Below are positions 1 through 64,000 of a stretch of DNA of 64,000 nucleotides, one piece after another; position 1 is the stretch's first letter, and every line of letters begins with the position of its first letter. The DNA is from Thermoanaerobacterales bacterium 50_218 (GTDB taxonomy: Bacteria; Bacillota; DSM-12270; Thermacetogeniales; Thermacetogeniaceae), in assembly GCA_001508855.1 (NCBI GenBank), contig LGFL01000004.1, positions 1-64,000 of the forward strand. Direction: 5' to 3'. The position numbers and the translations under genes were made by a program. The notes below the pieces were generated by a model. That model saw nothing but the letters and a program-made list of their open reading frames with translations, made no database searches and had not been told where the DNA came from.

Positions 1-186
1 CCGAGGGGTTCGGGAATGGTTTGTCTGAACGGCGCTGCTGCCAGACTCGCTCAGCCTGGTGATATCCTGATCATCCTTTCTTACATCCATCTTCCTGAAG
101 AGAGAGCGCGAGACTATCAGCCACGCATCGTCTTCGTTGACGAAAAAAACCGGATCATTTCTTCAGAAGTACTGGTAAATGATTAG
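1..186 (+). CDS. panD: Aspartate 1-decarboxylase, C-terminal part
   Basis: Cut by the left edge of the window; 61 codons remain and end in TAG. The visible part reads SGMVCLNGAAARLAQPGD followed by a hydrophobic strand and a VFVDEKNRI segment, which matches the C-terminal half of PanD. That pyruvoyl enzyme makes beta-alanine from aspartate for pantothenate and CoA synthesis. The self-processing Gly-Ser site lies in the missing N-terminal part and cannot be checked. A terminator hairpin follows about 155 bases downstream, so panD is probably the last gene of its operon. The identification is by recognition of the conserved core, not by alignment. Confidence 0.88.
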   Translation, partial: PRGSGMVCLNGAAARLAQPGDILIILSYIHLPEERARDYQPRIVFVDEKNRIISSEVLVND

Positions 187-341
187 GTGAGAAGTTTTTA
201 GGAAAAAGCAGGAAAGGCATTCCTGGTGGCTTGTGGTATGATATGTTTAAAGGATAGATTTTCTGTAATGAAGCAGGCGGGTATTATACTTGTTTCTTCC
301 TGTGAACGCTAGCTTGGAGATGGTTGGTGCTTTTGGATCTT

Positions 342-369
342 CCGGATCAACAAGATCCGGGCTTTTTTA
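342..369 (+). terminator. Rho-independent terminator after panD
   Basis: A perfect 7-bp stem (CCGGATC, loop AACAA, GATCCGG) is followed at once by GCTTTTTTAA. It lies downstream of panD and upstream of the Liv transporter genes, so it separates the two units. Confidence 0.8.
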
Positions 370-487
370 ATTTGGTTCTAGATGACTTTGTTGACAGTTA
401 TTGATGGTATAAATTTTTCGGAAAATCTCGAAGTTTGTTGACTGAACTGACACATTCCTTGCCAAGTGGGATGGGGGAGGGGACGAG

Positions 488-613
488 GTGGAGTGGTATT
501 TTGTAACTGGAGGAGTTGTAATCGGAATCGCTTTCATCGCTCTGTTGCTTTGCATCTGGAGGCCCTGGCAGGGTATTTTTGCGGCCAGTGCTGGGCTAAA
601 AAATTCGGGTTAA
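488..613 (+). CDS. Possible small single-span membrane protein (41 aa)
   Basis: A GTG start follows a strong GGGAGGGG ribosome site by 5 bases and opens a 41-codon frame ending in TAA. The product has a short WYF start, a continuous hydrophobic stretch from about residue 5 to 23 (one membrane span), then WRPW and a short basic tail. This layout is like the tiny accessory subunits found beside some transporters, but I recognise no family. It lies between the panD terminator and the promoter of the ABC importer. It could also be chance or a remnant of a lost transporter operon; the ribosome site is the main argument for it. Confidence 0.4.
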   Translation: MEWYFVTGGVVIGIAFIALLLCIWRPWQGIFAASAGLKNSG

Positions 614-638
614 AAATTTCTCACAGCGAATGATTGCA

Positions 639-667
639 TTGCCTAAATAGGCGCAAATTTTTATAAA
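639..667 (+). promoter_or_regulatory. Probable sigma-A promoter of the liv operon
   Basis: TTGCCT and TATAAA are separated by 17 bases. A 12-base palindrome, GCCTAAATAGGC (641-652), overlaps the -35 box and could be an operator. Transcription would begin near 674 and cross a leader of about 90 bases before livK. Confidence 0.5.
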
Positions 668-761
668 TCCAGAAGGAGTTCCCTTAAGGAATGACGAATA
701 TTCTGAGATTGCGTGCCCTTAATTTTTTGGGAAAGAAATCATCAAATGGAGGGGAATGTGT

Positions 762-1925
762 ATGTACAGAAAAGTTGTTGCTCTGCTGGCTATTATTGCA
801 CTTTTTGCGGGTATTGTGGCTGGATGTGGAGGTAGTGGAACTTCAGATGAGGTAGCGAAAGAACCTGATGTTGTTCGAATTGGTGTTTTTGAACCAATGA
901 CTGGTCTTTCTGCAGCTGGAGGACAGATGACTGTTGAAGGGATCAAGCTTGCAAATAAGCTGTACCCAGAAGTTTTAGGTAAAAAGGTTCAGTTATTCAT
1001 TGTTGACAACAAAAGTGACAAAGCCGAGGCCAAAAACGCGGTTACCCGTCTGATTGAGAGAGACAAAGTGGTTGCGATTATTGGTTCTTATGGTAGTTCT
1101 CTTTCAATGGCTGCAGGAGATACTGTAAAAAAAGCAAGAGTTCCAGCAGTTGGATGTTCTCCAACAAATCCATTGGTTACCTTGAACAATGACTACTATT
1201 TCAGGGTATGTTTTATTGATCCCTTCCAGGGAACAGTAATGGCGAAATATGCCTACAATGATTTAAATGCGAGAACAGCTGCTATTATCCGCAATGTTTC
1301 ACAGGATTATTCTGTGGGGCTCTGCAAATATTTTGAGGATGCCTTTAAAAAGCTAACAGGTGACCCAAATTGTATTGTGGCTACCCTGGACTATCAAGAT
1401 GGGACACAGGACTTTACTGCCCAATTGACCACTGTGCAACAGAAAGAACCAGATGTCATTTTTGCTCCTGGTAACTACGGAGATGTTGCTTTGCTGATCA
1501 AGCAGGCACGTGAATTGGGGCTAAAACAACCTTTCCTCGGTGGAGATACTCTCGAGGCACCAGAATTTATTCAAGTGGGTGGTCAGGCAGTTGAAGGAGT
1601 AGTTTTTTCTACCCACTACAGCAAAGATGCTCCTGTTACTGAAATGTCTAAAAAATTTGTCGAAGCGTATACTCAAGAATACCATAAGGAACCCAATGCT
1701 TTTGCAGCTCTTGGGTTTGATGCTTATTTAGTCATTCTTGATGCGATTAAGCGTGCTGGAAGCATAGATAGTGAAAAGATTCGTGATGCTCTTGCAGAAA
1801 CAAAAGATTTTGAGGGCGCTACTGGAATTATCACCTTTGATGAGAACGGAGATGCTAACAAGAGCGCAGTAATCTTGGTAGTGAAAAATGGGGAATTCAA
1901 ATACCTAACCACAGTTAATCCCTGA
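762..1925 (+). CDS. livK: Liv-type ABC transporter substrate-binding lipoprotein
   Basis: This is the extracellular binding protein of a branched-chain amino acid type (HAAT family) importer, 387 residues. A lipoprotein signal ends in the lipobox VAGC with Cys22 as lipid anchor. The mature part reads as a Peripla_BP_6 fold, with an RIGVFEPMTG opening strand and a VVAIIGSYGSS segment typical of this family. The ATG at 762 is preferred over the one at 756, because GGAGGGG at 748-754 then lies at normal distance. The four other importer genes follow in order. The family also binds amides, urea, aromatic acids and other acids, so the true ligand is open; the neighbouring RuBisCO-like cluster makes a non-amino-acid ligand possible. 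Confidence 0.92.
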   Translation: MYRKVVALLAIIALFAGIVAGCGGSGTSDEVAKEPDVVRIGVFEPMTGLSAAGGQMTVEGIKLANKLYPEVLGKKVQLFIVDNKSDKAEAKNAVTRLIERDKVVAIIGSYGSSLSMAAGDTVKKARVPAVGCSPTNPLVTLNNDYYFRVCFIDPFQGTVMAKYAYNDLNARTAAIIRNVSQDYSVGLCKYFEDAFKKLTGDPNCIVATLDYQDGTQDFTAQLTTVQQKEPDVIFAPGNYGDVALLIKQARELGLKQPFLGGDTLEAPEFIQVGGQAVEGVVFSTHYSKDAPVTEMSKKFVEAYTQEYHKEPNAFAALGFDAYLVILDAIKRAGSIDSEKIRDALAETKDFEGATGIITFDENGDANKSAVILVVKNGEFKYLTTVNP

Positions 1926-1951
1926 TCGCAAATAAATTTTAAAACAATCAT

Positions 1952-1980
1952 GCCTTCCCCCTGTCAGTCAGGGGGGAGGC
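1952..1980 (+). other. Intercistronic hairpin between livK and livH
   Basis: GCCTTCCCCC, a 9-base loop and GGGGGGAGGC form a 10-bp stem with one G-T wobble. No long T run follows, so it looks like a partial terminator or 3' stabiliser. That fits the usual need for more binding protein than membrane subunits. Confidence 0.6.
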
Positions 1981-2010
1981 GCTTGTTTCAAACAGGACAG
2001 GAGGAAGCGT

Positions 2011-2904
2011 ATGACTCTTACCGAGTTCTTACAACATATGGCTAACGGTGTTTCTCTTGGAAGTCTTTATGCTTTGATTGCTATTGGATATACGATGGTT
2101 TACGGAATCCTGCGCCTGATTAACTTTGCTCATGGCGATATATTTATGATTGCAGCATATGTGGCTTTTTTTGGAATTGGAATTTTTTCTCTTCCATGGT
2201 GGGTCTCTTTTATTCTGGCAGTTGTTATTACTGCTTTCATTGGTGCCTTGATCGAAAGAGCTGGGTATCGTCCCCTGCGTAACTCGCCGCGCATCTCTGT
2301 GTTGATTTCGGCGATTGGTATTTCGTTTCTTTTAGAAAATTTAGGACTTGTCCTTTTTGGAGGTCGTCCCAAGGCTTTTTATCGGCCACCAGTTTTTGCC
2401 CAAGTCTTTTTGGTGAAAGGTGTTGCTGTTCAGGTATTGACCATCTATATCCCACTAGTTACAATTGTATTGCTCGCGTGCTTACTTTATCTGGTTCATA
2501 AAACCAAAACCGGCATGGCCATGCGTGCTTGTTCTCGGGATTTTGAAACCGCAAGATTAATGGCTATCAATGTTGACCGTATCGTTTCGGTAACATTTGT
2601 TGTCGGTTCGGCACTTGCTGCTGTAGGGGGAATAATGTGGTCGTTGAAATTTCCGCAGATTCATCCCCTTATGGGCATTTTTCCAGGTTTAAAGTGTTTC
2701 ATTGCTGCAGTTTTAGGTGGTATTGGGAATATTACGGGAGCAGTTATTGGAGGCTTTATCCTCGGGATTCTTGAAATTATGTTAGTAGCATTCTTTCCTG
2801 CTCTTTCTGGTTATCGGGATGCTTTTGCTTTTGTTATTTTAATTCTCATTCTTCTGTTCAGACCAACAGGGATCTTGGGAGAAACGATGGCAGAGAAGGT
2901 GTAG
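2011..2904 (+). CDS. livH: Liv-type ABC transporter permease, LivH family
   Basis: First membrane subunit of the importer, 297 residues, the usual length. It is almost wholly hydrophobic with about eight spans. Family hallmarks include the early MVYGILRLINFAHGD segment, the central KTGMAMRAC segment that forms the coupling region, and a glycine-rich GGIGNITGAVIGG segment near the C-terminus. GAGGAAG precedes the ATG. The stop codon is one base before livM, so the two permeases are probably translated together and pair in the membrane. Confidence 0.95.
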   Translation: MTLTEFLQHMANGVSLGSLYALIAIGYTMVYGILRLINFAHGDIFMIAAYVAFFGIGIFSLPWWVSFILAVVITAFIGALIERAGYRPLRNSPRISVLISAIGISFLLENLGLVLFGGRPKAFYRPPVFAQVFLVKGVAVQVLTIYIPLVTIVLLACLLYLVHKTKTGMAMRACSRDFETARLMAINVDRIVSVTFVVGSALAAVGGIMWSLKFPQIHPLMGIFPGLKCFIAAVLGGIGNITGAVIGGFILGILEIMLVAFFPALSGYRDAFAFVILILILLFRPTGILGETMAEKV

Positions 2905-2905
2905 T

Positions 2906-3994
2906 ATGAAGCAGACAACGAAATCACTTTTGACATTGGCTACTGTTATCCTTTTTTTCACTGTTCTTTACTTTGCCAATAAGTATCTTGACCCGTACAA
3001 GTTAATAATTCTTACTCTTTGTGGAATTAATGTAGTCTTGGGACTTTCGATGAACCTGATTAATGGTTTTACGGGTCAGTTTTCTTTAGGGCACGCTGGT
3101 TTTATGGCTGTTGGGGCCTATACTGCAGCACTTCTTACTATGCCTCCTGAAGTAAAAGAGATGAACTGGTTTGCAGTTCCTATGTGGCCTCCTCTTCATG
3201 ATCTTTGCTGGCCATTTTTTCTGGCGGTGATCATGGGTGGGTTAGTTGCTGCCTTTTTTGGGTTCTTGATCGGTATTCCTGTTTTGCGATTGCGAGGCGA
3301 CTATCTGGCTATTGCTACTCTTGGTTTTGCCGAGGTCATTCGGGTAGTAATTATCAATGTCAAGCCTCTAACTAATGGTGCTCTTGGTTTAAAAGCGATT
3401 CCTGTTGTCACAGATGTATTCTGGGCCTGGGGTGCTGCTGTGCTCACGATTTTCCTGATGATAAGGCTGATTAATTCGAGCTATGGCCTTGCCTTGAAGT
3501 CGATAAACTCTGATGAAATTGCCGCCGAGGCAATGGGTGTAAATCTTTTTTATCATAAAATGCTTTCTTTTGTTCTCTCTTCTTTTTTGGCTGGGGTTGG
3601 GGGTGCGCTTTTAGGAGGGCTTTTGGGAACTGTTGACCCCACAATGTTTACTTTTTTGATGACGTTTAACATTTTGTTGATTGTTGTGTTGGGTGGTTTG
3701 GGTAGCATTACTGGCTCCGTCATTGGGGCCGTTTTCGTGACTATTCTCATGGAATGGTTGCGTATTGTGGAGTCACCAGTTGACCTCGGATTCGTGCAAA
3801 TTCCGGGGATTCCTGGTATGCGGATGGTCATCTTTTCTTTCCTGCTCGTTCTCGTCATCATTTTTTACCAGCAAGGATTATTGGGCAGACGGGAACTCAC
3901 ATGGGAAGGAATATTTAATCTTTTGAGACAAGTTCAAGAAAGGTTTAAAAAAAGAAACAAAGACAAATCTGTACCCAGTAGTGAGGTGGGTTGA
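2906..3994 (+). CDS. livM: Liv-type ABC transporter permease, LivM family
   Basis: Second membrane subunit, 362 residues. It starts one base after livH. It carries the LivM hallmarks GLSMNLINGFTGQFSLGHAGF near the N-terminus (residues about 45-65), a GDYLAIATLGFAE segment, and a GGLGSITGSVIGA segment near the end. About nine to ten spans are visible, and the tail is basic and probably cytoplasmic. The stop is directly followed by the GTG of livG. It should form the translocation pore with LivH. Confidence 0.95.
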   Translation: MKQTTKSLLTLATVILFFTVLYFANKYLDPYKLIILTLCGINVVLGLSMNLINGFTGQFSLGHAGFMAVGAYTAALLTMPPEVKEMNWFAVPMWPPLHDLCWPFFLAVIMGGLVAAFFGFLIGIPVLRLRGDYLAIATLGFAEVIRVVIINVKPLTNGALGLKAIPVVTDVFWAWGAAVLTIFLMIRLINSSYGLALKSINSDEIAAEAMGVNLFYHKMLSFVLSSFLAGVGGALLGGLLGTVDPTMFTFLMTFNILLIVVLGGLGSITGSVIGAVFVTILMEWLRIVESPVDLGFVQIPGIPGMRMVIFSFLLVLVIIFYQQGLLGRRELTWEGIFNLLRQVQERFKKRNKDKSVPSSEVG

Positions 3995-4774
3995 GTGGCC
4001 CCTTTATTTCAGGCAAACAATCTTGTGATGCAATTTGGAGGTTTAACTGCAGTCAACAAGGTGTCGATGAGCATTGAAAAAGGAGAAATAGTGGGCTTGA
4101 TTGGACCTAATGGTGCCGGCAAAACCACGGTTTTTAACATAATTACAGGGGTTTACCGTCCCACCAGTGGTTCTTTAATTTTTAATGGGAGAAATATTAC
4201 GGGGTTGAGACCGGACCAGGTAGCAAAATTGGGGATTGCTCGAACTTTCCAAAATATCCGCCTTTTTCGAGACCTTACTGTTCAGGAAAATGTAGAAATT
4301 GGCTATCATCTGCGAATTCATAGTGGTCCTTGGAGAGCTGTCCTGAGGACACCTAAATATGTTGCTGAAGAAAAGATGATTAAAGAACGCGCTAGTCAGT
4401 TGCTTGCCCAAGTGGGCTTAGTAGAGTACAGGCATGAAAAAGCAGGTGCACTTCCATATGGTGCCCAACGTCGCCTAGAGATTGCAAGGGCTTTAGCAAC
4501 GAATCCACGCTTGCTTTTGCTAGATGAACCTGCAGCAGGAATGAATCCCAATGAGGGTCTGGAGTTAATGGCATTTTTGCGTGAGATTAGGAAGCAATTT
4601 GATCTTACTATTCTCCTTATTGAACATGATATGCGGGTTGTGATGGGCATTTGTGAGCGAATTTACGTTCTTGATTACGGAACTCTGATCGCTGAAGGTA
4701 CGCCTGAGCAGATTCAGAAAAATCCAAAGGTTATCCAAGCTTACCTTGGGGTTGATGATAGTGTTAGAGATTAG
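3995..4774 (+). CDS. livG: Liv-type ABC transporter ATP-binding protein, LivG family
   Basis: ATPase subunit of 259 residues starting with GTG directly at the livM stop. Walker A is GPNGAGKTT (about 37-45) and Walker B is [12 protein letters not shown]. The signature motif has the LivG-specific form [15 protein letters not shown] instead of LSGGQ. The switch histidine is in LLIEHDM. The C-terminal [19 protein letters not shown] is typical of the family. It would energise transport together with LivF. Confidence 0.96.
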
Positions 4775-5483
4775 GAATTTGCATGTTCATTACGGTGGTA
4801 TTCATGCTTTGAAAGGGATCACCCTGACTGTTCCCGAAGGAAGGATTGTATCTTTAATTGGAGCAAATGGTGCTGGAAAGAGTACAACATTACGTGCTAT
4901 CTGTGGACTGGTGAAGCCGACTTCAGGAGAAATAACATATAATGGCAAATCACTTGTAGGGCTACCAACCCAAGACATTATTCTTGAAGGAATCACGATG
5001 GTTCCGGAAGGGAGGCGTGTTTTTCCTAACCTGACAGTATATGAAAATCTTTTGCTAGGGGCGTATGCTCGGAATGATGTTCAAGGAATTAGTAGTGATA
5101 TTAAACGGGTGTTTGAACTTTTCCCGCGGCTTGAAGAACGCCAAAATCAGCTTGCAGGAACACTCTCAGGGGGAGAACAGCAAATGCTGGCACTGGGGCG
5201 TGCTCTCATGTCACGACCCAAATTATTAATGATGGATGAGCCTTCGTTAGGTCTTGCTCCCCTGGTTGTCAAAAATATTTTTGAGAAAATTAAACAAATT
5301 CATGATGAGGGAACAACCATTCTGCTTATTGAGCAAAACGCCAAAGCGGCACTTGAGCTATCAGATTATGCGTATGTTTTGGAAACTGGGAAGATTGTTC
5401 TTGAAGGAACTGGCAGGGAACTCATCTCTAATAGCGAGGTCAAGAAGGCGTATCTTGGGGAAGAGATTATCGGGGACTTTTAG
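4755..5483 (+). CDS. livF: Liv-type ABC transporter ATP-binding protein, LivF family
   Basis: Second ATPase subunit, about 242 residues. Walker A is GANGAGKST, the signature is LSGGEQQMLALGRAL and Walker B is LLMMDEPSLGLAP, followed by TILLIEQN. The chosen ATG at 4755 overlaps the end of livG by 20 bases and lies behind a GGGG stretch. The TTG at 4746 and GTG at 4761 are alternatives, and the GTG would give the usual short N-terminus. It is the last gene of the transporter; the glpP-like gene begins about 75 bases later on the same strand and may be co-transcribed. Confidence 0.95.
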   Translation: MIVLEIRNLHVHYGGIHALKGITLTVPEGRIVSLIGANGAGKSTTLRAICGLVKPTSGEITYNGKSLVGLPTQDIILEGITMVPEGRRVFPNLTVYENLLLGAYARNDVQGISSDIKRVFELFPRLEERQNQLAGTLSGGEQQMLALGRALMSRPKLLMMDEPSLGLAPLVVKNIFEKIKQIHDEGTTILLIEQNAKAALELSDYAYVLETGKIVLEGTGRELISNSEVKKAYLGEEIIGDF

Positions 5484-5557
5484 ATGAAGAAGGCATGGGA
5501 CTTGTTTTTTCATTATTTGTGATGCTAAGTGATGTTTTTGGGGAAGGAGAAATTAGG

Positions 5558-6154
5558 GTGTCTCTAAAAGAGAGGTTTTTAGAAGCTCTTCGGTTTTATC
5601 CGATAATTCCTTCACTCCGACGGGAAGAAGCGTTTTCACGTGTGCTGGCGAGCAGGGCGTGTGTTGTTCTGATCTCCTCGGGAACAATTTTTAATTTGGA
5701 GGAATATAGCCGGGAACTGCGCAGGCACGGAAAGTTGGTGCTGGTTCACGTTGACCTCATCGGAGGGCTTGGAAGGGATCAGACAGCAGTCAGGTTCTTG
5801 AAGGAGAAGGCACAGGTGCATGGGATTGTCACTCCCAATAGCCAGCTCATCATTACAGGGCGTAAAGAAGGGTTACTGACGGTACACAGGTTGTTTGCTC
5901 ATGACTCCCCTTCCATTGAGACAGGGATCAGGGTGCTGAAACAGTCGAAACCAGATTTTATTGAAGTTTTGCCAGGTGTAGCTTTAGCGCAGGTGGTGGG
6001 TTACCTCCGGGAGCATTTTCAGCAGCCGCTCATTGCTGCAGGTCTGGTGAAAACTGTTGAAGATGTCCGGAAGATTCTGCAGGCTGGAGCAGTTGCGGTA
6101 GATACGAGCGCGGAAAATTTGTGGAACCTCAATATTTCTGAGAAGGAATTTTGA
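5558..6154 (+). CDS. glpP: GlpP-family antiterminator regulatory protein
   Basis: A 198-residue protein of the G3P_antiterm family. In Bacillus GlpP binds glycerol-3-phosphate and leader RNA and prevents termination before glpD. Seen here: an opening SLKERFLEALRFYPIIPSLR, then VVLISSGTIFNL, LVHVDLIGGLGRD, and the GIVTPNSQLI, FIEVLPG and PLIAAGLV strands of the TIM-barrel-like fold. GTG at 5558 is chosen because GGAAGGAG (5542-5549) lies 8 bases upstream and the family starts at this point; an in-frame ATG at 5495 has no good site. No glycerol genes are nearby. Instead the next gene, beyond a terminator-bearing leader, is the RuBisCO-like protein, which suggests that the target and ligand differ from the classical ones. 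Confidence 0.88.
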   Translation: MSLKERFLEALRFYPIIPSLRREEAFSRVLASRACVVLISSGTIFNLEEYSRELRRHGKLVLVHVDLIGGLGRDQTAVRFLKEKAQVHGIVTPNSQLIITGRKEGLLTVHRLFAHDSPSIETGIRVLKQSKPDFIEVLPGVALAQVVGYLREHFQQPLIAAGLVKTVEDVRKILQAGAVAVDTSAENLWNLNISEKEF

Positions 6155-6245
6155 ATTTTATGTCGAAGGTTAAAATTAGGGACTCTTGAGTAAGACCCAT
6201 GTTTTACCTCATGTTATCCATTCAACTTAGCTTGACATGTTTTGG

Positions 6246-6311
6246 CAACAATATACTTACTGATTCAAACAATATACTTCTTACTGATTCAAACAATATA
6301 CTTACTGATTC
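6246..6311 (+). repeat. Three tandem 21-24 bp repeats
   Basis: Units lie at 6246-6266, 6267-6290 and 6291-6311 and share the core ACAATATACTT...ACTGATTC. The middle unit has a 3-base CTT insertion and the first differs by one base. Each unit contains TATACT, which looks like a -10 box. A TTGACA at 6232 lies just upstream, 14 bases from the first TATACT, which is short for a normal promoter. They may be tandem protein-binding sites. Confidence 0.85.
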
Positions 6312-6390
6312 AAAATTCTAGAATCACAAGTTTTTAAATAATTTTTAAATCTGTATCTGAATATTTCCTGGGACGAGAGACGAGAGTAAG

Positions 6391-6449
6391 TCCCACTCCG
6401 TTTGCTGACTGTGAATGGGTTGGCAGGGGTGGGATTTTTGCATTTTTTT
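6391..6449 (+). terminator. Terminator-like hairpin in the RuBisCO-like gene leader
   Basis: TCCCACTCC (6391-6399) pairs with GGGGTGGGA (6426-6434) in a 9-bp stem with one wobble and a 26-base loop. TTTTTGCATTTTTTT follows. It lies between the glpP-like gene and the RuBisCO-like gene, 155 bases before the latter, so it could end the upstream transcript or be the regulated attenuator of the downstream operon. Confidence 0.65.
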
Positions 6450-6559
6450 CTAGGTGCTGATGTCAATTTGTTGCACCGGAAAAAAGGGGTGATTGTAGTG
6501 AGGGTCTAAGGCATGAAATTCGTGATTCTGGTTAAGCTTTTAACAGGCTGTCTATTAAC

Positions 6560-6571
6560 TCGACCGGTCGA
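6560..6571. promoter_or_regulatory. Perfect 12-bp palindrome, possible operator
   Basis: TCGACCGGTCGA lies 33 bases before the start of the RuBisCO-like gene and just upstream of its ribosome site. The half site TCGACCG occurs again at about 8856-8862, after the next gene. No regulator is assigned, and a chance palindrome is not excluded. Confidence 0.35.
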
Positions 6572-6603
6572 AATATAAAACAAGACGCTTAGGAGGGAGA
6601 TCA

Positions 6604-7920
6604 ATGTCAGCCCTAGATATGCTTGCTATTCCCGAGCAGATTGAAGATACGGGTGGTTATGTCATCGCAACATATTTTTTAGAAACCGGTGTTAATGTCG
6701 ATATCACTGCTAAAATTAGCGCCATTGCTGTGGAACAGACTACGGGCACATGGCTTCCAGTTCCAGAAGAAACACCAGAACTGCGAGAAAAACATGTTGC
6801 AAAGGTCGTCGGGATTTATGAGGTTCCCGCCCACGAGTTTGAGGTCCCTGCGGACTGCAATAAAAGGCAGTTCGTTTTTCAGCTTGCATTTCCAGCAGTA
6901 AACTTCGGCCCTCAGATTCCGATGCTTTTAAGCACTGTTATCGGAAACATTTCCATGTCTGGTAAGCTGAAGCTTCTGGATCTCAAGTTTCCCAAGGAAT
7001 TTCTTGAGGAATTTAAAGGACCGAAGTTCGGGATCCAGGGGGTTCGGGAAATTTTGGGGATTCCGGAACGCCCGTTGCTGAACAATATGATCAAGCCTTG
7101 CACAGGTTATCCTCCCGAAGTTGGGGTAAAGCTGTTTTCTAAAGCTGTACAAGGTGGTGTGGATATTGTCAAGGATGATGAACTGATTGCTGATGCATCT
7201 TTCTGCCCGATGGTCGAAAGAGTCAAGCTATATATGGCTGAAGCAAAGCGGATCTACGAAGAGACCGGACACAAGGTTCTTTATACAGTGAATATTACTG
7301 ACCGCGCTGATAAGCTTAAGGATAATGCCAAACGTGCGCTTGATGCCGGAGCCAATGCGCTGATGATTAACTATCTGACTGCTGGCATCTCTAATCTGCG
7401 CGCCCTTGCTGAAGATCCGGATATTAATGTACCGATTCTTGCTCACCTCGATTTTGCAGGAACAATGTATGAGTCGCCTTTTTCAGGAATGAGTTCTCAT
7501 CTCATTTTGGGCAAACTGGCACGGCTGGCAGGTGCAGATATCGTTGTTTATCCAAGCCCTTACGGTAAATTTCCCTTCCTCAGAGAACGTTACCTGCAGA
7601 TTGCCCACCACCTGAAGAGCAATTGGGGTCATTTCAAACCTGTTTTCCCAATGCCTGGTGGAGGTGTTATGCCTGCAGTTGTTCCTGCTATCATAAAGGA
7701 TCTGGGCAATGACTGCATCCTTGGTGCTGGAGGCGCGATTCACGGTCACCCGATGGGACCCGTAGCTGGAGCGAAGGCAATGAGACAGGCGATTGATGCG
7801 GCGATGCAAGGGATACCGTTAACTGAGGCTGCAAAGGAGCATCCTGAGTTGAAGGCAGCGATAGATGCCTGGGGTCTCCTCGAGGAAGAGGAGCGGGGCA
7901 TCTTTGAAATCAAGCAGTAA
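6604..7920 (+). CDS. RuBisCO-like protein (form IV)
   Basis: A 438-residue member of the RuBisCO large-chain superfamily. Lys164 (IKP) matches the general base Lys175 of RuBisCO. Exactly 26 residues on, KDDE (190-193) matches the carbamylated Lys201 with Asp203/Glu204, so the metal site is kept. The partner of Lys177 is Cys166 and the flanking loops differ strongly, so it is not a CO2-fixing RuBisCO. A PYGKF lysine (322) lies near the loop-6 position, and GAGGAIHGHPMGP occupies the second phosphate loop. Known form IV proteins enolise or decarboxylate sugar-like phosphates, as in methionine salvage (MtnW) or apionate breakdown. The neighbours fit neither pathway. AGGAGGGAG precedes the ATG. 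It heads a run of five same-strand genes. Confidence 0.93.
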   Translation: MSALDMLAIPEQIEDTGGYVIATYFLETGVNVDITAKISAIAVEQTTGTWLPVPEETPELREKHVAKVVGIYEVPAHEFEVPADCNKRQFVFQLAFPAVNFGPQIPMLLSTVIGNISMSGKLKLLDLKFPKEFLEEFKGPKFGIQGVREILGIPERPLLNNMIKPCTGYPPEVGVKLFSKAVQGGVDIVKDDELIADASFCPMVERVKLYMAEAKRIYEETGHKVLYTVNITDRADKLKDNAKRALDAGANALMINYLTAGISNLRALAEDPDINVPILAHLDFAGTMYESPFSGMSSHLILGKLARLAGADIVVYPSPYGKFPFLRERYLQIAHHLKSNWGHFKPVFPMPGGGVMPAVVPAIIKDLGNDCILGAGGAIHGHPMGPVAGAKAMRQAIDAAMQGIPLTEAAKEHPELKAAIDAWGLLEEEERGIFEIKQ

Positions 7921-7952
7921 AACTTTCAAAAAAGTTCAAAGGGGGTTTTAAA

Positions 7953-8798
7953 GTGGCTAAACAGTACACCAGGGAAGAAGTTCTGGCTCGGTTGAAAAAG
8001 ACTATCAGTGAGGGGAAACCAGTGATTATTGCCGGTGCCGGCACCGGAATCTCCGGAAAATTTGCTGAACGTGGTGGTGCTGACCTGATCGGGGTCTACA
8101 ATTCTGGCCTCTATCGGATGGATGGTAACGGGTCGCTTGCAGGTTTGATGCCTTATGGAAATGCCAATGAAATCGTGATCCAACTGGCGCACCGCGTGTT
8201 TCCGCAGATTAAAGAAGCACCGATGATTGCCGGAATCTGCGGCACTGACCCTACCAGAGAAATGAAGCCTTACCTGAAGTATCTTAAAGAACTAGGATTT
8301 TCTGGGGTTATGAACTTTCCCACTGTAGGTCTCATTGATGGAAGGTTCCGTAAGGAACTGGAGGATACCGGAATGGGGTACAGCAAGGAAATTGAGGCCT
8401 TGAAACTTGCTTCTGAGCTAGGGTTTTTCACTCTCGGCTACGCCTTTAATGTGGAAGAGGCGAGAATGGTTGGAGAAGCCAAGCTGGATGTTCTGATTTG
8501 CCATATGGGACTCACCAGAGGTGGAGCTATTGGCTCAAAGTATGCTGAGGGTATGTCATTGGAGAAGGCTGCAGAACTTATTAATGCGATGACAAAAGCA
8601 GCCCGAGAAGAGCATCCGGAGATCCTCATTTTTGCTCATGGTGGTCCGATTTCTTATCCTGAAGATACTGCCTACATTTATGAGCATACTGAGGCTGTTG
8701 GCTTCCTAGGTGCTTCCAGCATTGAGCGCATTCCGGTAGAGAAGCCGCTGCAGGAAGCAGTCCAGAAGTTTAAGAGCATTCCCATCAAGACTAAGTGA
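7953..8798 (+). CDS. TIM-barrel 'PEP hydrolase-like' protein, copy 1
   Basis: A 281-residue protein of the TIM-br_sig_trns / PEP-hydrolase-like family, the same fold as the C-terminal half of plant Tm-1. Visible family features are VIIAGAGTGISGKFAERGG near the N-terminus, GGADLIGVYNSG, a LMPYGNAN segment, PMIAGICGTDP, GFSGVMNFPTVG, and HGGPI with a SSIERIPVE segment at the end. GTG follows a GGGGG stretch, 32 bases after the RuBisCO-like gene, so the two are surely co-transcribed. No reaction is firmly established for the family; a C-C lyase or phosphoenolpyruvate-type chemistry is only implied by the fold. A second, diverged copy lies at 11142. Confidence 0.9.
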   Translation: MAKQYTREEVLARLKKTISEGKPVIIAGAGTGISGKFAERGGADLIGVYNSGLYRMDGNGSLAGLMPYGNANEIVIQLAHRVFPQIKEAPMIAGICGTDPTREMKPYLKYLKELGFSGVMNFPTVGLIDGRFRKELEDTGMGYSKEIEALKLASELGFFTLGYAFNVEEARMVGEAKLDVLICHMGLTRGGAIGSKYAEGMSLEKAAELINAMTKAAREEHPEILIFAHGGPISYPEDTAYIYEHTEAVGFLGASSIERIPVEKPLQEAVQKFKSIPIKTK

Positions 8799-8818
8799 TT
8801 TATTAGAGCAAGTTGCTT

Positions 8819-8866
8819 GTCGAGTAGAGGAGAAGTCCCTCTATTTCAGAAAAGCTCGACCGTTTT
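8819..8866 (+). terminator. Nested hairpin after the first TIM-barrel gene
   Basis: GTCGAG (8819-8824) pairs with CTCGAC (8855-8860), and inside it TAGAGG (8825-8830) pairs with CCTCTA (8838-8843). CGTTTTAATT follows. It could be a weak terminator or processing site between the TIM-barrel gene and the ComB-like gene; the T run is short. Confidence 0.45.
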
Positions 8867-8988
8867 AATTAACGAATACCCCCGCAGTATGATTGATGCA
8901 TTATCTTATTACTTTGATGTCAAGGATCGAGGCAAATTTACTGGGTGTTTTTGGTAGATGAAGGTTGTTTAGTGAGGAAGCCTGGGAT

Positions 8989-9732
8989 GTGAGTGAATTG
9001 AACGTTGATGTTGCACTGACACCGCAAGAGGTTCGTGCTGACTGGGAAGAGAAAGTTTGCATTGTTGTTGATGTGCTGCGCGCCAGTTCTACGATTGTAA
9101 TGCTTTTAGCTAAAGGTTGCCGCAGAGTCTATACTGTGAGAGCAGTTACCGAGGCTCGCAGGCTGGCGCGCAGCCAGGGCTTCTTGATTGCTGGAGAACG
9201 CGGTGGATTAACTTTGTCAGGGTTTGATTTTGGGAATTCACCTTGTGAAGTCGAAGCTATAGATGTAGCTGGAAAAGAGGTAGTGCTGACAACAACAAAT
9301 GGGACAAGAGTTGTTCAAAAGGTGGCGGGGGCGCGGGCAGTACTTGCTGGTTGCTTCCTCAATGCCAAAAGCTGCTGTGAGAGCGCCCTCGCGCTTGCTT
9401 CTCAATACAGAAGCAGTATTGGAATTGTTTGTGCTGGTGAGAAAAGCCGCTTCGTCCTTGATGATGCTCTCTGTGCTGGTTTCCTGGTTTCAACGATCCT
9501 TGAACTCAGGAACTTCGATATACCTGTTGTGATTTCAGATGCTGCTCGGGCAACACTTCAGCTCTTTAATAGTTACCCCGACATCGTTTCTGGTTTTAAA
9601 GATTCCAGCAGTGGCAAGCGTTTAATGGAAATCGGTCGTCTCGATGATCTCGTTTATTGTAGCAGGGTAAATGTTACAGATTGTGTTCCTATCCTCGTCA
9701 AAAACTCTTGTTGCTGGTTCGAGAAGCTGTAG
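8989..9732 (+). CDS. ComB-family phosphatase (2-phosphosulfolactate phosphatase-like)
   Basis: A 247-residue member of the ComB family, whose founder removes phosphate from 2-phospho-3-sulfolactate in coenzyme M synthesis. Seen: VVDVLRASSTI near the N-terminus, AGERGGLTLSGFDFGNSP, and TTTNGTRVV, which form the active site in this family. No other coenzyme M or sulfolactate genes (ComA, ComC) are nearby. Its place between TIM-barrel and UPF0261 genes suggests that it acts on a phosphorylated acid in the same pathway. GTG at 8989 is chosen because GAGGAAG lies 9 bases upstream; a TTG at 8965 has a poor site. Confidence 0.88.
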   Translation: MSELNVDVALTPQEVRADWEEKVCIVVDVLRASSTIVMLLAKGCRRVYTVRAVTEARRLARSQGFLIAGERGGLTLSGFDFGNSPCEVEAIDVAGKEVVLTTTNGTRVVQKVAGARAVLAGCFLNAKSCCESALALASQYRSSIGIVCAGEKSRFVLDDALCAGFLVSTILELRNFDIPVVISDAARATLQLFNSYPDIVSGFKDSSSGKRLMEIGRLDDLVYCSRVNVTDCVPILVKNSCCWFEKL

Positions 9733-9766
9733 CCTTTATTTAATACTGATATAAGGGGGTTTTGGA

Positions 9767-11110
9767 GTGGCAGCGAAGCCGAAGATTGTGGTTGCTGGGA
9801 TTCTTGATACCAAAGGCAATGAAATCAAGTACCTGGCTGAACGGGTTGCGGCTGCTGGTGGTGAGCCCACTATTCTGGAATTAAGTGTCGGACGTGAAGT
9901 TGGGTGGGCAGACATCAGTATTGGTGAGGTTATTGCCGAGACTGGGCATACAAAAGAACAAGTTTTTTCTCTCGACCGTGGAAAAGCTGCTGATATCATT
10001 ATCGAAGGTGCAATCAAGGTCGTCAGGAAACTTTATAATACTGGGAAGCTTGATGGCATCATCGCCTTTGGCGGTTCAATGGGGACGAGTATCGCCACCA
10101 GAGCAATGCAGTCACTGCCAGTCGGTGTTCCCAAATTCATGCTGACCACAATGGCATCTGGTGATGTCAGTCCTTATGTTGGAACAAAAGACATTTGCTT
10201 GATGTATCCTATTGCCGAGGCTGGTCTCAATAAGGTGACGAGAAGGATTCTCAATAATGCTGCAGCCGCGATTGTTGGGATGGCCCAGGCTCCGGAACTT
10301 GGGGAAGCTGCTGACAAGCCGCTGATCGGCTGCATGATGTTCGGAGTGACCACACCTTGTGTCCTTAGGGCGGCAAAGTATTTTGAGGACCGGGGTTATG
10401 ATGTAATCATCAACCATGCTGTTGGTAGCGGAGGCCGCTCGATGGAGGAGTTGATCAGGGATGGTTTTATTGTTGGGATGCTGGATATAACCACTCACGA
10501 AATCGGAGACTACCTTCTTGGCGGAGTCCTCAGTGCAGGCCCTGATCGGTTAACTGCTGCTGGTGAAAGGGGGATCCCCCAGGTTATTGCCCCTGGAGGG
10601 CTTGACCTGATCAATTTTGGGCCCAAGGATACTGTTCCTGAAAAGTTCCTCAAGGAAACCCACCTTCCTGGACGTGGTCTTTACATCCACAACCCTACAG
10701 TGACTTGTGTTGGTGTGTCTGCAGAAGAGGCTTACCTTATTGGAGAGCACATAGCCGGCAAACTCAATGCTGCTAAGGGGCCAACGGTACTTTGTGTTCC
10801 TATGAGAGGATGGGGTGCTTGCGATCTTCCTGCTCCAAACAAGGATCTGGGATGGGCCGGGCCAGGGCCGGGGCCTGTTTGGGCTGCTGATCCTGAAAAA
10901 CCCGAATGGTCATTAAGAGCTGGGCGTTTCGTTGAGGCCCTGCGCCAAAATATCGATAAAAATAAGGAAAACCTGGAAGTGCTGATCGTTGATAAACACC
11001 TAAATGAGCCCGAGTTTGCCGACTTAATGGCTGAGTTGCTGGAAGAAATGCTTAATGGTAAGTGGCAGAAAGGGAGCCATACGGATCTGCCATATGTCAC
11101 CTCTCTCTAA
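9767..11110 (+). CDS. UPF0261 / Tm-1-like ATP-binding domain protein
   Basis: A 447-residue UPF0261 protein, equal to the N-terminal half of the plant virus-resistance protein Tm-1. Seen: opening KIVVAGILDTKGNEI, a FGGSMGTSIATRAM nucleotide-binding-like loop, LTTMASGDVSPYVGTKDI, and a VPMRGWGACDLP stretch near residue 345. GTG start after AAGGGGG. In bacteria this family is regularly beside the TIM-barrel family seen on both sides here, and in plants the two are fused, so physical or catalytic partnership is likely. No bacterial substrate is known to me. It follows ComB by 34 bases and precedes the second TIM-barrel gene by 31. Confidence 0.9.
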   Translation: MAAKPKIVVAGILDTKGNEIKYLAERVAAAGGEPTILELSVGREVGWADISIGEVIAETGHTKEQVFSLDRGKAADIIIEGAIKVVRKLYNTGKLDGIIAFGGSMGTSIATRAMQSLPVGVPKFMLTTMASGDVSPYVGTKDICLMYPIAEAGLNKVTRRILNNAAAAIVGMAQAPELGEAADKPLIGCMMFGVTTPCVLRAAKYFEDRGYDVIINHAVGSGGRSMEELIRDGFIVGMLDITTHEIGDYLLGGVLSAGPDRLTAAGERGIPQVIAPGGLDLINFGPKDTVPEKFLKETHLPGRGLYIHNPTVTCVGVSAEEAYLIGEHIAGKLNAAKGPTVLCVPMRGWGACDLPAPNKDLGWAGPGPGPVWAADPEKPEWSLRAGRFVEALRQNIDKNKENLEVLIVDKHLNEPEFADLMAELLEEMLNGKWQKGSHTDLPYVTSL

Positions 11111-11141
11111 TTCTCCTGCGAACTAAAGGAGGTGTCATTTA

Positions 11142-11975
11142 TTGGCAAAGCACTATACCCGCCAAGAAGTTCGTCAGCGTCTTCAGGCTCAGATCCAACA
11201 GCGAAAATCAATCCTGATGTTTGGTGCAGGGACAGGACTTACTGCAAAGTGTGCCGAATTGGGGGGCGCTGACCTCATCGGTGTTTATTCAACAGCGAAG
11301 TTCCGGATGATGGGAAGGCCGTCTCTCTTGGCATGGTTGCCCTATGGGGATGCTAATGCTTGTGTGAAGGAAATGGCCAGGGAAATCCTTCCCGCAGTTA
11401 AGTTTACCCCTTGCATCGCTGGAGTTGGAGCTCATGACCCTGGCGTCGACCTGGAGTTACTGCTTGATGAGTTGCTGGAACTCGGTTTCTCAGGGGTAAC
11501 CAATGAACCGTTTGTGGGAATCTATGGAAAGGAGTTTGCCGAACAACTTGAAGCTGCAGGGCTTGGTTTTTCGCGGGAGGTTGCCCTGATCGAACTTGCT
11601 CATAAAAAGGATATCTTTACAGTTGCCTGGGCATTCACCCCGGAAGAGGCGCGGACTATGGCCGAGGCTGGGGCAGATGTTATTGGGGCGATTATTGGGG
11701 TCACTGTTGGGGGTTTAACTGGAGCGAAAAAGTCTTTGACTCTTGAGGAAGCCACAAGACAGGTTCAGGAGATCTGTGAGGCAGCCAGGAAGGTAAACCC
11801 GGAAATTCTTGTGCTTACTCATGGTGGTCCCTTCAAAGATGTGGAGACTGCCCAGTATTCAATTACTAATTCTGATGCTGTCGGCTATGCCGCGGGTTCC
11901 AGTGGAGAACGAATACCTGTGGAGGCAGCAGTTATCGACCTGACGAAAAGGTATAAAGAGATCAAGGTCAGGTAG
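11142..11975 (+). CDS. TIM-barrel 'PEP hydrolase-like' protein, copy 2
   Basis: A 277-residue paralogue of the protein at 7953. The two share the opening MAK.YTR.EV, the GAGTG motif, GGADLIGVY, the LPYGDAN segment, LGFSGV and a final GERIPVE segment. They differ in the middle: CIAGVGAHDP against MIAGICGTDP, and VGGLTGAKKSL against RGGAIGSKYAE. TTG start after a very good AAAGGAGGTG site. It closes the cluster and is followed by a terminator. Two kept copies around one UPF0261 gene suggest either a hetero-oligomer or two related substrates. Confidence 0.9.
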   Translation: MAKHYTRQEVRQRLQAQIQQRKSILMFGAGTGLTAKCAELGGADLIGVYSTAKFRMMGRPSLLAWLPYGDANACVKEMAREILPAVKFTPCIAGVGAHDPGVDLELLLDELLELGFSGVTNEPFVGIYGKEFAEQLEAAGLGFSREVALIELAHKKDIFTVAWAFTPEEARTMAEAGADVIGAIIGVTVGGLTGAKKSLTLEEATRQVQEICEAARKVNPEILVLTHGGPFKDVETAQYSITNSDAVGYAAGSSGERIPVEAAVIDLTKRYKEIKVR

Positions 11976-12036
11976 GTAGGCTAAAACAAGAGGTTGACGC
12001 ATTCACTAGGTGTCCCCAACCCTGTTTCAGTTTTTA

Positions 12037-12065
12037 GCCGGATGGTTGTCCGGTCTTTTTTTTTT
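12037..12065 (+). terminator. Terminator of the RuBisCO-like gene cluster
   Basis: CCGGA, loop TGGTTG, TCCGG, then a run of nearly unbroken T (12054-12065). It marks the 3' end of the 6604-11975 gene run. The rest of the gap up to 12261 shows nothing convincing. Confidence 0.85.
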
Positions 12066-12261
12066 CAGGTCGGTTGGGCACAGGATGCGTTATATACACA
12101 AAGTGACACGTTTCGATTTTGCCCTGAAGGGGTGGTTATTCTCGGAGAGTTTGCCTAGTTGTGAAAAGAGGAGTTCTGGTGGAATTTATTGAATAATTGA
12201 GATTATGGACTATCTTGTTCAGCAGTCGAATTCAATCGTCAAAGAAAAGTAGGGGAAGTTT

Positions 12262-13194
12262 TTGAGTAGAGCGAGAGGGGAACCAGGTGTGGATTACTGG
12301 AAGCTACTGCGGCCGAAGCAGTGGGTGAAAAATGTTTTCATTTTTGCTCCCCTTATCTATTCCAGAAACTTTTTTAATCCTTCCCTGCTGGGACTGGCTT
12401 TTGCTGCTTTTATTTTTTTCTCCTTGCTCAGCAGTGGTGTCTATGTTTTTAATGATATCTGTGACCGGGAGCGGGATCGCAGCCACCCTCTTAAATGCCG
12501 CCGACCCGTGGCTTCTGGCCGCGTCTCTGTGCGTGTTGCTTTTGCCTATGCCGCGTTTTTATGCCTTCTGTCACTTTTGGGGTCTTTCGTGATCAGACCC
12601 GCATTGGGGATGGTTGCTTTTTGTTATTTCTTCTTGGTAGTTTTCTATTCTCTTTACCTCAAGAAACAGGTAATCATCGATGTGATGTCAATTGCTGCCG
12701 GGTTTATCCTGCGGGTGGTTGCCGGTGCAGTTGCTGTTGATGTAGAGGTTTCTCCCTGGCTCCTGATCTGCACGGGGTTTCTCGCTCTTTTCCTCGCCCT
12801 CGGGAAGAGGCGCCACGAACTCCATCTGTTAGAGGTCACAGCTTCAGAACACCGGCCTTCGCTTGAAAATTATTCCTTTGCCTTCATCGACCAGATGGTG
12901 GCTGTGGCCGCTTCAGGGACAATCCTTTCCTACTCACTTTACACCTTCCTTGCTCCTACATCACAGGGACTGATGGTCACCATTCCTTTCGTGGTCTACG
13001 CCCTCCTCCGCTACCTTCACATCGTTTACCACCAGAACTTGGGAGGTGAACCTGAAGAAATCCTTCTTCACGATCGCCCTTTTCAAGTAGCAGTGGTCTT
13101 GTGGCTGGTCACCAGCCTTCTGGTCCTCTATTTTGGAAGTATTCCAGGAGTCCCTGTTTTTGCCGCAATTTTTTCTTTTTGCCCTGGTGCTTAA
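12262..13194 (+). CDS. UbiA-family decaprenyl-phosphate phosphoribosyltransferase-like protein
   Basis: A 310-residue membrane prenyltransferase with about eight to nine spans. It carries the family opening LLRPKQWVKN, the first Asp motif NDICDRERD followed by HPLKCRRPVASG, and the second Asp segment VIIDVMSIAAGFILRVVAG. This pattern is that of decaprenyl-phosphate 5-phosphoribose synthase (Rv3806c type) rather than of quinone-pathway UbiA. It would attach phosphoribose from PRPP to a polyprenyl phosphate at the inner membrane face. TTG start after AGGGGAA. It opens a four-gene run with features of a lipid-linked sugar pathway. Confidence 0.85.
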   Translation: MSRARGEPGVDYWKLLRPKQWVKNVFIFAPLIYSRNFFNPSLLGLAFAAFIFFSLLSSGVYVFNDICDRERDRSHPLKCRRPVASGRVSVRVAFAYAAFLCLLSLLGSFVIRPALGMVAFCYFFLVVFYSLYLKKQVIIDVMSIAAGFILRVVAGAVAVDVEVSPWLLICTGFLALFLALGKRRHELHLLEVTASEHRPSLENYSFAFIDQMVAVAASGTILSYSLYTFLAPTSQGLMVTIPFVVYALLRYLHIVYHQNLGGEPEEILLHDRPFQVAVVLWLVTSLLVLYFGSIPGVPVFAAIFSFCPGA

Positions 13195-13303
13195 GGGAAA
13201 ACAGAGCATTGATCATGTTCTGGAAGAACTTCGGGGATTACCAGTGGGGAAGAGGGAATGAGGGTTGTTCTGTGGAATTGATCAAGTGGAGGGAAAGTTT
13301 TCT

Positions 13304-14401
13304 ATGCAAAAGAAAGCTGTTGTTGCCGTTCTCAAGACAAGCCCAGAGACAGTTCTTGAAGATTACGAGAGATTGCTGGAATTGGCCGGGTTAAAGCAGG
13401 CCCTTGACCCCAAGTGCCCGACAATTTTGAAATTAAATCTCTCCTGGACGAAGTATTTCCCTGCATGTTCGACACAACCCTGGCAACTGGAAGGGGTCTT
13501 GAGGGGTCTTTTAAAGGCAGGGTTTACCAAAGAGAGGCTTTACCCCGTGGAGAACAAGACTGTGGTCACTGATCCTGTAAAGGGGGCCAGAAACAATGCC
13601 TGGCTGCCTGTGCTTGATCGCTATGGCCTGGAGTTCATTCCTCTCCCTGAGGTGAAGTGGGTTCCTTTTCGTCCGAAGAAAAAGCTCTTCATGCTTGACA
13701 AGATCTTCCCAGAAGGTTTCTGCATTCCGGAGATGTTCATCGGCAAGCAGGTGGTTCACCTACCGACCTTGAAGACCCATGGCCACAGCACCACAACTGG
13801 GGCTGTTAAGAATTCCTTTGGGGGTCTTCTCCAGGAGGTGCGCCACTACTGCCATAAATATATTCACGAAGTTCTCGCTGATCTCATGATCATCCAGCAG
13901 GAGATCCACCCCGGTATTTTCGGGGTGATGGATGGGACTGTTGCCGGTGATGGTGCTGGCCCCCGGACGATGATTCCCAAGGTCAAGAACATTATCCTGG
14001 CGAGCGCTGATTCTGTTGCCCTTGACGCTGTGGCGGCGAAACTCATGGGGTTCCAGCCCCTGGAGATTCCTTACCTGCGGATCTGCCACGAACACGGCTT
14101 GGGTATTGGTGACCCCAGCCAGATTGAGGTGGTCGGGGAAGATGTTTCTGGAATCAACTTTGGTTTCAAAGTGAAGCGGAGCCTGGTGATCTGGGGCGAC
14201 CAGATGATCCGCAGAGGTTTCCTGAGACCTTTTGAACACCTTCTGCTGCATACCAAGCTGATGTTTTGGGCACCTCTTGCTTCGAACATTTATCACGACT
14301 GGTTGTGGTACCCGACCATCGGGTCGATCAGGATCCGCAGGTTCTTGAAAACAGAGTGGGGAAGGCTTTTCCTGGAGTATCTAAGAAAACTGCCTGATTA
14401 A
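13304..14401 (+). CDS. DUF362 domain protein
   Basis: A 365-residue DUF362 protein. Visible hallmarks are LKLNLSW near residue 47, VVHLPTLKTHGHSTTTGAVKNSFGG, FGVMDGTVAGDGAGPR, and a SADSVALDAVAAKLMG segment. Many DUF362 proteins carry extra ferredoxin-type cysteine clusters; none is seen here. The ATG at 13304 lies 10 bases behind GGAGGG; an in-frame TTG at 13265 is less likely. The function is unknown. Its place between a UbiA-type enzyme and a flippase-like gene suggests a role in modifying a lipid-linked sugar, but that is only context. Confidence 0.82.
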   Translation: MQKKAVVAVLKTSPETVLEDYERLLELAGLKQALDPKCPTILKLNLSWTKYFPACSTQPWQLEGVLRGLLKAGFTKERLYPVENKTVVTDPVKGARNNAWLPVLDRYGLEFIPLPEVKWVPFRPKKKLFMLDKIFPEGFCIPEMFIGKQVVHLPTLKTHGHSTTTGAVKNSFGGLLQEVRHYCHKYIHEVLADLMIIQQEIHPGIFGVMDGTVAGDGAGPRTMIPKVKNIILASADSVALDAVAAKLMGFQPLEIPYLRICHEHGLGIGDPSQIEVVGEDVSGINFGFKVKRSLVIWGDQMIRRGFLRPFEHLLLHTKLMFWAPLASNIYHDWLWYPTIGSIRIRRFLKTEWGRLFLEYLRKLPD

Positions 14402-14423
14402 GAACTGTGGGGGATGTGAGAGT

Positions 14424-14798
14424 TTGCAGGGAACAGCAGGGGTCCTTCTCCTTCTGGTAACCAGTATGTGTTTGAATGCCTTGGCCAACTTCATGATCAA
14501 GATCGCTGTTCGTGGTCGCAACCTAGTGCTTACACCTGCAGGTTTTCCGGAAACCGTCAAATTCCTTGTCGGCAACCCGCTGATCTGGACGGGAATTATC
14601 CTCTTTGCCCTTGCTCTTTTCGGCTACAGTATCGTGCTTTCCAGGGTTAACCTCAGTGTTGCTTATCCGGTAATGACTGGGGGTGGCTTTTTCATCGTCT
14701 TTGTTTTAAGTGCCTTTTGCCTCCGGGAAGTGCTCACGGTTACCCATATTGGAGGAGCATTATTAATCATTTTGGGGATCTGGCTCCTGCTTAAGTAG
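14424..14798 (+). CDS. Small four-span transporter of the SMR/EamA type
   Basis: A 124-residue protein with four membrane spans. ALANFMIKIAVRG near the start, LSRVNLSVAYPVMTGG in the third span and a final GGALLIILGIWLL are typical of small multidrug resistance or ArnE/ArnF-like flippase subunits. TTG start, 22 bases after the DUF362 stop. In this context it may flip a polyprenyl-phosphate sugar from the inner to the outer membrane face for the glycosyltransferase that follows. Confidence 0.75.
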   Translation: MQGTAGVLLLLVTSMCLNALANFMIKIAVRGRNLVLTPAGFPETVKFLVGNPLIWTGIILFALALFGYSIVLSRVNLSVAYPVMTGGGFFIVFVLSAFCLREVLTVTHIGGALLIILGIWLLLK

Positions 14799-14905
14799 AT
14801 TGGGTGGTATATCTGAAGATAATCATTCAAGAGTCATCAACTGGTTCTAACTGTCAGCCTTGCTGGTTTTGTTGAAAGGTTTTCCGCGGTCCAGGAGGTT
14901 TGACA

Positions 14906-16633
14906 GTGAAGACTTTTTCTGGGGAGCAGGCAAGGAAGTTGACTGCAAGATGGCATGTTTTTTTGATTGCATTGGTCCTTTTTATGTTGGCCACTGTTTT
15001 CTGGCATTCCTATTATGAAGCAGCATTCCAGGGCCTGATTTACAATGATGCGATGGACTATGCCAGCATTGCCCGCAATATTGCCTTGGGAAAGGGTTTG
15101 ATTTCCCAATATCTGACTCCCTTAGGCCTTGCTCATCATGGAGTCCCCCAGCCTGACATCTGGAGGGCACCTCTTTGGCCCCTGGTTCTTGCCTGTTTTC
15201 AGAAGGTATTTGGTTTCATTGATGAGGCATCAGCTCTTGCCGGAGGTTGTTGCTTTGCAGCATCTGCTGTTCTTGTTTTTCTGCTAGGTTGCCGTTTTTT
15301 CAATATCTTCGTGGGAATCGGCTCTTCCCTTCTCTTTATCTTCAGCAGACAGATTTTGAACTTCAGCGTTTCTGGCCTCACCGAACCGTTGGCCATACTG
15401 TTAATGCTTAGCTGGGTTTTTGCCCTCAGTTCTTTTCCTGTGAGAAGATGGTGGGGAGGTTTGCTTGCTGGTGGAATTGCCGGATTTTTCTATCTTTGCC
15501 GCTATAATGCCATTCTTTTTTTGCTTCCCGGGATGGTTTACTGGGTCTGGAGGTATTTCCAGGATTTTTCGCAGCAAAGTCAGAGTGCTGAAGGAACTGC
15601 CAATTGCCGGAACTTGCAGTTGCAATCATATAACAACTACCTTTCTGAAGAACCGGAGCAAAAGAGAAGGCCTTATTTGGTAGCAATCTTCAAAAGTTTG
15701 CTTTTTCTTCTGGGGTTTTTCCTCGTGGTTTCTCCCTGGCTGGGGCGCAACTTTGTTCTCACTGGTAACCCCTTCTTCTCCCTTCAGAAGTATGAACCGG
15801 CGATGTTTACTAAAACCTATCCCGACTATTCTCTCTACATGATCCCTGAGCGAATCGATGTTCTTGCTTTCGTGAGAGACCACCAGGATGAGCTACTAGT
15901 TAAGATCAGAGAAGGCTGGAACAGCTTTCAGAAAGAGTTTTCCACTTCAGAGTTCACTGGTGTCGCTGTTTTCGTCTTCTGGTGCTTTCTTTTTTCTCTT
16001 GTTCTACCCTTTGGCAAAAAATATCCTCGACAACGGGGATTGCGCCTGCTTTTGACTTCCTGTTTTTTCTTCCAGTTGCTGGCACTGCTTCCCCTTCATT
16101 ACATCTCCAGGCTTTTTATCATCTTTGCCCCTTTTTACATGATTTACGCCGCTGGAGCAGTCTGGTGGCTGGTTACATCATCTGGGGAACACCTCCTGCT
16201 TCCGCTATACCGTAGACTGCTTGCTGTTTTGGTGCTGACAATCTTTACTATTGGGGGTGTTTGGGCAAATTTTCCTGACTTTAAGCCACAGCTGGCGGGA
16301 CCTCATCCCCGCGAGCTGCGGTCAGCAGTGCTTCAAGATGTCGCCAAGGTTGTGCCTGGGGACATGGTTGTTGTTTCCAATGAGGGACACCTTTTTGCCT
16401 GGTACGGAGGGCGTTATGCCTGTAAACTCCCTTATTCTCCTGTTCTCCTGGAGGAGGTTTGCAGGCTTGCTCCGGTAGAGGCACTTTTTGTTTCCAACTG
16501 GATTACTTGGAACCTTCCGGAAGCAGATCCTGCCTGGATCAAGTTTTACCTGCAGCGCCCTGAACACTTCCAGAACTTTAAGCTGGTGAAGATATATCCT
16601 GACTGCAGTCTTCTCTATCTGCGCCAAGAGTAG
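14906..16633 (+). CDS. GT-C type membrane glycosyltransferase (family 39-like)
   Basis: A 575-residue integral membrane protein with about ten to twelve spans. After the first span comes an acidic loop with LIYNDAMDYASIARNIALGKGL, where the Asp residues fit the DxD-like site of dolichyl-phosphate-mannose or arabinose transferases. An extracellular C-terminal part of about 130 residues follows. GTG at 14906 has AGGAGG 7 bases upstream. The donor would be a polyprenyl-phosphate sugar, consistent with the DPPR-synthase-like and flippase-like genes just before it. The acceptor is unknown. A small GGACA/TGTCC hairpin (16636-16647) follows the stop. Confidence 0.78.
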   Translation: MKTFSGEQARKLTARWHVFLIALVLFMLATVFWHSYYEAAFQGLIYNDAMDYASIARNIALGKGLISQYLTPLGLAHHGVPQPDIWRAPLWPLVLACFQKVFGFIDEASALAGGCCFAASAVLVFLLGCRFFNIFVGIGSSLLFIFSRQILNFSVSGLTEPLAILLMLSWVFALSSFPVRRWWGGLLAGGIAGFFYLCRYNAILFLLPGMVYWVWRYFQDFSQQSQSAEGTANCRNLQLQSYNNYLSEEPEQKRRPYLVAIFKSLLFLLGFFLVVSPWLGRNFVLTGNPFFSLQKYEPAMFTKTYPDYSLYMIPERIDVLAFVRDHQDELLVKIREGWNSFQKEFSTSEFTGVAVFVFWCFLFSLVLPFGKKYPRQRGLRLLLTSCFFFQLLALLPLHYISRLFIIFAPFYMIYAAGAVWWLVTSSGEHLLLPLYRRLLAVLVLTIFTIGGVWANFPDFKPQLAGPHPRELRSAVLQDVAKVVPGDMVVVSNEGHLFAWYGGRYACKLPYSPVLLEEVCRLAPVEALFVSNWITWNLPEADPAWIKFYLQRPEHFQNFKLVKIYPDCSLLYLRQE

Positions 16634-16927
16634 AGGGACAAATGTCCGAGCATTGTTAGAGCAGTTAGATTGTCGGAAGCAAGACAACACCCTAATGGCA
16701 GGATGAAACACTAACTTCTTGTGTCTACTCCCCAGTTAGATTATCTAATTTTGGTGGCCTGTTAGTGGTGGTTTGACCTCCTGGTTTTTGCTATTGCCTA
16801 CAGTTTGGTTCTGACGGCTCATAAAAGGTGAAATCAGCGGACCCGTGGGTTTGTGGAAAGTGCGGTCGCAAAATGTTCGTTTTTTTGCGGACTCAGTATG
16901 ATAAAATGGGCACAGGGGGTGTTTCCG

Positions 16928-17194
16928 GTGCCGATAGTGGAGACCACAATCAACGCCCAGACGAAGCACTACCTTAGGGAAGAGCAACTAGCGCGGATGT
17001 TGCTCTCAATGGAGTTTGACGAAAAATACATGGTACAGGTGTTCAACTTCTTCACAGATGTTCCTCTGCAGGATGTCGAAAGGTTCATGGCTAAGTACGG
17101 GATCTCTTGTTCTGCCCTGAGGGCCTATTACGAGAAGTACGTCAAGGATTACTACCGCAATCCCGGGCTTGAGGAGATGCTTTCCGTTGCGTAA
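16928..17194 (+). CDS. Small protein paired with a nucleotidyltransferase
   Basis: An 88-residue, mainly helical protein with no family I recognise. It has charged segments KHYLREEQLARMLLSMEF and DVERFMAKYGISCSALRAYY. GTG at 16928 follows AGGGGG (16914-16919); ATG at 16898 is an alternative, but it overlaps a TATGAT that may be the promoter -10. The next gene starts inside its 3' end, so the two are translationally coupled. By position it could be the antitoxin-like or regulatory partner of the AbiEii-like protein, though no DNA-binding motif is evident. Confidence 0.6.
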   Translation: MPIVETTINAQTKHYLREEQLARMLLSMEFDEKYMVQVFNFFTDVPLQDVERFMAKYGISCSALRAYYEKYVKDYYRNPGLEEMLSVA

Positions 17195-17870
17195 GGAACT
17201 GTTTAAAAAAGCCCTGTTTGTTCTTGAGTGTTCGAGAATTCCTGAAGGTGAGTGGGCCATAGGTGGGGGAGTTGCTTTGGAGCTTCGCTTCCACCACAGG
17301 GAAAGCAGGGATGTCGATGTTTTCGTCACGAACGCTCAGTACCTGCTCCTGATCACTCCTCGCCTCAACCGGGAGGTTTTTTCTGCGGTCGCGGACTATA
17401 CCGAGTCTTCCAACTTCCTCAAGCTAAAGTTCCAGGAGGGAGAGGTAGATTTCATTGTCGCTCCCCGCCTCACGGAAAACCCCTGTGAGACCTTGAAACT
17501 GTGGGGAAAGAAGGTCAACATCGAATCTCCCGAGGAAGTCGTGCTTAAAAAGCTGTTCTACCGCGCCGAGGCGCTGAAGGCGAGAGATGTTGTCGATGTT
17601 GCTGCTGTATATGAGAACCGGAGGGATGTCTTGCTGCGCTTCGCTCACCTTCTGGGTCCGAGGATTGAGACTATCTCGCGCAGGTGGGACAAGCTCAAGG
17701 AATTCTACGAAAAAGAAGCTGAAGGTCTGGAAGTGCTTGACACCGACCTTCTCAAAAGAGCTCCTCTCCTTTTTGAGGAGTTCCTTCGGGAGGTCAGGAA
17801 AAGGATCGCATTGGAAGAGAAACTGCTGAAACAAGGGCGATCCTGCCGGTCTAATAAGACGCAGCCGTAA
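17187..17870 (+). CDS. AbiEii-like nucleotidyltransferase
   Basis: About 227 residues of the nucleotidyl transferase AbiEii/AbiGii toxin-like family. The N-terminal motif IGGGVALELR...ESRDVDVF supplies the GG pair (residues about 26-28) and the metal-binding Asp42 and Asp44. A later VDFIVAP supplies the third acidic residue. A conserved SPEEVVLKKLFYR...ARDVVDV segment follows. TTG at 17187 is 10 bases behind GAGGAG and overlaps the upstream stop by 8 bases. In type IV toxin systems the family adds nucleotides to targets, but many members of this length are uncharacterised and may not be toxic. Confidence 0.78.
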   Translation: MRKELFKKALFVLECSRIPEGEWAIGGGVALELRFHHRESRDVDVFVTNAQYLLLITPRLNREVFSAVADYTESSNFLKLKFQEGEVDFIVAPRLTENPCETLKLWGKKVNIESPEEVVLKKLFYRAEALKARDVVDVAAVYENRRDVLLRFAHLLGPRIETISRRWDKLKEFYEKEAEGLEVLDTDLLKRAPLLFEEFLREVRKRIALEEKLLKQGRSCRSNKTQP

Positions 17871-18018
17871 TGCCGATGTTACCTTTGCCGTTGAGGCAAT
17901 CTCCATCACTGCTTCCTATGAAAGCGGTTCGGTTTGAAGAAAGGCGATAAGCGGAGGGGATATTGTCTTGCAGCCCTTGCTGGTCCTTAGGAGCAGGCTG
18001 AAGGTTGTTGGTGAAGAG

Positions 18019-19362
18019 CTACATCAAAAGTCGGTGCAGGGTGGTGGTTAGCAGGCAAGCTGTTGCTGCTACCAGGGTGGGAACCACTACTCCCAGCAGC
18101 GTCCACTTGAGGCTTCCGGTTTCTCTGTAAATTGTCCAGATTGTGGTGCTACAGGGAAAGTGGAGCAGTGAGAAGAGCATCATGTTGAAAGCGGTCAAAG
18201 GGGTCCAACAGTGGGTGTGCAGGATTTCGCTGATTGTTTTTAGTCCTTCAAGATCTACCATGGTTCTACTGGAGAGGTAACCCATCAAAAGGATCGGCAG
18301 CACGATTTCGTTGGCTGGAAGTCCCAGGATGAAAGCCATCAAGATGAAGCCGTCGAGTCCTAGAAGCTGACCAATGGGTTGGAGGAGTTGGGCTCCTGAC
18401 AAAAGCAGGCTGGTGTTGCCGAAGCTTGTGTTGGCCAGGAGCCAGGTGATTGCTCCTGCAGGGGCAGCGATGGTGATCGCCCTACCAAGCACAACTAGGG
18501 TGCGGTCGATCAGAGAGCGCACCAGTACCTGTTTCCAGTGGGGCAGGCGGTAGGGTGGTAGTTCCAGAATGAAAAAAGAAGGAACTCCTTTTAGAAAGGT
18601 TTTGGAGAAGCCCCAAGAGATCAGAAAAGTGACGGCAATTCCTATGACCACCATTCCTGCCACGAGGGCTGCCGAGGCAAGGGAGTGGAGCCTGGGACTG
18701 GTGATTCCCATTGTCGCCAGTCTGGCGAGGAGCACGAGAGTGGGTAACCTTCCGTTACAAGGTGTAAAGACGTTCGTGAGGATAGAGATAAGCCTCTCCC
18801 GCGGAGATTCAATGATCCTGCAGGAGACCACACCAACGGCGTTGCAGCCAAAGCCCATACTCATCGTCAGTGCCTGTTTTCCCTGTGTGCCTGCCTTTTT
18901 GAAAAAGCAGTCGAGGTTAAAGGCGGCGCGGGGTAGGTATCCAATGTCCTCGAGAAAAGTGAAGAGAGGAAAGAAGATTGCCATTGGGGGCAGCATCACA
19001 GCGATCACCCATGTCGTCGTCCTGTAGACTCCTGAGAGCAAAAGACCGTGAACCCACTGAGGAACCCCGATCTGGATGCAAAAAGCTGTAAGCCGTACTT
19101 CTAGTCCAGAGAAGGCTTTTCCCAGGAGAGCCGAAGGGATGTTTGCCCCGACGAGGGTAATCCAGAAGATCAGACCAAGGAGAATGAACATCACCGGGAA
19201 TCCCCAAATAGGTGAAGTCAGGATATCATCAATTTTCTTTTCCCAATCTGGCCTTTCTCGAGGTGATGACTTGACTACCTTTGAGGTGAGGGCTTCAGCC
19301 TGCTGAAAGATTGCTGCTGTGATTTCCTCTTTCACCTTTTGGTTGTTGAGGAAAACCGTCAA
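18019..19362 (-). CDS. feoB: FeoB membrane domain encoded as a separate gene
   Basis: A 447-residue membrane protein matching the transport half of ferrous iron transporter FeoB, with two Gate-type segments. Seen: PIWGFPVMFILLGLIFW, FPLFTFLEDIGYLPRAAFNLD, GKQALTMSMGFGCNAVGV, then FTPCNGRLPTLVLLA, the usual FeoB sequences with their conserved Cys residues. The GTPase domain is absent but is encoded by the gene directly upstream. The TTG start overlaps that gene's stop by 4 bases (TTGA), so the two halves are made together and should assemble. No feoA is visible beside it. Confidence 0.9.
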   Translation of the reverse strand: MTVFLNNQKVKEEITAAIFQQAEALTSKVVKSSPRERPDWEKKIDDILTSPIWGFPVMFILLGLIFWITLVGANIPSALLGKAFSGLEVRLTAFCIQIGVPQWVHGLLLSGVYRTTTWVIAVMLPPMAIFFPLFTFLEDIGYLPRAAFNLDCFFKKAGTQGKQALTMSMGFGCNAVGVVSCRIIESPRERLISILTNVFTPCNGRLPTLVLLARLATMGITSPRLHSLASAALVAGMVVIGIAVTFLISWGFSKTFLKGVPSFFILELPPYRLPHWKQVLVRSLIDRTLVVLGRAITIAAPAGAITWLLANTSFGNTSLLLSGAQLLQPIGQLLGLDGFILMAFILGLPANEIVLPILLMGYLSSRTMVDLEGLKTISEILHTHCWTPLTAFNMMLFSLLHFPCSTTIWTIYRETGSLKWTLLGVVVPTLVAATACLLTTTLHRLLM

Positions 19363-20075
19363 GGTCTTCTCTCCTTCATTTTGAGTTTCTCGAAAAGCTT
19401 CCGGTCACCGTCGAGTAAGCGCAGGACTAGCCACCTGTTTAAGTTTGGGGGTGCTTGATTTTTTAGTTCAGCTTCCAGCCGTCTAATCGTAATTTCCAGT
19501 TCCGGGCTGTAGTTAACTTTCTTCGGTTTGGGAGTAAAAGCCCCTCGGAGAATTTCGTCGACTGCCTCCTTGAGTTCCTGTAGTCCTATCCCCTGGCGGG
19601 CTGCTGTGGTGACCACTCTGACCCCCAGTTCTTGTTCCAGTTTGCTGGTATTGATCATGATTCCCTTCCTTCTTGCCTCATCAATGAAATTCAGACAGAT
19701 GACCAGGCTGGGAGTGATTTCGCTTATCTGGAAGAAAAGGGCGAGGTTGCGCTCCAGGCAAGTGGAGTCAACGACAACCACGGTTACCTCCGGTTGCTGG
19801 AAACAGAGAAAGTCTCTAGCAATTTCCTCTTCTGGTGATGATGTGAGGAGAGAGTAAATTCCTGGTAGATCGATGAGGGTGATTGTTTTTCCTCGATACC
19901 TGTATTCTCCCTTTGCAAGCACTACTGTTTTTCCTGTCCAGTTCCCGGTATGTTGCCTGAGACCAGTAAGGGAGTTGAATATGGTGCTCTTACCGGTGTT
20001 GGGATTACCGGCAAGGGCGATGAGCGGTCTTTTCAGAGATTGATTCGTGTTTTGTTTTCTCCATGGTCTGGGCAT
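19359..20075 (-). CDS. feoB: FeoB GTPase domain encoded as a separate gene
   Basis: A 238-residue soluble G protein. G1 is GNPNTGKST, G2 includes HTGNWTGKTV, G3 is DLPGIYSL and G4 is NFID, as in the cytosolic domain of FeoB. A helical tail of about 60 residues would link to the membrane in normal FeoB. ATG is preceded by AGAGGAG. The gene ends in a 4-base overlap with the membrane-domain gene. This is a clean split at the domain border, not a frameshift inside a domain, so it looks like a real two-subunit FeoB. Confidence 0.9.
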   Translation of the reverse strand: MPRPWRKQNTNQSLKRPLIALAGNPNTGKSTIFNSLTGLRQHTGNWTGKTVVLAKGEYRYRGKTITLIDLPGIYSLLTSSPEEEIARDFLCFQQPEVTVVVVDSTCLERNLALFFQISEITPSLVICLNFIDEARRKGIMINTSKLEQELGVRVVTTAARQGIGLQELKEAVDEILRGAFTPKPKKVNYSPELEITIRRLEAELKNQAPPNLNRWLVLRLLDGDRKLFEKLKMKERRP

Positions 20076-20279
20076 CTGCTCTCCTCTTTTTCCACATTGC
20101 CAGCCGTCATGGTCGTGGCTACTATAAAGGGTATGAAAGAGAAAGAGAAGGTGACACTCTGGCTATATCCAGGTTGGAGGGAAAGAAGGGAGGCAATTTG
20201 CGGTTGGCCTGGAACTGCTACATAGAGCTTCATGCCGCTCATGCGGCACCATCGGAGTACGAGAGCGAGCGCAAGGATG

Positions 20280-21149
20280 TCAATTTTTCAGGGCAGGTTT
20301 ATCTGTATTGGCTGTAATTCTTTGTTTTTTAGAAAACTTCAGGACAAGGTTTTTTCCTGCCAGCACAGCAACAAAAATGAGGATGGCGGTTAAAGCGATA
20401 CAACCGCCAGTGGCAAGCCCCAGGTGGTAGGAGGATGTGAGACCGATAACTGAGGACAAAAGGCCGATTCCCAGTGAAAACCAAACGACCCGACGGAAGC
20501 TCCCGGAGATGAGAAGAGCGGTGAGCACGGGGATCACAATCAGGGCACTTACCAGAAGTGATCCCACAACTCTGAGTCCTACGGCCACTGTTACCGCCAC
20601 CATCAAGATGAAGGCTGTGTTGAGTTGGTCTACCGGAAGGCCAGAAGCGCGTGCCAGTTCTTCATTGTAACAGATAAAAAAGAATTCCTTGAAAAAGATC
20701 ATCAACACCAGGAGGACAATACTGCTTACCGTTAGAATTACCTTGACTTCAGTAGGGGTTACTGTGAGCAAACTGCCGAACAGATAAGAAGTGATATCTA
20801 CAGGAGCGCTTCTTGAAAGCCCGAACAAAACTACTGCAAGGGCCACTCCACCGCTCATTACAAGGGCTAGTAGTGCTTCTGCCGACAGTTTCTGACTCAT
20901 CCGAAGCCTGTCAACAATCATTGCTCCTAGAAGAGCAACGGCAATGGTGAGTAGGGGTGAAAAAGCTGCTGCTACACCAAGCCAGAGACCAAGGGCGACA
21001 CCGGCGAGGGAAATGTGGGCAAGGGTGTCTGCCATGAAAGCATAGCGGCGTAAAACCAGGAAAACTCCCAGGATAGGGTAAGTGATCCCGAGGGCGATTC
21101 CTGCCTCGAGGGCGCGGACCATGAAGTCATAGTGGAGCATTTCCAGCAT
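20280..21149 (-). CDS. znuB: Zinc/manganese ABC transporter permease
   Basis: A 289-residue ABC-3 family permease with about eight spans. Seen: GITYPILGVFLVLRRYAFMADTLAHIS at the start, and VVGSLLVSALIVIP with a later SYHLGLATGGCIAL near the end, all typical of ZnuB/MntB. The ATG at 21149 sits 8 bases behind AGAAGG; a GTG at 21158 is the alternative. It belongs to the regulator-znuA-znuC-znuB run. The 204 bases between it and the feoB genes hold only a small GCCGC/GCGGC hairpin (20234-20247). Confidence 0.92.
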   Translation of the reverse strand: MLEMLHYDFMVRALEAGIALGITYPILGVFLVLRRYAFMADTLAHISLAGVALGLWLGVAAAFSPLLTIAVALLGAMIVDRLRMSQKLSAEALLALVMSGGVALAVVLFGLSRSAPVDITSYLFGSLLTVTPTEVKVILTVSSIVLLVLMIFFKEFFFICYNEELARASGLPVDQLNTAFILMVAVTVAVGLRVVGSLLVSALIVIPVLTALLISGSFRRVVWFSLGIGLLSSVIGLTSSYHLGLATGGCIALTAILIFVAVLAGKNLVLKFSKKQRITANTDKPALKN

Positions 21150-21211
21150 TCTGAGCACCTTCTTTTCTCAGGGTCTTGCTTTTCGGGCACCTCGCCCCAA
21201 GTGTCATCCGG

Positions 21212-21910
21212 TCAAAGGGTTGCTTGAACCTTTTTGTTAGGGGTGTAGGAGAACAGTGTTCTGTTGAGGTAAGCAATTCTTTGCGCCCAGTGTTCTGCTT
21301 CAGGGCCGTGAAAAACCATGAGGATGGTCATTTTTTTGGTTTTGTTAAGTTCCCTGAGCAGACTGTAGAAGCTTTGCAAGGCGCGAGTGTCTAGCCCTGA
21401 TTGGGGTTCGTCGAGGACGAGAAGTTCGGGTTCCCCGGCAAGTGCTCTGGCGATGAAGACGCGCTGTTGCTGTCCTCCTGAGAGCTGGGTTACTGGTTGG
21501 GAACGCAGTCTGGAGATGCCTGCGATCTCGAGGGCATCTTCGATCGCTTTCAGGTCATTCTTTTTCAGCGAACGTCCCAGGCCAACTCGGGAGAAACGCC
21601 CTGTTGCTACTACTTCTTCCACTGTTGCTGGAAAGTTGCTCTCCAGGACTGGTTTTTGAGGCACATAGCCGATCCGGTACCATTCTTTGAATCTTTTGAT
21701 GTCCACTCCAAAAAGGAAGACTTCTCCTTTTAAAGGTTTCAGCAAACCAAGAAGGACCTTGAGCAGTGTTGTTTTCCCAGATCCATTGGGTCCTGTGAGT
21801 CCGAGAAATTCTCCTTTATCGACTATGAGAGAAACTGAGTCTAATACCAGTTTTTTCCCGTAAGCGAAGGAAATATCGCGCATTTCAATTACCGGTGCCG
21901 TCTTCTTCAC
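21212..21910 (-). CDS. znuC: Zinc/manganese ABC transporter ATP-binding protein
   Basis: A 232-residue ATPase. Walker A is GPNGSGKTT, the signature is LSGGQQQRVFIARAL, Walker B is LLVLDEPQSGLD, and the His switch is in VFHG. The sequence GYVPQKP after the Q-loop is typical of ZnuC/MntB ATPases. GTG start; it overlaps the end of the binding-protein gene by 26 bases, so translation is coupled. It drives the permease encoded next. Confidence 0.93.
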   Translation of the reverse strand: MKKTAPVIEMRDISFAYGKKLVLDSVSLIVDKGEFLGLTGPNGSGKTTLLKVLLGLLKPLKGEVFLFGVDIKRFKEWYRIGYVPQKPVLESNFPATVEEVVATGRFSRVGLGRSLKKNDLKAIEDALEIAGISRLRSQPVTQLSGGQQQRVFIARALAGEPELLVLDEPQSGLDTRALQSFYSLLRELNKTKKMTILMVFHGPEAEHWAQRIAYLNRTLFSYTPNKKVQATL

Positions 21911-22874
21911 CCCCCAGGCCCTTCTTCAGGTTGATGAGGTTGTTTTTCATGAGCTGAAGGTAATCGACGCCTTGTTTTTCTTCTTCTGCGGTGAGACCAC
22001 CAATGGGGTTGAGCACCAGAGTTTGTGCCCCGATTTCGCTGGCGATGGCTTTTGCGGCTTTAGGGCTCACCAGTGATTCGAAAAAAATGGTCTTGATTTC
22101 GTTTTGACGGCAGAAATTGATGATCTCCTTGAGGGTGGCGGCATCTGGCTCTTGTGCTGGTGTCGATCCCATAATTGGGATCTGCCTGAGATTGTAGCGT
22201 CTTGCCAGGTAGCCGAAGGCTGCATGGGTGACCACGAGGTTGCGGTTGCGCAAACTTCTCAAGGCAGCAGAATATTGCTGGTGCAGTTGGTCAAGGCTGG
22301 AAGCGTATGTTTTGGCTTGCTTTTCGTAATATTCTGCATTGGCGGGATCGACAGCCTGAAACTCTTCGCAAATCTGCAAGACAATCTTCTTGGCATAAAC
22401 TGGGTCGAGCCATATGTGGGGGTCAGGAGTTTCTCTTCCTGGTGCCTTTGTGATGCTTCCGATGAAGCACAACAGCCCGAGTTTTTCTTCTTCAGCAAAA
22501 GTCATCAGGTCAAGACCTTTACTGGCTTCGATGATTCTGATTCCTTTCTTTCTTAGAGAAGGGAGCAGGTGGTTGACCCAGGGCTCAAGCCCGGCCCCGT
22601 TGAAAATAAAAATCTGTGATCCCTGAAGTTTAGCCAAGTCTCGGGGTGAGGGTTCCCAGTGATGGGGTTCAGCGTTTACTGGAAGCAGTTGGGTTACCTT
22701 GACCTTTTCCCCGCCGACCTGCCGGGCAAATTCGGCGAGGGGATAGATGGTGGCTACCACCTGGAGTTGAGATTCTTCACCGGCTTTTTGTTCCTTCCAG
22801 CATCCCCCTAAAAGTGCTGAATAAATACAGAATGTAATAACGATTATCATTAGGAGCCGTTTCCTGTTTTTCAC
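21885..22874 (-). CDS. znuA: Zinc/manganese ABC transporter binding lipoprotein
   Basis: A 329-residue cluster A-I metal-binding protein. The lipobox LGGC places the anchor at Cys25. Metal ligands are suggested by EPHHWEPSPRD (His), THAAFGYLARRY (His), and the acidic segment near FFESLVSPK. The His-rich loop seen in many zinc-specific ZnuA proteins is missing, so manganese cannot be excluded. GTG start three bases after the Fur-family gene, which supports co-transcription and metal-responsive control. Confidence 0.9.
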   Translation of the reverse strand: MKNRKRLLMIIVITFCIYSALLGGCWKEQKAGEESQLQVVATIYPLAEFARQVGGEKVKVTQLLPVNAEPHHWEPSPRDLAKLQGSQIFIFNGAGLEPWVNHLLPSLRKKGIRIIEASKGLDLMTFAEEEKLGLLCFIGSITKAPGRETPDPHIWLDPVYAKKIVLQICEEFQAVDPANAEYYEKQAKTYASSLDQLHQQYSAALRSLRNRNLVVTHAAFGYLARRYNLRQIPIMGSTPAQEPDAATLKEIINFCRQNEIKTIFFESLVSPKAAKAIASEIGAQTLVLNPIGGLTAEEEKQGVDYLQLMKNNLINLKKGLGGEEDGTGN

Positions 22875-22877
22875 TAT

Positions 22878-23300
22878 TTATGCCCCCCGACATTTAGGGC
22901 AGTATCCATAGATCACGAAGGAGTGGTCCTCAATTTGGAAGTCCGGGTAGTAGTTCTTTGCCCTCATGAGACACTCCAAGGGGCAATCTGGCAGCTTCCA
23001 AGCGTTGCCGCATTGGATGCAAACCATGTGGTGGTGGTGATCACCACGGATATTGATTTCAAACCTCCTGCAGCGATCGGAAAAGTGCAGTTCATTCACG
23101 AGGCCGAGTTTCTTGAAGGTGGCCAGTGTCCGGTAGATGGTGTCCTGGCTGACGCGGGGGTAGCGAGAGCGGACTTTCTTCAGGATTTCCTCAGCAGTAG
23201 ATGGCTGCTTACCCTCAAGAAGCACGCGCAGCACTTCCTGACGCTGCGGGGTAATCCTTACTCCCAGTTGTCTGAGTCGTGAGATGGCTTGAGCTAACAT
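22878..23300 (-). CDS. Fur-family metal-responsive repressor (Zur/PerR/Fur type)
   Basis: A 140-residue Fur-family protein. The N-terminal winged helix has RITPQRQEVLRVL and VSQDTIYRTLATF. The metal part has GDHHHHMVCIQCG and a second pair CPKC near the C-terminus, which together form the structural Zn(Cys)4 site. Heading a znuACB-type operon, it is most likely Zur-like, but sequence alone does not separate it from Mn- or Fe-sensing relatives. Its own promoter (TTGACA-16-TAAAGT) and a 14-base palindrome lie upstream, so self-control is likely. Confidence 0.88.
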   Translation of the reverse strand: MLAQAISRLRQLGVRITPQRQEVLRVLLEGKQPSTAEEILKKVRSRYPRVSQDTIYRTLATFKKLGLVNELHFSDRCRRFEINIRGDHHHHMVCIQCGNAWKLPDCPLECLMRAKNYYPDFQIEDHSFVIYGYCPKCRGA

Positions 23301-23310
23301 TAAGGACCTC

Positions 23311-23324
23311 CTCCTAATTAGGAG
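23311..23324. promoter_or_regulatory. 14-bp palindrome at the start of the metal operon
   Basis: CTCCTAATTAGGAG is a perfect palindrome 11 bases before the Fur-family start codon and covers its GGAGGAGG ribosome site in part. It lies downstream of the -10 box at 23350-23355, so a repressor bound here would act as a roadblock. It does not match the classical Fur or Zur consensus exactly. Confidence 0.4.
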
Positions 23325-23349
23325 TTATTCCGAACAGCTTTCAGTTATT

Positions 23350-23377
23350 ACTTTAATGAGTTCTCGGAAAATGTCAA
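23350..23377 (-). promoter_or_regulatory. Sigma-A type promoter for the Fur-znuACB run
   Basis: On the minus strand TTGACA (23372-23377) and TAAAGT (23350-23355) are separated by 16 bases, about 50 bases before the Fur-family gene. Confidence 0.6.
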
Positions 23378-23576
23378 CAGTAGTCCCTTATAGGCCTTTG
23401 GTTTTGCCTTTTTGTTTACAACTGCGGCAGAATCTGCTACCGTAATGGTATGGTGAGCCCTAGTTCCGGCATTTCCGTTGCTTCTGCGAGATTACCGCAA
23501 GCAGAAACAAATGGTAAGCCGAAGTTTTCTTAAAAATTAAAGGAATTCTACTCTTAGTAAAAGGAGTGAAAAAACA

Positions 23577-24809
23577 GTGAATTCGAATTTACGCGCCAAG
23601 ACCCTCGAACTTCACAGGATCAATCAGGGGAAAGTGGCAATCAAGAGCAAGGTCGAGGTTCGCACCCAGGAAGACCTGAGCATGGTGTATACCCCAGGTG
23701 TGGCTGAGCCTTGCAGGGAGATCTCCAAGAATCCAGGTCTGGTGTGGGAGTATACCGCTCGCGGGAAGATGATCGCCGTGGTTACAGATGGAAGTGCGGT
23801 GCTCGGCCTGGGTAACATTGGGCCAGAGGCTGCTTTGCCTGTGATGGAAGGGAAGTGCGTGCTTTTCAAGGTCTATGGAGGGGTTGACGCTTTTCCTCTT
23901 TGCCTGGCAACGCAAGAAGTGACCAAAGTGGTGGAGGTAGTAAAGCTTATTTCCCCTACGATCGGTGGCGTCAACCTCGAGGATATTTCTGCACCCCGCT
24001 GCTTCGAGATCGAGAAGAGGCTGAAGGAGGAAACAGATATACCCATTTTTCATGATGACCAGCACGGAACCGCGATTGTCGTCGCAGCAGGTCTGATTAA
24101 TGCCCTGAAATTAGTTGGTAAAAGCGTCGAAGACGTGAAGGTTACCATCAATGGGGCCGGTGCTGCCGGAACTGCGGTGGCGAAGTTCCTTTCCGGGTTA
24201 GGTGTGGGTGAAATAATTGTTTGTGACCGCAAAGGCGCCATTTACCAAGGCAGGAAAGAGAACATGGATTGCTATAAAGAAGAACTGGCACTGTTTACTA
24301 ACAGGGAAGGGGTAAAGACACTCCAAGATGCTTTAAAAGGGTCTGATGTTTTTATAGGTCTTTCTGTCGGTGGTGTCCTTACAGCCGAAATGGTGAAAAC
24401 TATGGCCAAAGACCCGATCATCTTCGCTCTTGCAAACCCCGAGCCTGAAATTTACCCTGAAGAGGCAAGACAAGGTGGAGCCTATGTAGTCGCCACTGGA
24501 AGGTCTGATTTTCCGAATCAGATTAATAATCTTCTGGCCTTTCCAGGAGTGCTCAAAGGAGCGCTTGAAGTGAGAGCCCGGGATATCAATATGGCTATGA
24601 AGATCGCCGCTGCTCAAGCAATTGCAAGCCTCGTAGAGGAAGACGAATTGGATGTAGGTTATATCATTCCCAGTGCCTTAGACCGACGAGTGGCACCAAG
24701 TGTAGCTGCCGCTGTGGCTGGTGCTGCAATCGAAAGCGGTGTGGCCCGGATCCGGAAAGACCCCAGTGATGTCGCTGCTGCAGTAAAGAGGGATACAGGC
24801 CAAAGTTAG
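23577..24809 (+). CDS. Malic enzyme (oxaloacetate-decarboxylating)
   Basis: A 410-residue short-form malic enzyme that converts malate to pyruvate and CO2 with NAD(P). Seen: [10 protein letters not shown] near residue 37, [26 protein letters not shown], the catalytic Lys segment, [16 protein letters not shown] for the metal site, and [14 protein letters not shown] for the nucleotide fold. GTG start behind AAAGGAG. It stands alone; the next gene is convergent and only 8 bases away. An inverted repeat TTCTGC/GCAGAA (23482-23506) lies upstream but has no assigned regulator. Confidence 0.93.
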
Positions 24810-24817
24810 TCATTTCC

Positions 24818-25180
24818 TCATCCCTTTTTGATGCGGGAGTCAGTCTGGGAACGAAAGTTTCGGGCGGCTTCCGAGGGAAGGTTGCTGAGGATCTCGTGAA
24901 CCCACTGCGTCCCCATTCCGGCGAAAAGGCCGGCGAGGAGTTTGCCAAGCCATGCTGCTCCCGGTGTTTGGATGATTTCGAAGAAATTGATGTTCATTTC
25001 GAAGGCCAGGATGATCCCTACGATAAGACCTAAACCCTGCCAGAGGACGCGTTTGGAAGTCCCTGCCCAGTCCTTGAGGAAGGGACTGACCAGGTATTTG
25101 CTGATTTCCACGAGGCGCTCTGCCAGTAAAGCGATCACCAGAAGTGAACCTACCGATTCCTTCATTACCAGACGCCGCAA
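24818..25180 (-). CDS. Small two-span membrane protein, function unknown
   Basis: About 120 residues with two to three hydrophobic segments (roughly 10-25, 50-65 and 75-95) and a GLFAGMGTQWVHEILSNLP segment. It reads like small holin-like or uncharacterised membrane proteins of Clostridia. The start is uncertain: TTG at 25180 lies inside a GCCGCAA/TTGCGGC hairpin (25174-25190), while ATG at 25165 has no clear ribosome site. It is convergent with malic enzyme and leads away from the phosphatase gene. Confidence 0.6.
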   Translation of the reverse strand: MRRLVMKESVGSLLVIALLAERLVEISKYLVSPFLKDWAGTSKRVLWQGLGLIVGIILAFEMNINFFEIIQTPGAAWLGKLLAGLFAGMGTQWVHEILSNLPSEAARNFRSQTDSRIKKG

Positions 25181-25328
25181 GGCTTGCGGCTTTTCCCTCC
25201 CTTCGAAGTTTTCTAATGATATTTTTATGCAAATGGCCTTTTTTTCTTGCAGTTTTCCCGTGTTTAAGAGCTTTTTAGAAGGATTTACCAGAAGATAAAG
25301 AGAATAAATTCTTCAAGGGGGAGATTTA

Positions 25329-25967
25329 ATGAGGTTATTTCTGGTCAGGCATGGGGAAACAGGTTGGAACCATCAAGAGATCTTTCGGGGGCACGCGGAT
25401 ATCCCGCTGAACGAAAACGGTGTTGAGCAAGCTCGGAAGACTGCTGCTGCTCTTCGGCCACTGCGAATTGCTGCTGTTTACTCCAGTCCCTTAGGAAGGG
25501 CCATAGAGACCGCCCGCCTCATAGCTGAGCCTCATGGCCTTGAGGTGGTTGTTGAAGAGGGATTTATCGACCTTAACTACGGAGTTTGGCAGGGACGCTC
25601 TCACGAAGAGGTCAAGAAAAAGTATCCTGAACTTTATCACCTCTGGTTGACTGCTCCTCATAAGGTTCGCTTTGAGCAAGGGGAAGCTCTTTCTGATGTC
25701 CGCGCCCGCGCCCTCACTGCCCTTGAGAAGGTCCTTGCTAACCACAAGGGTGAGAATGTTGTTGTGGTAACCCATCGCGTCGTTTGTAAGGTCGTCTTGT
25801 GCGCCCTTCTCGGCCTTGATGAGTCTCACTTCTGGAGAATCAAGCAGGACACCTGTGCGATCAATGTCCTCGAGTATTCGGATGACCACGGGTACATTGT
25901 TTCCAGGCTTAATGACACCTGTCACCTGAGGCCGTTGACTGAGGCGATGAAAACCGTAGATTTTTAA
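25329..25967 (+). CDS. Histidine phosphatase family protein (phosphoglycerate mutase-like)
   Basis: A 212-residue protein of the histidine phosphatase superfamily. RHGETGWN near the start gives the phospho-acceptor His. YSSPLGRAIETA and the acidic IDLNYGVWQGRSHEEV follow, and VVTHRVV supplies the second catalytic His. The FRGHADIPLNENG segment is typical of GpmB/CobC/PhoE-like enzymes. Substrate not predictable; candidates are cobalamin intermediates, small sugar phosphates or acid phosphatase activity. GGGGGAG ribosome site before the ATG. Confidence 0.88.
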   Translation: MRLFLVRHGETGWNHQEIFRGHADIPLNENGVEQARKTAAALRPLRIAAVYSSPLGRAIETARLIAEPHGLEVVVEEGFIDLNYGVWQGRSHEEVKKKYPELYHLWLTAPHKVRFEQGEALSDVRARALTALEKVLANHKGENVVVVTHRVVCKVVLCALLGLDESHFWRIKQDTCAINVLEYSDDHGYIVSRLNDTCHLRPLTEAMKTVDF

Positions 25968-26071
25968 GAAGGATGCGTAATTCTTTGATAATTTGCGGAG
26001 AAGCGAGTATAAAAGGAAATAATGGGAAAAATAGATTTAAAAGCGGGTTCGGCGAACATAGACTTTTTCGT

Positions 26072-26097
26072 TATAATAAAAGTCAAGGAAAGTCAAA
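26072..26097 (+). promoter_or_regulatory. CtsR operator and -10 region of the clpC operon
   Basis: TATAAT (26072-26077) is followed by AGTCAAG-GAA-AGTCAAA (26081-26097), which fits the CtsR heptad repeat RGTCAAA-NAN-RGTCAAA with one mismatch. The box lies between the -10 and the ctsR start, so CtsR would repress its own operon. A -35 is weak. Confidence 0.8.
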
Positions 26098-26103
26098 AGG
26101 TGA

Positions 26104-26607
26104 ATGATGATGATCAGGAGTTTGGTGGAAGAAATCGAGAATTACCTTAAAGAATTGTTAGCACAAAGCCCTCATGGTTGGATTGAAGTTCAGAGAAAGG
26201 ATCTTGCTGAGAAGTTTGCTTGTGTTCCTTCCCAGATCACCTATGTGCTTAATACCAGGTTTAACCTGAAATGCGGCTACTTTGTCGAGAGCAGGAGAGG
26301 TGGCCGGGGTTATATCAGGATCTGGAAGATCGACTCCTGTTTTAGGGGACTGTTTCCCGAAGACGCTATTCCTGGAGATTACCTCGGTTTGCTGCATACC
26401 CTGGTACAAAAGGGGTTTTTAACGGAGAGAGAAGCGTTTCTTCTCAATCTGGTCTTCCGGGTTATTGAGTCGAAGGTTCACGGTGAGTTTGGGTCGTTCT
26501 TGAATCGCCAGATTTTCAGGGAAGTTCTCACCTCACTTGGCTTTTTGAGGAACCTTGAGGAAGGAACGACAGGTTCGCAAGCTCGACTTCCGGATCGAAA
26601 GGGGTGA
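26104..26607 (+). CDS. ctsR: Class III stress gene repressor CtsR
   Basis: A 167-residue CtsR. The N-terminal winged helix has LVEEIENYLKELL, RKDLAEKFACVPSQITYVLNTRF, and the glycine-rich wing ESRRGGRGYIRI, the part that reads the operator and senses heat in Firmicutes. The C-terminal dimer domain follows. Three ATG codons in a row leave the exact start open. A CtsR box lies just upstream, and mcsA, mcsB and clpC follow, so this is the standard self-regulated operon. Confidence 0.95.
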   Translation: MMMIRSLVEEIENYLKELLAQSPHGWIEVQRKDLAEKFACVPSQITYVLNTRFNLKCGYFVESRRGGRGYIRIWKIDSCFRGLFPEDAIPGDYLGLLHTLVQKGFLTEREAFLLNLVFRVIESKVHGEFGSFLNRQIFREVLTSLGFLRNLEEGTTGSQARLPDRKG

Positions 26608-26609
26608 AA

Positions 26610-27116
26610 ATGGTGTATTACTGTGATGAGTGCAAGAAGCGCCCGGCGACTGTGCATATTACCAAGATCCACAACAATAAAAAAACAGAACTCCATCTTT
26701 GTGAGGAATGTGCCCGCAAACACCAGGAAATCCCCTTCAGCTTCGAACCCAATTTCTCGATCCACAAGTTTTTGTCTGGTCTTCTCGAGGGAACACCTCT
26801 CGAGGTGCCAACACTTCCCAGCATCCAGTGTCCTAACTGCCGGCTTACCTACGAGCAGTTCAGCCAGATTGGCCGTTTCGGCTGTAGCCAGTGTTATCAC
26901 ACCTTTGGGGAGAGACTCGACCCCCTTCTGAGGAAAATCCAGGGCAATAGTCGGCACACAGGAAAGGTTCCCAGGCGTGCTGGTGGCAATATGTGGATTA
27001 AAAGAGAGGTCGAGCGTCTCCGAGCTGAGCTCCAGGCTGCAGTCCGCGAAGAAGCTTACGAAAAAGCGGCGGAAATCAGGGACCGGATCCGCGAACTGGA
27101 GCAAAGGCTCAAGTAA
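26610..27116 (+). CDS. mcsA: McsA, activator of protein arginine kinase
   Basis: A 168-residue McsA. Two zinc-binding cysteine regions are seen: CDECKKRPAT with a later LCEECA, and CPNCRLTY with GCSQCY. A C-terminal UVR helix pair (LQAAVREEAYEKAAEIRDRI) follows and is the ClpC/McsB contact. ATG at 26610 is preferred because AAAGG lies 7 bases upstream; GTG at 26604 would overlap the ctsR stop. It binds McsB and modulates both CtsR and ClpC. Confidence 0.94.
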   Translation: MVYYCDECKKRPATVHITKIHNNKKTELHLCEECARKHQEIPFSFEPNFSIHKFLSGLLEGTPLEVPTLPSIQCPNCRLTYEQFSQIGRFGCSQCYHTFGERLDPLLRKIQGNSRHTGKVPRRAGGNMWIKREVERLRAELQAAVREEAYEKAAEIRDRIRELEQRLK

Positions 27117-27141
27117 GTTTAAGCACAAGGAGAGATCTGCG

Positions 27142-28218
27142 GTGTCCATAAAGGATGCTCTGAATAATGCTTACACCAAGTGGATGGAAGGCAGCGGGCC
27201 TTATGCCAGCATTGTCATCAGCAGCAGGGTGCGGTTGGCGCGCAACTTGGTGGAGTTCCCTTTTCCCCATCAGGCTTCTGAAGAAACCGGGAGAAAGGTC
27301 ATTCAGTTGGTCGAGGGGGTGCTCAGTGACCCCCAAGTCAGGAAGAGGCTTGGTGTTTTCGATTTCGTGACCATGGGGGAACTCTCACCACTTGAGAGAC
27401 AAGTTCTTGTTGAAAAACACCTCATCAGCCCGCAGCACGCTCAGGAAAACGGCTATAACCGCGGCCTTGCTTTAAGGGACGATGAAGCTGTGAGCATCAT
27501 GGTCAATGAGGAGGACCATCTGCGGATCCAGGTGCTTTTTCCAGGGCTGCAACTGGAAGCTGCTTGGGAAGTGGCCAGTCAGGTTGACGATGTTCTGGAA
27601 GAAAGGCTTGACTATGCCTTTGAGGAAAAATACGGGTATCTCACTTGTTGTCCCACTAATGTGGGCACTGGGCTGCGAGCCTCGGTGATGATGCATCTTC
27701 CTGCCCTCAAGATGACGCAGCAACTGAACCAGGTTTTTACTACTCTTTCCAAGCTGGGGATGGTTGTCCGGGGGCTTTACGGAGAAGGCACCGAGGCTAA
27801 GGGCAATCTCTTTCAGATTTCCAACCAGATCACCCTGGGACCAAGTGAAGAAGAGATCATCAGCAACCTTGTTGCCGTGAGCCGTCAGGTGATCGAACAG
27901 GAGAAGCTTGCCCGTGAAAGCCTCCGCAAAGAAGCCCTCGTCCAGATCGAGGATCGCGTCTACCGTTCTTACGGTATCCTTGCCAATGCTTACATCATCA
28001 GTTCCGAAGAGGCAATGGACCATCTTTCTAATCTGCGTCTTGGCATCGATATGGGGATCTTAAGGGGGATCGATAACAGGACCCTCAATGAGTTGCTGGT
28101 AAAGATCAGACCTGCCTTCATTCAGAAGATAGCGGGGCGGGAAATGGATGCCTTCAACCGCGACCTTAAAAGAGCAGCTATCATTCGTGAGGTTTTGCAA
28201 AACTACAAGGTTTGGTGA
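27142..28218 (+). CDS. mcsB: Protein arginine kinase McsB
   Basis: A 358-residue guanido-phosphotransferase-family kinase that marks proteins with phosphoarginine for ClpCP. Seen: SSRVRLARNL near residue 25, a NEEDHLRIQ segment, CPTNVGTGLRAS with the conserved Cys, and the acidic GEGTEAKGNLFQISNQ segment. The C-terminal arginine-binding allosteric part is present. GTG at 27142 is chosen because AAGGAGAG lies 7 bases upstream; the frame stays open further upstream through mcsA but without a start site. Confidence 0.95.
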   Translation: MSIKDALNNAYTKWMEGSGPYASIVISSRVRLARNLVEFPFPHQASEETGRKVIQLVEGVLSDPQVRKRLGVFDFVTMGELSPLERQVLVEKHLISPQHAQENGYNRGLALRDDEAVSIMVNEEDHLRIQVLFPGLQLEAAWEVASQVDDVLEERLDYAFEEKYGYLTCCPTNVGTGLRASVMMHLPALKMTQQLNQVFTTLSKLGMVVRGLYGEGTEAKGNLFQISNQITLGPSEEEIISNLVAVSRQVIEQEKLARESLRKEALVQIEDRVYRSYGILANAYIISSEEAMDHLSNLRLGIDMGILRGIDNRTLNELLVKIRPAFIQKIAGREMDAFNRDLKRAAIIREVLQNYKVW

Positions 28219-28246
28219 AAAAAACTAAGTGAGGAGGTGTTTTCCC

Positions 28247-30706
28247 TTGTTCGGAAGGTTTACAGAAAGAGCGCAAAAGGTGCTGCTGCTGGCTCAGGAG
28301 GAGGCCCGAAGGTTGGGTCATCCTGCAGTGGGAACTGAACACCTGCTTTTGGGCCTCTTGCGGGAAGGAGAAGGAATTGCCGCCAAGGCCCTCCAGAGCC
28401 TTGGTGTTGACCTTCAAAAGGTGAGAAGGGAAGTTGAAAAGATCGTTGTTCCCGGTGAGATCCGTCCTGGGGAAGAAATTGGTCTTACCCCACGTGCTAA
28501 AAAAGTGCTGGAATTGGCTTATGAAGAAGGAAGAAGACAGGGAGTAAGCTATGTCGGCACAGAACACATTCTGCTTGGGTTGATCAGGGAAGGAGAAGGT
28601 GTGGCTGCACGCGTCCTCATCAACCAGGGCCTTAGCCTTGACAAAGTGAGGAGACAAGTTTTGATGCTTCTTGGTGGTATGGGGGGAGTTTCCCACGGCC
28701 ATCCTCATTCGGGAATGGCCAAAAGCCGCAGCCAGACTCCGATCCTTGACGAGCTTGGCCGCGACCTGACGATGTTGGCTCGCGAAGGCAAGCTCGATCC
28801 GGTGATCGGGCGTGACAAGGAGATCGAGCGGGTGATCCAGATCTTGTGCCGGCGCACGAAGAACAACCCCTGCCTGATTGGAGAACCTGGTGTCGGCAAG
28901 ACTGCGATTGCCGAGGGCCTCGCCCAGCGGATCGTTGAGGGAAAAGTCCCGGAGATCTTGGCAGACAAGAGATTGGTCACACTTGACATGTCTGCTGTGG
29001 TTGCTGGGACGAAGTACCGGGGAGAATTTGAAGAAAGGCTGAAAAAGGTCGTTGAAGAGATCCGCAATGCTGGGAACATCATCCTCTTCATTGACGAAGT
29101 GCATACCCTCGTTGGTGCCGGGGCTGCTGAGGGGGCGATTGATGCTTCCAATATCCTCAAGCCCGCCCTCGCCCGCGGTGAGCTCCAGTGCATTGGGGCG
29201 ACAACCCTTGATGAGTACAGGAAACACATCGAAAAAGATGCTGCCCTTGAGCGCAGGTTCCAGCCAGTTCTCATCGGTGAGCCCACAGTTGAGGAGACGA
29301 TCGAGATTTTAAAGGGCTTACGTGACCGCTACGAGGCTCATCACAAGGTAAAGATCACTGATGGTGCTCTGAGGGCTGCGGCCAGACTGGCTGACCGCTA
29401 CATTACTGACCGCTTTTTGCCGGACAAGGCGATTGACCTAATGGATGAGGCTGCTTCCCGCGTCCGCCTCCGGGCTTACACAGCACCACCTGATGTCAAG
29501 GAACTGGAAGAAAAGTTGGAGAGGATCCAGAAAGAAAAAGAGGCTGCTGTGGTCAGTCAGGAGTTTGAAAAAGCGGCAGCACTGCGTGACCAGGAGCAGC
29601 AACTGCGGGCAGAACTGGAGAGACTCAGGAGCAAGTGGGAGCAGAGGAAGGAAATCGACCAATCAATCGTCACTGAGGACGATATCGCCGAAATCGTTTC
29701 CAGTTGGACTGGGATTCCGGTGAGCAAGCTGAAGGAGGGAGAAACCGAGCGCCTCTTGAAGCTGGAGGAGGTTCTCCACCACCGGGTAGTCGGCCAGGAT
29801 GAAGCTGTGAAAGCGGTGGCCAGGGCGATCCGAAGAGCACGTGCGGGTCTCAAAGATCCCAAGCGGCCGATTGGTTCCTTTATTTTCCTGGGCCCCACGG
29901 GAGTCGGAAAAACCGAACTGGCGCGAGCATTGGCCGAGGCCCTTTTCGGTGACGAAGATGCGATGATCAGGTTTGATATGTCCGAGTACATGGAGAAGCA
30001 CACGGTTTCCCGGCTTTTGGGTGCACCTCCTGGGTATGTTGGGTATGAAGAGGCCGGCCAGTTGACCGAGGCCGTGCGCCGCAGACCGTATTCGGTGCTC
30101 CTCTTCGATGAGATCGAGAAGGCACATCCCGATGTTTTCCACGTTCTCCTTCAGGTAATGGAGGATGGGCGCCTCACAGATGCCAAGGGTCGCACTGTTG
30201 ACTTCAGGAATACCGTAATCATCATGACCTCGAACGTTGGTGCCCAGCATCTGAGAAGAGAGACCAGGATGGGATTTAAGCCGGGAACTGGAGATGCAGA
30301 AGAAAACTACAAAGCAATAAAAGACCGGGTGATGGAGGAGTTGCGCCGCACCTTCAGACCTGAGTTCCTCAACAGAGTAGACGAGATCATCGTTTTCCAC
30401 CCCTTGACCGAAGAGCACTTGATGCAGATTGTGGAATTGATGCTGCGTAATGTCGGCAGGAGGATCGCTGAACAGGGGATTTACCTGGAGTTTACCGAAG
30501 CAGCCAAGAAACTGCTGGTCAAGAAGGGCTATGATCCTCTCTACGGTGCCCGACCATTGAGACGGGTGATTCAGCGGCTTGTCGAGGACCGGCTTTCCGA
30601 AGAAATCCTCGAGGGTAATTTCAAGACAGGTGACGAAATTGTCGTTGATGCCAAAGACGAAGAACTGGTGTTCAACCTCAAGAAGGCCACTGCTTCACCA
30701 GCCTAA
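28247..30706 (+). CDS. clpC: ATP-dependent Clp protease ATPase subunit ClpC
   Basis: An 819-residue ClpC. Order of domains: double Clp-N repeat (1-145), AAA+ 1 with Walker A GEPGVGKT (about 215), a middle UVR segment with [13 protein letters not shown] (about 430-460), AAA+ 2 with GPTGVGKT (about 555), and the Clp C-terminal domain. The TTG start at 28247 sits 9 bases behind GAGGAGG; a GTG at 28229 would use no site. ClpC unfolds arginine-phosphorylated and adaptor-bound clients for ClpP. Last gene of the CtsR operon. Confidence 0.97.
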
Positions 30707-30717
30707 TCCCGAGAAAA

Positions 30718-30815
30718 TGCTATAATGGCTTTGAGGAAGGTCTCTCCGAGAGTTGCTGGAGAGCGCGGTTATCAATCCGCTGGCCACCTTCTTACCAAGG
30801 TGGCCGCTTTGCTTT
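30718..30815 (+). ncRNA. Candidate short structured RNA or complex 3' end after clpC
   Basis: An extended -10 box TGCTATAAT (30718-30726) lies directly after the clpC stop. Then come three hairpins in a row: CTCTCC/GGAGAG (30742-30763), GCGG/CCGC (30765-30780) and a 9-bp stem GGCCACCTT/AAGGTGGCC (30782-30805) followed by GCTTTGCTTT. The last is a clear terminator for clpC. The preceding promoter-like element could instead start an RNA of about 80 bases. No -35 is evident and no RNA family is recognised. Confidence 0.4.
30782..30815 (+). terminator. Terminator of the ctsR-clpC operon
   Basis: A perfect 9-bp GC-rich stem GGCCACCTT/AAGGTGGCC with a 6-base loop, followed by a T-rich but interrupted tract. 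Confidence 0.75.
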
Positions 30816-31165
30816 ATGGGCTGGCTCGCGGTTACCCTTCCTCTCACACTAGACTTTTTAGTTGTAACTCTGCAAATTCAGTAGTTTGACTAAACAGCCG
30901 ATGTTGGAGAGGAAAACGCCGCATACATAGCCGAGAGTTGTGGTGAAGGTCACTGCTTCCCGGAAAACCTTCGCAGAGGCTCCCCGCGACGGGAACGGCA
31001 CCGCCGCGCCGCCGACCTTGTAGGACAGCGGCCCCATGCTTCGCAGGCTGAAGTAGTGGAAACTACTTTTACTTGACAGCATCCATACATGGGGCTGTGT
31101 TTTATTGTTGAGGGTAATAGTGATATAATAATAACTGGAAGTTGAAAGAAAGGCGGAAGTTTAAT
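30816..31165. other. Gap between clpC and radA
   Basis: About 350 bases without a convincing gene. A GC-rich patch (about 30960-31040) stands out from its surroundings. A hairpin AAGTAGT-GGAA-ACTACTT followed by TT (31051-31070) could be a weak plus-strand terminator. A probable radA promoter TTATTG-16-TATAAT (31102-31129) follows. A 74-codon minus-strand frame at 30858-31082 has no ribosome site and was not accepted. Confidence 0.5.
31102..31129 (+). promoter_or_regulatory. Probable radA promoter
   Basis: TTATTG (31102-31107) and a perfect TATAAT (31124-31129) with a 16-base spacer, 37 bases before the radA start. Confidence 0.55.
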
Positions 31166-32515
31166 TTGTCACGAGCGAGGGTAAAGTTCTTCTGCAGGGA
31201 GTGTGGTTACGAAACAGGGAAATGGTTCGGCAAATGTCCGAATTGCGGGACGTGGAACTCCATTCAAGAGGTTTCAACCACTCCTGAGAAAGATTTCCTC
31301 CCTTCTGTCAGTCCTCCTGAGCCTTTAGGACAACCGTCTGCTTCTAAAGTTAGCCGCTTTGATAGCCATTCCCCGGAATTCAACAGAGTCCTCGGAGGAG
31401 GAATTGTTCCCGGTTCAGTAATTCTTCTCGGTGGAGATCCAGGAATCGGAAAATCGACTTTTCTCCTTCAATCGGCTGCTTGGGTGGGGGAACACCACGG
31501 TGTTGTGTTATATGTCTCCGGGGAGGAATCAAGGCATCAAGTAGAGATTCGGGCAAAGCGCCTGGGGGTCTCCTCGACGAACCTGTTGTTTACCGCAGAG
31601 ACGAATCTTTTGGTGATCAAGCGCTACATCGAAGAACTGGAGCCTGTTCTGGTGGTTGTTGATTCCATCCAGACAGTCTATCATCCTGAACTTTCTCTTG
31701 TTCCCGGCAGTCTCGGCCAGTTGCGGGAGTGCACTGCGGAATTCGTCCGTCTTGCCAAAAACAAGGATTTTGCTTGCTTTCTTGTGGGGCACGTTACCAA
31801 GGAAGGAACACTCGCCGGACCAAGGGTCATCGAGCACATGGTTGATGTCGTCCTTTACTTTGAAGGGGAGCGACACCAGGACTTCCGAGTCCTCCGGGCG
31901 GTGAAAAACCGCTTTGGGGCAACAAACGAAGTGGCAGTCTTCACAATGGGTGAGTGTGGTCTTGAGGAGGTCGAAAACCCTTCAGCACTTTTTCTTGCCG
32001 AACGCAAGGAAGGTGTTCCTGGTTCGGTCGTTGTTGCGGCCATCGAAGGAACCAGGCCCTTTCTCGTGGAGATTCAGGCACTTGTCTGTCCTACTGCTTT
32101 CGGTTCCCCACGGCGGGCGACTACTGGTGTTGACTACAACCGCGTGGTGATGATCGCTGCTGTCCTGGAAAAAAGGGTGGGACTGCGTCTGGCAAACCAT
32201 GACATTTATGTTAATGTTGTTGGCGGTCTGCGTGTCAGTGAACCGGCTGCTGATCTCGGAATTGCCCTTGCTCTCGCTTCCAGTTTCCGCAATCTTCCAG
32301 TAACTCCTGGAACCGTGGTGCTAGGTGAAGTGGGTTTGACAGGTGAAGTCCGAGCTATTGGCCAGATGGAAGGCCGCCTCCGGGAAGCAATGCGTATGGG
32401 TTTTCAACGCTGTCTTGTTCCTGAAAGGAGCCTCGACCTCCAGTGCAGGTTTCCTGATGTGGAGTTGGTGGGGATAAGAATGGTTAAAGATGCTCTTGAA
32501 GCTGGCCTTGGCTGA
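31166..32515 (+). CDS. radA: DNA repair protein RadA
   Basis: A 449-residue RadA (Sms). The N-terminal zinc finger FFCRECGYE...GKCPNCGTW, Walker A GGDPGIGKST (about 90), the RadA-specific KNRFG (about 250), and a C-terminal Lon-protease-like domain with the GGLRVSEPAADLGIALAL segment are all present. It is a branch-migration helicase in recombination. TTG at 31166 is chosen since AAGGCGG lies about 9 bases upstream; an upstream TTG at 31142 has none. It precedes disA, the usual Firmicutes order. Confidence 0.95.
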   Translation: MSRARVKFFCRECGYETGKWFGKCPNCGTWNSIQEVSTTPEKDFLPSVSPPEPLGQPSASKVSRFDSHSPEFNRVLGGGIVPGSVILLGGDPGIGKSTFLLQSAAWVGEHHGVVLYVSGEESRHQVEIRAKRLGVSSTNLLFTAETNLLVIKRYIEELEPVLVVVDSIQTVYHPELSLVPGSLGQLRECTAEFVRLAKNKDFACFLVGHVTKEGTLAGPRVIEHMVDVVLYFEGERHQDFRVLRAVKNRFGATNEVAVFTMGECGLEEVENPSALFLAERKEGVPGSVVVAAIEGTRPFLVEIQALVCPTAFGSPRRATTGVDYNRVVMIAAVLEKRVGLRLANHDIYVNVVGGLRVSEPAADLGIALALASSFRNLPVTPGTVVLGEVGLTGEVRAIGQMEGRLREAMRMGFQRCLVPERSLDLQCRFPDVELVGIRMVKDALEAGLG

Positions 32516-32540
32516 GAAAACTGGTTTGGGAGGAAGTTCG

Positions 32541-33677
32541 GTGAAAGAGGAGCATGTCCAGGAAAAAGTGCAGGAGAGAGTGAAAGAAGAAAAACAACAG
32601 AAAGGAAAGAGTGTTAAGGAGGCGCACTCTTTTCTCGATGTTCTTAAACTCGTTGCTCCGGGAACACCGCTGAGGGAAGGGCTGGAAAGCATTCTCCGCG
32701 CCAGGATGGGTGCCCTTATTGTTGTAGGAGACAGCCAGGAGATCCTCAATCTCGTAGAAGGCGGGTTCCGCATCGATACTGATTTCACCCCGGCGAATCT
32801 TTACGAATTGGCGAAGATGGATGGGGCAATAATTTTGAGCAGTGATGCCAAGAGGATCCTTTATGCTAATACTCAGTTGGTTCCTGACCCTGCCATTCCT
32901 TCTTCAGAAACCGGAATCAGGCACCGCACTGCAGAGCGGGTAGCCCGCCAGACAGGGACACTGGTGATCGCCATTTCCCAGCGGCGGAGCGTGATCACCC
33001 TCTACAAGGGGGCGATTCGCTACATCCTTCAGGATATCGCTGTGATTCTTTCGAAGGCCAACCAGGCAATCCAAACCCTGGAAAAATACAAAGGAGTCTT
33101 CGACAAGGCCCTTCTCAACCTGACAGCCCTCGAGTTCGAGGACCTGGTGACTGTCTACGATGTGTGTCGGGTTGTTCAGAGAGGGGAGATGGTTATGCGG
33201 ATCGTCCGCGAGCTTCAGAACTATATTGGCGAACTGGGAACCGAGGGGCGTTTGGTGAAGATGCAGGTTGAGGAACTGGTTTCCAATGTTGAAGAAGAGC
33301 TTCTCCATGTGATTCAGGATTATTGCATTGGGGGAGATAAAGAAGCAGCAGAGATTAAACAGACTTTTGCCACCTGGACATCTGAAGAACTGCTCGACCT
33401 TACGAATATTAGCAGGGTATTGGGGTATGGTGCTGCCGCCAGTTCCCTTGATCTCAATGTTTATCCCCGCGGTTACCGTTTGCTGCAGAAGCTTCCACGC
33501 CTTCCCTTTCCTGTGATCGAGAACCTCATTCGCACGTTTGGTAACCTCCAGAACATTGTCAAGGCTTCGATCGAAGAACTTGACGATGTAGAAGGGATCG
33601 GTGAGGTCAGGGCACGTTCGATTAAGAATGGGCTGCGCCGCCTCCAGGAGCAGGTGATGCTCGACCGCTATCTGTAA
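32541..33677 (+). CDS. disA: DNA integrity scanning diadenylate cyclase DisA
   Basis: A 378-residue DisA that makes cyclic di-AMP and scans DNA for damage. The DAC domain has ALIVVGD, KMDGAIILSSDAKRI (DGA motif) and SSETGIRHRTAERVA (RHR motif). A linker and a C-terminal helix-hairpin-helix with LDDVEGIGEVRARSIKNGL follow. An N-terminal charged extension of about 25 residues rich in Glu, Lys and Gln is unusual. GTG at 32541 follows GGGAGGA by 6 bases; an ATG at 32490 within radA would lengthen the protein. RadA regulates DisA in Bacillus, which fits the pairing. Confidence 0.95.
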   Translation: MKEEHVQEKVQERVKEEKQQKGKSVKEAHSFLDVLKLVAPGTPLREGLESILRARMGALIVVGDSQEILNLVEGGFRIDTDFTPANLYELAKMDGAIILSSDAKRILYANTQLVPDPAIPSSETGIRHRTAERVARQTGTLVIAISQRRSVITLYKGAIRYILQDIAVILSKANQAIQTLEKYKGVFDKALLNLTALEFEDLVTVYDVCRVVQRGEMVMRIVRELQNYIGELGTEGRLVKMQVEELVSNVEEELLHVIQDYCIGGDKEAAEIKQTFATWTSEELLDLTNISRVLGYGAAASSLDLNVYPRGYRLLQKLPRLPFPVIENLIRTFGNLQNIVKASIEELDDVEGIGEVRARSIKNGLRRLQEQVMLDRYL

Positions 33678-33699
33678 CCTTGTTTGCTTGAAAAATTTG

Positions 33700-33722
33700 A
33701 AAGGACCCAGATGGGCCCTTTT
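33700..33722 (+). terminator. Terminator after disA
   Basis: A stem of AAAGG and CCC pairing with GGG and CCTTT around an AGAT loop, with one A-C mismatch, ends in TTTTC. It lies 23 bases after the disA stop. Confidence 0.65.
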
Positions 33723-33772
33723 CTCGTTTGCTGATTCCTGGTGTGGTGATTATGTCATTCCTCCCGGACCTC

Positions 33773-34168
33773 TTAGGTAAGGTTGAAAACGCGCAGGGTT
33801 GAGAGCTTCTTGTGTTCTTTGAGGAAAATGTCGTAGAGATTGAGGTCAAGCAGATTGCAGAGGGCTGTGAGATAGAAGAGGGTCTTTCCGATCTCTGTTT
33901 CGATGATTTCTCTGCAGTTGGGGCAGAGCTGTCCTTTGAGGTGGCTTTCGAAGTAGTTCTTGAGGTCAAGGAGGGAGGCATCGGGAGGGATTTGCTTTTT
34001 CTTGGCTTCAATGCTGATGCATCCGCACCCGGTAACAGATTTTGCTGTTGCTCTGTGGACCCGGGCGCATGCTTCTTGAAGCTTGGAGAGAACATCGAGG
34101 ATGCTGTGGTGGCGGATGAGAAGTTCGGCTACTGTGTTCTGAAACTCGTCACAAATCAGGTCCTTCAT
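33773..34168 (-). CDS. Conserved clostridial protein with Cys pairs and a MazG-like C-terminus
   Basis: A 131-residue protein. The N-terminal half has LLIRHHSILDVLSKLQE and TGCGCISI; the middle has CPNC; the C-terminal helices ETEIGKTLFYLTALCNLLDLNLYDIF look like the MazG-type nucleotide-pyrophosphohydrolase helix pair. I recall such proteins beside disA in related Firmicutes (often labelled DUF1573), but no function. The Cys residues CGC and CPNC may bind a metal. It is transcribed from an excellent promoter against disA. Confidence 0.78.
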   Translation of the reverse strand: MKDLICDEFQNTVAELLIRHHSILDVLSKLQEACARVHRATAKSVTGCGCISIEAKKKQIPPDASLLDLKNYFESHLKGQLCPNCREIIETEIGKTLFYLTALCNLLDLNLYDIFLKEHKKLSTLRVFNLT

Positions 34169-34210
34169 TAAGCAGACCTCCTCGCACTTGTTGTGTGCCG
34201 GCTTGCCTTA

Positions 34211-34240
34211 ATTATAACTGCAGCTTTCGAGCTTTGTCAA
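34211..34240 (-). promoter_or_regulatory. Strong sigma-A promoter for the 33773-34168 gene
   Basis: On the minus strand TTGACA (34235-34240) and TATAAT (34211-34216), both perfect, are separated by 18 bases. Confidence 0.8.
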
Positions 34241-34308
34241 TTTGGGGTTTTTCAACTGTGTCTGGGGATTAGCGGTGTCCTTCACGAAAAGTTGGCCATC
34301 TCCTGATT

Positions 34309-34387
34309 TTGACAGTGAGAAAGCGCCTCTGATATAATTTTCACAAATACATTTTTACTTGAACCTGGCTGGAAATAAACGTATAAT
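34309..34387 (+). promoter_or_regulatory. Two tandem sigma-A promoters before the PIN/TRAM gene
   Basis: P1 is TTGACA (34309-34314), 18 bases, TATAAT (34333-34338). P2 is TTGAAC (34359-34364), 17 bases, TATAAT (34382-34387). Both point to the gene starting at 34442. Confidence 0.8.
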
Positions 34388-34441
34388 GAGGTCAACAGTT
34401 AACCAGAATAAGGATGAATTCGGGAAAAGGGGGTGAATTAG

Positions 34442-35572
34442 GTGGTCGAACGCATCGTGAGGATCATCCTCTCAATTGCTGGTGCTGGGCTGGGTTATTC
34501 GTTAGGATTTTTTTTAATGCGTTTGGATTTTATCAGACAAGTGATCCCCCAAAAAGAGCTTTTTTTGTATTCCCTGGTTGGTTTGATTGCTCTTGTTTTT
34601 GGGATCCTCACCTTTTTGTTGGCGCCCTGGTTGATCAGGGTCACCTTGCAGATGGTGCGCTTCTTTGAAGGTGTGCTCCAGCGTACCCCAGTTCAGGATT
34701 TGATCGGTGGCGCACTGGGCTTGATCATCGGTTTGGTTATTGCCAATTTGCTTGGTGCTCCTCTGGCGCGGATTCCCTGGTTAGGGCCTTATATTCCGAT
34801 TATTGCCAGCCTTCTTTTAGGCTACCTGGGGTTGAGTGTAGGTATCAAGAAAAAAGAGGAATTTCTCGGGTTCTTTTCTTTATTGCGGATAGGGGGGAAG
34901 CAAGCAATCCGTCCCGAAGGTGGTAATTACAAAATTCTTGATACCAATGTGATCATTGATGGACGGATTGCTGATATCTATAGAAGCGGTTTTCTTGAAG
35001 GCACTCTGGTGGTTCCCCGTTTTGTTCTTGAGGAACTGCAGCATATTGCTGATTCTGCTGATCTGCTGCGTCGCAACAAGGGCCGCAGAGGCCTGGATAT
35101 CCTCAATAAGATGCGCAAAGAGCAGGGGATCAAGATCGAAGTGCGCGATTTTGAGGAAATCGAGGGCGGGGAAGTGGACAGCAAGCTGGTGAAGGCTGCC
35201 AAGCTCCTGGGAGCCCCAATTGTCACCAATGATTTCAACCTTAACAAGGTTGCTGAATTGGAAGGTGTCAAGGTCTTGAACATAAACGAACTGGCCAATG
35301 CTGTGAAGCCTCTCTACCTCCCGGGAGAGGAAATCAGTTCCGTTGATGTGATCCGTGATGGTAAAGAACCCGGTCAGGGGATTGCCTACCTGGATGACGG
35401 CACAATGATCGTCATCGAGGGAGGGAAGAAGTTCATCGGGCAGAGCATCTCTGTGGTGGTTACCAGTGTCCTCCAGACATCCGCGGGAAGGATGATCTTT
35501 GCCAAGCCAAAGGGCTCGAAAAAGGACACCCCTTCTTCTCGTCACTATCGCGAGGTGAATTTTATTGGCTAG
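34442..35572 (+). CDS. PIN/TRAM domain membrane protein (YacL family)
   Basis: A 376-residue YacL-type protein. Four membrane spans fill the first 150 residues. A PIN nuclease-like domain follows with acidic residues in LDTNVIIDGRI, VLEEL and VTNDFNL. A C-terminal TRAM domain with GQGIAYLDDGTMIVIEGG ends the protein and should bind RNA. The gene commonly precedes ispD in Firmicutes, as here. GTG start behind GGGGGTG. The cellular role is unknown, but a membrane-tethered RNase or RNA-binding role is implied by the domains. Confidence 0.9.
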   Translation: MVERIVRIILSIAGAGLGYSLGFFLMRLDFIRQVIPQKELFLYSLVGLIALVFGILTFLLAPWLIRVTLQMVRFFEGVLQRTPVQDLIGGALGLIIGLVIANLLGAPLARIPWLGPYIPIIASLLLGYLGLSVGIKKKEEFLGFFSLLRIGGKQAIRPEGGNYKILDTNVIIDGRIADIYRSGFLEGTLVVPRFVLEELQHIADSADLLRRNKGRRGLDILNKMRKEQGIKIEVRDFEEIEGGEVDSKLVKAAKLLGAPIVTNDFNLNKVAELEGVKVLNINELANAVKPLYLPGEEISSVDVIRDGKEPGQGIAYLDDGTMIVIEGGKKFIGQSISVVVTSVLQTSAGRMIFAKPKGSKKDTPSSRHYREVNFIG

Positions 35573-36767
35573 GACCGGAGGAATCATCGTTGCTGCGGGG
35601 CGCGGCAAGCGGATGGGTTATCCAGTGAACAAGGTCTATCTGCCACTGGGAGGCCGCCCCCTGATTCTCTACAGCTTGGATGTTTTCGAGAGATCTCCTC
35701 TTGATTGCTACATTGTTGTTGCTCACCCAGAAGAGGTTCGCTTCTGCGAGGCTCTTTTTGCTTTTTACAATTATCAAAAACTGCTTGCTGTTGTGCCTGG
35801 AGGGGAAACCCGCCAGGACTCTGTAGCTGCCGGGCTGAAGGCCCTCCCTGATGATTGTGAACTTGTGGCTGTGCATGATGGGGCAAGGCCCTTGCTTTCT
35901 CTTCAGGTCTTCGAAGGAGCGCTGAAACGGGCTCACAGTTGCTGGGCCGTGGTAGTTGCCGTTCAGGTGAAGGATACAGTGAAGGTGGTTGGGGAAACAG
36001 GAGAAGTATCCTCTACACCTGACAGGAGCAGGCTCTGGCTCGCCCAGACGCCACAGATTTTCAGGCTGGACATCCTGAAAAAGGCTTATGCCGAGGCCGA
36101 AAAGGAGGGTTTTGTGGGAACTGATGATGCCAGTTTGGTGGAGCGCCTTGGTATTGCCGTGGAGGTTTATCCTGGCGAAGAAGAGAACATCAAGGTGACC
36201 ACTCCTGCAGACATGGAGTTGGCAGAGCTTCTTCTAAAAAAGCGTCAGAGAAGTGTGCAAAAAAAAGCTGGGGCTCCTTCTTTCCCCAGGGTAGGACTCG
36301 GTTATGATGTCCACCCTTTTACTGATAAGAGGCCACTCATTCTCGGAGGGGTGAAAATCCCCGAGGGCCCTGGGCTTGCCGGACATTCCGATGCTGATGT
36401 GGTCGCCCATGCCCTCATCGATGCTTGCCTGGGGGCTGCCGGTCTTTCTGATATTGGCCACCATTTTCCTGCTGGCGATCCCTGCTGGAAGGATGCCCCG
36501 AGCTTAGCCCTTCTTTGCTGTGTCAACGCCATCCTCGCAGATGCCGGTTACCGTGTCTCCCAGGTTGATGTGGTGATTGCTGCAGAAACACCGCGACTAG
36601 CTCCTTACCTTCCGGAGATGCGAAGAAGGCTTGCCGCGGTGCTGGGTATTGCCGAAACTGATGTGAGTGTCAAAGCAACGACAACAGAAGGACTTGGCTT
36701 TACTGGCCGCAGGGAGGGAATTGCCGCCTGGGCTGTGGCCACATTAGTTCCCATCTCCATCTTGTAA
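35565..36767 (+). CDS. ispDF: Fused IspD-IspF (MEP pathway)
   Basis: A 400-residue bifunctional protein of the non-mevalonate isoprenoid pathway. IspD (about 1-225): GGIIVAAGRGKRMG for CTP binding, VHDGARPL and TPQIFR. IspF (about 242-400): GLGYDVHPF, GHSDADVVAHALIDA with the metal ligands, LSDIGHHFP, and TTTEGLGFTGR. In most Firmicutes the two are separate adjacent genes, so the fusion is a moderate peculiarity. TTG start overlaps the PIN/TRAM gene by 8 bases. The 3' end overlaps the convergent pspAA gene by 24 bases. Confidence 0.95.
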   Translation: MARTGGIIVAAGRGKRMGYPVNKVYLPLGGRPLILYSLDVFERSPLDCYIVVAHPEEVRFCEALFAFYNYQKLLAVVPGGETRQDSVAAGLKALPDDCELVAVHDGARPLLSLQVFEGALKRAHSCWAVVVAVQVKDTVKVVGETGEVSSTPDRSRLWLAQTPQIFRLDILKKAYAEAEKEGFVGTDDASLVERLGIAVEVYPGEEENIKVTTPADMELAELLLKKRQRSVQKKAGAPSFPRVGLGYDVHPFTDKRPLILGGVKIPEGPGLAGHSDADVVAHALIDACLGAAGLSDIGHHFPAGDPCWKDAPSLALLCCVNAILADAGYRVSQVDVVIAAETPRLAPYLPEMRRRLAAVLGIAETDVSVKATTTEGLGFTGRREGIAAWAVATLVPISIL

Positions 36768-37040
36768 GAGGTGGCGGGGATATGAAGCGAAAAGCTCTTT
36801 TGCTTCCTCCAGGCTGGTGTCTGGGGCAGGGATGATCAGGTCAGATTCCACAAGTTCAGTATCAGGGACCTTTATTCCTTTGTTTTTGACGAGTTCAACT
36901 ACCTCTTTGAGACGGGTGGTGAACTCTTTTTCATTACCTGCACTTACGGCATCGAGAAGGAAGTCATCAAGTCTGTCGAGTTCAGTGAGAGCCTCTCCTT
37001 CGAGACGGTACTGCCCCTCGGTGAGGATTCTAATGATCAC
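36744..37040 (-). CDS. pspAA: PspA-associated protein PspAA
   Basis: A 98-residue protein that starts MIIRILTEGQYRL, then LTELDRLDDFLLDAV and a VESDLIIPAPDTSLEEAKEL end, the pattern of the PspAA domain found next to PspA in Gram-positive bacteria and archaea. It overlaps pspA by 4 bases (ATGA). Function unknown but tied to PspA membrane-stress complexes. Its last 24 bases overlap ispDF tail to tail. Confidence 0.85.
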   Translation of the reverse strand: MIIRILTEGQYRLEGEALTELDRLDDFLLDAVSAGNEKEFTTRLKEVVELVKNKGIKVPDTELVESDLIIPAPDTSLEEAKELFASYPRHLLQDGDGN

Positions 37041-37738
37041 TTTTCTTTCACCTCGCTTTTGAGACGAGCAAGCTCGTCTTCTACTCGGTCTTCTGCTTCC
37101 AGTTTCTTTAGTTCTGCTTCTATTCTGTCCTTTTCTCCTAGCCTTTCCTCAAGAACTCCGGTGGCGATCAGTTCATCAATAGCTGCTGCTCTTGCCTGCA
37201 TTTTTTCTGTTTTTTGTTCAGCCCTCTCGATGGTCAGGTTAACGTCTGCCAACTCTTCGGACAGTCCGGTCACCGCTTCTCCGATTTTCACCTGGGCTTC
37301 TGCGGCCGAGTAGCGGGCTTTGATCAATTCTTTCTGGGTTTTAAAAGCCTCCACTTTTGCCCGTAGCCGCTCTTCGACCTGATGCAATTTTTCTTGTTCC
37401 CGTTGGAGGCCTTCCACCTGCTGCTCCAACTCCCTGATTTGCTGCTCTATTTGCACTTTCCTTTCGATGGCGAGCCTGGCAAGGTCCTCCCGTCCCTTTT
37501 TCAGAGCTTCTCTTGCCTGATTCTCGAGCTTGGAGAGGCTGTCCCGCAGGCGAACCACCTGGAGTTCCAACCGCTTTTTGGAGGCAACGACATTGGTGAT
37601 GTTGCGCCTCACATTCTGGAGCAGTTCCAACTGTTTTTCGTAGGAGTAGTCGAGTGTTTCGTAAGGATTTTCCATTTGATCGAGGAACTTGTTGATTTTT
37701 GCTTTGAACACGGTCGAGATGCGCGCCAATAATCCCAT
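37037..37738 (-). CDS. pspA: PspA/IM30 family membrane-stress protein
   Basis: A 233-residue PspA/VIPP1 family protein, nearly all helix and coiled coil. The short amphipathic N-terminus MGLLARISTVFKAKINKFLDQME is followed by PYETLDYSYEKQLELLQ, both family hallmarks, and long Glu/Gln/Lys-rich heptads. These proteins oligomerise on the cytoplasmic membrane face and protect it under stress. Encoded between pspAB and pspAA on the minus strand. Confidence 0.93.
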   Translation of the reverse strand: MGLLARISTVFKAKINKFLDQMENPYETLDYSYEKQLELLQNVRRNITNVVASKKRLELQVVRLRDSLSKLENQAREALKKGREDLARLAIERKVQIEQQIRELEQQVEGLQREQEKLHQVEERLRAKVEAFKTQKELIKARYSAAEAQVKIGEAVTGLSEELADVNLTIERAEQKTEKMQARAAAIDELIATGVLEERLGEKDRIEAELKKLEAEDRVEDELARLKSEVKEK

Positions 37739-37781
37739 TTTTTCTCCCCTTTCATCGTTTTTGAGAAGTCCTGCTACAAGC

Positions 37782-38363
37782 TCAAAGCGGGCACCCCCAG
37801 ATAGGATACCAGTAGCTCAAGTTTTTCTCCCAGGGCAGCTCTTTTTCCATCAAGGCGCAGATCTTCATTTCCTCGGAGGTATCCCGGTCCTGTCTTCCCC
37901 TCACAGGGAGGAAGGGGTAAAACTTCCCCCTTTTATAGTTGTAGATCAGGTAAAGGATTCGGTCATCAGCTTGTTCTTCCTGCTTGAAAGAAAATACTGC
38001 CGCTAATAGTTGGCTGCCGTAGCCTTCTTCGGTCAGCTTTTCACCTGCGAGGTGGATCAGGGTAACCAGGTCCTCCCAGTCGGGGTCTTCGAAGAGGAGC
38101 CACTTGTAGTTGAATTCGTCCGTTTTGATCATTACCTTGCTTTCCGTTTCCCTGGCAGCTAAATTGAGGAGTTCTTCAAGCTCTTTTTCGGTCATCCTGA
38201 AGTCTCCGGTGGAGGGTGGTTTCAGGCAGAGACCTGCTTTTCCTGTGGGAATCCAGCCCAACTCGGTTTCCATCGTGATCATTGCTGTTGTCAAGGCGAA
38301 CAGAGGGTCTGTCTGCGCCCGGGGTTGTCTTGTCCACCCGAAAAGAGCATCGAAGATTCCCAC
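37782..38363 (-). CDS. pspAB: PspA-associated protein PspAB
   Basis: A 193-residue protein opening with MGIFDALFGW and containing DPLFALTTAMITMETELGWIPTGKAGLCLKP, which I recognise as the PspAB family, regularly coded beside htpX and pspA. GTG start right after the htpX stop, with GGAG overlapping the htpX end, so translation is coupled. No enzymatic motif is visible. Role presumed in the membrane-stress complex. Confidence 0.82.
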   Translation of the reverse strand: MGIFDALFGWTRQPRAQTDPLFALTTAMITMETELGWIPTGKAGLCLKPPSTGDFRMTEKELEELLNLAARETESKVMIKTDEFNYKWLLFEDPDWEDLVTLIHLAGEKLTEEGYGSQLLAAVFSFKQEEQADDRILYLIYNYKRGKFYPFLPVRGRQDRDTSEEMKICALMEKELPWEKNLSYWYPIWGCPL

Positions 38364-38364
38364 T

Positions 38365-39252
38365 TTAACTCCTCATCTGCCTTTCCAGTTCTCTGAGGTA
38401 GGCGAGGCGCCTCTCCAGGGAAGGGTGGGTGGAGAACAGTTCGGCGATGGCATCCCCGCTCAAGGCTGGGATGATGAAAAAGGCATTAAGGGTCTCTGCC
38501 TGGCGCAGGTCCTGGGTAGGGATCCTCTGAATGGCAGTGCTGATCTTGATAAGGGCACTGCTCAAGAGAGATGGTGCTCCTGTGAGGATCGCTGCTCCCC
38601 GGTCGGCTGCGAATTCCCGGTACCTGGAAAGTGCTCGGATCAGGAAGAAACTGATGATCCAAACGAGTAGTGAGACCAGGTAAACGAGGAAAGCACCTCC
38701 ACGCTCTTCGCGGTCGTGGTCTCCATAACCAAAGCCCCAGAAGTAGAAGTGCTGAACAATGAAGGAAGCAACTGTAGCAAAGAAACTGGCAATCGTCATC
38801 ACGGCTACATCGCGGTGCTTGATGTGGCTGATTTCGTGGGCGAGAACAGCTTCGATCTCTGGTGTCTCCAGCCGATGCAGAAGACCGGTTGTCACAGCTA
38901 CAACTGCATGGGATGGGCTGCGGCCGGTGGCAAAAGCATTAGGGATCATTGTGGGCACGATGGCAACCCGGGGTTTAGGAATCCCTGCCATTGCCGCAAG
39001 GCGTTCAACAATTGAGTGGAGTTCTGGCGCCTCTTCTCTGCTCACTTCTTTGGCCCCGGTTGACATTAGAACAAGGCGGTCAGAGAGGTAGTACTGGGCG
39101 AGGAGCATGATTCCCACGACCAGGACGAGCCCGGAGAAACTCATTCCCGCCTTCCAGAGGACAACTCCGAAGAAAAGGTAGAGTGCTGCCAAGAGGAACA
39201 TTGTCAGAAACATTCTTGCCGTTAATCCATAGTCAACGGGAAAACGCTTCAT
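38365..39252 (-). CDS. htpX: Membrane zinc metalloprotease HtpX
   Basis: A 295-residue M48 peptidase. Two N-terminal spans precede the domain. The zinc motif VLAHEISHIKHRD (HExxH) lies near residue 140, with two further spans after it. The third ligand is in the YREFAADRGAA segment (about 225). It degrades damaged membrane proteins in heat and envelope stress. ATG with GGGGGAG 7 bases upstream. It heads the htpX-pspAB-pspA-pspAA run under a clear promoter. Confidence 0.94.
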   Translation of the reverse strand: MKRFPVDYGLTARMFLTMFLLAALYLFFGVVLWKAGMSFSGLVLVVGIMLLAQYYLSDRLVLMSTGAKEVSREEAPELHSIVERLAAMAGIPKPRVAIVPTMIPNAFATGRSPSHAVVAVTTGLLHRLETPEIEAVLAHEISHIKHRDVAVMTIASFFATVASFIVQHFYFWGFGYGDHDREERGGAFLVYLVSLLVWIISFFLIRALSRYREFAADRGAAILTGAPSLLSSALIKISTAIQRIPTQDLRQAETLNAFFIIPALSGDAIAELFSTHPSLERRLAYLRELERQMRS

Positions 39253-39362
39253 GAACTACTCCCCCTCGTAGTCTTAGACTGTTCTGGGATTCTTTACTGC
39301 TTGAGGACTTGCTTACCTCTGGTGGGTGTAATAAGCTGTATTTGCCTTCTATTTTTAGGATT

Positions 39363-39392
39363 ATTTTAAGCGCGTTTTCCTGTTTTCGTCAA
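39363..39392 (-). promoter_or_regulatory. Promoter of the htpX-psp operon
   Basis: On the minus strand TTGACG (39387-39392) and TAAAAT (39363-39368), spacer 18. The leader to htpX is about 105 bases. Confidence 0.65.
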
Positions 39393-39499
39393 TCCATTAA
39401 TTTCGTTGGGGTTTTCTTGGCAGGGGGGTGGCTGCTGATTTTGGGCATACTAAAAGCAGTGAAGAAGCCAGGCTGGACGTGCACAACAGACTGCTCTAT

Positions 39500-39515
39500 T
39501 GTTCGATGTCGAACA
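39500..39515. promoter_or_regulatory. Inverted repeat, possible operator
   Basis: TGTTCGA and TCGAACA are perfect 7-base arms around a TG centre. It lies 50 bases after the end of the activator gene and about 110 bases upstream of the htpX -35, so it could serve as an operator or a short 3' hairpin. No T run follows on the minus strand. Confidence 0.35.
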
Positions 39516-39564
39516 CGTTTTGGGGTAAAGACACAACATTGAGAAAAATGTGTCACTTTCACAT

Positions 39565-41337
39565 CTACCTTGATGATGTATTTAATCCAAGTTTTTTGAT
39601 CTTTCGGTAAAGAGTTGCTCTGCTGATTCCTAGGACTTGCGCTATTTTATTTTTCCCCTCTACAGAAGTTCCATATTTCTCGAGGAGTTCGAGGATGGTT
39701 TCACGTTCTACTTGCAATTTCTTTGACTTTAAGTCAACTTCTTTTTCGCTCAACTTTGCGTGATATTTTTGGATTCGCTGTGGAAGGTTGTTGATTGATA
39801 TCCACTCATCATTGGTAAAACAAACTGCGTATTCTACGGTGTTCTCCAGTTCACGGACATTTCCTGGCCAGGGGTAGTTGATGAGGAGATTAATGGCATC
39901 TGACGTAAATCCTTTGACCTTTTTTTTCATCATCTTGACGTATTTGTTAAGTAAGTATTCGAGCAGAACAGGAATGTCTTCCTTTCTTTCCCGGAGTGCC
40001 GGAATACTAATGGGAATAGTACTTAGTCGATAGTAGAGGTCAGCCCGAAATTCTCCGCTTTCCACCATCTTAAAAAGGTTGCGATTAGTTGCAGCAATAA
40101 TTCGCGCATTTATTGGTCTGGGCTTGGTTCCACCTACCCTTTCGACGACCCGATCTTCCAGGACCCTTAAGAGCTTTGCCTGCAAATGAAGAGGGAACTC
40201 ACCAATTTCATCTAAAAATAGAGTGCCTCCATCGGCTAGTTCAAATTTACCAGGTTTACCTCCTGCTCGCGCCCCTGTAAAGGCCCCTGGCTCATATCCA
40301 AATAATTCGCTTTCTAATAGCGATTCGGGAATAGCACTGCAATTAATGGGTACAAAAGGACCCTCTCGAAAGGGGCTTTCGTTGTGGATCGCTCTAGCAA
40401 AGAGCTCCTTGCCAGTTCCGCTTTCTCCTTCGATCAGGATTGTGAAAAACCCTTGGGCAGCCTGTCGCGCTTTTTCTTTTGCTTCCATCATTACCTTACT
40501 TGTGCCTATGATATCATCGAATGTATACATAATGTAATTATTGGCTGTAAGTTTATAGGCTTGTTTGTGGGCTACTTTATAATCCTGGAAAGTTTGCACT
40601 GCTCCAATAATTTTGCCTCTTGATATGATGGGGTATATGGAGCAAAGCAAGGAAATTTTTTTGTTGTCTACAAACACTTGAACTATTTGCGGGCCTTTGC
40701 TGTTTCCCCCTGTAATGTCGAATTCTGGGAAAAAGTTGGTAATAGGCTGACCGATTACCTCACTGGGGATTACACCCAACATTCTGGCTCCTTTTTTGTT
40801 GATACAAGTAATTCTACAGTTTTCGTCAACGGCAATAATTCCCTCGTGAAGCGCGTTGACAATAACTTCAAGCTGTTTCTTGGTGCACAGGAGTGTCTTC
40901 AGTGTTTTGTGCTCAGCTACCTTACTGGACAATAGGCTGGCCATATGTACAAGGAATTCCATGTACTTTTCGGTGTTTTCCAGCAGGGTTCTTTGCTGGT
41001 GGGTGTCAAAACCCATGAGGTTAATGATCCCAATACATTTATCCTCGTAATTGATGGGACAGAAGATGCCTACTTTGCAGTAGCAGTTGTTTTTCAACTC
41101 GCAGACCTGGCAGATAGTGTGTGAACCAGGGTTGGTCAGGACGAAATGTTGCCGGGTTTTGATGACATGTTCGTTGACATAACCCCATTGTTGTTTCCGA
41201 CCCAGGCTTAAGACAGAGGGTGTGCCGCCTATCCTGTTATGCTCGGTGTCAATAATCTCGACTTCTACTTTGAGCACTGCAGCAATTGCTTCAGCTACTT
41301 GTTGTACCGTTTCTTTAATCTCCATCAAGTATGACAA
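39565..41337 (-). CDS. Sigma-54-dependent activator with cysteine-rich sensor and PAS domains
   Basis: A 590-residue enhancer-binding protein. Residues 1-145 form a sensor with a cluster of five Cys (76, 79, 85, 87, 93; C-x2-C-x5-C-x-C-x5-C) followed by a GAF-like strand. A PAS domain (about 160-270) is next. The AAA+ domain (about 285-520) has GESGTGKE and GAFTGA, the loop that contacts sigma-54. A Fis-type helix-turn-helix ([20 protein letters not shown]) closes it. TTG start behind GGGAGGG. It is transcribed away from an mttB-type gene that has a -24/-12 promoter, so that is its likely target. The Cys cluster could bind iron-sulphur, a metal or a corrinoid. Confidence 0.92.
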
Positions 41338-41427
41338 AGAAAATCCCTCCCTTTCCCCTCTGAATTAATCTCTCGTAGCTTGTCCTTTCTCAATAAATAT
41401 AACACATTTCATAATACAAGTCATTGT

Positions 41428-41559
41428 TGAGATATTTAACTTTGAGATTTATCATTAATGAGACATTTTTAGCAGTAATGAGATCAGTGAAACTGCACTT
41501 GCAGAAACGCGAATTGTTATTGAGATATCGAACTTCGGCATTTCGCATTACTGAGACAT
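41428..41559. repeat. Phased TGAGAYAT repeats, probable upstream activator sites
   Basis: Exact copies of TGAGA(T/C)AT start at 41428, 41459, 41521 and 41552. The distances are 31, 62 and 31 bases, that is multiples of about three helical turns, so they face the same side of the DNA. Three are preceded by ATT two bases upstream. Imperfect copies occur at 41443 and 41479. The array lies between the activator gene and the sigma-54 promoter and ends 62 bases before the -24 element. Confidence 0.75.
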
Positions 41560-41621
41560 ATTAGCAATAGCGTGAAGAAACCCAATGTCGGCACAAGATA
41601 GTTATTCATTAAATTAATAAA

Positions 41622-41637
41622 TGGCATATTTTTTGCA
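41622..41637 (+). promoter_or_regulatory. Sigma-54 (-24/-12) promoter of the mttB-type operon
   Basis: TGGCAT-N5-TTGCA matches the sigma-54 consensus TGGCAC-N5-TTGCW at all but one position and with exact spacing. It lies 48 bases before the methyltransferase start and downstream of the activator-site array. Confidence 0.88.
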
Positions 41638-41684
41638 AAGATTAATTGCGAGCAATCCCATAAATCAATCGAGGGGGGATTTTT

Positions 41685-43127
41685 GTGGGTATTAGTGGAG
41701 GCATTATGGGGGGTAGCTACAAACCACTTAGTCAAAAACAGATTGAACAGATACATGAAGCTACCCTGGAAATTTTAGAAAATGTTGGTGTCGAGATTAG
41801 CAATCAAGAAGCCCAAGATATTTTAGCAACAGCTGGAGCAAGAATAGACAGAGAAACAAACCGTGTTTACTTACCACGGAAATTAGTGGAGCAGAGCATA
41901 GAAAGTGCTCCATCTGAGGTACTACTGGCAGGCCGGGATGAAAAGAACGATCTCCTGTTAAGCGGGAAAAGAGTTTACTTAGGCACCGGTGGTACGGCGT
42001 TAAATGTTCTAGATCTCGAAAACGAATATCGCCCAGCGACTCTTAGAGATTGCAAAGATATAGCTAGGCTCGTTGACGCACTGGACAATATCCATTTCTT
42101 TGTCTTACCCGTTTACCCTAATGAACTGCCGAAAGAGGAAGTAGACGTGAACCGTTTTTATGCTGCCATTCAGAACACCACCAAGCATGTTATGGGAGGA
42201 GTATACACCATTGAAGGAGTCAGGAAAGTTATTAGGATTGCAGAAATAATAGCTGGAGGACCTTCAGAACTTCGAAAAAGGCCATTTATCTCGATGATTA
42301 CAAGTATTATGAGTCCATTAAAGTTTGATGTTGCTTATACCGAGTTGATGTTAGAGGTTGCCCGTCAAGGAATCCCTATAGCTACATCTACTTGTCCAAT
42401 GGCTGGTGCTACAGCGCCCGTTACTCTTGCTGGAACTCTGGTCCAACAGAATGCAGAATCCCTCGCGGGTATTGTTCTTGTTCAACAGGTTAACCCGGGG
42501 ACGCCTGTGCTTTATAGCGCCGTGCCTACGACGGTTGACATCCGTACCATGGATTTCCTCTTTGGGTGCGTGGAAATGGGCTTGATGAATGCAGCCATCT
42601 CTCAGATGGCTCAGTATTACAATCTGCCTATTTATTCCACAGCTGGAGTTTCAGACTCGAAGCTGCCTGATGCTCAATCTGGCTACGAAAAAGCAACGAC
42701 TGCTTTACTTTGTGCTCTAGCAGGCAGTAACTATGTCCACAATTGCGCTGGTTTGATAGATAAAGGCATGACAGTTAGTTATGCCCAGTATGTGATTGAT
42801 GATGATATAAACGGAATGGTCATGCGAGCCGTGCGGGGAATCGAGGTAAATTCCGATACATTAGCAGTTGATGTGATCAAACAAGTTGGTCCAGGAGGCA
42901 ACTATCTAGCAGAAAAGCACACTTTGAAGTTTATGCGCAGTGAGTTCTTTTTCCCGAATGTAACTGAACGTCGCAGTTACCGACAGTGGAAGGAGGATGG
43001 TGCTAAAGACTGCTGGAAACGTGCCACTGAACGCGCCAAGGAGATTTTGGCTAGCCATGAATCAGTTCCGATTCCAGAAGAAATAGAAAGGAGGTTGGCA
43101 GAGGAGTTTCCGGAACTAAGGGTTTAG
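41685..43127 (+). CDS. MttB-family corrinoid methyltransferase (non-pyrrolysine)
   Basis: A 480-residue member of the trimethylamine methyltransferase MttB superfamily. The frame has no internal TAG, so it lacks pyrrolysine. It belongs with enzymes that demethylate quaternary amines such as glycine betaine, proline betaine or carnitine (MtgB, MtpB, MtcB). Seen: QIEQIHEATLEILENVGVE at the start, GGTALNVLD, and STCPMAGATAPVTLAGTL in the barrel. The methyl group would go to the corrinoid protein coded at 44556. GTG start behind GAGGGGGGA, under a sigma-54 promoter. The exact substrate cannot be read from the sequence. Confidence 0.92.
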   Translation: MGISGGIMGGSYKPLSQKQIEQIHEATLEILENVGVEISNQEAQDILATAGARIDRETNRVYLPRKLVEQSIESAPSEVLLAGRDEKNDLLLSGKRVYLGTGGTALNVLDLENEYRPATLRDCKDIARLVDALDNIHFFVLPVYPNELPKEEVDVNRFYAAIQNTTKHVMGGVYTIEGVRKVIRIAEIIAGGPSELRKRPFISMITSIMSPLKFDVAYTELMLEVARQGIPIATSTCPMAGATAPVTLAGTLVQQNAESLAGIVLVQQVNPGTPVLYSAVPTTVDIRTMDFLFGCVEMGLMNAAISQMAQYYNLPIYSTAGVSDSKLPDAQSGYEKATTALLCALAGSNYVHNCAGLIDKGMTVSYAQYVIDDDINGMVMRAVRGIEVNSDTLAVDVIKQVGPGGNYLAEKHTLKFMRSEFFFPNVTERRSYRQWKEDGAKDCWKRATERAKEILASHESVPIPEEIERRLAEEFPELRV

Positions 43128-43218
43128 AACTTTGAAAGGAAGTTCCACTATACCATTATGAAGAAAGGTCACTAAGGGAAAAACAATCTGCAGACGAATT
43201 GAAGGGGGAATGGAGATT

Positions 43219-44469
43219 ATGACCTCTAGAGAGATGGTTAGTCAGGAAAGAAATTTTTCTATTAACTGGCTGGCGTTGTCTATTCTCGCTATTGGTGGCG
43301 GAATTATCTATCTACTCCCTTATTTGAGGAGTACATATTATCAGACACTGCAGGAAGCATTGGGAGTAACGAATACAGAGTTGGGCCTCATTCAAAGCGT
43401 TTTTGGCATCCTTACGATACTCTGCTACTTTCCAGGTGGATGGTTGGCTGATAAGGTTTCGCCGAGAATTTTGTTGACTGTATCGTTTGTGGGAACTGGT
43501 CTGGCAGGTTTATATTACGCTACACTTCCTTCATTTCCTATGGTTGTTGCAATTCATGTCTTTTTTGGACTTACAACAACTCTGACTTTTTGGGCGGCTT
43601 TTATTAAGGCAACTAGGATGTGTGCTTCGTCATCTGCACAGGGGCGAGCTTTTGGGATCCTAGAAGGAGGACGGGGACTGACATCCACGATTGTTTCCTT
43701 TTTATCTGTCGGCTTGTTCGCTAGGTTCGCCGACCAGGTTGTGGGGATGAAGGCGGTTATTGTCTTGTTCTCAATTGTAGCAGTTGTGATTGGGATTCTT
43801 TGCTGGCTCTTTATCAAGGATGATGTGACGGGCAAGGAAGATGATACTTGGAACATTACCTGGGAGAGCGTAAGAAAAGTTTTGAGGATGGCCAGTGTAT
43901 GGCTGATTGCCTTGATTGTTTTTCTAGCTTACACAACGTATCGGAATGCAGACTTTGTTACGCCTTACATGACTAAGATCTGTGGTGTTAGCGCGGCTTT
44001 GGGGGCTTTACTAGGAACTATTCGTTATTATGGACTGCGACCAGTGGGAGCAGTTGCTGCTGGTTTTCTTGCTGATCGGATCAGCTCTTCGAAGACAATG
44101 ATTTACGTCTTTGGGCTGATGTGTATAACTAATGTGCTGTACATAGTCTTCCCTGGTAGCCCTAAAATGCTTTACTTTGTCGTAGCCAATATGGTTATGC
44201 TGATGGTAGGATGTTTTGCTGCTAGGGGAATTTACTATGCTCTGCTGGAGGAAGGACGTGTTCCTGTTGTTCTTTCAGGCACAGCTGTTGGTGTCATCTC
44301 GACTATTGGCTATTTAGCGGATGTCTTCAATCCCGTTCTTGGAGGTTACCTACTAGATGCATACCCAGGGGTTACCGGATTCAAGTATATCTTCGCGATA
44401 GCAGCAGTGACTGCAGCTATTGGGATGCTGGTTACTTATTGGTTCCGGAAGTCTGTTGAAAGGAACTGA
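43219..44469 (+). CDS. MFS transporter in the methyltransferase operon
   Basis: About 416 residues with twelve hydrophobic spans. The loop after span 2 has GGWLADKVSPR, the MFS signature, and a matching AGFLADRISSSK occurs in the second half. It lies 82 bases after the mttB-type gene and before the corrinoid protein, so it probably imports the methylated substrate or exports the product. Quaternary amines are more often carried by BCCT or ABC systems, so an MFS carrier may hint at another substrate. ATG at 43219 lies 10 bases behind AAGGGGG; ATG at 43210 is also possible. Confidence 0.88.
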   Translation: MTSREMVSQERNFSINWLALSILAIGGGIIYLLPYLRSTYYQTLQEALGVTNTELGLIQSVFGILTILCYFPGGWLADKVSPRILLTVSFVGTGLAGLYYATLPSFPMVVAIHVFFGLTTTLTFWAAFIKATRMCASSSAQGRAFGILEGGRGLTSTIVSFLSVGLFARFADQVVGMKAVIVLFSIVAVVIGILCWLFIKDDVTGKEDDTWNITWESVRKVLRMASVWLIALIVFLAYTTYRNADFVTPYMTKICGVSAALGALLGTIRYYGLRPVGAVAAGFLADRISSSKTMIYVFGLMCITNVLYIVFPGSPKMLYFVVANMVMLMVGCFAARGIYYALLEEGRVPVVLSGTAVGVISTIGYLADVFNPVLGGYLLDAYPGVTGFKYIFAIAAVTAAIGMLVTYWFRKSVERN

Positions 44470-44555
44470 AAAATAATTGTGATGAAAACTGTGAAAAAGA
44501 ATGCAGTTTGTCATTTTAAAGAAAACTTGAAAATACTATAAGGGGGTAAAAGCTA

Positions 44556-45194
44556 ATGGCTACTTTACAAGAATTGGCAAATAGTGTAATTGAGGGTGAT
44601 GTAGAGCGAGTTAAGGAGTTAACTCAAGAATTACTTCAAGCAGGGGTTGATCCATTAGAGATCATTGATAAAGGATTGATTGCTGGGATGGATGTAGTGG
44701 GCACTCGCTTCAAGGCTGGGGAGATGTTTGTTCCTGAGGTCTTAATGTGTGCCAAGGCGATGGCAGAGGGGACGTCGTTAGTCAAACCGCACCTTGCTGG
44801 GAAAGAATTGAAAACTCATGGGACTTTTGTGATTGGGACAGTCAAAAATGACCTACATGACATTGGGAAGAACCTTGTTTCAATGATGGTAGAGAGTGCT
44901 GGTTTTACGGTAATTAACCTTGGAGTAGATGTAAGTCCTGAGGCGTTTGTGAAAGCGATTCAGGAGCATAAGCCGGATATTTTGGGGATGTCAGCATTGT
45001 TGACAACGACGCTTCCTTATATGAAGGAGACAATTGAAGCAATTAAGGAAGCAGGGCTACGCGACTCAGTAAAGATCATTATTGGGGGTGCACCGGTTAC
45101 ACAGGAGTATGCTGACCAGATTGGGGCCGATGGTTATGCACCGGATGCTGGAGCAGCTGCAGAGCTTTGCAAGAAGTTAGTAGGGGCTGCTTAA
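44556..45194 (+). CDS. Corrinoid (B12-binding) methyl carrier protein
   Basis: A 212-residue methyl-carrier of the MtbC/MtgC/MtpC type. A four-helix cap (1-90) precedes the B12 domain. The cobalt-ligating His lies in NDLHDIGKNLV (D-x-H-x-x-G), followed by GVDVSPEAF, MSALLTTTLPYMK and IIGGAPVTQEYA. It should accept the methyl group from the MttB-type enzyme and pass it to the methyltransferase coded next. ATG behind AAGGGGG. The corrinoid-activating ferredoxin (RamA type) is not in this window. Confidence 0.95.
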   Translation: MATLQELANSVIEGDVERVKELTQELLQAGVDPLEIIDKGLIAGMDVVGTRFKAGEMFVPEVLMCAKAMAEGTSLVKPHLAGKELKTHGTFVIGTVKNDLHDIGKNLVSMMVESAGFTVINLGVDVSPEAFVKAIQEHKPDILGMSALLTTTLPYMKETIEAIKEAGLRDSVKIIIGGAPVTQEYADQIGADGYAPDAGAAAELCKKLVGAA

Positions 45195-45208
45195 GGGAGG
45201 GAAATACA

Positions 45209-46006
45209 ATGCTTATTGTAGGTGAGTTGATCAACTCCAGTCGAAAGCCGATAGCAGAAGCGATTCAGGCTCAAGATGCTGAGGCTATCAAAAAAGTAGC
45301 TAAGGAGCAATATGAAGCTGGAGCTCATTATATTGACGTCAATGCTGGAACCTTTGTTGGCAAAGAGGCAGAATACATGGAGTGGCTGGTGAAGACTGTT
45401 CAAGGAGCTACGGATGCTCCTTGTTGTTTAGATAGTCCCGATCCAAAGGTCATTGAGCGGGGTTTGGCAGTTCATAAAGGGACAGCTATGATCAACTCGA
45501 TATCTTTGGAGAGGGAGCGATTTGAGGCACTAGTTCCAATTATTTCGGGAACAGACCTGAAGGTGATTGCCTTATGCATGAGTGATGAAGGAATGCCGGA
45601 GACCAAGGACCAGAGGATGAAGATCGCGGACAAACTAATCAACTTGCTTGTTCAGAAGAACGTGAAGATTGAGAACATTTATGTTGATCCATTAGTTCAG
45701 CCAATTTCCACGAACAGCATCTTTGGGGTGGAGTTTCTCAATGCGGTAGAAGAGATTATGGAGCGTTTTCCTGGAGTTCACACCATATGTGGGCTTTCAA
45801 ATGTATCTTACGGTCTACCAATGCGGAAGCTGCTGAACCAAAACTTTGCAGTAATGGCGGTAGCAAAGGGCTTGGATGCTTTGATTATTAATCCTTTGGA
45901 CAAACGGATGATGGCTAATTTAATTGCTGCAGAGGCGTTGGTGGGCCGTGATCAGTATTGCATGAACTATCTTAAGGCATATCGGGAAAACAAGCTCGAT
46001 GTTTAA
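45209..46006 (+). CDS. Methyl-corrinoid:tetrahydrofolate methyltransferase
   Basis: A 265-residue pterin-binding methyltransferase (MtgA/AcsE-like, DHPS fold). Seen: MLIVGELINSSRKPIAEA at the start, GAHYIDVNAGTF, a CLDSPDPKVIERGL strand, and CGLSNVSYGLP for the pterin site. It would move the methyl group from the corrinoid protein to tetrahydrofolate, feeding the Wood-Ljungdahl methyl branch. ATG at 45209 has GGGAGGG 7 bases upstream; it follows the corrinoid gene by 14 bases. Confidence 0.94.
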   Translation: MLIVGELINSSRKPIAEAIQAQDAEAIKKVAKEQYEAGAHYIDVNAGTFVGKEAEYMEWLVKTVQGATDAPCCLDSPDPKVIERGLAVHKGTAMINSISLERERFEALVPIISGTDLKVIALCMSDEGMPETKDQRMKIADKLINLLVQKNVKIENIYVDPLVQPISTNSIFGVEFLNAVEEIMERFPGVHTICGLSNVSYGLPMRKLLNQNFAVMAVAKGLDALIINPLDKRMMANLIAAEALVGRDQYCMNYLKAYRENKLDV

Positions 46007-46016
46007 GGGAAAGTAG

Positions 46017-46057
46017 AGTAGGGCAGCGTAAAGCTAATTGCCTAGCGCTGCCCTACT
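46017..46057 (+). terminator. 12-bp hairpin after the methyltransferase operon
   Basis: AGTAGGGCAGCG and CGCTGCCCTACT form a perfect 12-bp stem with a 17-base loop, 11 bases after the stop. No T run follows, so it may be a 3' stabiliser or factor-assisted terminator. The following 250 bases show nothing convincing. Confidence 0.6.
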
Positions 46058-46308
46058 TGGTACACCGAAATTTCAACTTAAAAAAGAAGTCTCATCCCTT
46101 CGAGAGTCCCCTAGCCTTGCATTTAAGCTTCAGCGCAAAGCAATTCCTCATGTCTGCTTATGTTGCTAACTGATTGTTAGTGCTGTTCCAGGAGTCAGCT
46201 TAGGTCTTTCTGTGGGCAGTACGGTTCTGAAATACGGGGGGCAAAACAAGGCTCTTGAACGAATCTTGAGGAAATCTTGCAATGAAGTTTTTTGGGGGGA
46301 GTTACACT

Positions 46309-48132
46309 GTGAAGATTAGAGGAAATGCAAAACTGTTTGGTATTATTATTCTTGTTATAACAACTCTGTTCATGACGGGTTGCGAAAATCTAGCAAAGGA
46401 TACTACTGAATCGAATAAATCAATCAAAGTGGCAGCAGTACAGTTTAATCCGCAGCTTAATGAGCGAGATAAAAATATTGAAGCCTTATTAAAAGTGGTC
46501 GAAGAGGCTGCTCAAAATGGTGCGAAATTAATTGTAACTCCTGAAATGGCAACTACGGGTTATCAGTATGCAAGTAGAAAAGCTATAGAGCCATTTGTGG
46601 ATACGATTCCTGGCGTAACTACCCAAAAATTCGAAAAGGTAGCCAAAAAATATGATTGTTATATAGTGATTGGGATGGCAGAAGTAGATAAGGAAACAGG
46701 TATTTTTTATAATTCTGCAGCCCTAATCGGACCTGAAGGTTATATCGGTAAGTATAGAAAAACTCATCTATGGGAAACCGAAGCACATTGGGCTACACCG
46801 GGAGATTTGGGTATCCCAGTTTTCGATACAGAAATTGGCAAGATTGCCATAAATATATGCATGGATTCTGCCTATTTTGAACCAGCAAGGTTAGCTGCTC
46901 TTAATGGTGCTGATATACTTGCATTTCCAACAAATTCGTCAGGTCAAGCGATATGGGCTCTGCAGGCTAGAGCAATGCAAAATGGGCTTTATATAGTTAG
47001 TGCCAACAGGTCTAATACAGAAAACGAATTTCATATGGTTGGTGCTAGTGCTGTATGGTCTCCAGAGGGGGAAAAATTGGCTGAGGCAGAATTTGTTGCA
47101 ACAGAAGAAGAGGACATAGATGAACCCACCATTATCTATGCAGAAATAGACGCTTTGAAGTATGATAATGAGGCAAAGAGGAGATTAAAGGAGCGGAGAC
47201 CCGAACTTTACAAGGAATTAATGTTATATATCTCGCCGTGGGATTATACAAAAACTACAACTCCTAGAGAAGTAACTGCAGCAATTCTCCAGTATGAACC
47301 TGAAAGTGGTGATAAGGAAGCCAATATTACTAAGATACAAAAGCTAATAGAAGATGCAGTTGCGAAGACTAAAGGTAATGGTGAAAAATTGGATTTAATA
47401 GTTTTACCAGAGCTTGCTACAACGGGTCCGGTTAAAGATTTGGAAGAAGCCAGTAAACTGGCGGAAACTTTAAACGGTAATACTGTAGAAACTTTCAAAA
47501 AAATAGCCAACACTCATTCATTATATATTATTTTTGGTATGATTGAGAAGGATGGAGACAAACTCTATAATACTGCAGTGTTGGTCGGCCCTAAAGGTGA
47601 CATTATTGGAAGATATAGAAAAACTCATTTAAATGAATTGGATAAACTATGGGCAACACCCGGGGATGAAATTGAAGTCTTCTCGACAGAACTAGGTAAG
47701 ATTGGCATAATGATTGGGTATGATGCTGCATTTCCGGAAGTTGCGGGCGTAATGGCCGTAAAAAGGGCTGATATCATTGCTATTCCTTCTGCCTGGAAGG
47801 GTGATTTTGGAGCGGAAATAAAAATAAACAGAGACATTTCTGCCAATAGATATCCCGAGGGGGCTATGTGCTTATGGGATTCAATAGCAATGAGCTCACA
47901 GGCGTATACGATTGTTTCAAATTTCATAGGAACTTCAAACAATTATCTCGGTAGAAGTGCACTATATACGTTGGATCCTATATACGGATTGGATCAACCT
48001 ATAGTAGCTTCGGGAAACAAAGAAGAAGTCTTAGTCGTTAGTTTTAAAACAATCCAGCCTGATTGGTGGTTTAATCAAGAAAAGTTAATATCCTCCCGAA
48101 GGACCTGTTTCTATAAACCTCTGGTTAAATGA
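46309..48132 (+). CDS. Lipoprotein with two nitrilase-type domains, the second inactive
   Basis: About 607 residues. A lipoprotein signal ends in TGC (Cys25), so the protein faces outside. Two carbon-nitrogen hydrolase domains follow. Domain 1 (about 38-300) keeps the triad: Glu79 in PEMATTG, Lys151 in YRKTHL, Cys184 in ICMDSAYFE. Domain 2 (about 320-600) keeps Glu368 (PELATTG) and Lys438 (YRKTHL) but has Gly470 where the Cys should be (IGYDAAFPE), so it is probably dead or structural. GTG at 46309 follows GGGGGGAG by 7 bases; ATG at 46282 is possible. The codon use is more AT-rich than in the housekeeping block. It may hydrolyse an amide or nitrile at the cell surface. Confidence 0.88.
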   Translation: MKIRGNAKLFGIIILVITTLFMTGCENLAKDTTESNKSIKVAAVQFNPQLNERDKNIEALLKVVEEAAQNGAKLIVTPEMATTGYQYASRKAIEPFVDTIPGVTTQKFEKVAKKYDCYIVIGMAEVDKETGIFYNSAALIGPEGYIGKYRKTHLWETEAHWATPGDLGIPVFDTEIGKIAINICMDSAYFEPARLAALNGADILAFPTNSSGQAIWALQARAMQNGLYIVSANRSNTENEFHMVGASAVWSPEGEKLAEAEFVATEEEDIDEPTIIYAEIDALKYDNEAKRRLKERRPELYKELMLYISPWDYTKTTTPREVTAAILQYEPESGDKEANITKIQKLIEDAVAKTKGNGEKLDLIVLPELATTGPVKDLEEASKLAETLNGNTVETFKKIANTHSLYIIFGMIEKDGDKLYNTAVLVGPKGDIIGRYRKTHLNELDKLWATPGDEIEVFSTELGKIGIMIGYDAAFPEVAGVMAVKRADIIAIPSAWKGDFGAEIKINRDISANRYPEGAMCLWDSIAMSSQAYTIVSNFIGTSNNYLGRSALYTLDPIYGLDQPIVASGNKEEVLVVSFKTIQPDWWFNQEKLISSRRTCFYKPLVK

Positions 48133-48234
48133 TAGTGTATTTGCTTTCGTAACAAGGCAGAGGAATATCAAAAAAGACTATGCCTGTGTTGGACCAAGAT
48201 TGTTTTTCCTTCTATGCTTATTGGGAAGTAAATC

Positions 48235-48289
48235 GGCCTGCCATTCGCCAGAGTAACAGCTTTGGCAATGGCTTTGGCAGTGGCAGGCC
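48235..48289. other. Inverted repeat between convergent genes
   Basis: GGCCTGCCA (48235-48243) and TGGCAGGCC (48281-48289) are perfect 9-base arms 37 bases apart. They lie at the convergent ends of the nitrilase and Yip1 genes and may form a shared hairpin end. No T run. Confidence 0.45.
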
Positions 48290-48292
48290 TGT

Positions 48293-48907
48293 TCATAATT
48301 TGAGGGTAATCATCACCACCAGCACTGCCAGGAGCAGGAGAACTCCGAAGAAGAGCAGAACCACGGGAATCAAAACTGTTGCTATTGCTTTCCAGGTGTC
48401 CATTTCCAGGCTTTCCCTGACGGCGTAAATGTCGAGCACTATGATCCAGATGGTAAAGCCGAAGCTGGTGATCCCGATGAGCAGTTTTCCTGGTGTCCCG
48501 AGCAGGGAGAGAATGGCGGTGAGAGGGATTTGAATCAAGGCTGGTGCCTTGGCAAAACCCAGGCTGGCGAGGAGTCCGCTGAGGCTACCCTTTCCCTTGA
48601 AGAGTTTGCCCAGCAGGAAAAAGACGATCCCTCCGCTGAACCAGGCGAAAAATCCGGTGAGGAAAGAATTAGTGAACTGGAATGTCGGAGACTGAAGCAG
48701 TGCCGGCAACTCCTCCAGTTTCGCCGGTCCGAGCGCTTCCAGGTTCGGTGGGAGAACAGTGTCCCGTGCGAGGGCAGTGTTCACGAGTCCTCTCAGGAAG
48801 CAGAGGAGCAGAATCAGGAGCAACCCCTGTTGCCACATTCGCTTTGCAGCGACTTCCCGCAGGGTGGGGACTGGTTTCAGTAAAACCTCGGTGATGTAAT
48901 CAAACAT
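48293..48907 (-). CDS. Yip1 domain membrane protein
   Basis: A 204-residue membrane protein with five to six spans. It opens with MFDYITEVLLKPVPTLREVAA, then a long first span, a central segment with FTNSFLTGFFAWFSGGIVFFLLGKLFKGKGSLSG, and a final WIIVLDIYAVRE, the layout of bacterial Yip1 proteins. No enzymatic motif; function unknown in bacteria. ATG start on the minus strand, convergent with the nitrilase gene. Confidence 0.78.
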   Translation of the reverse strand: MFDYITEVLLKPVPTLREVAAKRMWQQGLLLILLLCFLRGLVNTALARDTVLPPNLEALGPAKLEELPALLQSPTFQFTNSFLTGFFAWFSGGIVFFLLGKLFKGKGSLSGLLASLGFAKAPALIQIPLTAILSLLGTPGKLLIGITSFGFTIWIIVLDIYAVRESLEMDTWKAIATVLIPVVLLFFGVLLLLAVLVVMITLKL

Positions 48908-48985
48908 GACCTTTTAGCCCGGACACCGCAAAACCTGGGTGTCGTCTTCTCAGGCCAGTGCTCTACCTCCTTTCAGCTTAGCTTT

Positions 48986-49909
48986 TCAGTAGTTGACCAT
49001 AATGTAGCCTCGCGGCAGGGGGAATGTTGCCGGCAGTTGTGACAGGGCGAGCCTTGCAGTGAGATCGCTGAGAATTTTCAGGAGTCCTGAACTACGGTAA
49101 TAGACGACACGGGGTTCGCCTTTTATTCCTGCCAGCTTTGCTGCCAGGGCAACGGCTTCCTGGAGTCCCCCTAGTTGATCAACCAGTCCGAGCTCTTTGG
49201 CTTGGCTTCCTGTAAAAATTCGGCCATCTGCCAGTTTTTGCACCTCTTCAAGAGGCATGTTTCGGCCCTTTGCTACAGCGTCGAGGAACTGCTTGTAGGT
49301 TTCGTTGATGATTCCCTGGATGATCCTCTTTTCTTCCTCAGTTACCGGTCGTGCTGGGGATAGCATGTCCTTGTGGGCTCCGCTTTTAAAGACTTGCTCT
49401 TTGTAGCCGATTTTGGCGTAAAGTTCCTGGAGGTTGGGAACCGTGGTGATCACCCCGATGCTTCCGGTGATCGTTGCCGGTTGGGCAACGATCTTGTCGG
49501 CGGCAACACCTACATAGTAGCCTCCAGAAGCGGCAATGTCCCCGAAGGAAGCCACGACCTTTTTTCCTGTCTTCCTGACCTTCTGGACCAACTGATACAG
49601 TTCCTGAGAAGCGGCAGCACTTCCCCCAGGGCTGTTGATTCTCAGCACCACAGCCTGGATCGTGTCATCTCGGGCAACTCTTTCGAGCACCTGTCTCGTT
49701 TCTTCTGTCGTTGAGTTGTAAAAAAGTGAACCCTGGGCTTCGGAAGAGATTGGCCCTGTCAGGTAAACCACGGCGATTTTTCCCGGCTTTAGTGGAAAAG
49801 GAAACAGGGTTTTCCCGGAAGGTTTCCGGAAAGATGCCCAGCAGACAAACACCAATGTGATCACGATGCTGGCGATTACTAGGAGTAAACCGGCTTTCCT
49901 GGGATTCAT
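48986..49909 (-). CDS. sppA: Signal peptide peptidase SppA (short form)
   Basis: A 307-residue S49 peptidase with one N-terminal span (about 7-25). The nucleophile lies in DIAASGGYYVG, and the catalytic Lys in FKSGAHKDMLSP about 50 residues on. NSPGGSAAASQELY precedes them. It degrades leftover signal peptides in the membrane. ATG start. It is on the same strand as Yip1 and the YkoP-like gene. Confidence 0.93.
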   Translation of the reverse strand: MNPRKAGLLLVIASIVITLVFVCWASFRKPSGKTLFPFPLKPGKIAVVYLTGPISSEAQGSLFYNSTTEETRQVLERVARDDTIQAVVLRINSPGGSAAASQELYQLVQKVRKTGKKVVASFGDIAASGGYYVGVAADKIVAQPATITGSIGVITTVPNLQELYAKIGYKEQVFKSGAHKDMLSPARPVTEEEKRIIQGIINETYKQFLDAVAKGRNMPLEEVQKLADGRIFTGSQAKELGLVDQLGGLQEAVALAAKLAGIKGEPRVVYYRSSGLLKILSDLTARLALSQLPATFPLPRGYIMVNY

Positions 49910-49931
49910 CAGAGACCCCCTTCTGCTTTAC

Positions 49932-50444
49932 TCACCATGCTGGAACATGGTTGGGAACAGGGAGGAAATTCTGGAGAAGGGCTTCTTTAGAGATCCAAAT
50001 CACTTTAGGCACTAGAAGGTGGTACCTGCTCTTGGTTCTGGTAATACTGGAGAGGCTGCAGAGAAACAGGAAAAGGTTATGAGTCAGTGTTAAAAGCAGG
50101 CGCTTGAAGGCGGGTTCGATTTCTTTTACTTCGAGCCCCAGCAGGCGAGCGCCCTGATGGAAAATCGTAATTCCGTAAAAAGCCTTGACTTCTTCGGCTT
50201 CTTTTTGCTGGACAACAAGTTTTGCCAGGCTCTCAAAATTTTGCCTCATTTCTTTTTTAATGCACATCGCTGCCTTTACTCTGTTACTGCACTTCTGCTG
50301 GATCCGGAACAAGGCTTTGTTTGCCAGACGGAGTTCCCCTACGGTATCCCCTGGTTGGATGCGGGTGCCGTCGCGGAGTTCCAGTTCAGGCCCTTGGTAC
50401 TTTTTGAAACTCAGGCTGAGCAGGTTGTTTTGATCGCTTTTCAT
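49932..50444 (-). CDS. YkoP-like domain protein, function unknown
   Basis: About 170 residues. The segment YQGPELELRDGTRIQPGDTVGELRLANK resembles the YkoP-like domain found in some Firmicutes polysaccharide-deacetylase neighbourhoods; the assignment is tentative. A helical middle and a hydrophobic C-terminal stretch LLLTLTHNLFLFL follow. ATG at 50444 sits behind AGAAGG. Role unknown. Confidence 0.6.
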   Translation of the reverse strand: MKSDQNNLLSLSFKKYQGPELELRDGTRIQPGDTVGELRLANKALFRIQQKCSNRVKAAMCIKKEMRQNFESLAKLVVQQKEAEEVKAFYGITIFHQGARLLGLEVKEIEPAFKRLLLTLTHNLFLFLCSLSSITRTKSRYHLLVPKVIWISKEALLQNFLPVPNHVPAW

Positions 50445-50508
50445 GATTTCACCTTCTCCCACACTTATTTCGTATTTCGTTGTCTGAGTGGTATTTCCTC
50501 CCTAGGGG

Positions 50509-50556
50509 CGCTGCAAAAATTAAGAAAGCAGGCACCATTTTGACCACGGTGCCCGC
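50509..50556 (-). terminator. Terminator after the nfeD-stomatin pair
   Basis: On the minus strand GGGCACC and GGTGCC pair around an 11-base loop, with outer GC pairs, followed by a T-rich tract ending in TTTTT. It lies 30 bases after the stomatin-like stop. Confidence 0.7.
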
Positions 50557-50585
50557 TTATTTTCTACACTTCCCTGGCTGATTTG

Positions 50586-51389
50586 TCAATTTTCACCTTG
50601 TTTTGTTCCCTGAGGTTCCTTTTCTGAGACACTTCCTTTGATCATCTCGAGGAAAGGAGAAATCAGGTCGAGTGGCAGTGGAAAGATAACTGTGCTGTTC
50701 TGGTCGGCAGCGATTTCCCTTAAAGTTTGTAGGTAGCGCAACTGGATCGTTGCTGGGTGCTGGGAGATGATTTTCGCTGCCTCGGCGAGCCTTTCCGCAG
50801 CCTGGTATTCACCGTCAGCGTGGATGATTTTTGCCCTCCGTTCCCGCTCTGCTTCTGCCTGGGCGGCCATTGCTCTCTGCATTGTCGGAGGAAGTTCGAC
50901 ATCTTTCACTTCCACCATGCTGACTTTGATTCCCCAGGGTTCCGTCCCTTCGTCAATGATCTTCTGGAGGCGCTGGTTGATCTCATCCCTGTTGGCCAGC
51001 AGTTCGTCGAGTTCCGACTGGCCGAGCACACTTCTCAAGGTGGTCTGGGAAAGCTGAGACGTTGCCCTGATGTGGTCAAGCACCTTGATTGCCGTATCTA
51101 CCGGGTTCACCACCCGGAAGTAGACGACAGCATTTACCTTTACAGTCACATTGTCCTTGGTGATCACTTCTTGGGTGGGAACGTCCATAGTGATCACTCT
51201 CAGATCGATTTTCCGCATCCTTTCAATCCCAGGAATCAGAAAAATGAGACCAGGTCCGCGGGCACCAACACAGCGACCGAGGCGGAAAACCACACCCCGT
51301 TCGTATTCTTGAACAACTCGCAGTGATGCAGCAAGCAGCATCAGGATCAAGATCACCCAAAAAGTCAGACTGAGTCCCAACATCCTCAA
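50586..51389 (-). CDS. Stomatin/slipin-type SPFH protein
   Basis: A 267-residue SPFH/band 7 protein. One N-terminal span is followed by [15 protein letters not shown] and [14 protein letters not shown], then [27 protein letters not shown], all standard slipin sequences, and a helical Ala/Glu-rich tail. Such proteins form oligomers in membrane microdomains, and their genes pair with nfeD, as here. TTG start with GGAAGGAG 6 bases upstream. Confidence 0.93.
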
Positions 51390-51415
51390 GATTCACTCCT
51401 TCCAACGTTTATTTT

Positions 51416-52867
51416 TCATTTTCGGTTTTCTTCCTTGACCTCGTTCTTTCGGCGCACCTTGAGGTGCAGTCCTTTAATACCGGTGATCACCACCTCTTCC
51501 CCGGGGTCGATTCTTCCCTCTTCAGCTACTGCACTCCAGATCTCTCCTGCTACGAAGACTGTGCCTTTGGGGTTTAGTTCACTGCGGACAACTGCTGTTG
51601 CTCCGATTAAAGCCTCTTTCCCGGTAATTACCGGACGTCTTTGTCCCCGGATCACTGCAGTGACGAGGAGACTGAGCAGGGCGGTGATAAAGATCGAAGT
51701 GGTTACAATCAGCCAGATGCTCACCCTGAGTCCTGTTGAGCTGTTGCTGAAGAGGATCAATGACCCGGTGATGAAGGAGACCACACCGCCTGCCCCAAGG
51801 GCTCCATGGCTGGGCACGAAAACTTCAGCGATAAAGAGGGCAAAAGCAAGCACGATCAGGAGGACTCCCCCCCAGTAGGCATCAAGGGTTCCCAAAGAGT
51901 AGAGCCCAAGTAGGAGGCTGATTCCCCCGACCACACCTGGGAAGATCAGTCCGGGGTGGTAGATCTCCACCATTAATCCGGCCATTCCCAGTGTCAGCAA
52001 GATGTAAGCGAGGTCAGGGTTGCTGATCGTGAGAAGAAGCTTTTCAACGGAGTTCATTTCCAGCCGTTCTACAGGCGCTTTTGCGGTATGCAGGGTTGCC
52101 TTTCTTCCGGTGGCTAAAACGACCTCTTTGCCGTCAATTTTTGCCAGCAGGTCACCCAGGCTGTTGGCTCTAAAGTCGATCAGGTTTTCTTTGAGTGCTT
52201 CACTGTCAGAAAAGGACTTGCTTTCCCTGACAGCCAGTTCGGCAGCGTGGGCGTTTCGGCCGCGCATCTGGGCGATCGAGCGTGCCCATGCTGCCGCGTC
52301 TTCGGTGATCTTTTCGCTGGGAACCTCTGGCATCTCAGGGTTGCCCACACTGACCGGATGGGCGGCACCGATTCTGCTTCCAGGTGCCATTGCGGCGATG
52401 TGTGCTGATATTGTAATGAATGTTCCTGCTGAACCTGCCCAACCCCCGTGAGGGGAAACGAAAACCACCACTGGAACCTCTGAATTGAGGATCTCAGTAA
52501 CGATTTCCTGGGTGGCGCTGTAAAGGCCTCCAGGTGTGTTCAGTTCCAGCACACAGGCGGTTGCTCCTCTTTTCTCAGCGGTGTTGATGACCCTTTCAAC
52601 GAACCTTGCCGTTACCGGGACAACAGGCCCGGTGTAATTGGCCACGACCACTGGAGGGACTGCCTCTCCAGAAAACTGGGGTTTTTCCGGAGGAGTTGCG
52701 GTAGCAGGAACGAGGCAGTTTAAGAGAGAAGATTGCTGGTGGTTGGTGAAAGGGAAGGAGATTAGTGCTATGTTTATCAGGATGAGGGTAAGTGCCAGTA
52801 TTATTAATTTTCTTCCTGGGGGTTTGATTTTTTTGGATCCACTATTTAAAAATCTGAAAAACCTGAT
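51416..52867 (-). CDS. nfeD: NfeD-family membrane serine protease, no standard start codon
   Basis: The long NfeD form. From the N-terminus: a hydrophobic signal (KLIILALTLILINIALI), a ClpP-like domain with LELNTPGG and the nucleophile region GGWAGSAGTFI, four to five spans, and a C-terminal OB domain ending in GLHLKVRR. The frame is open up to a TGA at 52889-52891, but the part with the signal peptide has no ATG, GTG or TTG. The first GTG (52651) would cut off the signal and has no ribosome site. ATC at 52867 lies 10 bases behind AAAGGAG and is proposed as the start. A one-base error in a T run near 52830 could also explain this. It pairs with the stomatin-like protein. Confidence 0.8.
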   Translation of the reverse strand: MRFFRFLNSGSKKIKPPGRKLIILALTLILINIALISFPFTNHQQSSLLNCLVPATATPPEKPQFSGEAVPPVVVANYTGPVVPVTARFVERVINTAEKRGATACVLELNTPGGLYSATQEIVTEILNSEVPVVVFVSPHGGWAGSAGTFITISAHIAAMAPGSRIGAAHPVSVGNPEMPEVPSEKITEDAAAWARSIAQMRGRNAHAAELAVRESKSFSDSEALKENLIDFRANSLGDLLAKIDGKEVVLATGRKATLHTAKAPVERLEMNSVEKLLLTISNPDLAYILLTLGMAGLMVEIYHPGLIFPGVVGGISLLLGLYSLGTLDAYWGGVLLIVLAFALFIAEVFVPSHGALGAGGVVSFITGSLILFSNSSTGLRVSIWLIVTTSIFITALLSLLVTAVIRGQRRPVITGKEALIGATAVVRSELNPKGTVFVAGEIWSAVAEEGRIDPGEEVVITGIKGLHLKVRRKNEVKEENRK

Positions 52868-52911
52868 GGCTGGTTCGCTCCTTTCAGGTCACCTTTGATG
52901 GCTCCTCTTGT

Positions 52912-54000
52912 TTATTGTCTATTCTGCATCAGCAGGCTATTCTCCTCCAATCTTTGCTCATTTGGAATCAGACAGACGTCATCACTGGAAAAACCGAAGA
53001 CAATGTCGCTCCCTTCTACGGGTGGGGGGTTACGTTTATTTCCAGACATCACGTAGGCCTTGAAAACCAGTTCACCGCTTTCGATTTCCACTTCCAGGTA
53101 AACCCCCCGGCTGGTTACCTGACGAACCTTACCTGAGAACCTGTTTTCCAGTTTCTTTGCGGGTTCATGCAAGGAGATGCATTCTGGCCTAATTCCTGCA
53201 TAATAGAACCCTTTTTGGGGAGGAGCATCTAGCACCAGTGGCCTTCCATCAGGGAGGAGGCACTTGCCGTTTCTGGCCTCAACCTTGAAGATGTTCTTGA
53301 TCCCCACGAAATTTGCTGTGAATAGGGTGCGCGGTCTCCTGAAAACATCGTCGATTCTCCCAACCTCCACCAATTGCCCTTCGCGGAGGATGCCGACACG
53401 CTCGGCGAGAGCGTGAGTATCAGCAAAATTGTGAGTTACCATGATGATGGTCATCCCCAGTTGCTGATGCAGGTTCTTCAACTCGCCCTGGATCATTGCT
53501 TTGATGTTATCGTCGAGGGCACTTAGGGGCTCATCGAGAAGCAGTAGCTGGGGTTCGGTGAGCAGTGCCCGCGCCAGGGCTACACGCTGCTTTTCTCCAC
53601 CACTGAGGGAGCCTGGATAGCGTTCGAGTAGGTGCTTGATGTGGAGCAGTTCTGTCAGCAGTTGGAAGCGTTGCTGGTAGTAGGCGTCTTTACCATCCTT
53701 TTGGAATCGGAGGCCATAGGTGATGTTGTCTTTTACCCGGAGGTGGGGAAAGAGGGCGTAGTCCTGATAAACAATGCTAATCTTCCTTTTTTCTGGTCTT
53801 TCGTGGGTAATGTCTCGCCCGCTGACGATGAGCCTCCCTGATGCCACTTTTTTCAGACCGGCAATACACTCCAGGAGGGTGGTTTTTCCCGAGCCTGTTG
53901 GCCCCAGAAGAGCGAAAAATTCTCCCTTGTTGATCTTGAGGTTGATGTTGCGCAGGGCAAACTTGCCTTGTCTGAGAGAAAGGTTGTGGATTTCGATCAA
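52912..54000 (-). CDS. wtpC: Tungstate/molybdate ABC transporter ATP-binding protein
   Basis: A 362-residue ATPase. Walker A is GPTGSGKTT, the signature is LSGGEKQRVALARAL, Walker B is LLLLDEPLSALD and the switch is MVTHNF. The C-terminal 120 residues form the TOBE-type oxyanion-sensing part typical of WtpC/ModC. TTG start overlaps the permease stop by 4 bases and has GGAGGG 7 bases upstream. Last gene of the operon. Confidence 0.9.
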   Translation of the reverse strand: MIEIHNLSLRQGKFALRNINLKINKGEFFALLGPTGSGKTTLLECIAGLKKVASGRLIVSGRDITHERPEKRKISIVYQDYALFPHLRVKDNITYGLRFQKDGKDAYYQQRFQLLTELLHIKHLLERYPGSLSGGEKQRVALARALLTEPQLLLLDEPLSALDDNIKAMIQGELKNLHQQLGMTIIMVTHNFADTHALAERVGILREGQLVEVGRIDDVFRRPRTLFTANFVGIKNIFKVEARNGKCLLPDGRPLVLDAPPQKGFYYAGIRPECISLHEPAKKLENRFSGKVRQVTSRGVYLEVEIESGELVFKAYVMSGNKRNPPPVEGSDIVFGFSSDDVCLIPNEQRLEENSLLMQNRQ

Positions 54001-54788
54001 CCTGGTTCCCTCCTTTCGATGGCCAGAAGGCGTAAAACAAGGAAGATCAGCAGGGAGATAAGGATAAGGATCACTGTCACCGGGACCGCGTAGCTCAGTC
54101 CGTAGGCTGTGTATCTTTCGTAGATCATCGTTGGGGCGATCATCGGGTGGTATGACAGGATGATTACCGCCCCGAATTCACTGATCGCTCTAGCCCAGGT
54201 GAGGATTGCTCCACTGAGGATACCCCTCCAGGCAAGGCCACAACTGATGTGGAAGAAGGTGTAAAGGTGGCTTGCTCCAAGAGTTCGCGAAACGTTTTCC
54301 AGGCGTGGAGAAACAGCCCGGAAGGAATCCCGCGCTGCATTCAAAAGCAGGGGCATGCTCACAAAGGTCATTGCGGCCACGATCCCCACTTTTGTTCCCA
54401 CCACTTCGATTCCCAGCATTTTCAGGAGGCGCCCCAACCAGCAGCGGGGACTGACAATGGTGAGAATGCAGATCCCGGCCACGGTGTGCGGGATCACCAC
54501 CGGAATGTCGATGATGCTTTCCACCAGGCCCTTGCCGGGGAATTCCTTGCGGGCGAGCAGGTAGGAAAAGGGGACACCGACGATCAGGGAAATCAGGGTT
54601 GTTACTGCTCCTGTGCCCAGGCTCAGTTTGATGGAATCGAGAACATGCTTGTCTCCAAGGGCCTCCTGAAATTCTTTCCAGCCAGAAAGTGAGAGGGTGT
54701 TGGTAATCGGGAAAATGATGTAGAAAAGGATCAGCAGCCCGGAAACTGCGGAAAAAAGGTAGATCAGGTCGAGGTGATTCTTTCGCAT
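53997..54788 (-). CDS. wtpB: Tungstate/molybdate ABC transporter permease
   Basis: About 263 residues with six spans. The BPD-permease coupling loop has LGASHLYTFFHISCGLAWRGILSGAILTWARAISEFGA, with the EAA-like and SEFG elements of Wtp/Mod permeases. The ATG at 54788 follows GAGGAGG by 6 bases. A TTG at 54857 that overlaps the wtpA stop is an alternative but would add an odd polar N-terminus. Confidence 0.9.
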   Translation of the reverse strand: MRKNHLDLIYLFSAVSGLLILFYIIFPITNTLSLSGWKEFQEALGDKHVLDSIKLSLGTGAVTTLISLIVGVPFSYLLARKEFPGKGLVESIIDIPVVIPHTVAGICILTIVSPRCWLGRLLKMLGIEVVGTKVGIVAAMTFVSMPLLLNAARDSFRAVSPRLENVSRTLGASHLYTFFHISCGLAWRGILSGAILTWARAISEFGAVIILSYHPMIAPTMIYERYTAYGLSYAVPVTVILILISLLIFLVLRLLAIERREPG

Positions 54789-54853
54789 CTCCAACCTCCT
54801 CGGTTGTTTCGTTTTTTCGCAGCCTGAAGCCATAGGGTAAAATCCTGGCTCGA

Positions 54854-55867
54854 TCAAATAGATTCTAAAAACTCCTTCAGTTCTTGGGGGAGGTATTCTT
54901 CCCCTTTTACTTCTACGGGATAGATTACTGGCTGCCCGTTTTCTTCCAGGATGCGCAGTCCCTGTTCCCTGTCAAAGAGGAACTTGAGAAATTCAATTGC
55001 TGCTTTCGGGTTTTTGCCGACTGTTGTCATCGTCACTCCGTAGGTTATTGGCTTCCCGACCATCGTCATCGTTTCACCCGGTTTTTTTCCAGTGATCTCG
55101 ACCTTCGCCTTTTTGTAATAGTCAGCATGTTTCAAAGAACTAAGGTTGATTTCATCAGGAAGTTCCACAAATTTTGCCTTATGCTGGAGGGCAATTGACT
55201 TGTATTCGAAGATGTAGTCGAGGTGGCCTGATTCCAGAAGGGCGATCAGGTCGACTGATTTTGGGCGCACGTTTTTTTCCGGGCAGTTTGCTTTCAATTT
55301 CTCGTAGAGTCCGGGCTCTTTGTAGTAATCTTCTGCCAGTTGCCAGGTCAGAAGTGTCCGGTAACCACAGGGATCCTGATTAGGGTCAGAGTGACCGTAG
55401 CTTACACCTTCTCTGAGGAGGATCTTGTACCAGTTATCGGAATTGATCTCATCGGCATACTTGCTCCAGTCATTGTACATGATCACGATAGAGTTCTTGG
55501 CAAAGAGGGCGTTCCACTTGGCGTACTTCGGAATCAGCAGTTCGTCGATCACTGTGTAGTCAGCCGAGGCTATGATGTCTGCTTTCTGACCCAGGTCGGT
55601 GATCTTCCGGGCCATCGCGTTGCTGCCTCCACCCTCACGGACAACATCCACGCCTGGGTGGAGTTTTTCGAATTCTTTTTCAATAGCCTCGAAGGGGATC
55701 GTCAGGCTGCCGGCGTGGAGCACCACGAGCTTGCCCTCGATCTCCTGTTTTTGGCTGGATTGCCTGTTACTACCGGTGTTCTGTTGCCCACAGCCATAGG
55801 CAAAAACTGCTACCACTGTCAGGGAAAGCAAAAGCACGAGCACTGAGATCCATTTCTTACTCAACAT
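54854..55867 (-). CDS. wtpA: Tungstate/molybdate-binding lipoprotein (WtpA type)
   Basis: A 337-residue binding protein. The lipobox AYGC gives the anchor near residue 26. The mature part starts with GKLVVLHAGSLTIPFEAIEKEF, then REGGGSNAMARKITDLG, ADIIASADYTVIDELL and GHSDPNQDPCGYRTLL, the WtpA/ModA oxyanion site. The WtpA class binds tungstate very tightly. ATG at 55867 has GGAGGAGG 8 bases upstream; a longer reading frame upstream is not likely to be translated. A riboswitch-type leader precedes it. Tungsten would supply formate dehydrogenase or aldehyde oxidoreductase. Confidence 0.92.
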   Translation of the reverse strand: MLSKKWISVLVLLLSLTVVAVFAYGCGQQNTGSNRQSSQKQEIEGKLVVLHAGSLTIPFEAIEKEFEKLHPGVDVVREGGGSNAMARKITDLGQKADIIASADYTVIDELLIPKYAKWNALFAKNSIVIMYNDWSKYADEINSDNWYKILLREGVSYGHSDPNQDPCGYRTLLTWQLAEDYYKEPGLYEKLKANCPEKNVRPKSVDLIALLESGHLDYIFEYKSIALQHKAKFVELPDEINLSSLKHADYYKKAKVEITGKKPGETMTMVGKPITYGVTMTTVGKNPKAAIEFLKFLFDREQGLRILEENGQPVIYPVEVKGEEYLPQELKEFLESI

Positions 55868-55994
55868 TTTCTTTTCCTCCTCCTTTTTTGATAATAAGGC
55901 TTTTTGGCGAAAAACTGCCACGGAAACTGGTTTTGGTTGAGTTTCTTGCTTACCTTTCATCCCCACTTAAGGTTCCTTCCCGGACACCAGCCAC

Positions 55995-56024
55995 AAAAAA
56001 GGCCGGTGCGAAAGGGCACCGGCC
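55995..56024 (-). terminator. Terminator between the riboswitch aptamer and wtpA
   Basis: On the minus strand GGCCGGTGC and GCACCGGCC form a perfect 9-bp stem with a 6-base loop, followed by TTTTTT. It lies just after the aptamer and 130 bases before wtpA, so it is the likely expression platform. Confidence 0.88.
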
Positions 56025-56029
56025 CGCTT

Positions 56030-56145
56030 CAGGTCGAGAGCCGAATTCTCCTTTCCGCACTGGGAGGCGTGCCGGTTTCCCAGCACACCCTATCGGTCCG
56101 ACCACCATAGCGGAAAATCGCCACAGGCTGGTGGACTCGGAGAAC
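56030..56145 (-). promoter_or_regulatory. Moco/Tuco-type riboswitch aptamer
   Basis: Read on the minus strand, the leader has the conserved core GCCTCCC followed a few bases later by GGAAAGG, as in the molybdenum-cofactor RNA motif. A GGGAAACC loop lies just upstream, and CGAG (56136-56139) and CTCG (56035-56038) can close the base stem. A strong terminator follows, then the tungstate importer. This suggests that expression is shut by molybdenum or tungsten cofactor. The call rests on motif recognition by eye; a covariance model would settle it. Confidence 0.75.
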
Positions 56146-56431
56146 CCTTAAATTTTTTTAAGAACCGCTCTAAAGAAGCCGTTACTTTTACTTAGCTTAA
56201 GATTCGACAAGTGAGACCAGAGATCCTCCTTTTAGGCATAATTTTTTGAAAGCATCTCAGCCTTGGTTCCTTTAAGTTTGTCAAACTCTTTGAAACTCTT
56301 TGTGAGTTTGGGCAGTGGTTAGGTTGTTAGATTTTGGCTCATCCAGTATAATGGGTAACAGACTAATTCTAGAAGCCAGTTTTCGTTAAAGGAACATTTC
56401 AGGATATGCTTTACTGAAGGGGGAAGCTGTA
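56146..56431. other. Gap between the riboswitch and the YerB-like gene
   Basis: These 286 bases hold no gene. On the plus strand a promoter TTGTTA-17-TATAAT (56324-56352) serves the next gene. A promoter for the riboswitch transcript must lie on the minus strand around 56150-56230 but was not clear. Confidence 0.5.
56324..56352 (+). promoter_or_regulatory. Promoter of the YerB-like lipoprotein gene
   Basis: TTGTTA (56324-56329), 17 bases, TATAAT (56347-56352), about 80 bases before the GTG start. Confidence 0.7.
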
Positions 56432-57481
56432 GTGTCGGAGAAAAGGTGCAGGAGGTTGTTGCCTTTTTTGTTTTCACCGGTGTTTTTGGTTCTCCTTCTG
56501 ATTGGGCTTTGTTATTTTTGCTTTGGATGCGGCAAAGAGGTGACCCCAGTAGAAGCTCCTGTGAAAGAAATCACAACTCCAGTGGAGGCGGAAAAAGAGG
56601 TTTCTCACGAAGAGGAACCTCGTCAGGTAGATCCCCTTACAGGGCGCAGGGTGGAGAAGGTGATCCCTCTGATTGCCGTTATGGTCGACAACCTTGGGGC
56701 GAGCAGGCCGCAGACCGGTTTGGCAGATGCAGGTGTTGTCTATGAAATCGAGGCCGAGGGGTTGATCACCAGGTTTATGGCCTTGTATGCCGGGGACCCG
56801 CCAGCAAATGTTGGCCCAGTCCGCAGTGCTAGGCCTTATTTCCTCCACCTTGCGAGGGAATGGGATGCCTACTACGCCCATGTTGGGGGTTCTGTTGAGG
56901 CCCTGAGAGACATCCGCCTCTGGGGGATTCCAGACCTTGATGATGTGCGTGGTGACCGGGGTTTCTGGATCGATAAAACCAGAAAACGTCCTCATAACAC
57001 TTATCTTAATCTGGCGAAAGCACTCGAGGGAAAACAGCCACGCGGCAGGTTTAAGGACTGGTCTTTTACCGAGCCTCCTGAAGGTTCTCCAGATTATCGG
57101 GAGATTTCTTTCAGTTACAGCAGGGACAACCAAGTGACCTACAAATTTTCAGAGGATAAAAAACAGTACCTGCGTTACATTAACGGGATCCCCCACATCG
57201 ACCGGATTACTGGTGAGCAACTGGCAGTAACCAACATTGTTCTGCAGTACGCTCCTCACCGCTTTACAGGGGACTCTCTGGGTCATATTGATGTCAACCT
57301 GATTGGTGAGGGGAAAGCAGAGTTTTTCCTCGCTGGCAAGTATGTTGAGGGCTTTTGGGAAAAACGGTCATCAACTGCTCCCACTCGTTTCTACGATGCC
57401 CAGGGAAGGGAGATTGCTTTTGTCAAAGGCAACACCTGGATTCAGGTGCTGCGTCCGGGTACACCTGTTCACAAGGAGTAA
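56432..57481 (+). CDS. DUF3048 (YerB-family) lipoprotein
   Basis: A 349-residue lipoprotein. The N-terminal span ends in the lipobox CFGC (Cys33). A Pro/Glu-rich linker is followed by the DUF3048 domain: IPLIAVMVDNLGASRPQTGLADAG, then EIEAEGLITRFMALY and VGPVRSARPYFL, which are the conserved parts of YerB. The C-terminal domain has FYDAQGREIAFVKGNTWIQV. Proposed cell-wall role, not shown. GTG start behind GAAGGGGGA. It is convergent with the P-type ATPase gene. Confidence 0.88.
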   Translation: MSEKRCRRLLPFLFSPVFLVLLLIGLCYFCFGCGKEVTPVEAPVKEITTPVEAEKEVSHEEEPRQVDPLTGRRVEKVIPLIAVMVDNLGASRPQTGLADAGVVYEIEAEGLITRFMALYAGDPPANVGPVRSARPYFLHLAREWDAYYAHVGGSVEALRDIRLWGIPDLDDVRGDRGFWIDKTRKRPHNTYLNLAKALEGKQPRGRFKDWSFTEPPEGSPDYREISFSYSRDNQVTYKFSEDKKQYLRYINGIPHIDRITGEQLAVTNIVLQYAPHRFTGDSLGHIDVNLIGEGKAEFFLAGKYVEGFWEKRSSTAPTRFYDAQGREIAFVKGNTWIQVLRPGTPVHKE

Positions 57482-57502
57482 CCTGTCTTCTTCCTGGGAC
57501 CT

Positions 57503-60223
57503 TTAGAAAGCGCGCTTGATCAGCTTGACTAATTCCTCGAAAATCAGTGGAGTCAGTGAAAGTGATCCTACCAACAGCCACTGCTCCGGGGTTAAGGGAA
57601 CTGTTTTGAAGACTTTCTGGAGCCCTGGGGCAAGCATCACCGTCAGTTGCAGTCCACAGGAAACTGTTGCTGCTCCAATCAGGAGCTTGTTGCTCAAAAA
57701 CCCAAGCTTGAAGAGGGAATGCCTTAAGTGACGGATGTTGAAGGAGTGGGTTATCTGGACGAAGGCGAGGGTGCCGAAAGCCATCGTCCTGCCGTGGGCG
57801 AGTGTTTGAGGATCTCCACGGTATCCCCACCAGAAGGCTGTCAGGACTAAAGCTGCCAGAAACAGCCCCTGGTAGATGATGTGGTGGCCGAGGCCCCCGG
57901 CAAAAATCCCAGCTTCTGGGGAGCGAGGTGGCTGTTCCATTAGTTCTTTTTCTGGGGGGTCGTTACCGAGGGCAAACGCTGGGAGGCTGTCGGTGATCAG
58001 GTTGACCCAGAGGATCTGGAGGGGGAGAAGCGGAGCTGGGAGTCCGACAGCGATTGCCGCGAAGATCGTCAGCAATTCACTGCTGTTGCAGGAAAGGAGG
58101 TAGTGGATCACCTTCCTGATGTTGGCGAAGATGGCCCTTCCTTCCCTGACTGCGGCGACGATTGTGGCGAAGTTGTCGTCTGCCAGAACCATGTCTGCCG
58201 CTTCTTTGGCCACATCGGTTCCGGTGATTCCCATTGCTATTCCGATATCGGCCATCTTCAGTGCCGGGGCATCATTAACTCCATCTCCTGTCATCGCTAC
58301 TATGTACTTTCTCTCTTTCAAGGCCTTGACGATGCGCACTTTGTGTCTGGGGGCAACCCGGGCGTAGACATTGACCTTTTCCGCTAATCTAGAAAATTCT
58401 TCGTCAGAAAGCCTGTCCAATTCGGCCCCAGTGAGGACAAGCCCTTCTCCATCGTGGATCCCCAGTTCACTGGCAATGGCCACTGCTGTTGTCTTGTGGT
58501 CACCGGTGATCATCACTGGCTTGATACCTGCTCTGATGCAAGTTTCCACTGCTCTTTTGGCTTCCGGGCGGGGCGGGTCGATCATGGCCACGAGTCCCAC
58601 GAAGACCATGTCTTTTTCCACTTCTGCAGGTTCCAGCCTTTCCGGGAATGCTTCTAAGGGCTTGAAGGCAATGCCTAGAACCCGCAGCGCCTTTGCTGCC
58701 AGCATTTCGTTTAAGTAGTTCAGGTGGTCTGATGTTTCTTTGGTTAAGGGCGCAATTTGGCCATTTTCGAGGATATGGGTGCATTTGGTGAGGATGACGT
58801 CAAAGGCTCCCTTGGTGCAGGCGATGTACGGGGTTCCTGCAAGTTTCACGAAGCTGCCTGCAGGGTGAACTGTAGTCATCAACTTCCGCTCAGAGTCGAA
58901 AGGTATCTCTCCCACCCTCGGTGAGGAAACCTCAAGTGTTTCTCTTTTTAGTCCACCTTTTTTGGCCAGAACAGCCAGAGCTGCTTCTGTGGGATCACCG
59001 AGAATCTCCCATTTTCCCTGCAGGGAGCCATCAATAACTTCATGGTTCAGGTGAGCGTTGTTCGTCAAGGCGCAGATGCTCAGCAGGACTTTGAGGTCGG
59101 GGTCTTCTTGAGGGTTATCGATCTTTTCATCGTTTTTGTAAAAACTCCCTTGTGGCTGGTATCCTTCTCCAGTTACTTTGATCAAGCGGCCGCCAACGTA
59201 GAGATATCTGACGGTCATCTCGTTTTTGGTCAGGGTTCCCGTCTTGTCAGAGCAGATAACTGTGGCTGCACCAAGCGTTTCCACGGCAGGAAGCCTTCTG
59301 ATGATCGCTTTTCTTGTGGCCATCTGTTGCACCCCAAGGGCGAGCACCATTGTCACTACTGCTGGAAGACCCTCCGGGATGGCGGCTACTGCTAGGCTCA
59401 CTGCTGTGAGAAACATTTCCAGGATGGGTGTCCCCCGGAGTACTCCGGTGGTGAAGATGACGGCGCAGAGGACAACAACGATCCCTCCCAGCCACTTGCT
59501 CAGTTCGGCGAGTTTTTCCTGCAAGGGGGTTTTTCCTTCTGGAGCCTCTTCCAGCATTTCGGCGATCTTGCCGATCTCGGTTCGCATTCCTGTGGCCACC
59601 ACGACAGCAGTGCCGTTTCCGTAAGTCACCAGTGTTCCCATAAAGATCTGGTTACTGCGGTCTCCGATCCCGAGGTCCTGGTCTGAGAGTTGCTGGGTTT
59701 GCTTTTCCACGGGTTCTGATTCCCCAGTGAGAGCAGATTCATCGACCCGAAGATTGGAGCAGGAAACCAGGCGGGCATCGGCAGGCACATAATCACCTGC
59801 TTCTACGAGGATCAGGTCACCTGGAACCAGTTGGCGGGCTGGGACTTTTTTAGGTTTCCCTCCACGGATCACCCGTGCCTGCGGGGAAGCCAGCTTTTTC
59901 AGAGCCTCTAGGGATTTTTCGGCCCGGTATTCCTGGAAAAATCCAACGATGGCGTTGAGCACAACGATGGTCATGATCACCAAGGCGTCAAGAGTCTCCC
60001 CGATTGCCAGCGAGATTCCTGCCGCCACCACAAGAAGGAGCACCAAAAGTTCCTTAAACTGGTCGAGAAACATCTGAAAGGGTGTTCGTTTTTTAGCTTC
60101 AACAAGCTCGTTGTAGCCATAAGTCGACAATCTTTTTTCTGCTTCTTGGGGGGTCAGTCCCTTTTCCAGGTCTGTATTCAAGAGTTTGGCGACTTCTTCT
60201 GAGGAAAGTGTATGCCAGTGCAA
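57503..60223 (-). CDS. Calcium-type cation-transporting P-ATPase
   Basis: A 906-residue P2A-type ATPase with ten spans. It opens with the cation-ATPase N-domain (HTLSSEEVAKLLNTD). The actuator has DESALTGESEPVEK, the phosphorylation site is CSDKTGTLTKNEM, and MTGDGVNDAPALKMADIG is the hinge. The span-4 segment AAIPEGLPAVV and a NSSELLT span fit a SERCA-like Ca2+ pump. TTG at 60223 lies 7 bases behind AGGAGGG; the frame is open further upstream without a start site. Confidence 0.92.
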   Translation of the reverse strand: MHWHTLSSEEVAKLLNTDLEKGLTPQEAEKRLSTYGYNELVEAKKRTPFQMFLDQFKELLVLLLVVAAGISLAIGETLDALVIMTIVVLNAIVGFFQEYRAEKSLEALKKLASPQARVIRGGKPKKVPARQLVPGDLILVEAGDYVPADARLVSCSNLRVDESALTGESEPVEKQTQQLSDQDLGIGDRSNQIFMGTLVTYGNGTAVVVATGMRTEIGKIAEMLEEAPEGKTPLQEKLAELSKWLGGIVVVLCAVIFTTGVLRGTPILEMFLTAVSLAVAAIPEGLPAVVTMVLALGVQQMATRKAIIRRLPAVETLGAATVICSDKTGTLTKNEMTVRYLYVGGRLIKVTGEGYQPQGSFYKNDEKIDNPQEDPDLKVLLSICALTNNAHLNHEVIDGSLQGKWEILGDPTEAALAVLAKKGGLKRETLEVSSPRVGEIPFDSERKLMTTVHPAGSFVKLAGTPYIACTKGAFDVILTKCTHILENGQIAPLTKETSDHLNYLNEMLAAKALRVLGIAFKPLEAFPERLEPAEVEKDMVFVGLVAMIDPPRPEAKRAVETCIRAGIKPVMITGDHKTTAVAIASELGIHDGEGLVLTGAELDRLSDEEFSRLAEKVNVYARVAPRHKVRIVKALKERKYIVAMTGDGVNDAPALKMADIGIAMGITGTDVAKEAADMVLADDNFATIVAAVREGRAIFANIRKVIHYLLSCNSSELLTIFAAIAVGLPAPLLPLQILWVNLITDSLPAFALGNDPPEKELMEQPPRSPEAGIFAGGLGHHIIYQGLFLAALVLTAFWWGYRGDPQTLAHGRTMAFGTLAFVQITHSFNIRHLRHSLFKLGFLSNKLLIGAATVSCGLQLTVMLAPGLQKVFKTVPLTPEQWLLVGSLSLTPLIFEELVKLIKRAF

Positions 60224-60269
60224 AGCTTTTCCCTCCTGAAGCAAATTATACCAGATGGGGCAACAGAAA

Positions 60270-60302
60270 GAAAAAAAAAGAGCCCCTTTTTCGGAGAGGC
60301 TC
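60270..60302 (-). terminator. Terminator after bioY
   Basis: On the minus strand GAGCC and GGCTC pair around a 13-base loop, followed by a run of nine T. It lies 30 bases after the bioY stop. Confidence 0.75.
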
Positions 60303-60331
60303 AGGTGTACCACATCACCGTGAAAGCAGGA

Positions 60332-60925
60332 TTAGTGGATTCTGCTGCAGATCTTCGTTACCCCTGTTGCTACTGCAGCGGCCGCGGCGATCTTCAGGAG
60401 ATCCCCGGAGATGAAGGGGAACAGACCGATCGTGAGCAACTGCTTCCAGGAGCTAGTAGCTGTTACCACCTTAAGCCAGAAGAGCCCTGGACCGTGGATG
60501 AGGACAAAGTTGGCAAAGAGCATCACCAGGATCATTCCGGGAAGCTGCCGCGCCCAGGCAAACCTTTCGGTAAGGTAGCCCACAAATGAGGAGCTGATGA
60601 CAAAACCCCAGAGGTAACCACCTGTTGGGCCAGCGAGGACCTGCCATCCGCCTGATGCTGCAGCAGCAAACCAGGGGATCCCCAGCCCGCCGAGGAGCAG
60701 ATAAAACAGGGCACTGAGTCCTCCACCTGGGGCTCCCAGAAGGGCTCCTGTGAGGAGCACAGCGAAGGTCTGTCCGGTGACTGGGACAGGTGTCCAGGGG
60801 AGATAAAACTTTACCTGGGCGGATAGTGCAATGAGACCTGCACCCAGCAAGCTCAAGAGCAGTGTTGCCGGAAAACCCTTCACCTTCTCTTGCAGGTTCT
60901 CCAGAATTCCACGAACTGCAGCCAA
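60332..60925 (-). CDS. bioY: Biotin transporter BioY
   Basis: A 197-residue S-component with six spans. Family features: VKFYLPWTPVPVTGQTFAVLLTGALLG at residues about 37-63, GGLGIPWFAAAASGGW, and a GPTGGYLWGF segment. It takes up biotin alone or with a shared energy-coupling module not coded here. TTG start behind GGAGGG. The promoter and a BirA-like operator lie upstream. Confidence 0.94.
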   Translation of the reverse strand: MAAVRGILENLQEKVKGFPATLLLSLLGAGLIALSAQVKFYLPWTPVPVTGQTFAVLLTGALLGAPGGGLSALFYLLLGGLGIPWFAAAASGGWQVLAGPTGGYLWGFVISSSFVGYLTERFAWARQLPGMILVMLFANFVLIHGPGLFWLKVVTATSSWKQLLTIGLFPFISGDLLKIAAAAAVATGVTKICSRIH

Positions 60926-60961
60926 ACCAATCCCTCCTTAAGTTTTTGGTCATCTGCCCAA

Positions 60962-61015
60962 ATCTTATGGTAAAAGCGGAGAAATGTCAACCATTATTCT
61001 AGCTCTAGTTGACAA
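60962..61015 (-). promoter_or_regulatory. bioY promoter overlapped by a BirA-like operator
   Basis: On the minus strand TTGACA (60985-60990) and TAAGAT (60962-60967) are 17 bases apart. The arms TGTCAAC (60985-60991) and GTTGACA (61008-61014), spaced 16 bases, form an inverted repeat much like the BirA consensus TTGTTAAC-N15-GTTAACAA. The operator covers the -35, so biotin-bound BirA would repress bioY. Confidence 0.78.
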
Positions 61016-61116
61016 TAAAAATTGGCATCTGAACAAAATTGCCATGGACTTGATTACCTCCAGAATCGTGGCCGCTAAGTTCCTAGTCGAGTGGGGAAAA
61101 AGCGAAAAGAGGAATT

Positions 61117-61143
61117 GAAAAACCCCTGGCAGCTGCCAGGGGT
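61117..61143 (-). terminator. Terminator of the groESL operon
   Basis: A perfect palindrome with arms CCCCTGGCA and TGCCAGGGG around GC, followed on the minus strand by TTTTTC. The plus-strand side is also T-rich, but no plus-strand gene ends here. Confidence 0.85.
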
Positions 61144-61161
61144 CTGTTTTTGGTTCCTTTT

Positions 61162-62781
61162 TTAGTATTCCATGTCTGGGCTCGGGTAGGGTGGAGTCTT
61201 TTCTTTCTTTTCTTTGATCTCGGCGACTACTGCCTCGGTTGTGAGGAGCATCGAGGCGATGCTTGCGGCGTTCTGGAGGGCGCTCTTGGTTACTTTGAGA
61301 GGATCGACGATTCCAGCCTTGACCATATCCACGAACTGTTCGGAGACTGCATCGAAACCAATTCCGGGTTTTTCTTTCTTGACTCTGTCGACGATCACAG
61401 AACCTTCGTAGCCGGCATTCTCGGCGATCTGGCGCAGTGGTTCTTCAAGAGCGCGGCGCACGATCTTTACTCCGACCAGTTCATCGCCCTCAGCTTCGAC
61501 ATTGTCGAGAGCAGGGATGACGTTGACCAATGTGGTTCCTCCACCAGGAACGATTCCTTCTTCAACCGCTGCTCTTGTCGCCGAGAGGGCGTCTTCGATC
61601 CGGTGCTTCTTCTCCTTGAGTTCTGTTTCCGTAGCTGCTCCGACCTTGATTACGGCGACACCGCCTGCCAGTTTGGCGAGGCGTTCCTGAAGCTTTTCTC
61701 TGTCATAGTCAGAGGTTGCTTCTTCGATCTGCACCTTGATCTGGTTGATCCGGGCCTTGACCGCGTCCGAGGAGCCGTAACCTTCGACGATCGTTGTCTT
61801 CTCCTTACCAATCTTTACCTTCTTAGCACGACCGAGCATGGAGACTTCTACATTCTCCAGCTTGTAGCCCATGTCTTCAGAAATGAAGGTTCCGCCCGTG
61901 AGGATGGCGATGTCCTCGAGCATTGCCTTTCTGCGTTCACCGAATGCTGGTGCCTTTACTGCTGCACACTGGAGGGTGCCTCTCAGTTTGTTGACAACAA
62001 GGGTAGCGAGGGCTTCTCCTTCAACATCCTCAGCGATGACCAGCAACGGCTTCCCGGTGCGCACGACTTTCTCTAGTAGTGGCAAGAAGTCAGCGATCGC
62101 CGAGATCTTCTTCTCGTAGATCAAGATGTAGGGCTCTTCCAGTTCGACTTCCATTGCCTCCGGATTGGTGATGAAGTATGGAGAGATGTAGCCCCGGTCG
62201 AACTCCATTCCTTCAACCACTTCGACGGTTGTTTCAATTCCTTTAGATTCTTCGACCGTGATCACACCGTCTTTCCCTACTTTTTCCATTGCTTCAGCAA
62301 TCAGGTTCCCGATTTCTCTGTCATTACCGGCGATCGAAGCCACATGGGCGATCGATTCCTTGGTTTCTACAGGAATGCTGAACTTTTTCATTTCTTCAAT
62401 AGCCTTTTCGACAGCCTTGTCGATGCCCCGTTTCAGGAAGATCGGGTTGGCACCAGCAGTGACGTTTTTCAAACCTTCAGTAACGATTGCCTGAGCGAGA
62501 ACAACAGCGGTCGTTGTCCCGTCACCGGCTACCTCATTGGTTTTTGATGCAGCTTCTTTACAGAGCTGGGCACCCATGTTCTCATAGGGGTCTTCCAGTT
62601 CGATTTCTTTGGCAACTGTTACTCCATCTTTGGTGATCGTTGGGGAACCGAACTTCTTTTCCAGGACTACGTTGCGACCCTTGGGTCCCAGCGTTGTTTT
62701 CACTGCTTCGGCGACGATGTCTACACCTCTTTGAAGCTTCCGTCTGGCTTCAGCATCAAAAATGATCTGCTTGGCAGGCAT
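61162..62781 (-). CDS. groEL: Chaperonin GroEL
   Basis: A 539-residue GroEL. The N-terminal segment [39 protein letters not shown], the ATP-site [14 protein letters not shown], and a [13 protein letters not shown] segment are canonical. The normal GGM tail is replaced by a short tail ending PYPSPDMEY, a small peculiarity. It is the second gene after groES and forms the folding chamber with it. The operon is under CIRCE. Confidence 0.98.
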
Positions 62782-62822
62782 AAACCAATCCTCCTTTTCA
62801 GTAACTTTGTGGTTTCAGGGGC

Positions 62823-63107
62823 TTACTCTTTGATTGCCAGGATTTCACTTTCTCTCATGATCAAGTATTCTTCACCTTCGATTTTGATTTCCGTGCCCCC
62901 GTACTTGGAATAGATTACCTTGTCACCGACTTTCACTTCGGGTGGCACCCGTGTTCCGTTGTCAAGGAGTCGGCCTGGCCCTACAGCGATTACTTCTCCT
63001 TCTTGGGGCTTTTCTTTTGCGGTATCGGGCAGGATGATTCCACCCTCGGTCTTTTCCTCCTTGGTGAGGGGCTTCACTAGTACATGGTCACCAAGCGGCT
63101 TCAGCAT
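62823..63107 (-). CDS. groES: Co-chaperonin GroES
   Basis: A 94-residue Gro[15 protein letters not shown] opens the protein, the mobile loop has [19 protein letters not shown], and [17 protein letters not shown] is the conserved barrel part. ATG at 63107 lies 6 bases behind GGAGGG. It caps GroEL. The CIRCE element and a sigma-A promoter are directly upstream. Confidence 0.97.
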
Positions 63108-63153
63108 TACCAACCCTCCTCAAAACGGTTTTGGTGTTGTTACTTGCCTGACC

Positions 63154-63180
63154 TTAGCACTCACCTCAGGTGAGTGCTAA
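63154..63180. promoter_or_regulatory. CIRCE operator (HrcA site)
   Basis: TTAGCACTC, 9 bases, GAGTGCTAA: a perfect match to the CIRCE consensus. It lies between the groES start and the promoter -10. Confidence 0.97.
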
Positions 63181-63194
63181 TAATCTCAAGTTAA

Positions 63195-63223
63195 ATAATA
63201 ATAACCTCTGATTTGGTTGTCAA
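63195..63223 (-). promoter_or_regulatory. groESL sigma-A promoter
   Basis: On the minus strand a perfect TTGACA (63218-63223) and TATTAT (63195-63200) with a 17-base spacer, directly upstream of CIRCE. Confidence 0.9.
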
Positions 63224-63408
63224 TACCTTTTCTGGCTCCTCAAGTGGTTTTCTGCAGCTATTTTGAACTGGGTCTCCGAACCCCTCAAGAAAATTTTTCC
63301 CGGAGTTAGCGAATTTGATACAGAAGGCAGTGGATGAATAGGCTTTTCAGATGAGAGCATGTGCCTCCTGTTTCTTGAATAGAATAGTGTCGAAAGGAGG
63401 GTAACCTG

Positions 63409-64000
63409 GTGCGGGTGATTTTTCTGCAGCGCTTTTTCCTTTTGGGGGTTTTGGTGGCTGCTGTTTTGCTTTCCCTTGGGGGAGCCGCTTTTTCGGCAGG
63501 TTTTCCTGAGAAGATTATCGGTGTTCTTGCTGCGATCGACCGCCAGCTTCCAATATACGCGGTCGATACCAGTGAAAAGAAACTGGCAATCTCCTTTGAT
63601 GCTGCCTGGGGAGCCGATCATACTGAGCGCCTTCTGGAGATCCTTAAAGAGTACAATGTGGAAACGACCTTCTTTCTCACCGGGATCTGGGTCAGGAAAT
63701 ACCCGGAGATGGTGAAGAAGATCGCTGCTGCAGGTCACGAGATCGGGAACCACAGCAGCACTCATCCCCACTGTGCCGCGCTTTCCCCCAAGGAGATCGA
63801 AAAAGAAATCCGGGAAACCGAAGAGATGATTTACAACCTGACTGGCAAAAGAACGCGTCTTTTCCGACCACCATTTGGAGAGTACAACAACAAGGTGATT
63901 GAAACTGCCGAGGGTCTGGGTTATCAGGTGATCCAGTGGAGTGTTGATTCCCTCGACTGGCAGGACATCGGAAAGGAGGAGATCATTGACCGGGTGCTCG
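63409..64000 (+). CDS. Polysaccharide deacetylase, PdaB-like, N-terminal part
   Basis: Cut by the right edge; 197 codons are visible. An N-terminal span (about 5-30) is followed by a NodB-type domain: ISFDAAWGADHTERLL (first Asp region), TTFFLTGIWV, HEIGNHSSTHPH (metal His pair), RPPFGEYN and QWSVDSLDWQD. The A-A-W variant after the first Asp is typical of sporulation deacetylase PdaB and relatives, which supports a spore-forming host. GTG at 63409 has AAAGGAGGG 7 bases upstream. Confidence 0.88.
   Translation, partial: MRVIFLQRFFLLGVLVAAVLLSLGGAAFSAGFPEKIIGVLAAIDRQLPIYAVDTSEKKLAISFDAAWGADHTERLLEILKEYNVETTFFLTGIWVRKYPEMVKKIAAAGHEIGNHSSTHPHCAALSPKEIEKEIRETEEMIYNLTGKRTRLFRPPFGEYNNKVIETAEGLGYQVIQWSVDSLDWQDIGKEEIIDRVL

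Follow-up and report, generated by a model that had tools for sequence, protein, structure and literature searches.

An operon built around a RuBisCO-like protein (RLP) of form IV in the window, i.e. the whole stretch of 64,000 nucleotides analysed here, probably encodes an undescribed breakdown route for a phosphorylated sugar or polyol, as judged from its gene families and their relatives. The explanation that we consider best, at a probability of roughly 0.4, is an inducible pathway that would act on a monophosphorylated keto-sugar or polyol-derived ketose. The sequence-only reading had described five same-strand genes with short gaps, each of a recognisable family, and both the open reading frames on the forward strand and the Pfam domains confirmed this (Table 1). 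The gaps are 32, 166, 34 and 31 bases in order. A purine-rich ribosome-binding site is clear at four of the five starts and weaker at the TTG start of ComB, which may be misplaced. The unit as first drawn was however one gene short, since glpP and an antitermination leader (about 6370-6445) belong to it as well. The glpP gene lies 11 bases behind the end of LivF. The Liv-type transporter adjoins the operon in the window genome only and is not adjacent in relatives; its membership in the operon is uncertain.

Table 1. Features of the RLP operon and its surroundings (positions within the window).
Feature	Position	Strand	Length	Basis
Liv-type ABC transporter, SBP-LivH-LivM-LivG-LivF (substrate-binding protein, two permeases, two ATPases)	756-5483	+		Pfam
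glpP, GlpP-type glycerol-3-phosphate-responsive antiterminator protein	5495-6154	+		Pfam PF04309
RNA antiterminator hairpin, conserved purine-rich GlpP-type site GGGACnAGAGAnGAGAGTnAGTCCC	6370-6394	+		exact match, 0 expected in shuffles
Competing intrinsic terminator hairpin and U run	6389-6437	+		RNA fold z = -4.6
RLP (RuBisCO-like protein, form IV, K-P-C type)	6604-7920	+	438 aa	Pfam RuBisCO_large, NCBIfam, active-site table, tree
TIM1 (PF09370 PEP_hydrolase TIM-barrel)	7953-8798	+	281 aa	Pfam
ComB-family (2-phosphosulfolactate phosphatase-like) phosphatase	8965-9732	+	255 aa	Pfam 2-ph_phosp PF04029
UPF0261, Tm-1-type ATP-binding protein	9767-11110	+	447 aa	Pfam UPF0261 N and C domains
TIM2, second PF09370 (PEP_hydrolase) protein	11142-11975	+	277 aa	Pfam
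Likely end-of-operon terminator	12037-12063	+		7-pair stem, then CTTTTTTTTT

GlpP and the RNA target of the RLP operon are new here. The leader forms a mutually exclusive antiterminator/terminator pair laid out as in a canonical glp operon, where the leaders of Cytobacillus glpF and glpD show the same arrangement. Within the window genome the GlpP-type site is single, even with up to 3 mismatches allowed, and it is kept in 11 distinct leaders. These 11 elements fold as terminators at -24 to -32 kcal/mol and contain paired (compensatory) changes. A first alignment-based count for the antiterminator helix gave only one covarying pair, a weak signal that was reached by 39 of 500 shuffles; the case for the antiterminator is therefore based on the folded elements and the competing hairpins rather than on this count. 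Together, a PF04309 protein and a leader with site and terminator have the architecture of a GlpP antitermination system. Known Rfam riboswitch families were not found within the first 20 kb of the window.

The window glpP encodes the only GlpP of the genome and lies directly upstream of the RLP operon. Of the 8 family genomes with a close RLP, 7 encode GlpP and the eighth ends at a contig edge; none of the RLP-less family genomes has a GlpP above cut-off. It is dedicated to the RLP operon. The ligand of the B. subtilis GlpP is glycerol-3-phosphate, and the protein disrupts terminators in its target leaders (PMC9604022). As for the B. subtilis-type protein acting on glpFK and glpD, the window GlpP adjoins its operon, whose leader carries a double AGAGA motif and a terminator. 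Unlike it, GlpP of the window type would govern an RLP operon, and the genomes concerned lack glycerol kinase. The RLP-linked GlpPs differ at several conserved positions from four other GlpPs compared and form a subfamily, such that glycerol-3-phosphate may not be their ligand. The presence of a GlpP-type RNA switch suggests that the operon responds to a sugar- or polyol-phosphate.

Conserved neighbourhoods were found in many relatives, far beyond chance, so the gene order is not unique to the window genome. The block RLP-TIM1-(ComB)-UPF0261-TIM2 recurs in Syntrophomonadaceae, Formimonas, Desulfoscipio, rumen Bacillota and other Clostridia, and the same gene set occurs rearranged in Caldisericota. 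Among 399 Bacillota genomes UPF0261 was present in 16 of the 25 that encode this RLP versus 51 of the remaining 374 (Fisher p = 5e-8), and in all 16 genomes with both genes the two are close neighbours. UPF0261 adjoins even RLPs of only 43-49% identity. Within the family of the window genome, 7 of the 8 genomes with a close RLP also hold UPF0261 (the eighth ends at a contig edge), and gains and losses of RLP, ComB, UPF0261 and GlpP go together. This recurrent gene set, together with an RLP that falls outside MtnW (see below), bears out the proposal of a conserved, undescribed pathway. Our literature search returned no paper joining an RLP with UPF0261 or with FGGY kinases. An actinobacterial form IV RLP without assigned function has been described with sugar-related neighbours (PMC7325909).

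The RLPs of relatives are accompanied by galactitol-type PTS, FGGY kinases, GlpA-like and ADH/SDR dehydrogenases, SorC/DeoR regulators, class II aldolase, Tpi, RpiB and transketolase. A phosphorylated ketose, as put forward from the sequence, would fit these neighbourhoods of distant relatives. To our knowledge, the family of the window genome is not known for sugar use. Some distant RLP operons share the families FGGY, GlpA, SorC/DeoR, Tpi and RpiB with the Brucella erythritol pathway (EryA FGGY kinase, EryB GlpD-like, EryC, EryD regulator, EryH Tpi-like, EryI RpiB-like; PMC5992420), with the RLP in place of EryC. In contrast to that pathway, the window operon contains no kinase, dehydrogenase, Tpi or RpiB genes, and an FGGY kinase was found nowhere in the window genome. 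For some relatives the neighbours are very different (class III aminotransferase, saccharopine dehydrogenase-like), and substrates therefore probably vary across the RLP family.

The window RLP is a member of the form IV superfamily (Pfam 167 bits) with a KDDE motif (carbamate Lys, Asp, Glu). It keeps E60, T65, W66, N123, K175, K201, D203, E204, H294 and K334, and has C, L and V at the positions of RuBisCO K177, R295 and H327. Due to the loss of R295 and H327 a single phosphate is expected on the substrate. Membership in RuBisCO forms I-III, i.e. CO2 fixation, was rejected because the bisphosphate site (K177, R295, H327) is lost. All family sequences checked contain K175-P-C177 and N123. RLPs of this K-P-C type are widespread (Bacillota, Chloroflexota, Actinomycetota, Caldisericota, archaea), and MtnW may have branched from within them.

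ComB carries a PF04029 domain (240 bits) and scores below the NCBIfam equivalog cut-offs. All 8 family genomes with a close RLP encode it versus 0 of 12 others, and ComA, which makes 2-phosphosulfolactate, was not found above cut-off in the 20 family genomes. A role in coenzyme M or sulfolactate metabolism was rejected on the absence of ComA. The previously suggested phosphatase function would agree both with ComB occurring strictly alongside the RLP and with the missing ComA. In some clades without ComB, a PHP-type phosphatase adjoins the RLP.

For UPF0261 an AF2 model (pLDDT 88) matched 9mpy and Tm-1 in Foldseek; in the alignment, its C-terminal part diverges from the Pfam model beyond residue 355. 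The model of TIM1 (pLDDT 86.7) had 2p10 as best match and resembles sugar-phosphate and C-C lyase barrels, the likeness beyond 2p10 being generic (TM about 0.5-0.6). TIM1 is 42% identical to TIM2 and homologous to the C-terminal half of plant Tm-1. With UPF0261 and PF09370 both present and adjacent, the operon contains a Tm-1-type module. The same two families make up plant Tm-1, where they are fused, and bacterial pairs, where they are adjacent; Saro_1862 (9mpy) also ranks among the nearest known systems, and a literature search for it yielded no paper. The window differs from other such pairs by its two TIM copies, the divergent UPF0261 C-terminus and the linkage to an RLP, and pairs seen on plasmids have no RLP adjoining. 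In some operons, those of Thermus included, the partner of UPF0261 is a class II aldolase rather than PF09370.

In the pathway that we consider best, a phosphorylated compound of the glycerol-3-phosphate type would bind GlpP, which would hold the leader at 6370-6394 as antiterminator, such that transcription passes the terminator at 6389-6437. The RLP would bind the single phosphate at the RuBisCO P1 site and, using the Lys201/Asp203/Glu204 carbamate metal site, form a 2,3-enediolate that is reprotonated elsewhere, i.e. act as isomerase or tautomerase. ComB would then take off the phosphate. Once the phosphate is gone, UPF0261 and the TIM proteins would split the carbon skeleton by a retro-aldol or retro-Claisen reaction that depends on ATP, a slot that class II aldolase appears to fill in related operons. 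We counted against this explanation the absence of FGGY kinase from the genome, a family not known for sugar use, the odd neighbours of some relatives and the altered GlpPs, as well as the frequent occurrence of UPF0261 and TIM proteins without RLPs and the generic likeness of the TIM fold. A more far-reaching version, which we regard as somewhat doubtful, is that the K-P-C RLPs convert a polyol-derived ketose monophosphate by a reaction new to the RuBisCO superfamily and in this operon feed an ATP-dependent C-C-cleaving UPF0261-TIM system (also the ancestral enzymatic function of Tm-1), under a GlpP RNA switch that senses a new ligand.

Alternatively, the RLP may be an OiaX-like decarboxylase or carboxyl-transferring enzyme on a phosphorylated 3-oxo sugar acid, with UPF0261 as ATP-dependent kinase in the place of DUF1537 and ComB acting afterwards as phosphatase. 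OiaX (3-oxo-isoapionate-4-phosphate decarboxylase) and the DUF1537-linked RLPs likewise sit in sugar-derived catabolic operons, with the same slots (ribose-type ABC, kinase, RLP, dehydrogenase). OiaX shares K175, K201, D203, E204, H294 and K334, and the RuBisCO residues round the CO2/carboxylate site (E60, N123, K334) are all kept in the window branch. The window operon contains no other kinase, and in two related loci (L144 and L172) UPF0261 and RLP are found together with a lactonase-like metallo-hydrolase, class II aldolase, Tpi and a ribose-type ABC transporter. Yet in the branch L144/L145/L146/L148/L172 both E60 and K334 are lost, while most of its members still have UPF0261. OiaX itself differs from the window RLP in that it keeps R295, lacks N123, has D for E60 and belongs to a distant clade (100/100); the OiaX model NF042437 gave 187 bits against a cut-off of 700. 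Its partners are a DUF1537 kinase and a dehydrogenase rather than ComB, UPF0261 and TIM proteins, and Pfam detected no DUF1537 in the window operon. Foldseek gave no kinase fold for UPF0261, only UPF0261/Tm-1 structures and weak GT-B/epimerase matches, and the neighbourhoods are mostly of polyol or sugar rather than sugar acid type. We hold this alternative to be unlikely. Two separate functions on one GlpP-controlled transcript, UPF0261 with TIM and RLP with ComB, are less probable still. UPF0261/TIM pairs do occur alone in many genomes, a second such pair in one genome (L181) adjoins ComB without an RLP, and operons with RLPs of only 55% identity have TIM1 proteins of about 80% identity, so that the histories of RLP and cassette are partly separate. 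The recurrence of UPF0261 beside RLPs of several deep branches is, however, hard to account for without a shared pathway.

Least probable is that the RLP works in the salvage of methylthioadenosine or 5'-deoxyadenosine, either as MtnW or as an R. rubrum-type methylthioribulose-1-phosphate isomerase; methionine salvage in either form was rejected on tree, residues and missing linkage. MtnW/YkrW (2,3-diketo-5-methylthiopentyl-1-phosphate enolase, followed by the separate phosphatase MtnX) is the nearest solved relative, with a shared form IV fold, 40% identity, the carbamate lysine and metal site and the same loss of R295 and H327, i.e. one phosphate. The MtnW model PRK09549 scored just above its cut-off (416 vs 409 bits), whereas TIGR03332 remained far below (370 vs 514). 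MtnW has G at E60, S at K334 and, at the N123 position, a lysine (K98 of the Geobacillus enzyme, presumably catalytic); the window RLP keeps the three RuBisCO residues and has C177. In the form IV tree MtnW forms a 100/100 clade excluding the window RLP, whose family lies on other branches, in agreement with the prior view that it is not MtnW. The window RLP also falls outside the clade that contains a cupin-linked (DeepYkr-type) RLP, the Photo clade and OiaX; the cupin-linked L191 groups with its kin in a clade of their own (100/100), a placement based on one such sequence with a long branch and a tree without R. rubrum itself. The R. rubrum-type enzyme is a 5-methylthioribulose-1-phosphate 1,3-isomerase (PMC5893883) and resembles the window RLP in the proposed chemistry only, i.e. 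proton transfers on a ketose monophosphate. The earlier claim that salvage partners are absent holds for the operon, which has none of mtnK, mtnA, mtnB, mtnX and mtnD, no methylsulfurylase-type cupin or mtnP beside the RLP, and GlpP control and UPF0261/TIM partners instead. It does not hold for the genome, as mtnA lies elsewhere (C115:17437-18420); mtnA is however found in 17 of 20 family genomes, with or without RLP and unlinked to it.

Only few reactions of RuBisCO-like proteins are known to us. Since the operon offers five defined enzymes as well as its own regulator with the matching RNA target, substrate classes should be quickly screenable. Solving the UPF0261/TIM step would also account for the protein families of which Tm-1, a plant virus-resistance protein, is composed, and the possible branching of MtnW from the K-P-C RLPs bears on the origin of the methionine-salvage enolase.

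The five genes that the sequence-only reading had grouped together are present as stated. They encode a form IV RuBisCO-like protein (RLP), two PF09370 TIM-barrel proteins (TIM1 and TIM2), a ComB-family phosphatase and a Tm-1-type UPF0261 protein, and the grouping was confirmed and strengthened. The transcription unit begins at the upstream gene glpP rather than at rlp, and the 449-base interval ahead of rlp contains a conserved RNA element. At the other end the operon probably stops at a terminator-like site downstream of tim2. A Liv-type ABC transporter abuts glpP in the window; its membership of the operon is uncertain, since it does not adjoin the operon in relatives.

Features of the operon and of neighbouring genes (window coordinates)
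Feature	Position	Strand	Remarks
Liv-type ABC transporter	756-5483		abuts glpP
glpP	5495-6154		PF04309; start of the unit
leader element	6370-6445		between glpP and rlp
antiterminator hairpin	6370-6394		part of leader element
terminator	6389-6437		competes with antiterminator
rlp	6604-7920	+	form IV
tim1	7953-8798	+	PF09370
comB	8965-9732	+	phosphatase family
upf0261	9767-11110	+	Tm-1-type
tim2	11142-11975	+	PF09370
terminator-like site	12037-12063		candidate operon end
UbiA protein	12262-13194		after operon; decaprenyl-phosphate phosphoribosyltransferase-like (DPPR synthase); DUF362 protein and ArnF-like small membrane protein beyond it
ORF	17169-17870		resembles AbiEii-type nucleotidyltransferase
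FeoB	18019-20075	-	split over two ORFs: N-terminal GTPase part, C-terminal membrane part

Gene order was compared across 80 RLP loci from named genomes. The order rlp-tim1-(comB)-upf-tim2 was seen again in Syntrophomonadaceae, and Formimonas, Desulfoscipio and rumen Bacillota have rlp-tim1-upf-tim2 without comB. One Caldisericota locus holds the same gene families in a different order. In the Caldisericota operon L031 (13675-17484) three inserted genes lie among those for RLP, UPF0261, TIM and ComB; their products are a zinc alcohol dehydrogenase, a DUF1097 membrane protein and a member of the formamidase/acetamidase family.

Co-occurrence was counted in 20 genomes of the window's family and evaluated with Fisher tests. 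A close RLP and ComB were found in an identical set of 8 of the 20 genomes. UPF0261 and GlpP accompanied them in 7 of these 8, the eighth (G007) being cut by a contig end, while none of the remaining 12 contained ComB, UPF0261 or GlpP above the cut-off. Among 399 Bacillota, UPF0261 was present in 16 of 25 RLP-bearing genomes vs 51 of 374 others (p = 5e-8, Fisher). Even RLPs that are only 43-49% identical still adjoin UPF0261 (L144, L145, L146 and L172). TIM1 is ~80% identical between the window operon and operons whose RLPs share only 55-60% (L069, L071, L064 and L147), so either a replacement of the RLP or its faster evolution relative to the cassette may lie behind the difference.

The leader element allows two mutually competing structures. 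In one, the 5' and middle arms pair as the antiterminator (-6 to -9 kcal/mol); in the other, the middle arm is taken up by a 3' arm with a U run behind it, giving the terminator (-24 to -32 kcal/mol). Both can form in 11 distinct leaders. Paired changes in the hairpins were found at L003, L018 and L124; the most divergent element is that of L011. The sequence GGGACnAGAGAnGAGAGTnAGTCCC occurs a single time in the 94%-complete genome, allowing up to 3 mismatches, and has 0 occurrences in the shuffled window sequence. In the Cytobacillus glp operon, used as a control (L187), the glpF and glpD leaders share this plan, with a double AGAGA motif ahead of the terminator. Glycerol-3-phosphate is the signal for B. 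subtilis GlpP, which acts on leaders by the same mode (PMC9604022). Several positions distinguish the RLP-linked GlpPs from four other GlpPs compared, such that their ligand may have changed. FGGY kinases are absent from the operon-bearing genomes of the window's family, which therefore have no GlpK.

In a careful tree MtnW (the methionine-salvage enolase), the cupin-/mtnA-linked RLPs, the Photo clade and the OiaX/NonPhoto clade were separate and each well supported. The window RLP was placed in the large remaining group, close to MtnW; how MtnW and the L112/L150/L151 branch relate to each other and to the remaining RLPs was not firmly resolved. K175-P-C177, N123, K201, D203, E204 and H294 (RuBisCO numbering) are common to all tabulated family RLPs, and R295 and H327 are missing from them. 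E60 and K334 are retained in the window branch and jointly lost in the L144/L145/L146/L148/L172 branch. By the roles of these residues in RuBisCO, the protein would be expected to hold a single phosphate at the P1 site and to carry out enolisation chemistry.

Neither UPF0261 nor the PF09370 TIM proteins include a characterised enzyme. Where they occur without an RLP, they are accompanied by transporters, cupins, oxidoreductases and aminotransferases. In Thermus and in a further set of four genomes UPF0261 is paired with a class II aldolase where PF09370 is absent, which suggests that PF09370 and the aldolase occupy the same slot. The nearest solved UPF0261 structure, 9mpy, has acetovanillone bound, which would fit a carbonyl-bearing UPF0261 ligand; no function for this protein was found in the literature searched. 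L181 (G163 contig 11, 5769-8745) holds a second UPF0261-TIM pair, which adjoins a ComB-family gene in divergent orientation and has no RLP.

The neighbourhoods of distant RLPs were read with several gene names taken from BLAST against few annotated representatives or from the first residues, not from a gene-by-gene profile search. Chloroflexota, archaeal and Cryosericum loci combine an FGGY kinase, RLP and saccharopine dehydrogenase-like protein, or a class III aminotransferase. Gut-type Bacillota loci contain a galactitol-type PTS, a dehydrogenase, a SorC regulator, RLP and a class II aldolase. At L148 a GlpA-like protein, two FGGY kinases and RLP are found, at L146 Tpi, TIM, UPF0261, an amidohydrolase, RLP, RpiB, transaldolase and transketolase, and at L144/L172 a ribose-type ABC transporter, a lactonase-like protein, UPF0261, RLP, Tpi and a class II aldolase. 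A ketose-type context is met again on a Vibrio nigripulchritudo plasmid (L192, 1495-6114), where the genes around an RLP of another clade encode an FGGY kinase, an ABC protein and a split transketolase. On an Agrobacterium sp. MA01 plasmid (L107, 1-3927) mtnA and split genes resembling DXS/transketolase precede a 372-aa RLP, which has H in place of E204 in the alignment and is possibly a further methylthioribulose variant.

The sequence-only reading had also proposed a pathway in which the RLP acts on a phosphorylated ketose or keto acid, ComB removes the phosphate and the TIM and UPF0261 proteins cleave or activate the carbon skeleton. This proposal has partial support: the operon is solid, as are the regulator and the RNA on which it acts, and the sequence of reactions is what we infer. 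Most distant RLP neighbourhoods point to ketose- and polyol-phosphate metabolism, for which the Brucella erythritol pathway is the nearest described parallel (PMC5992420).
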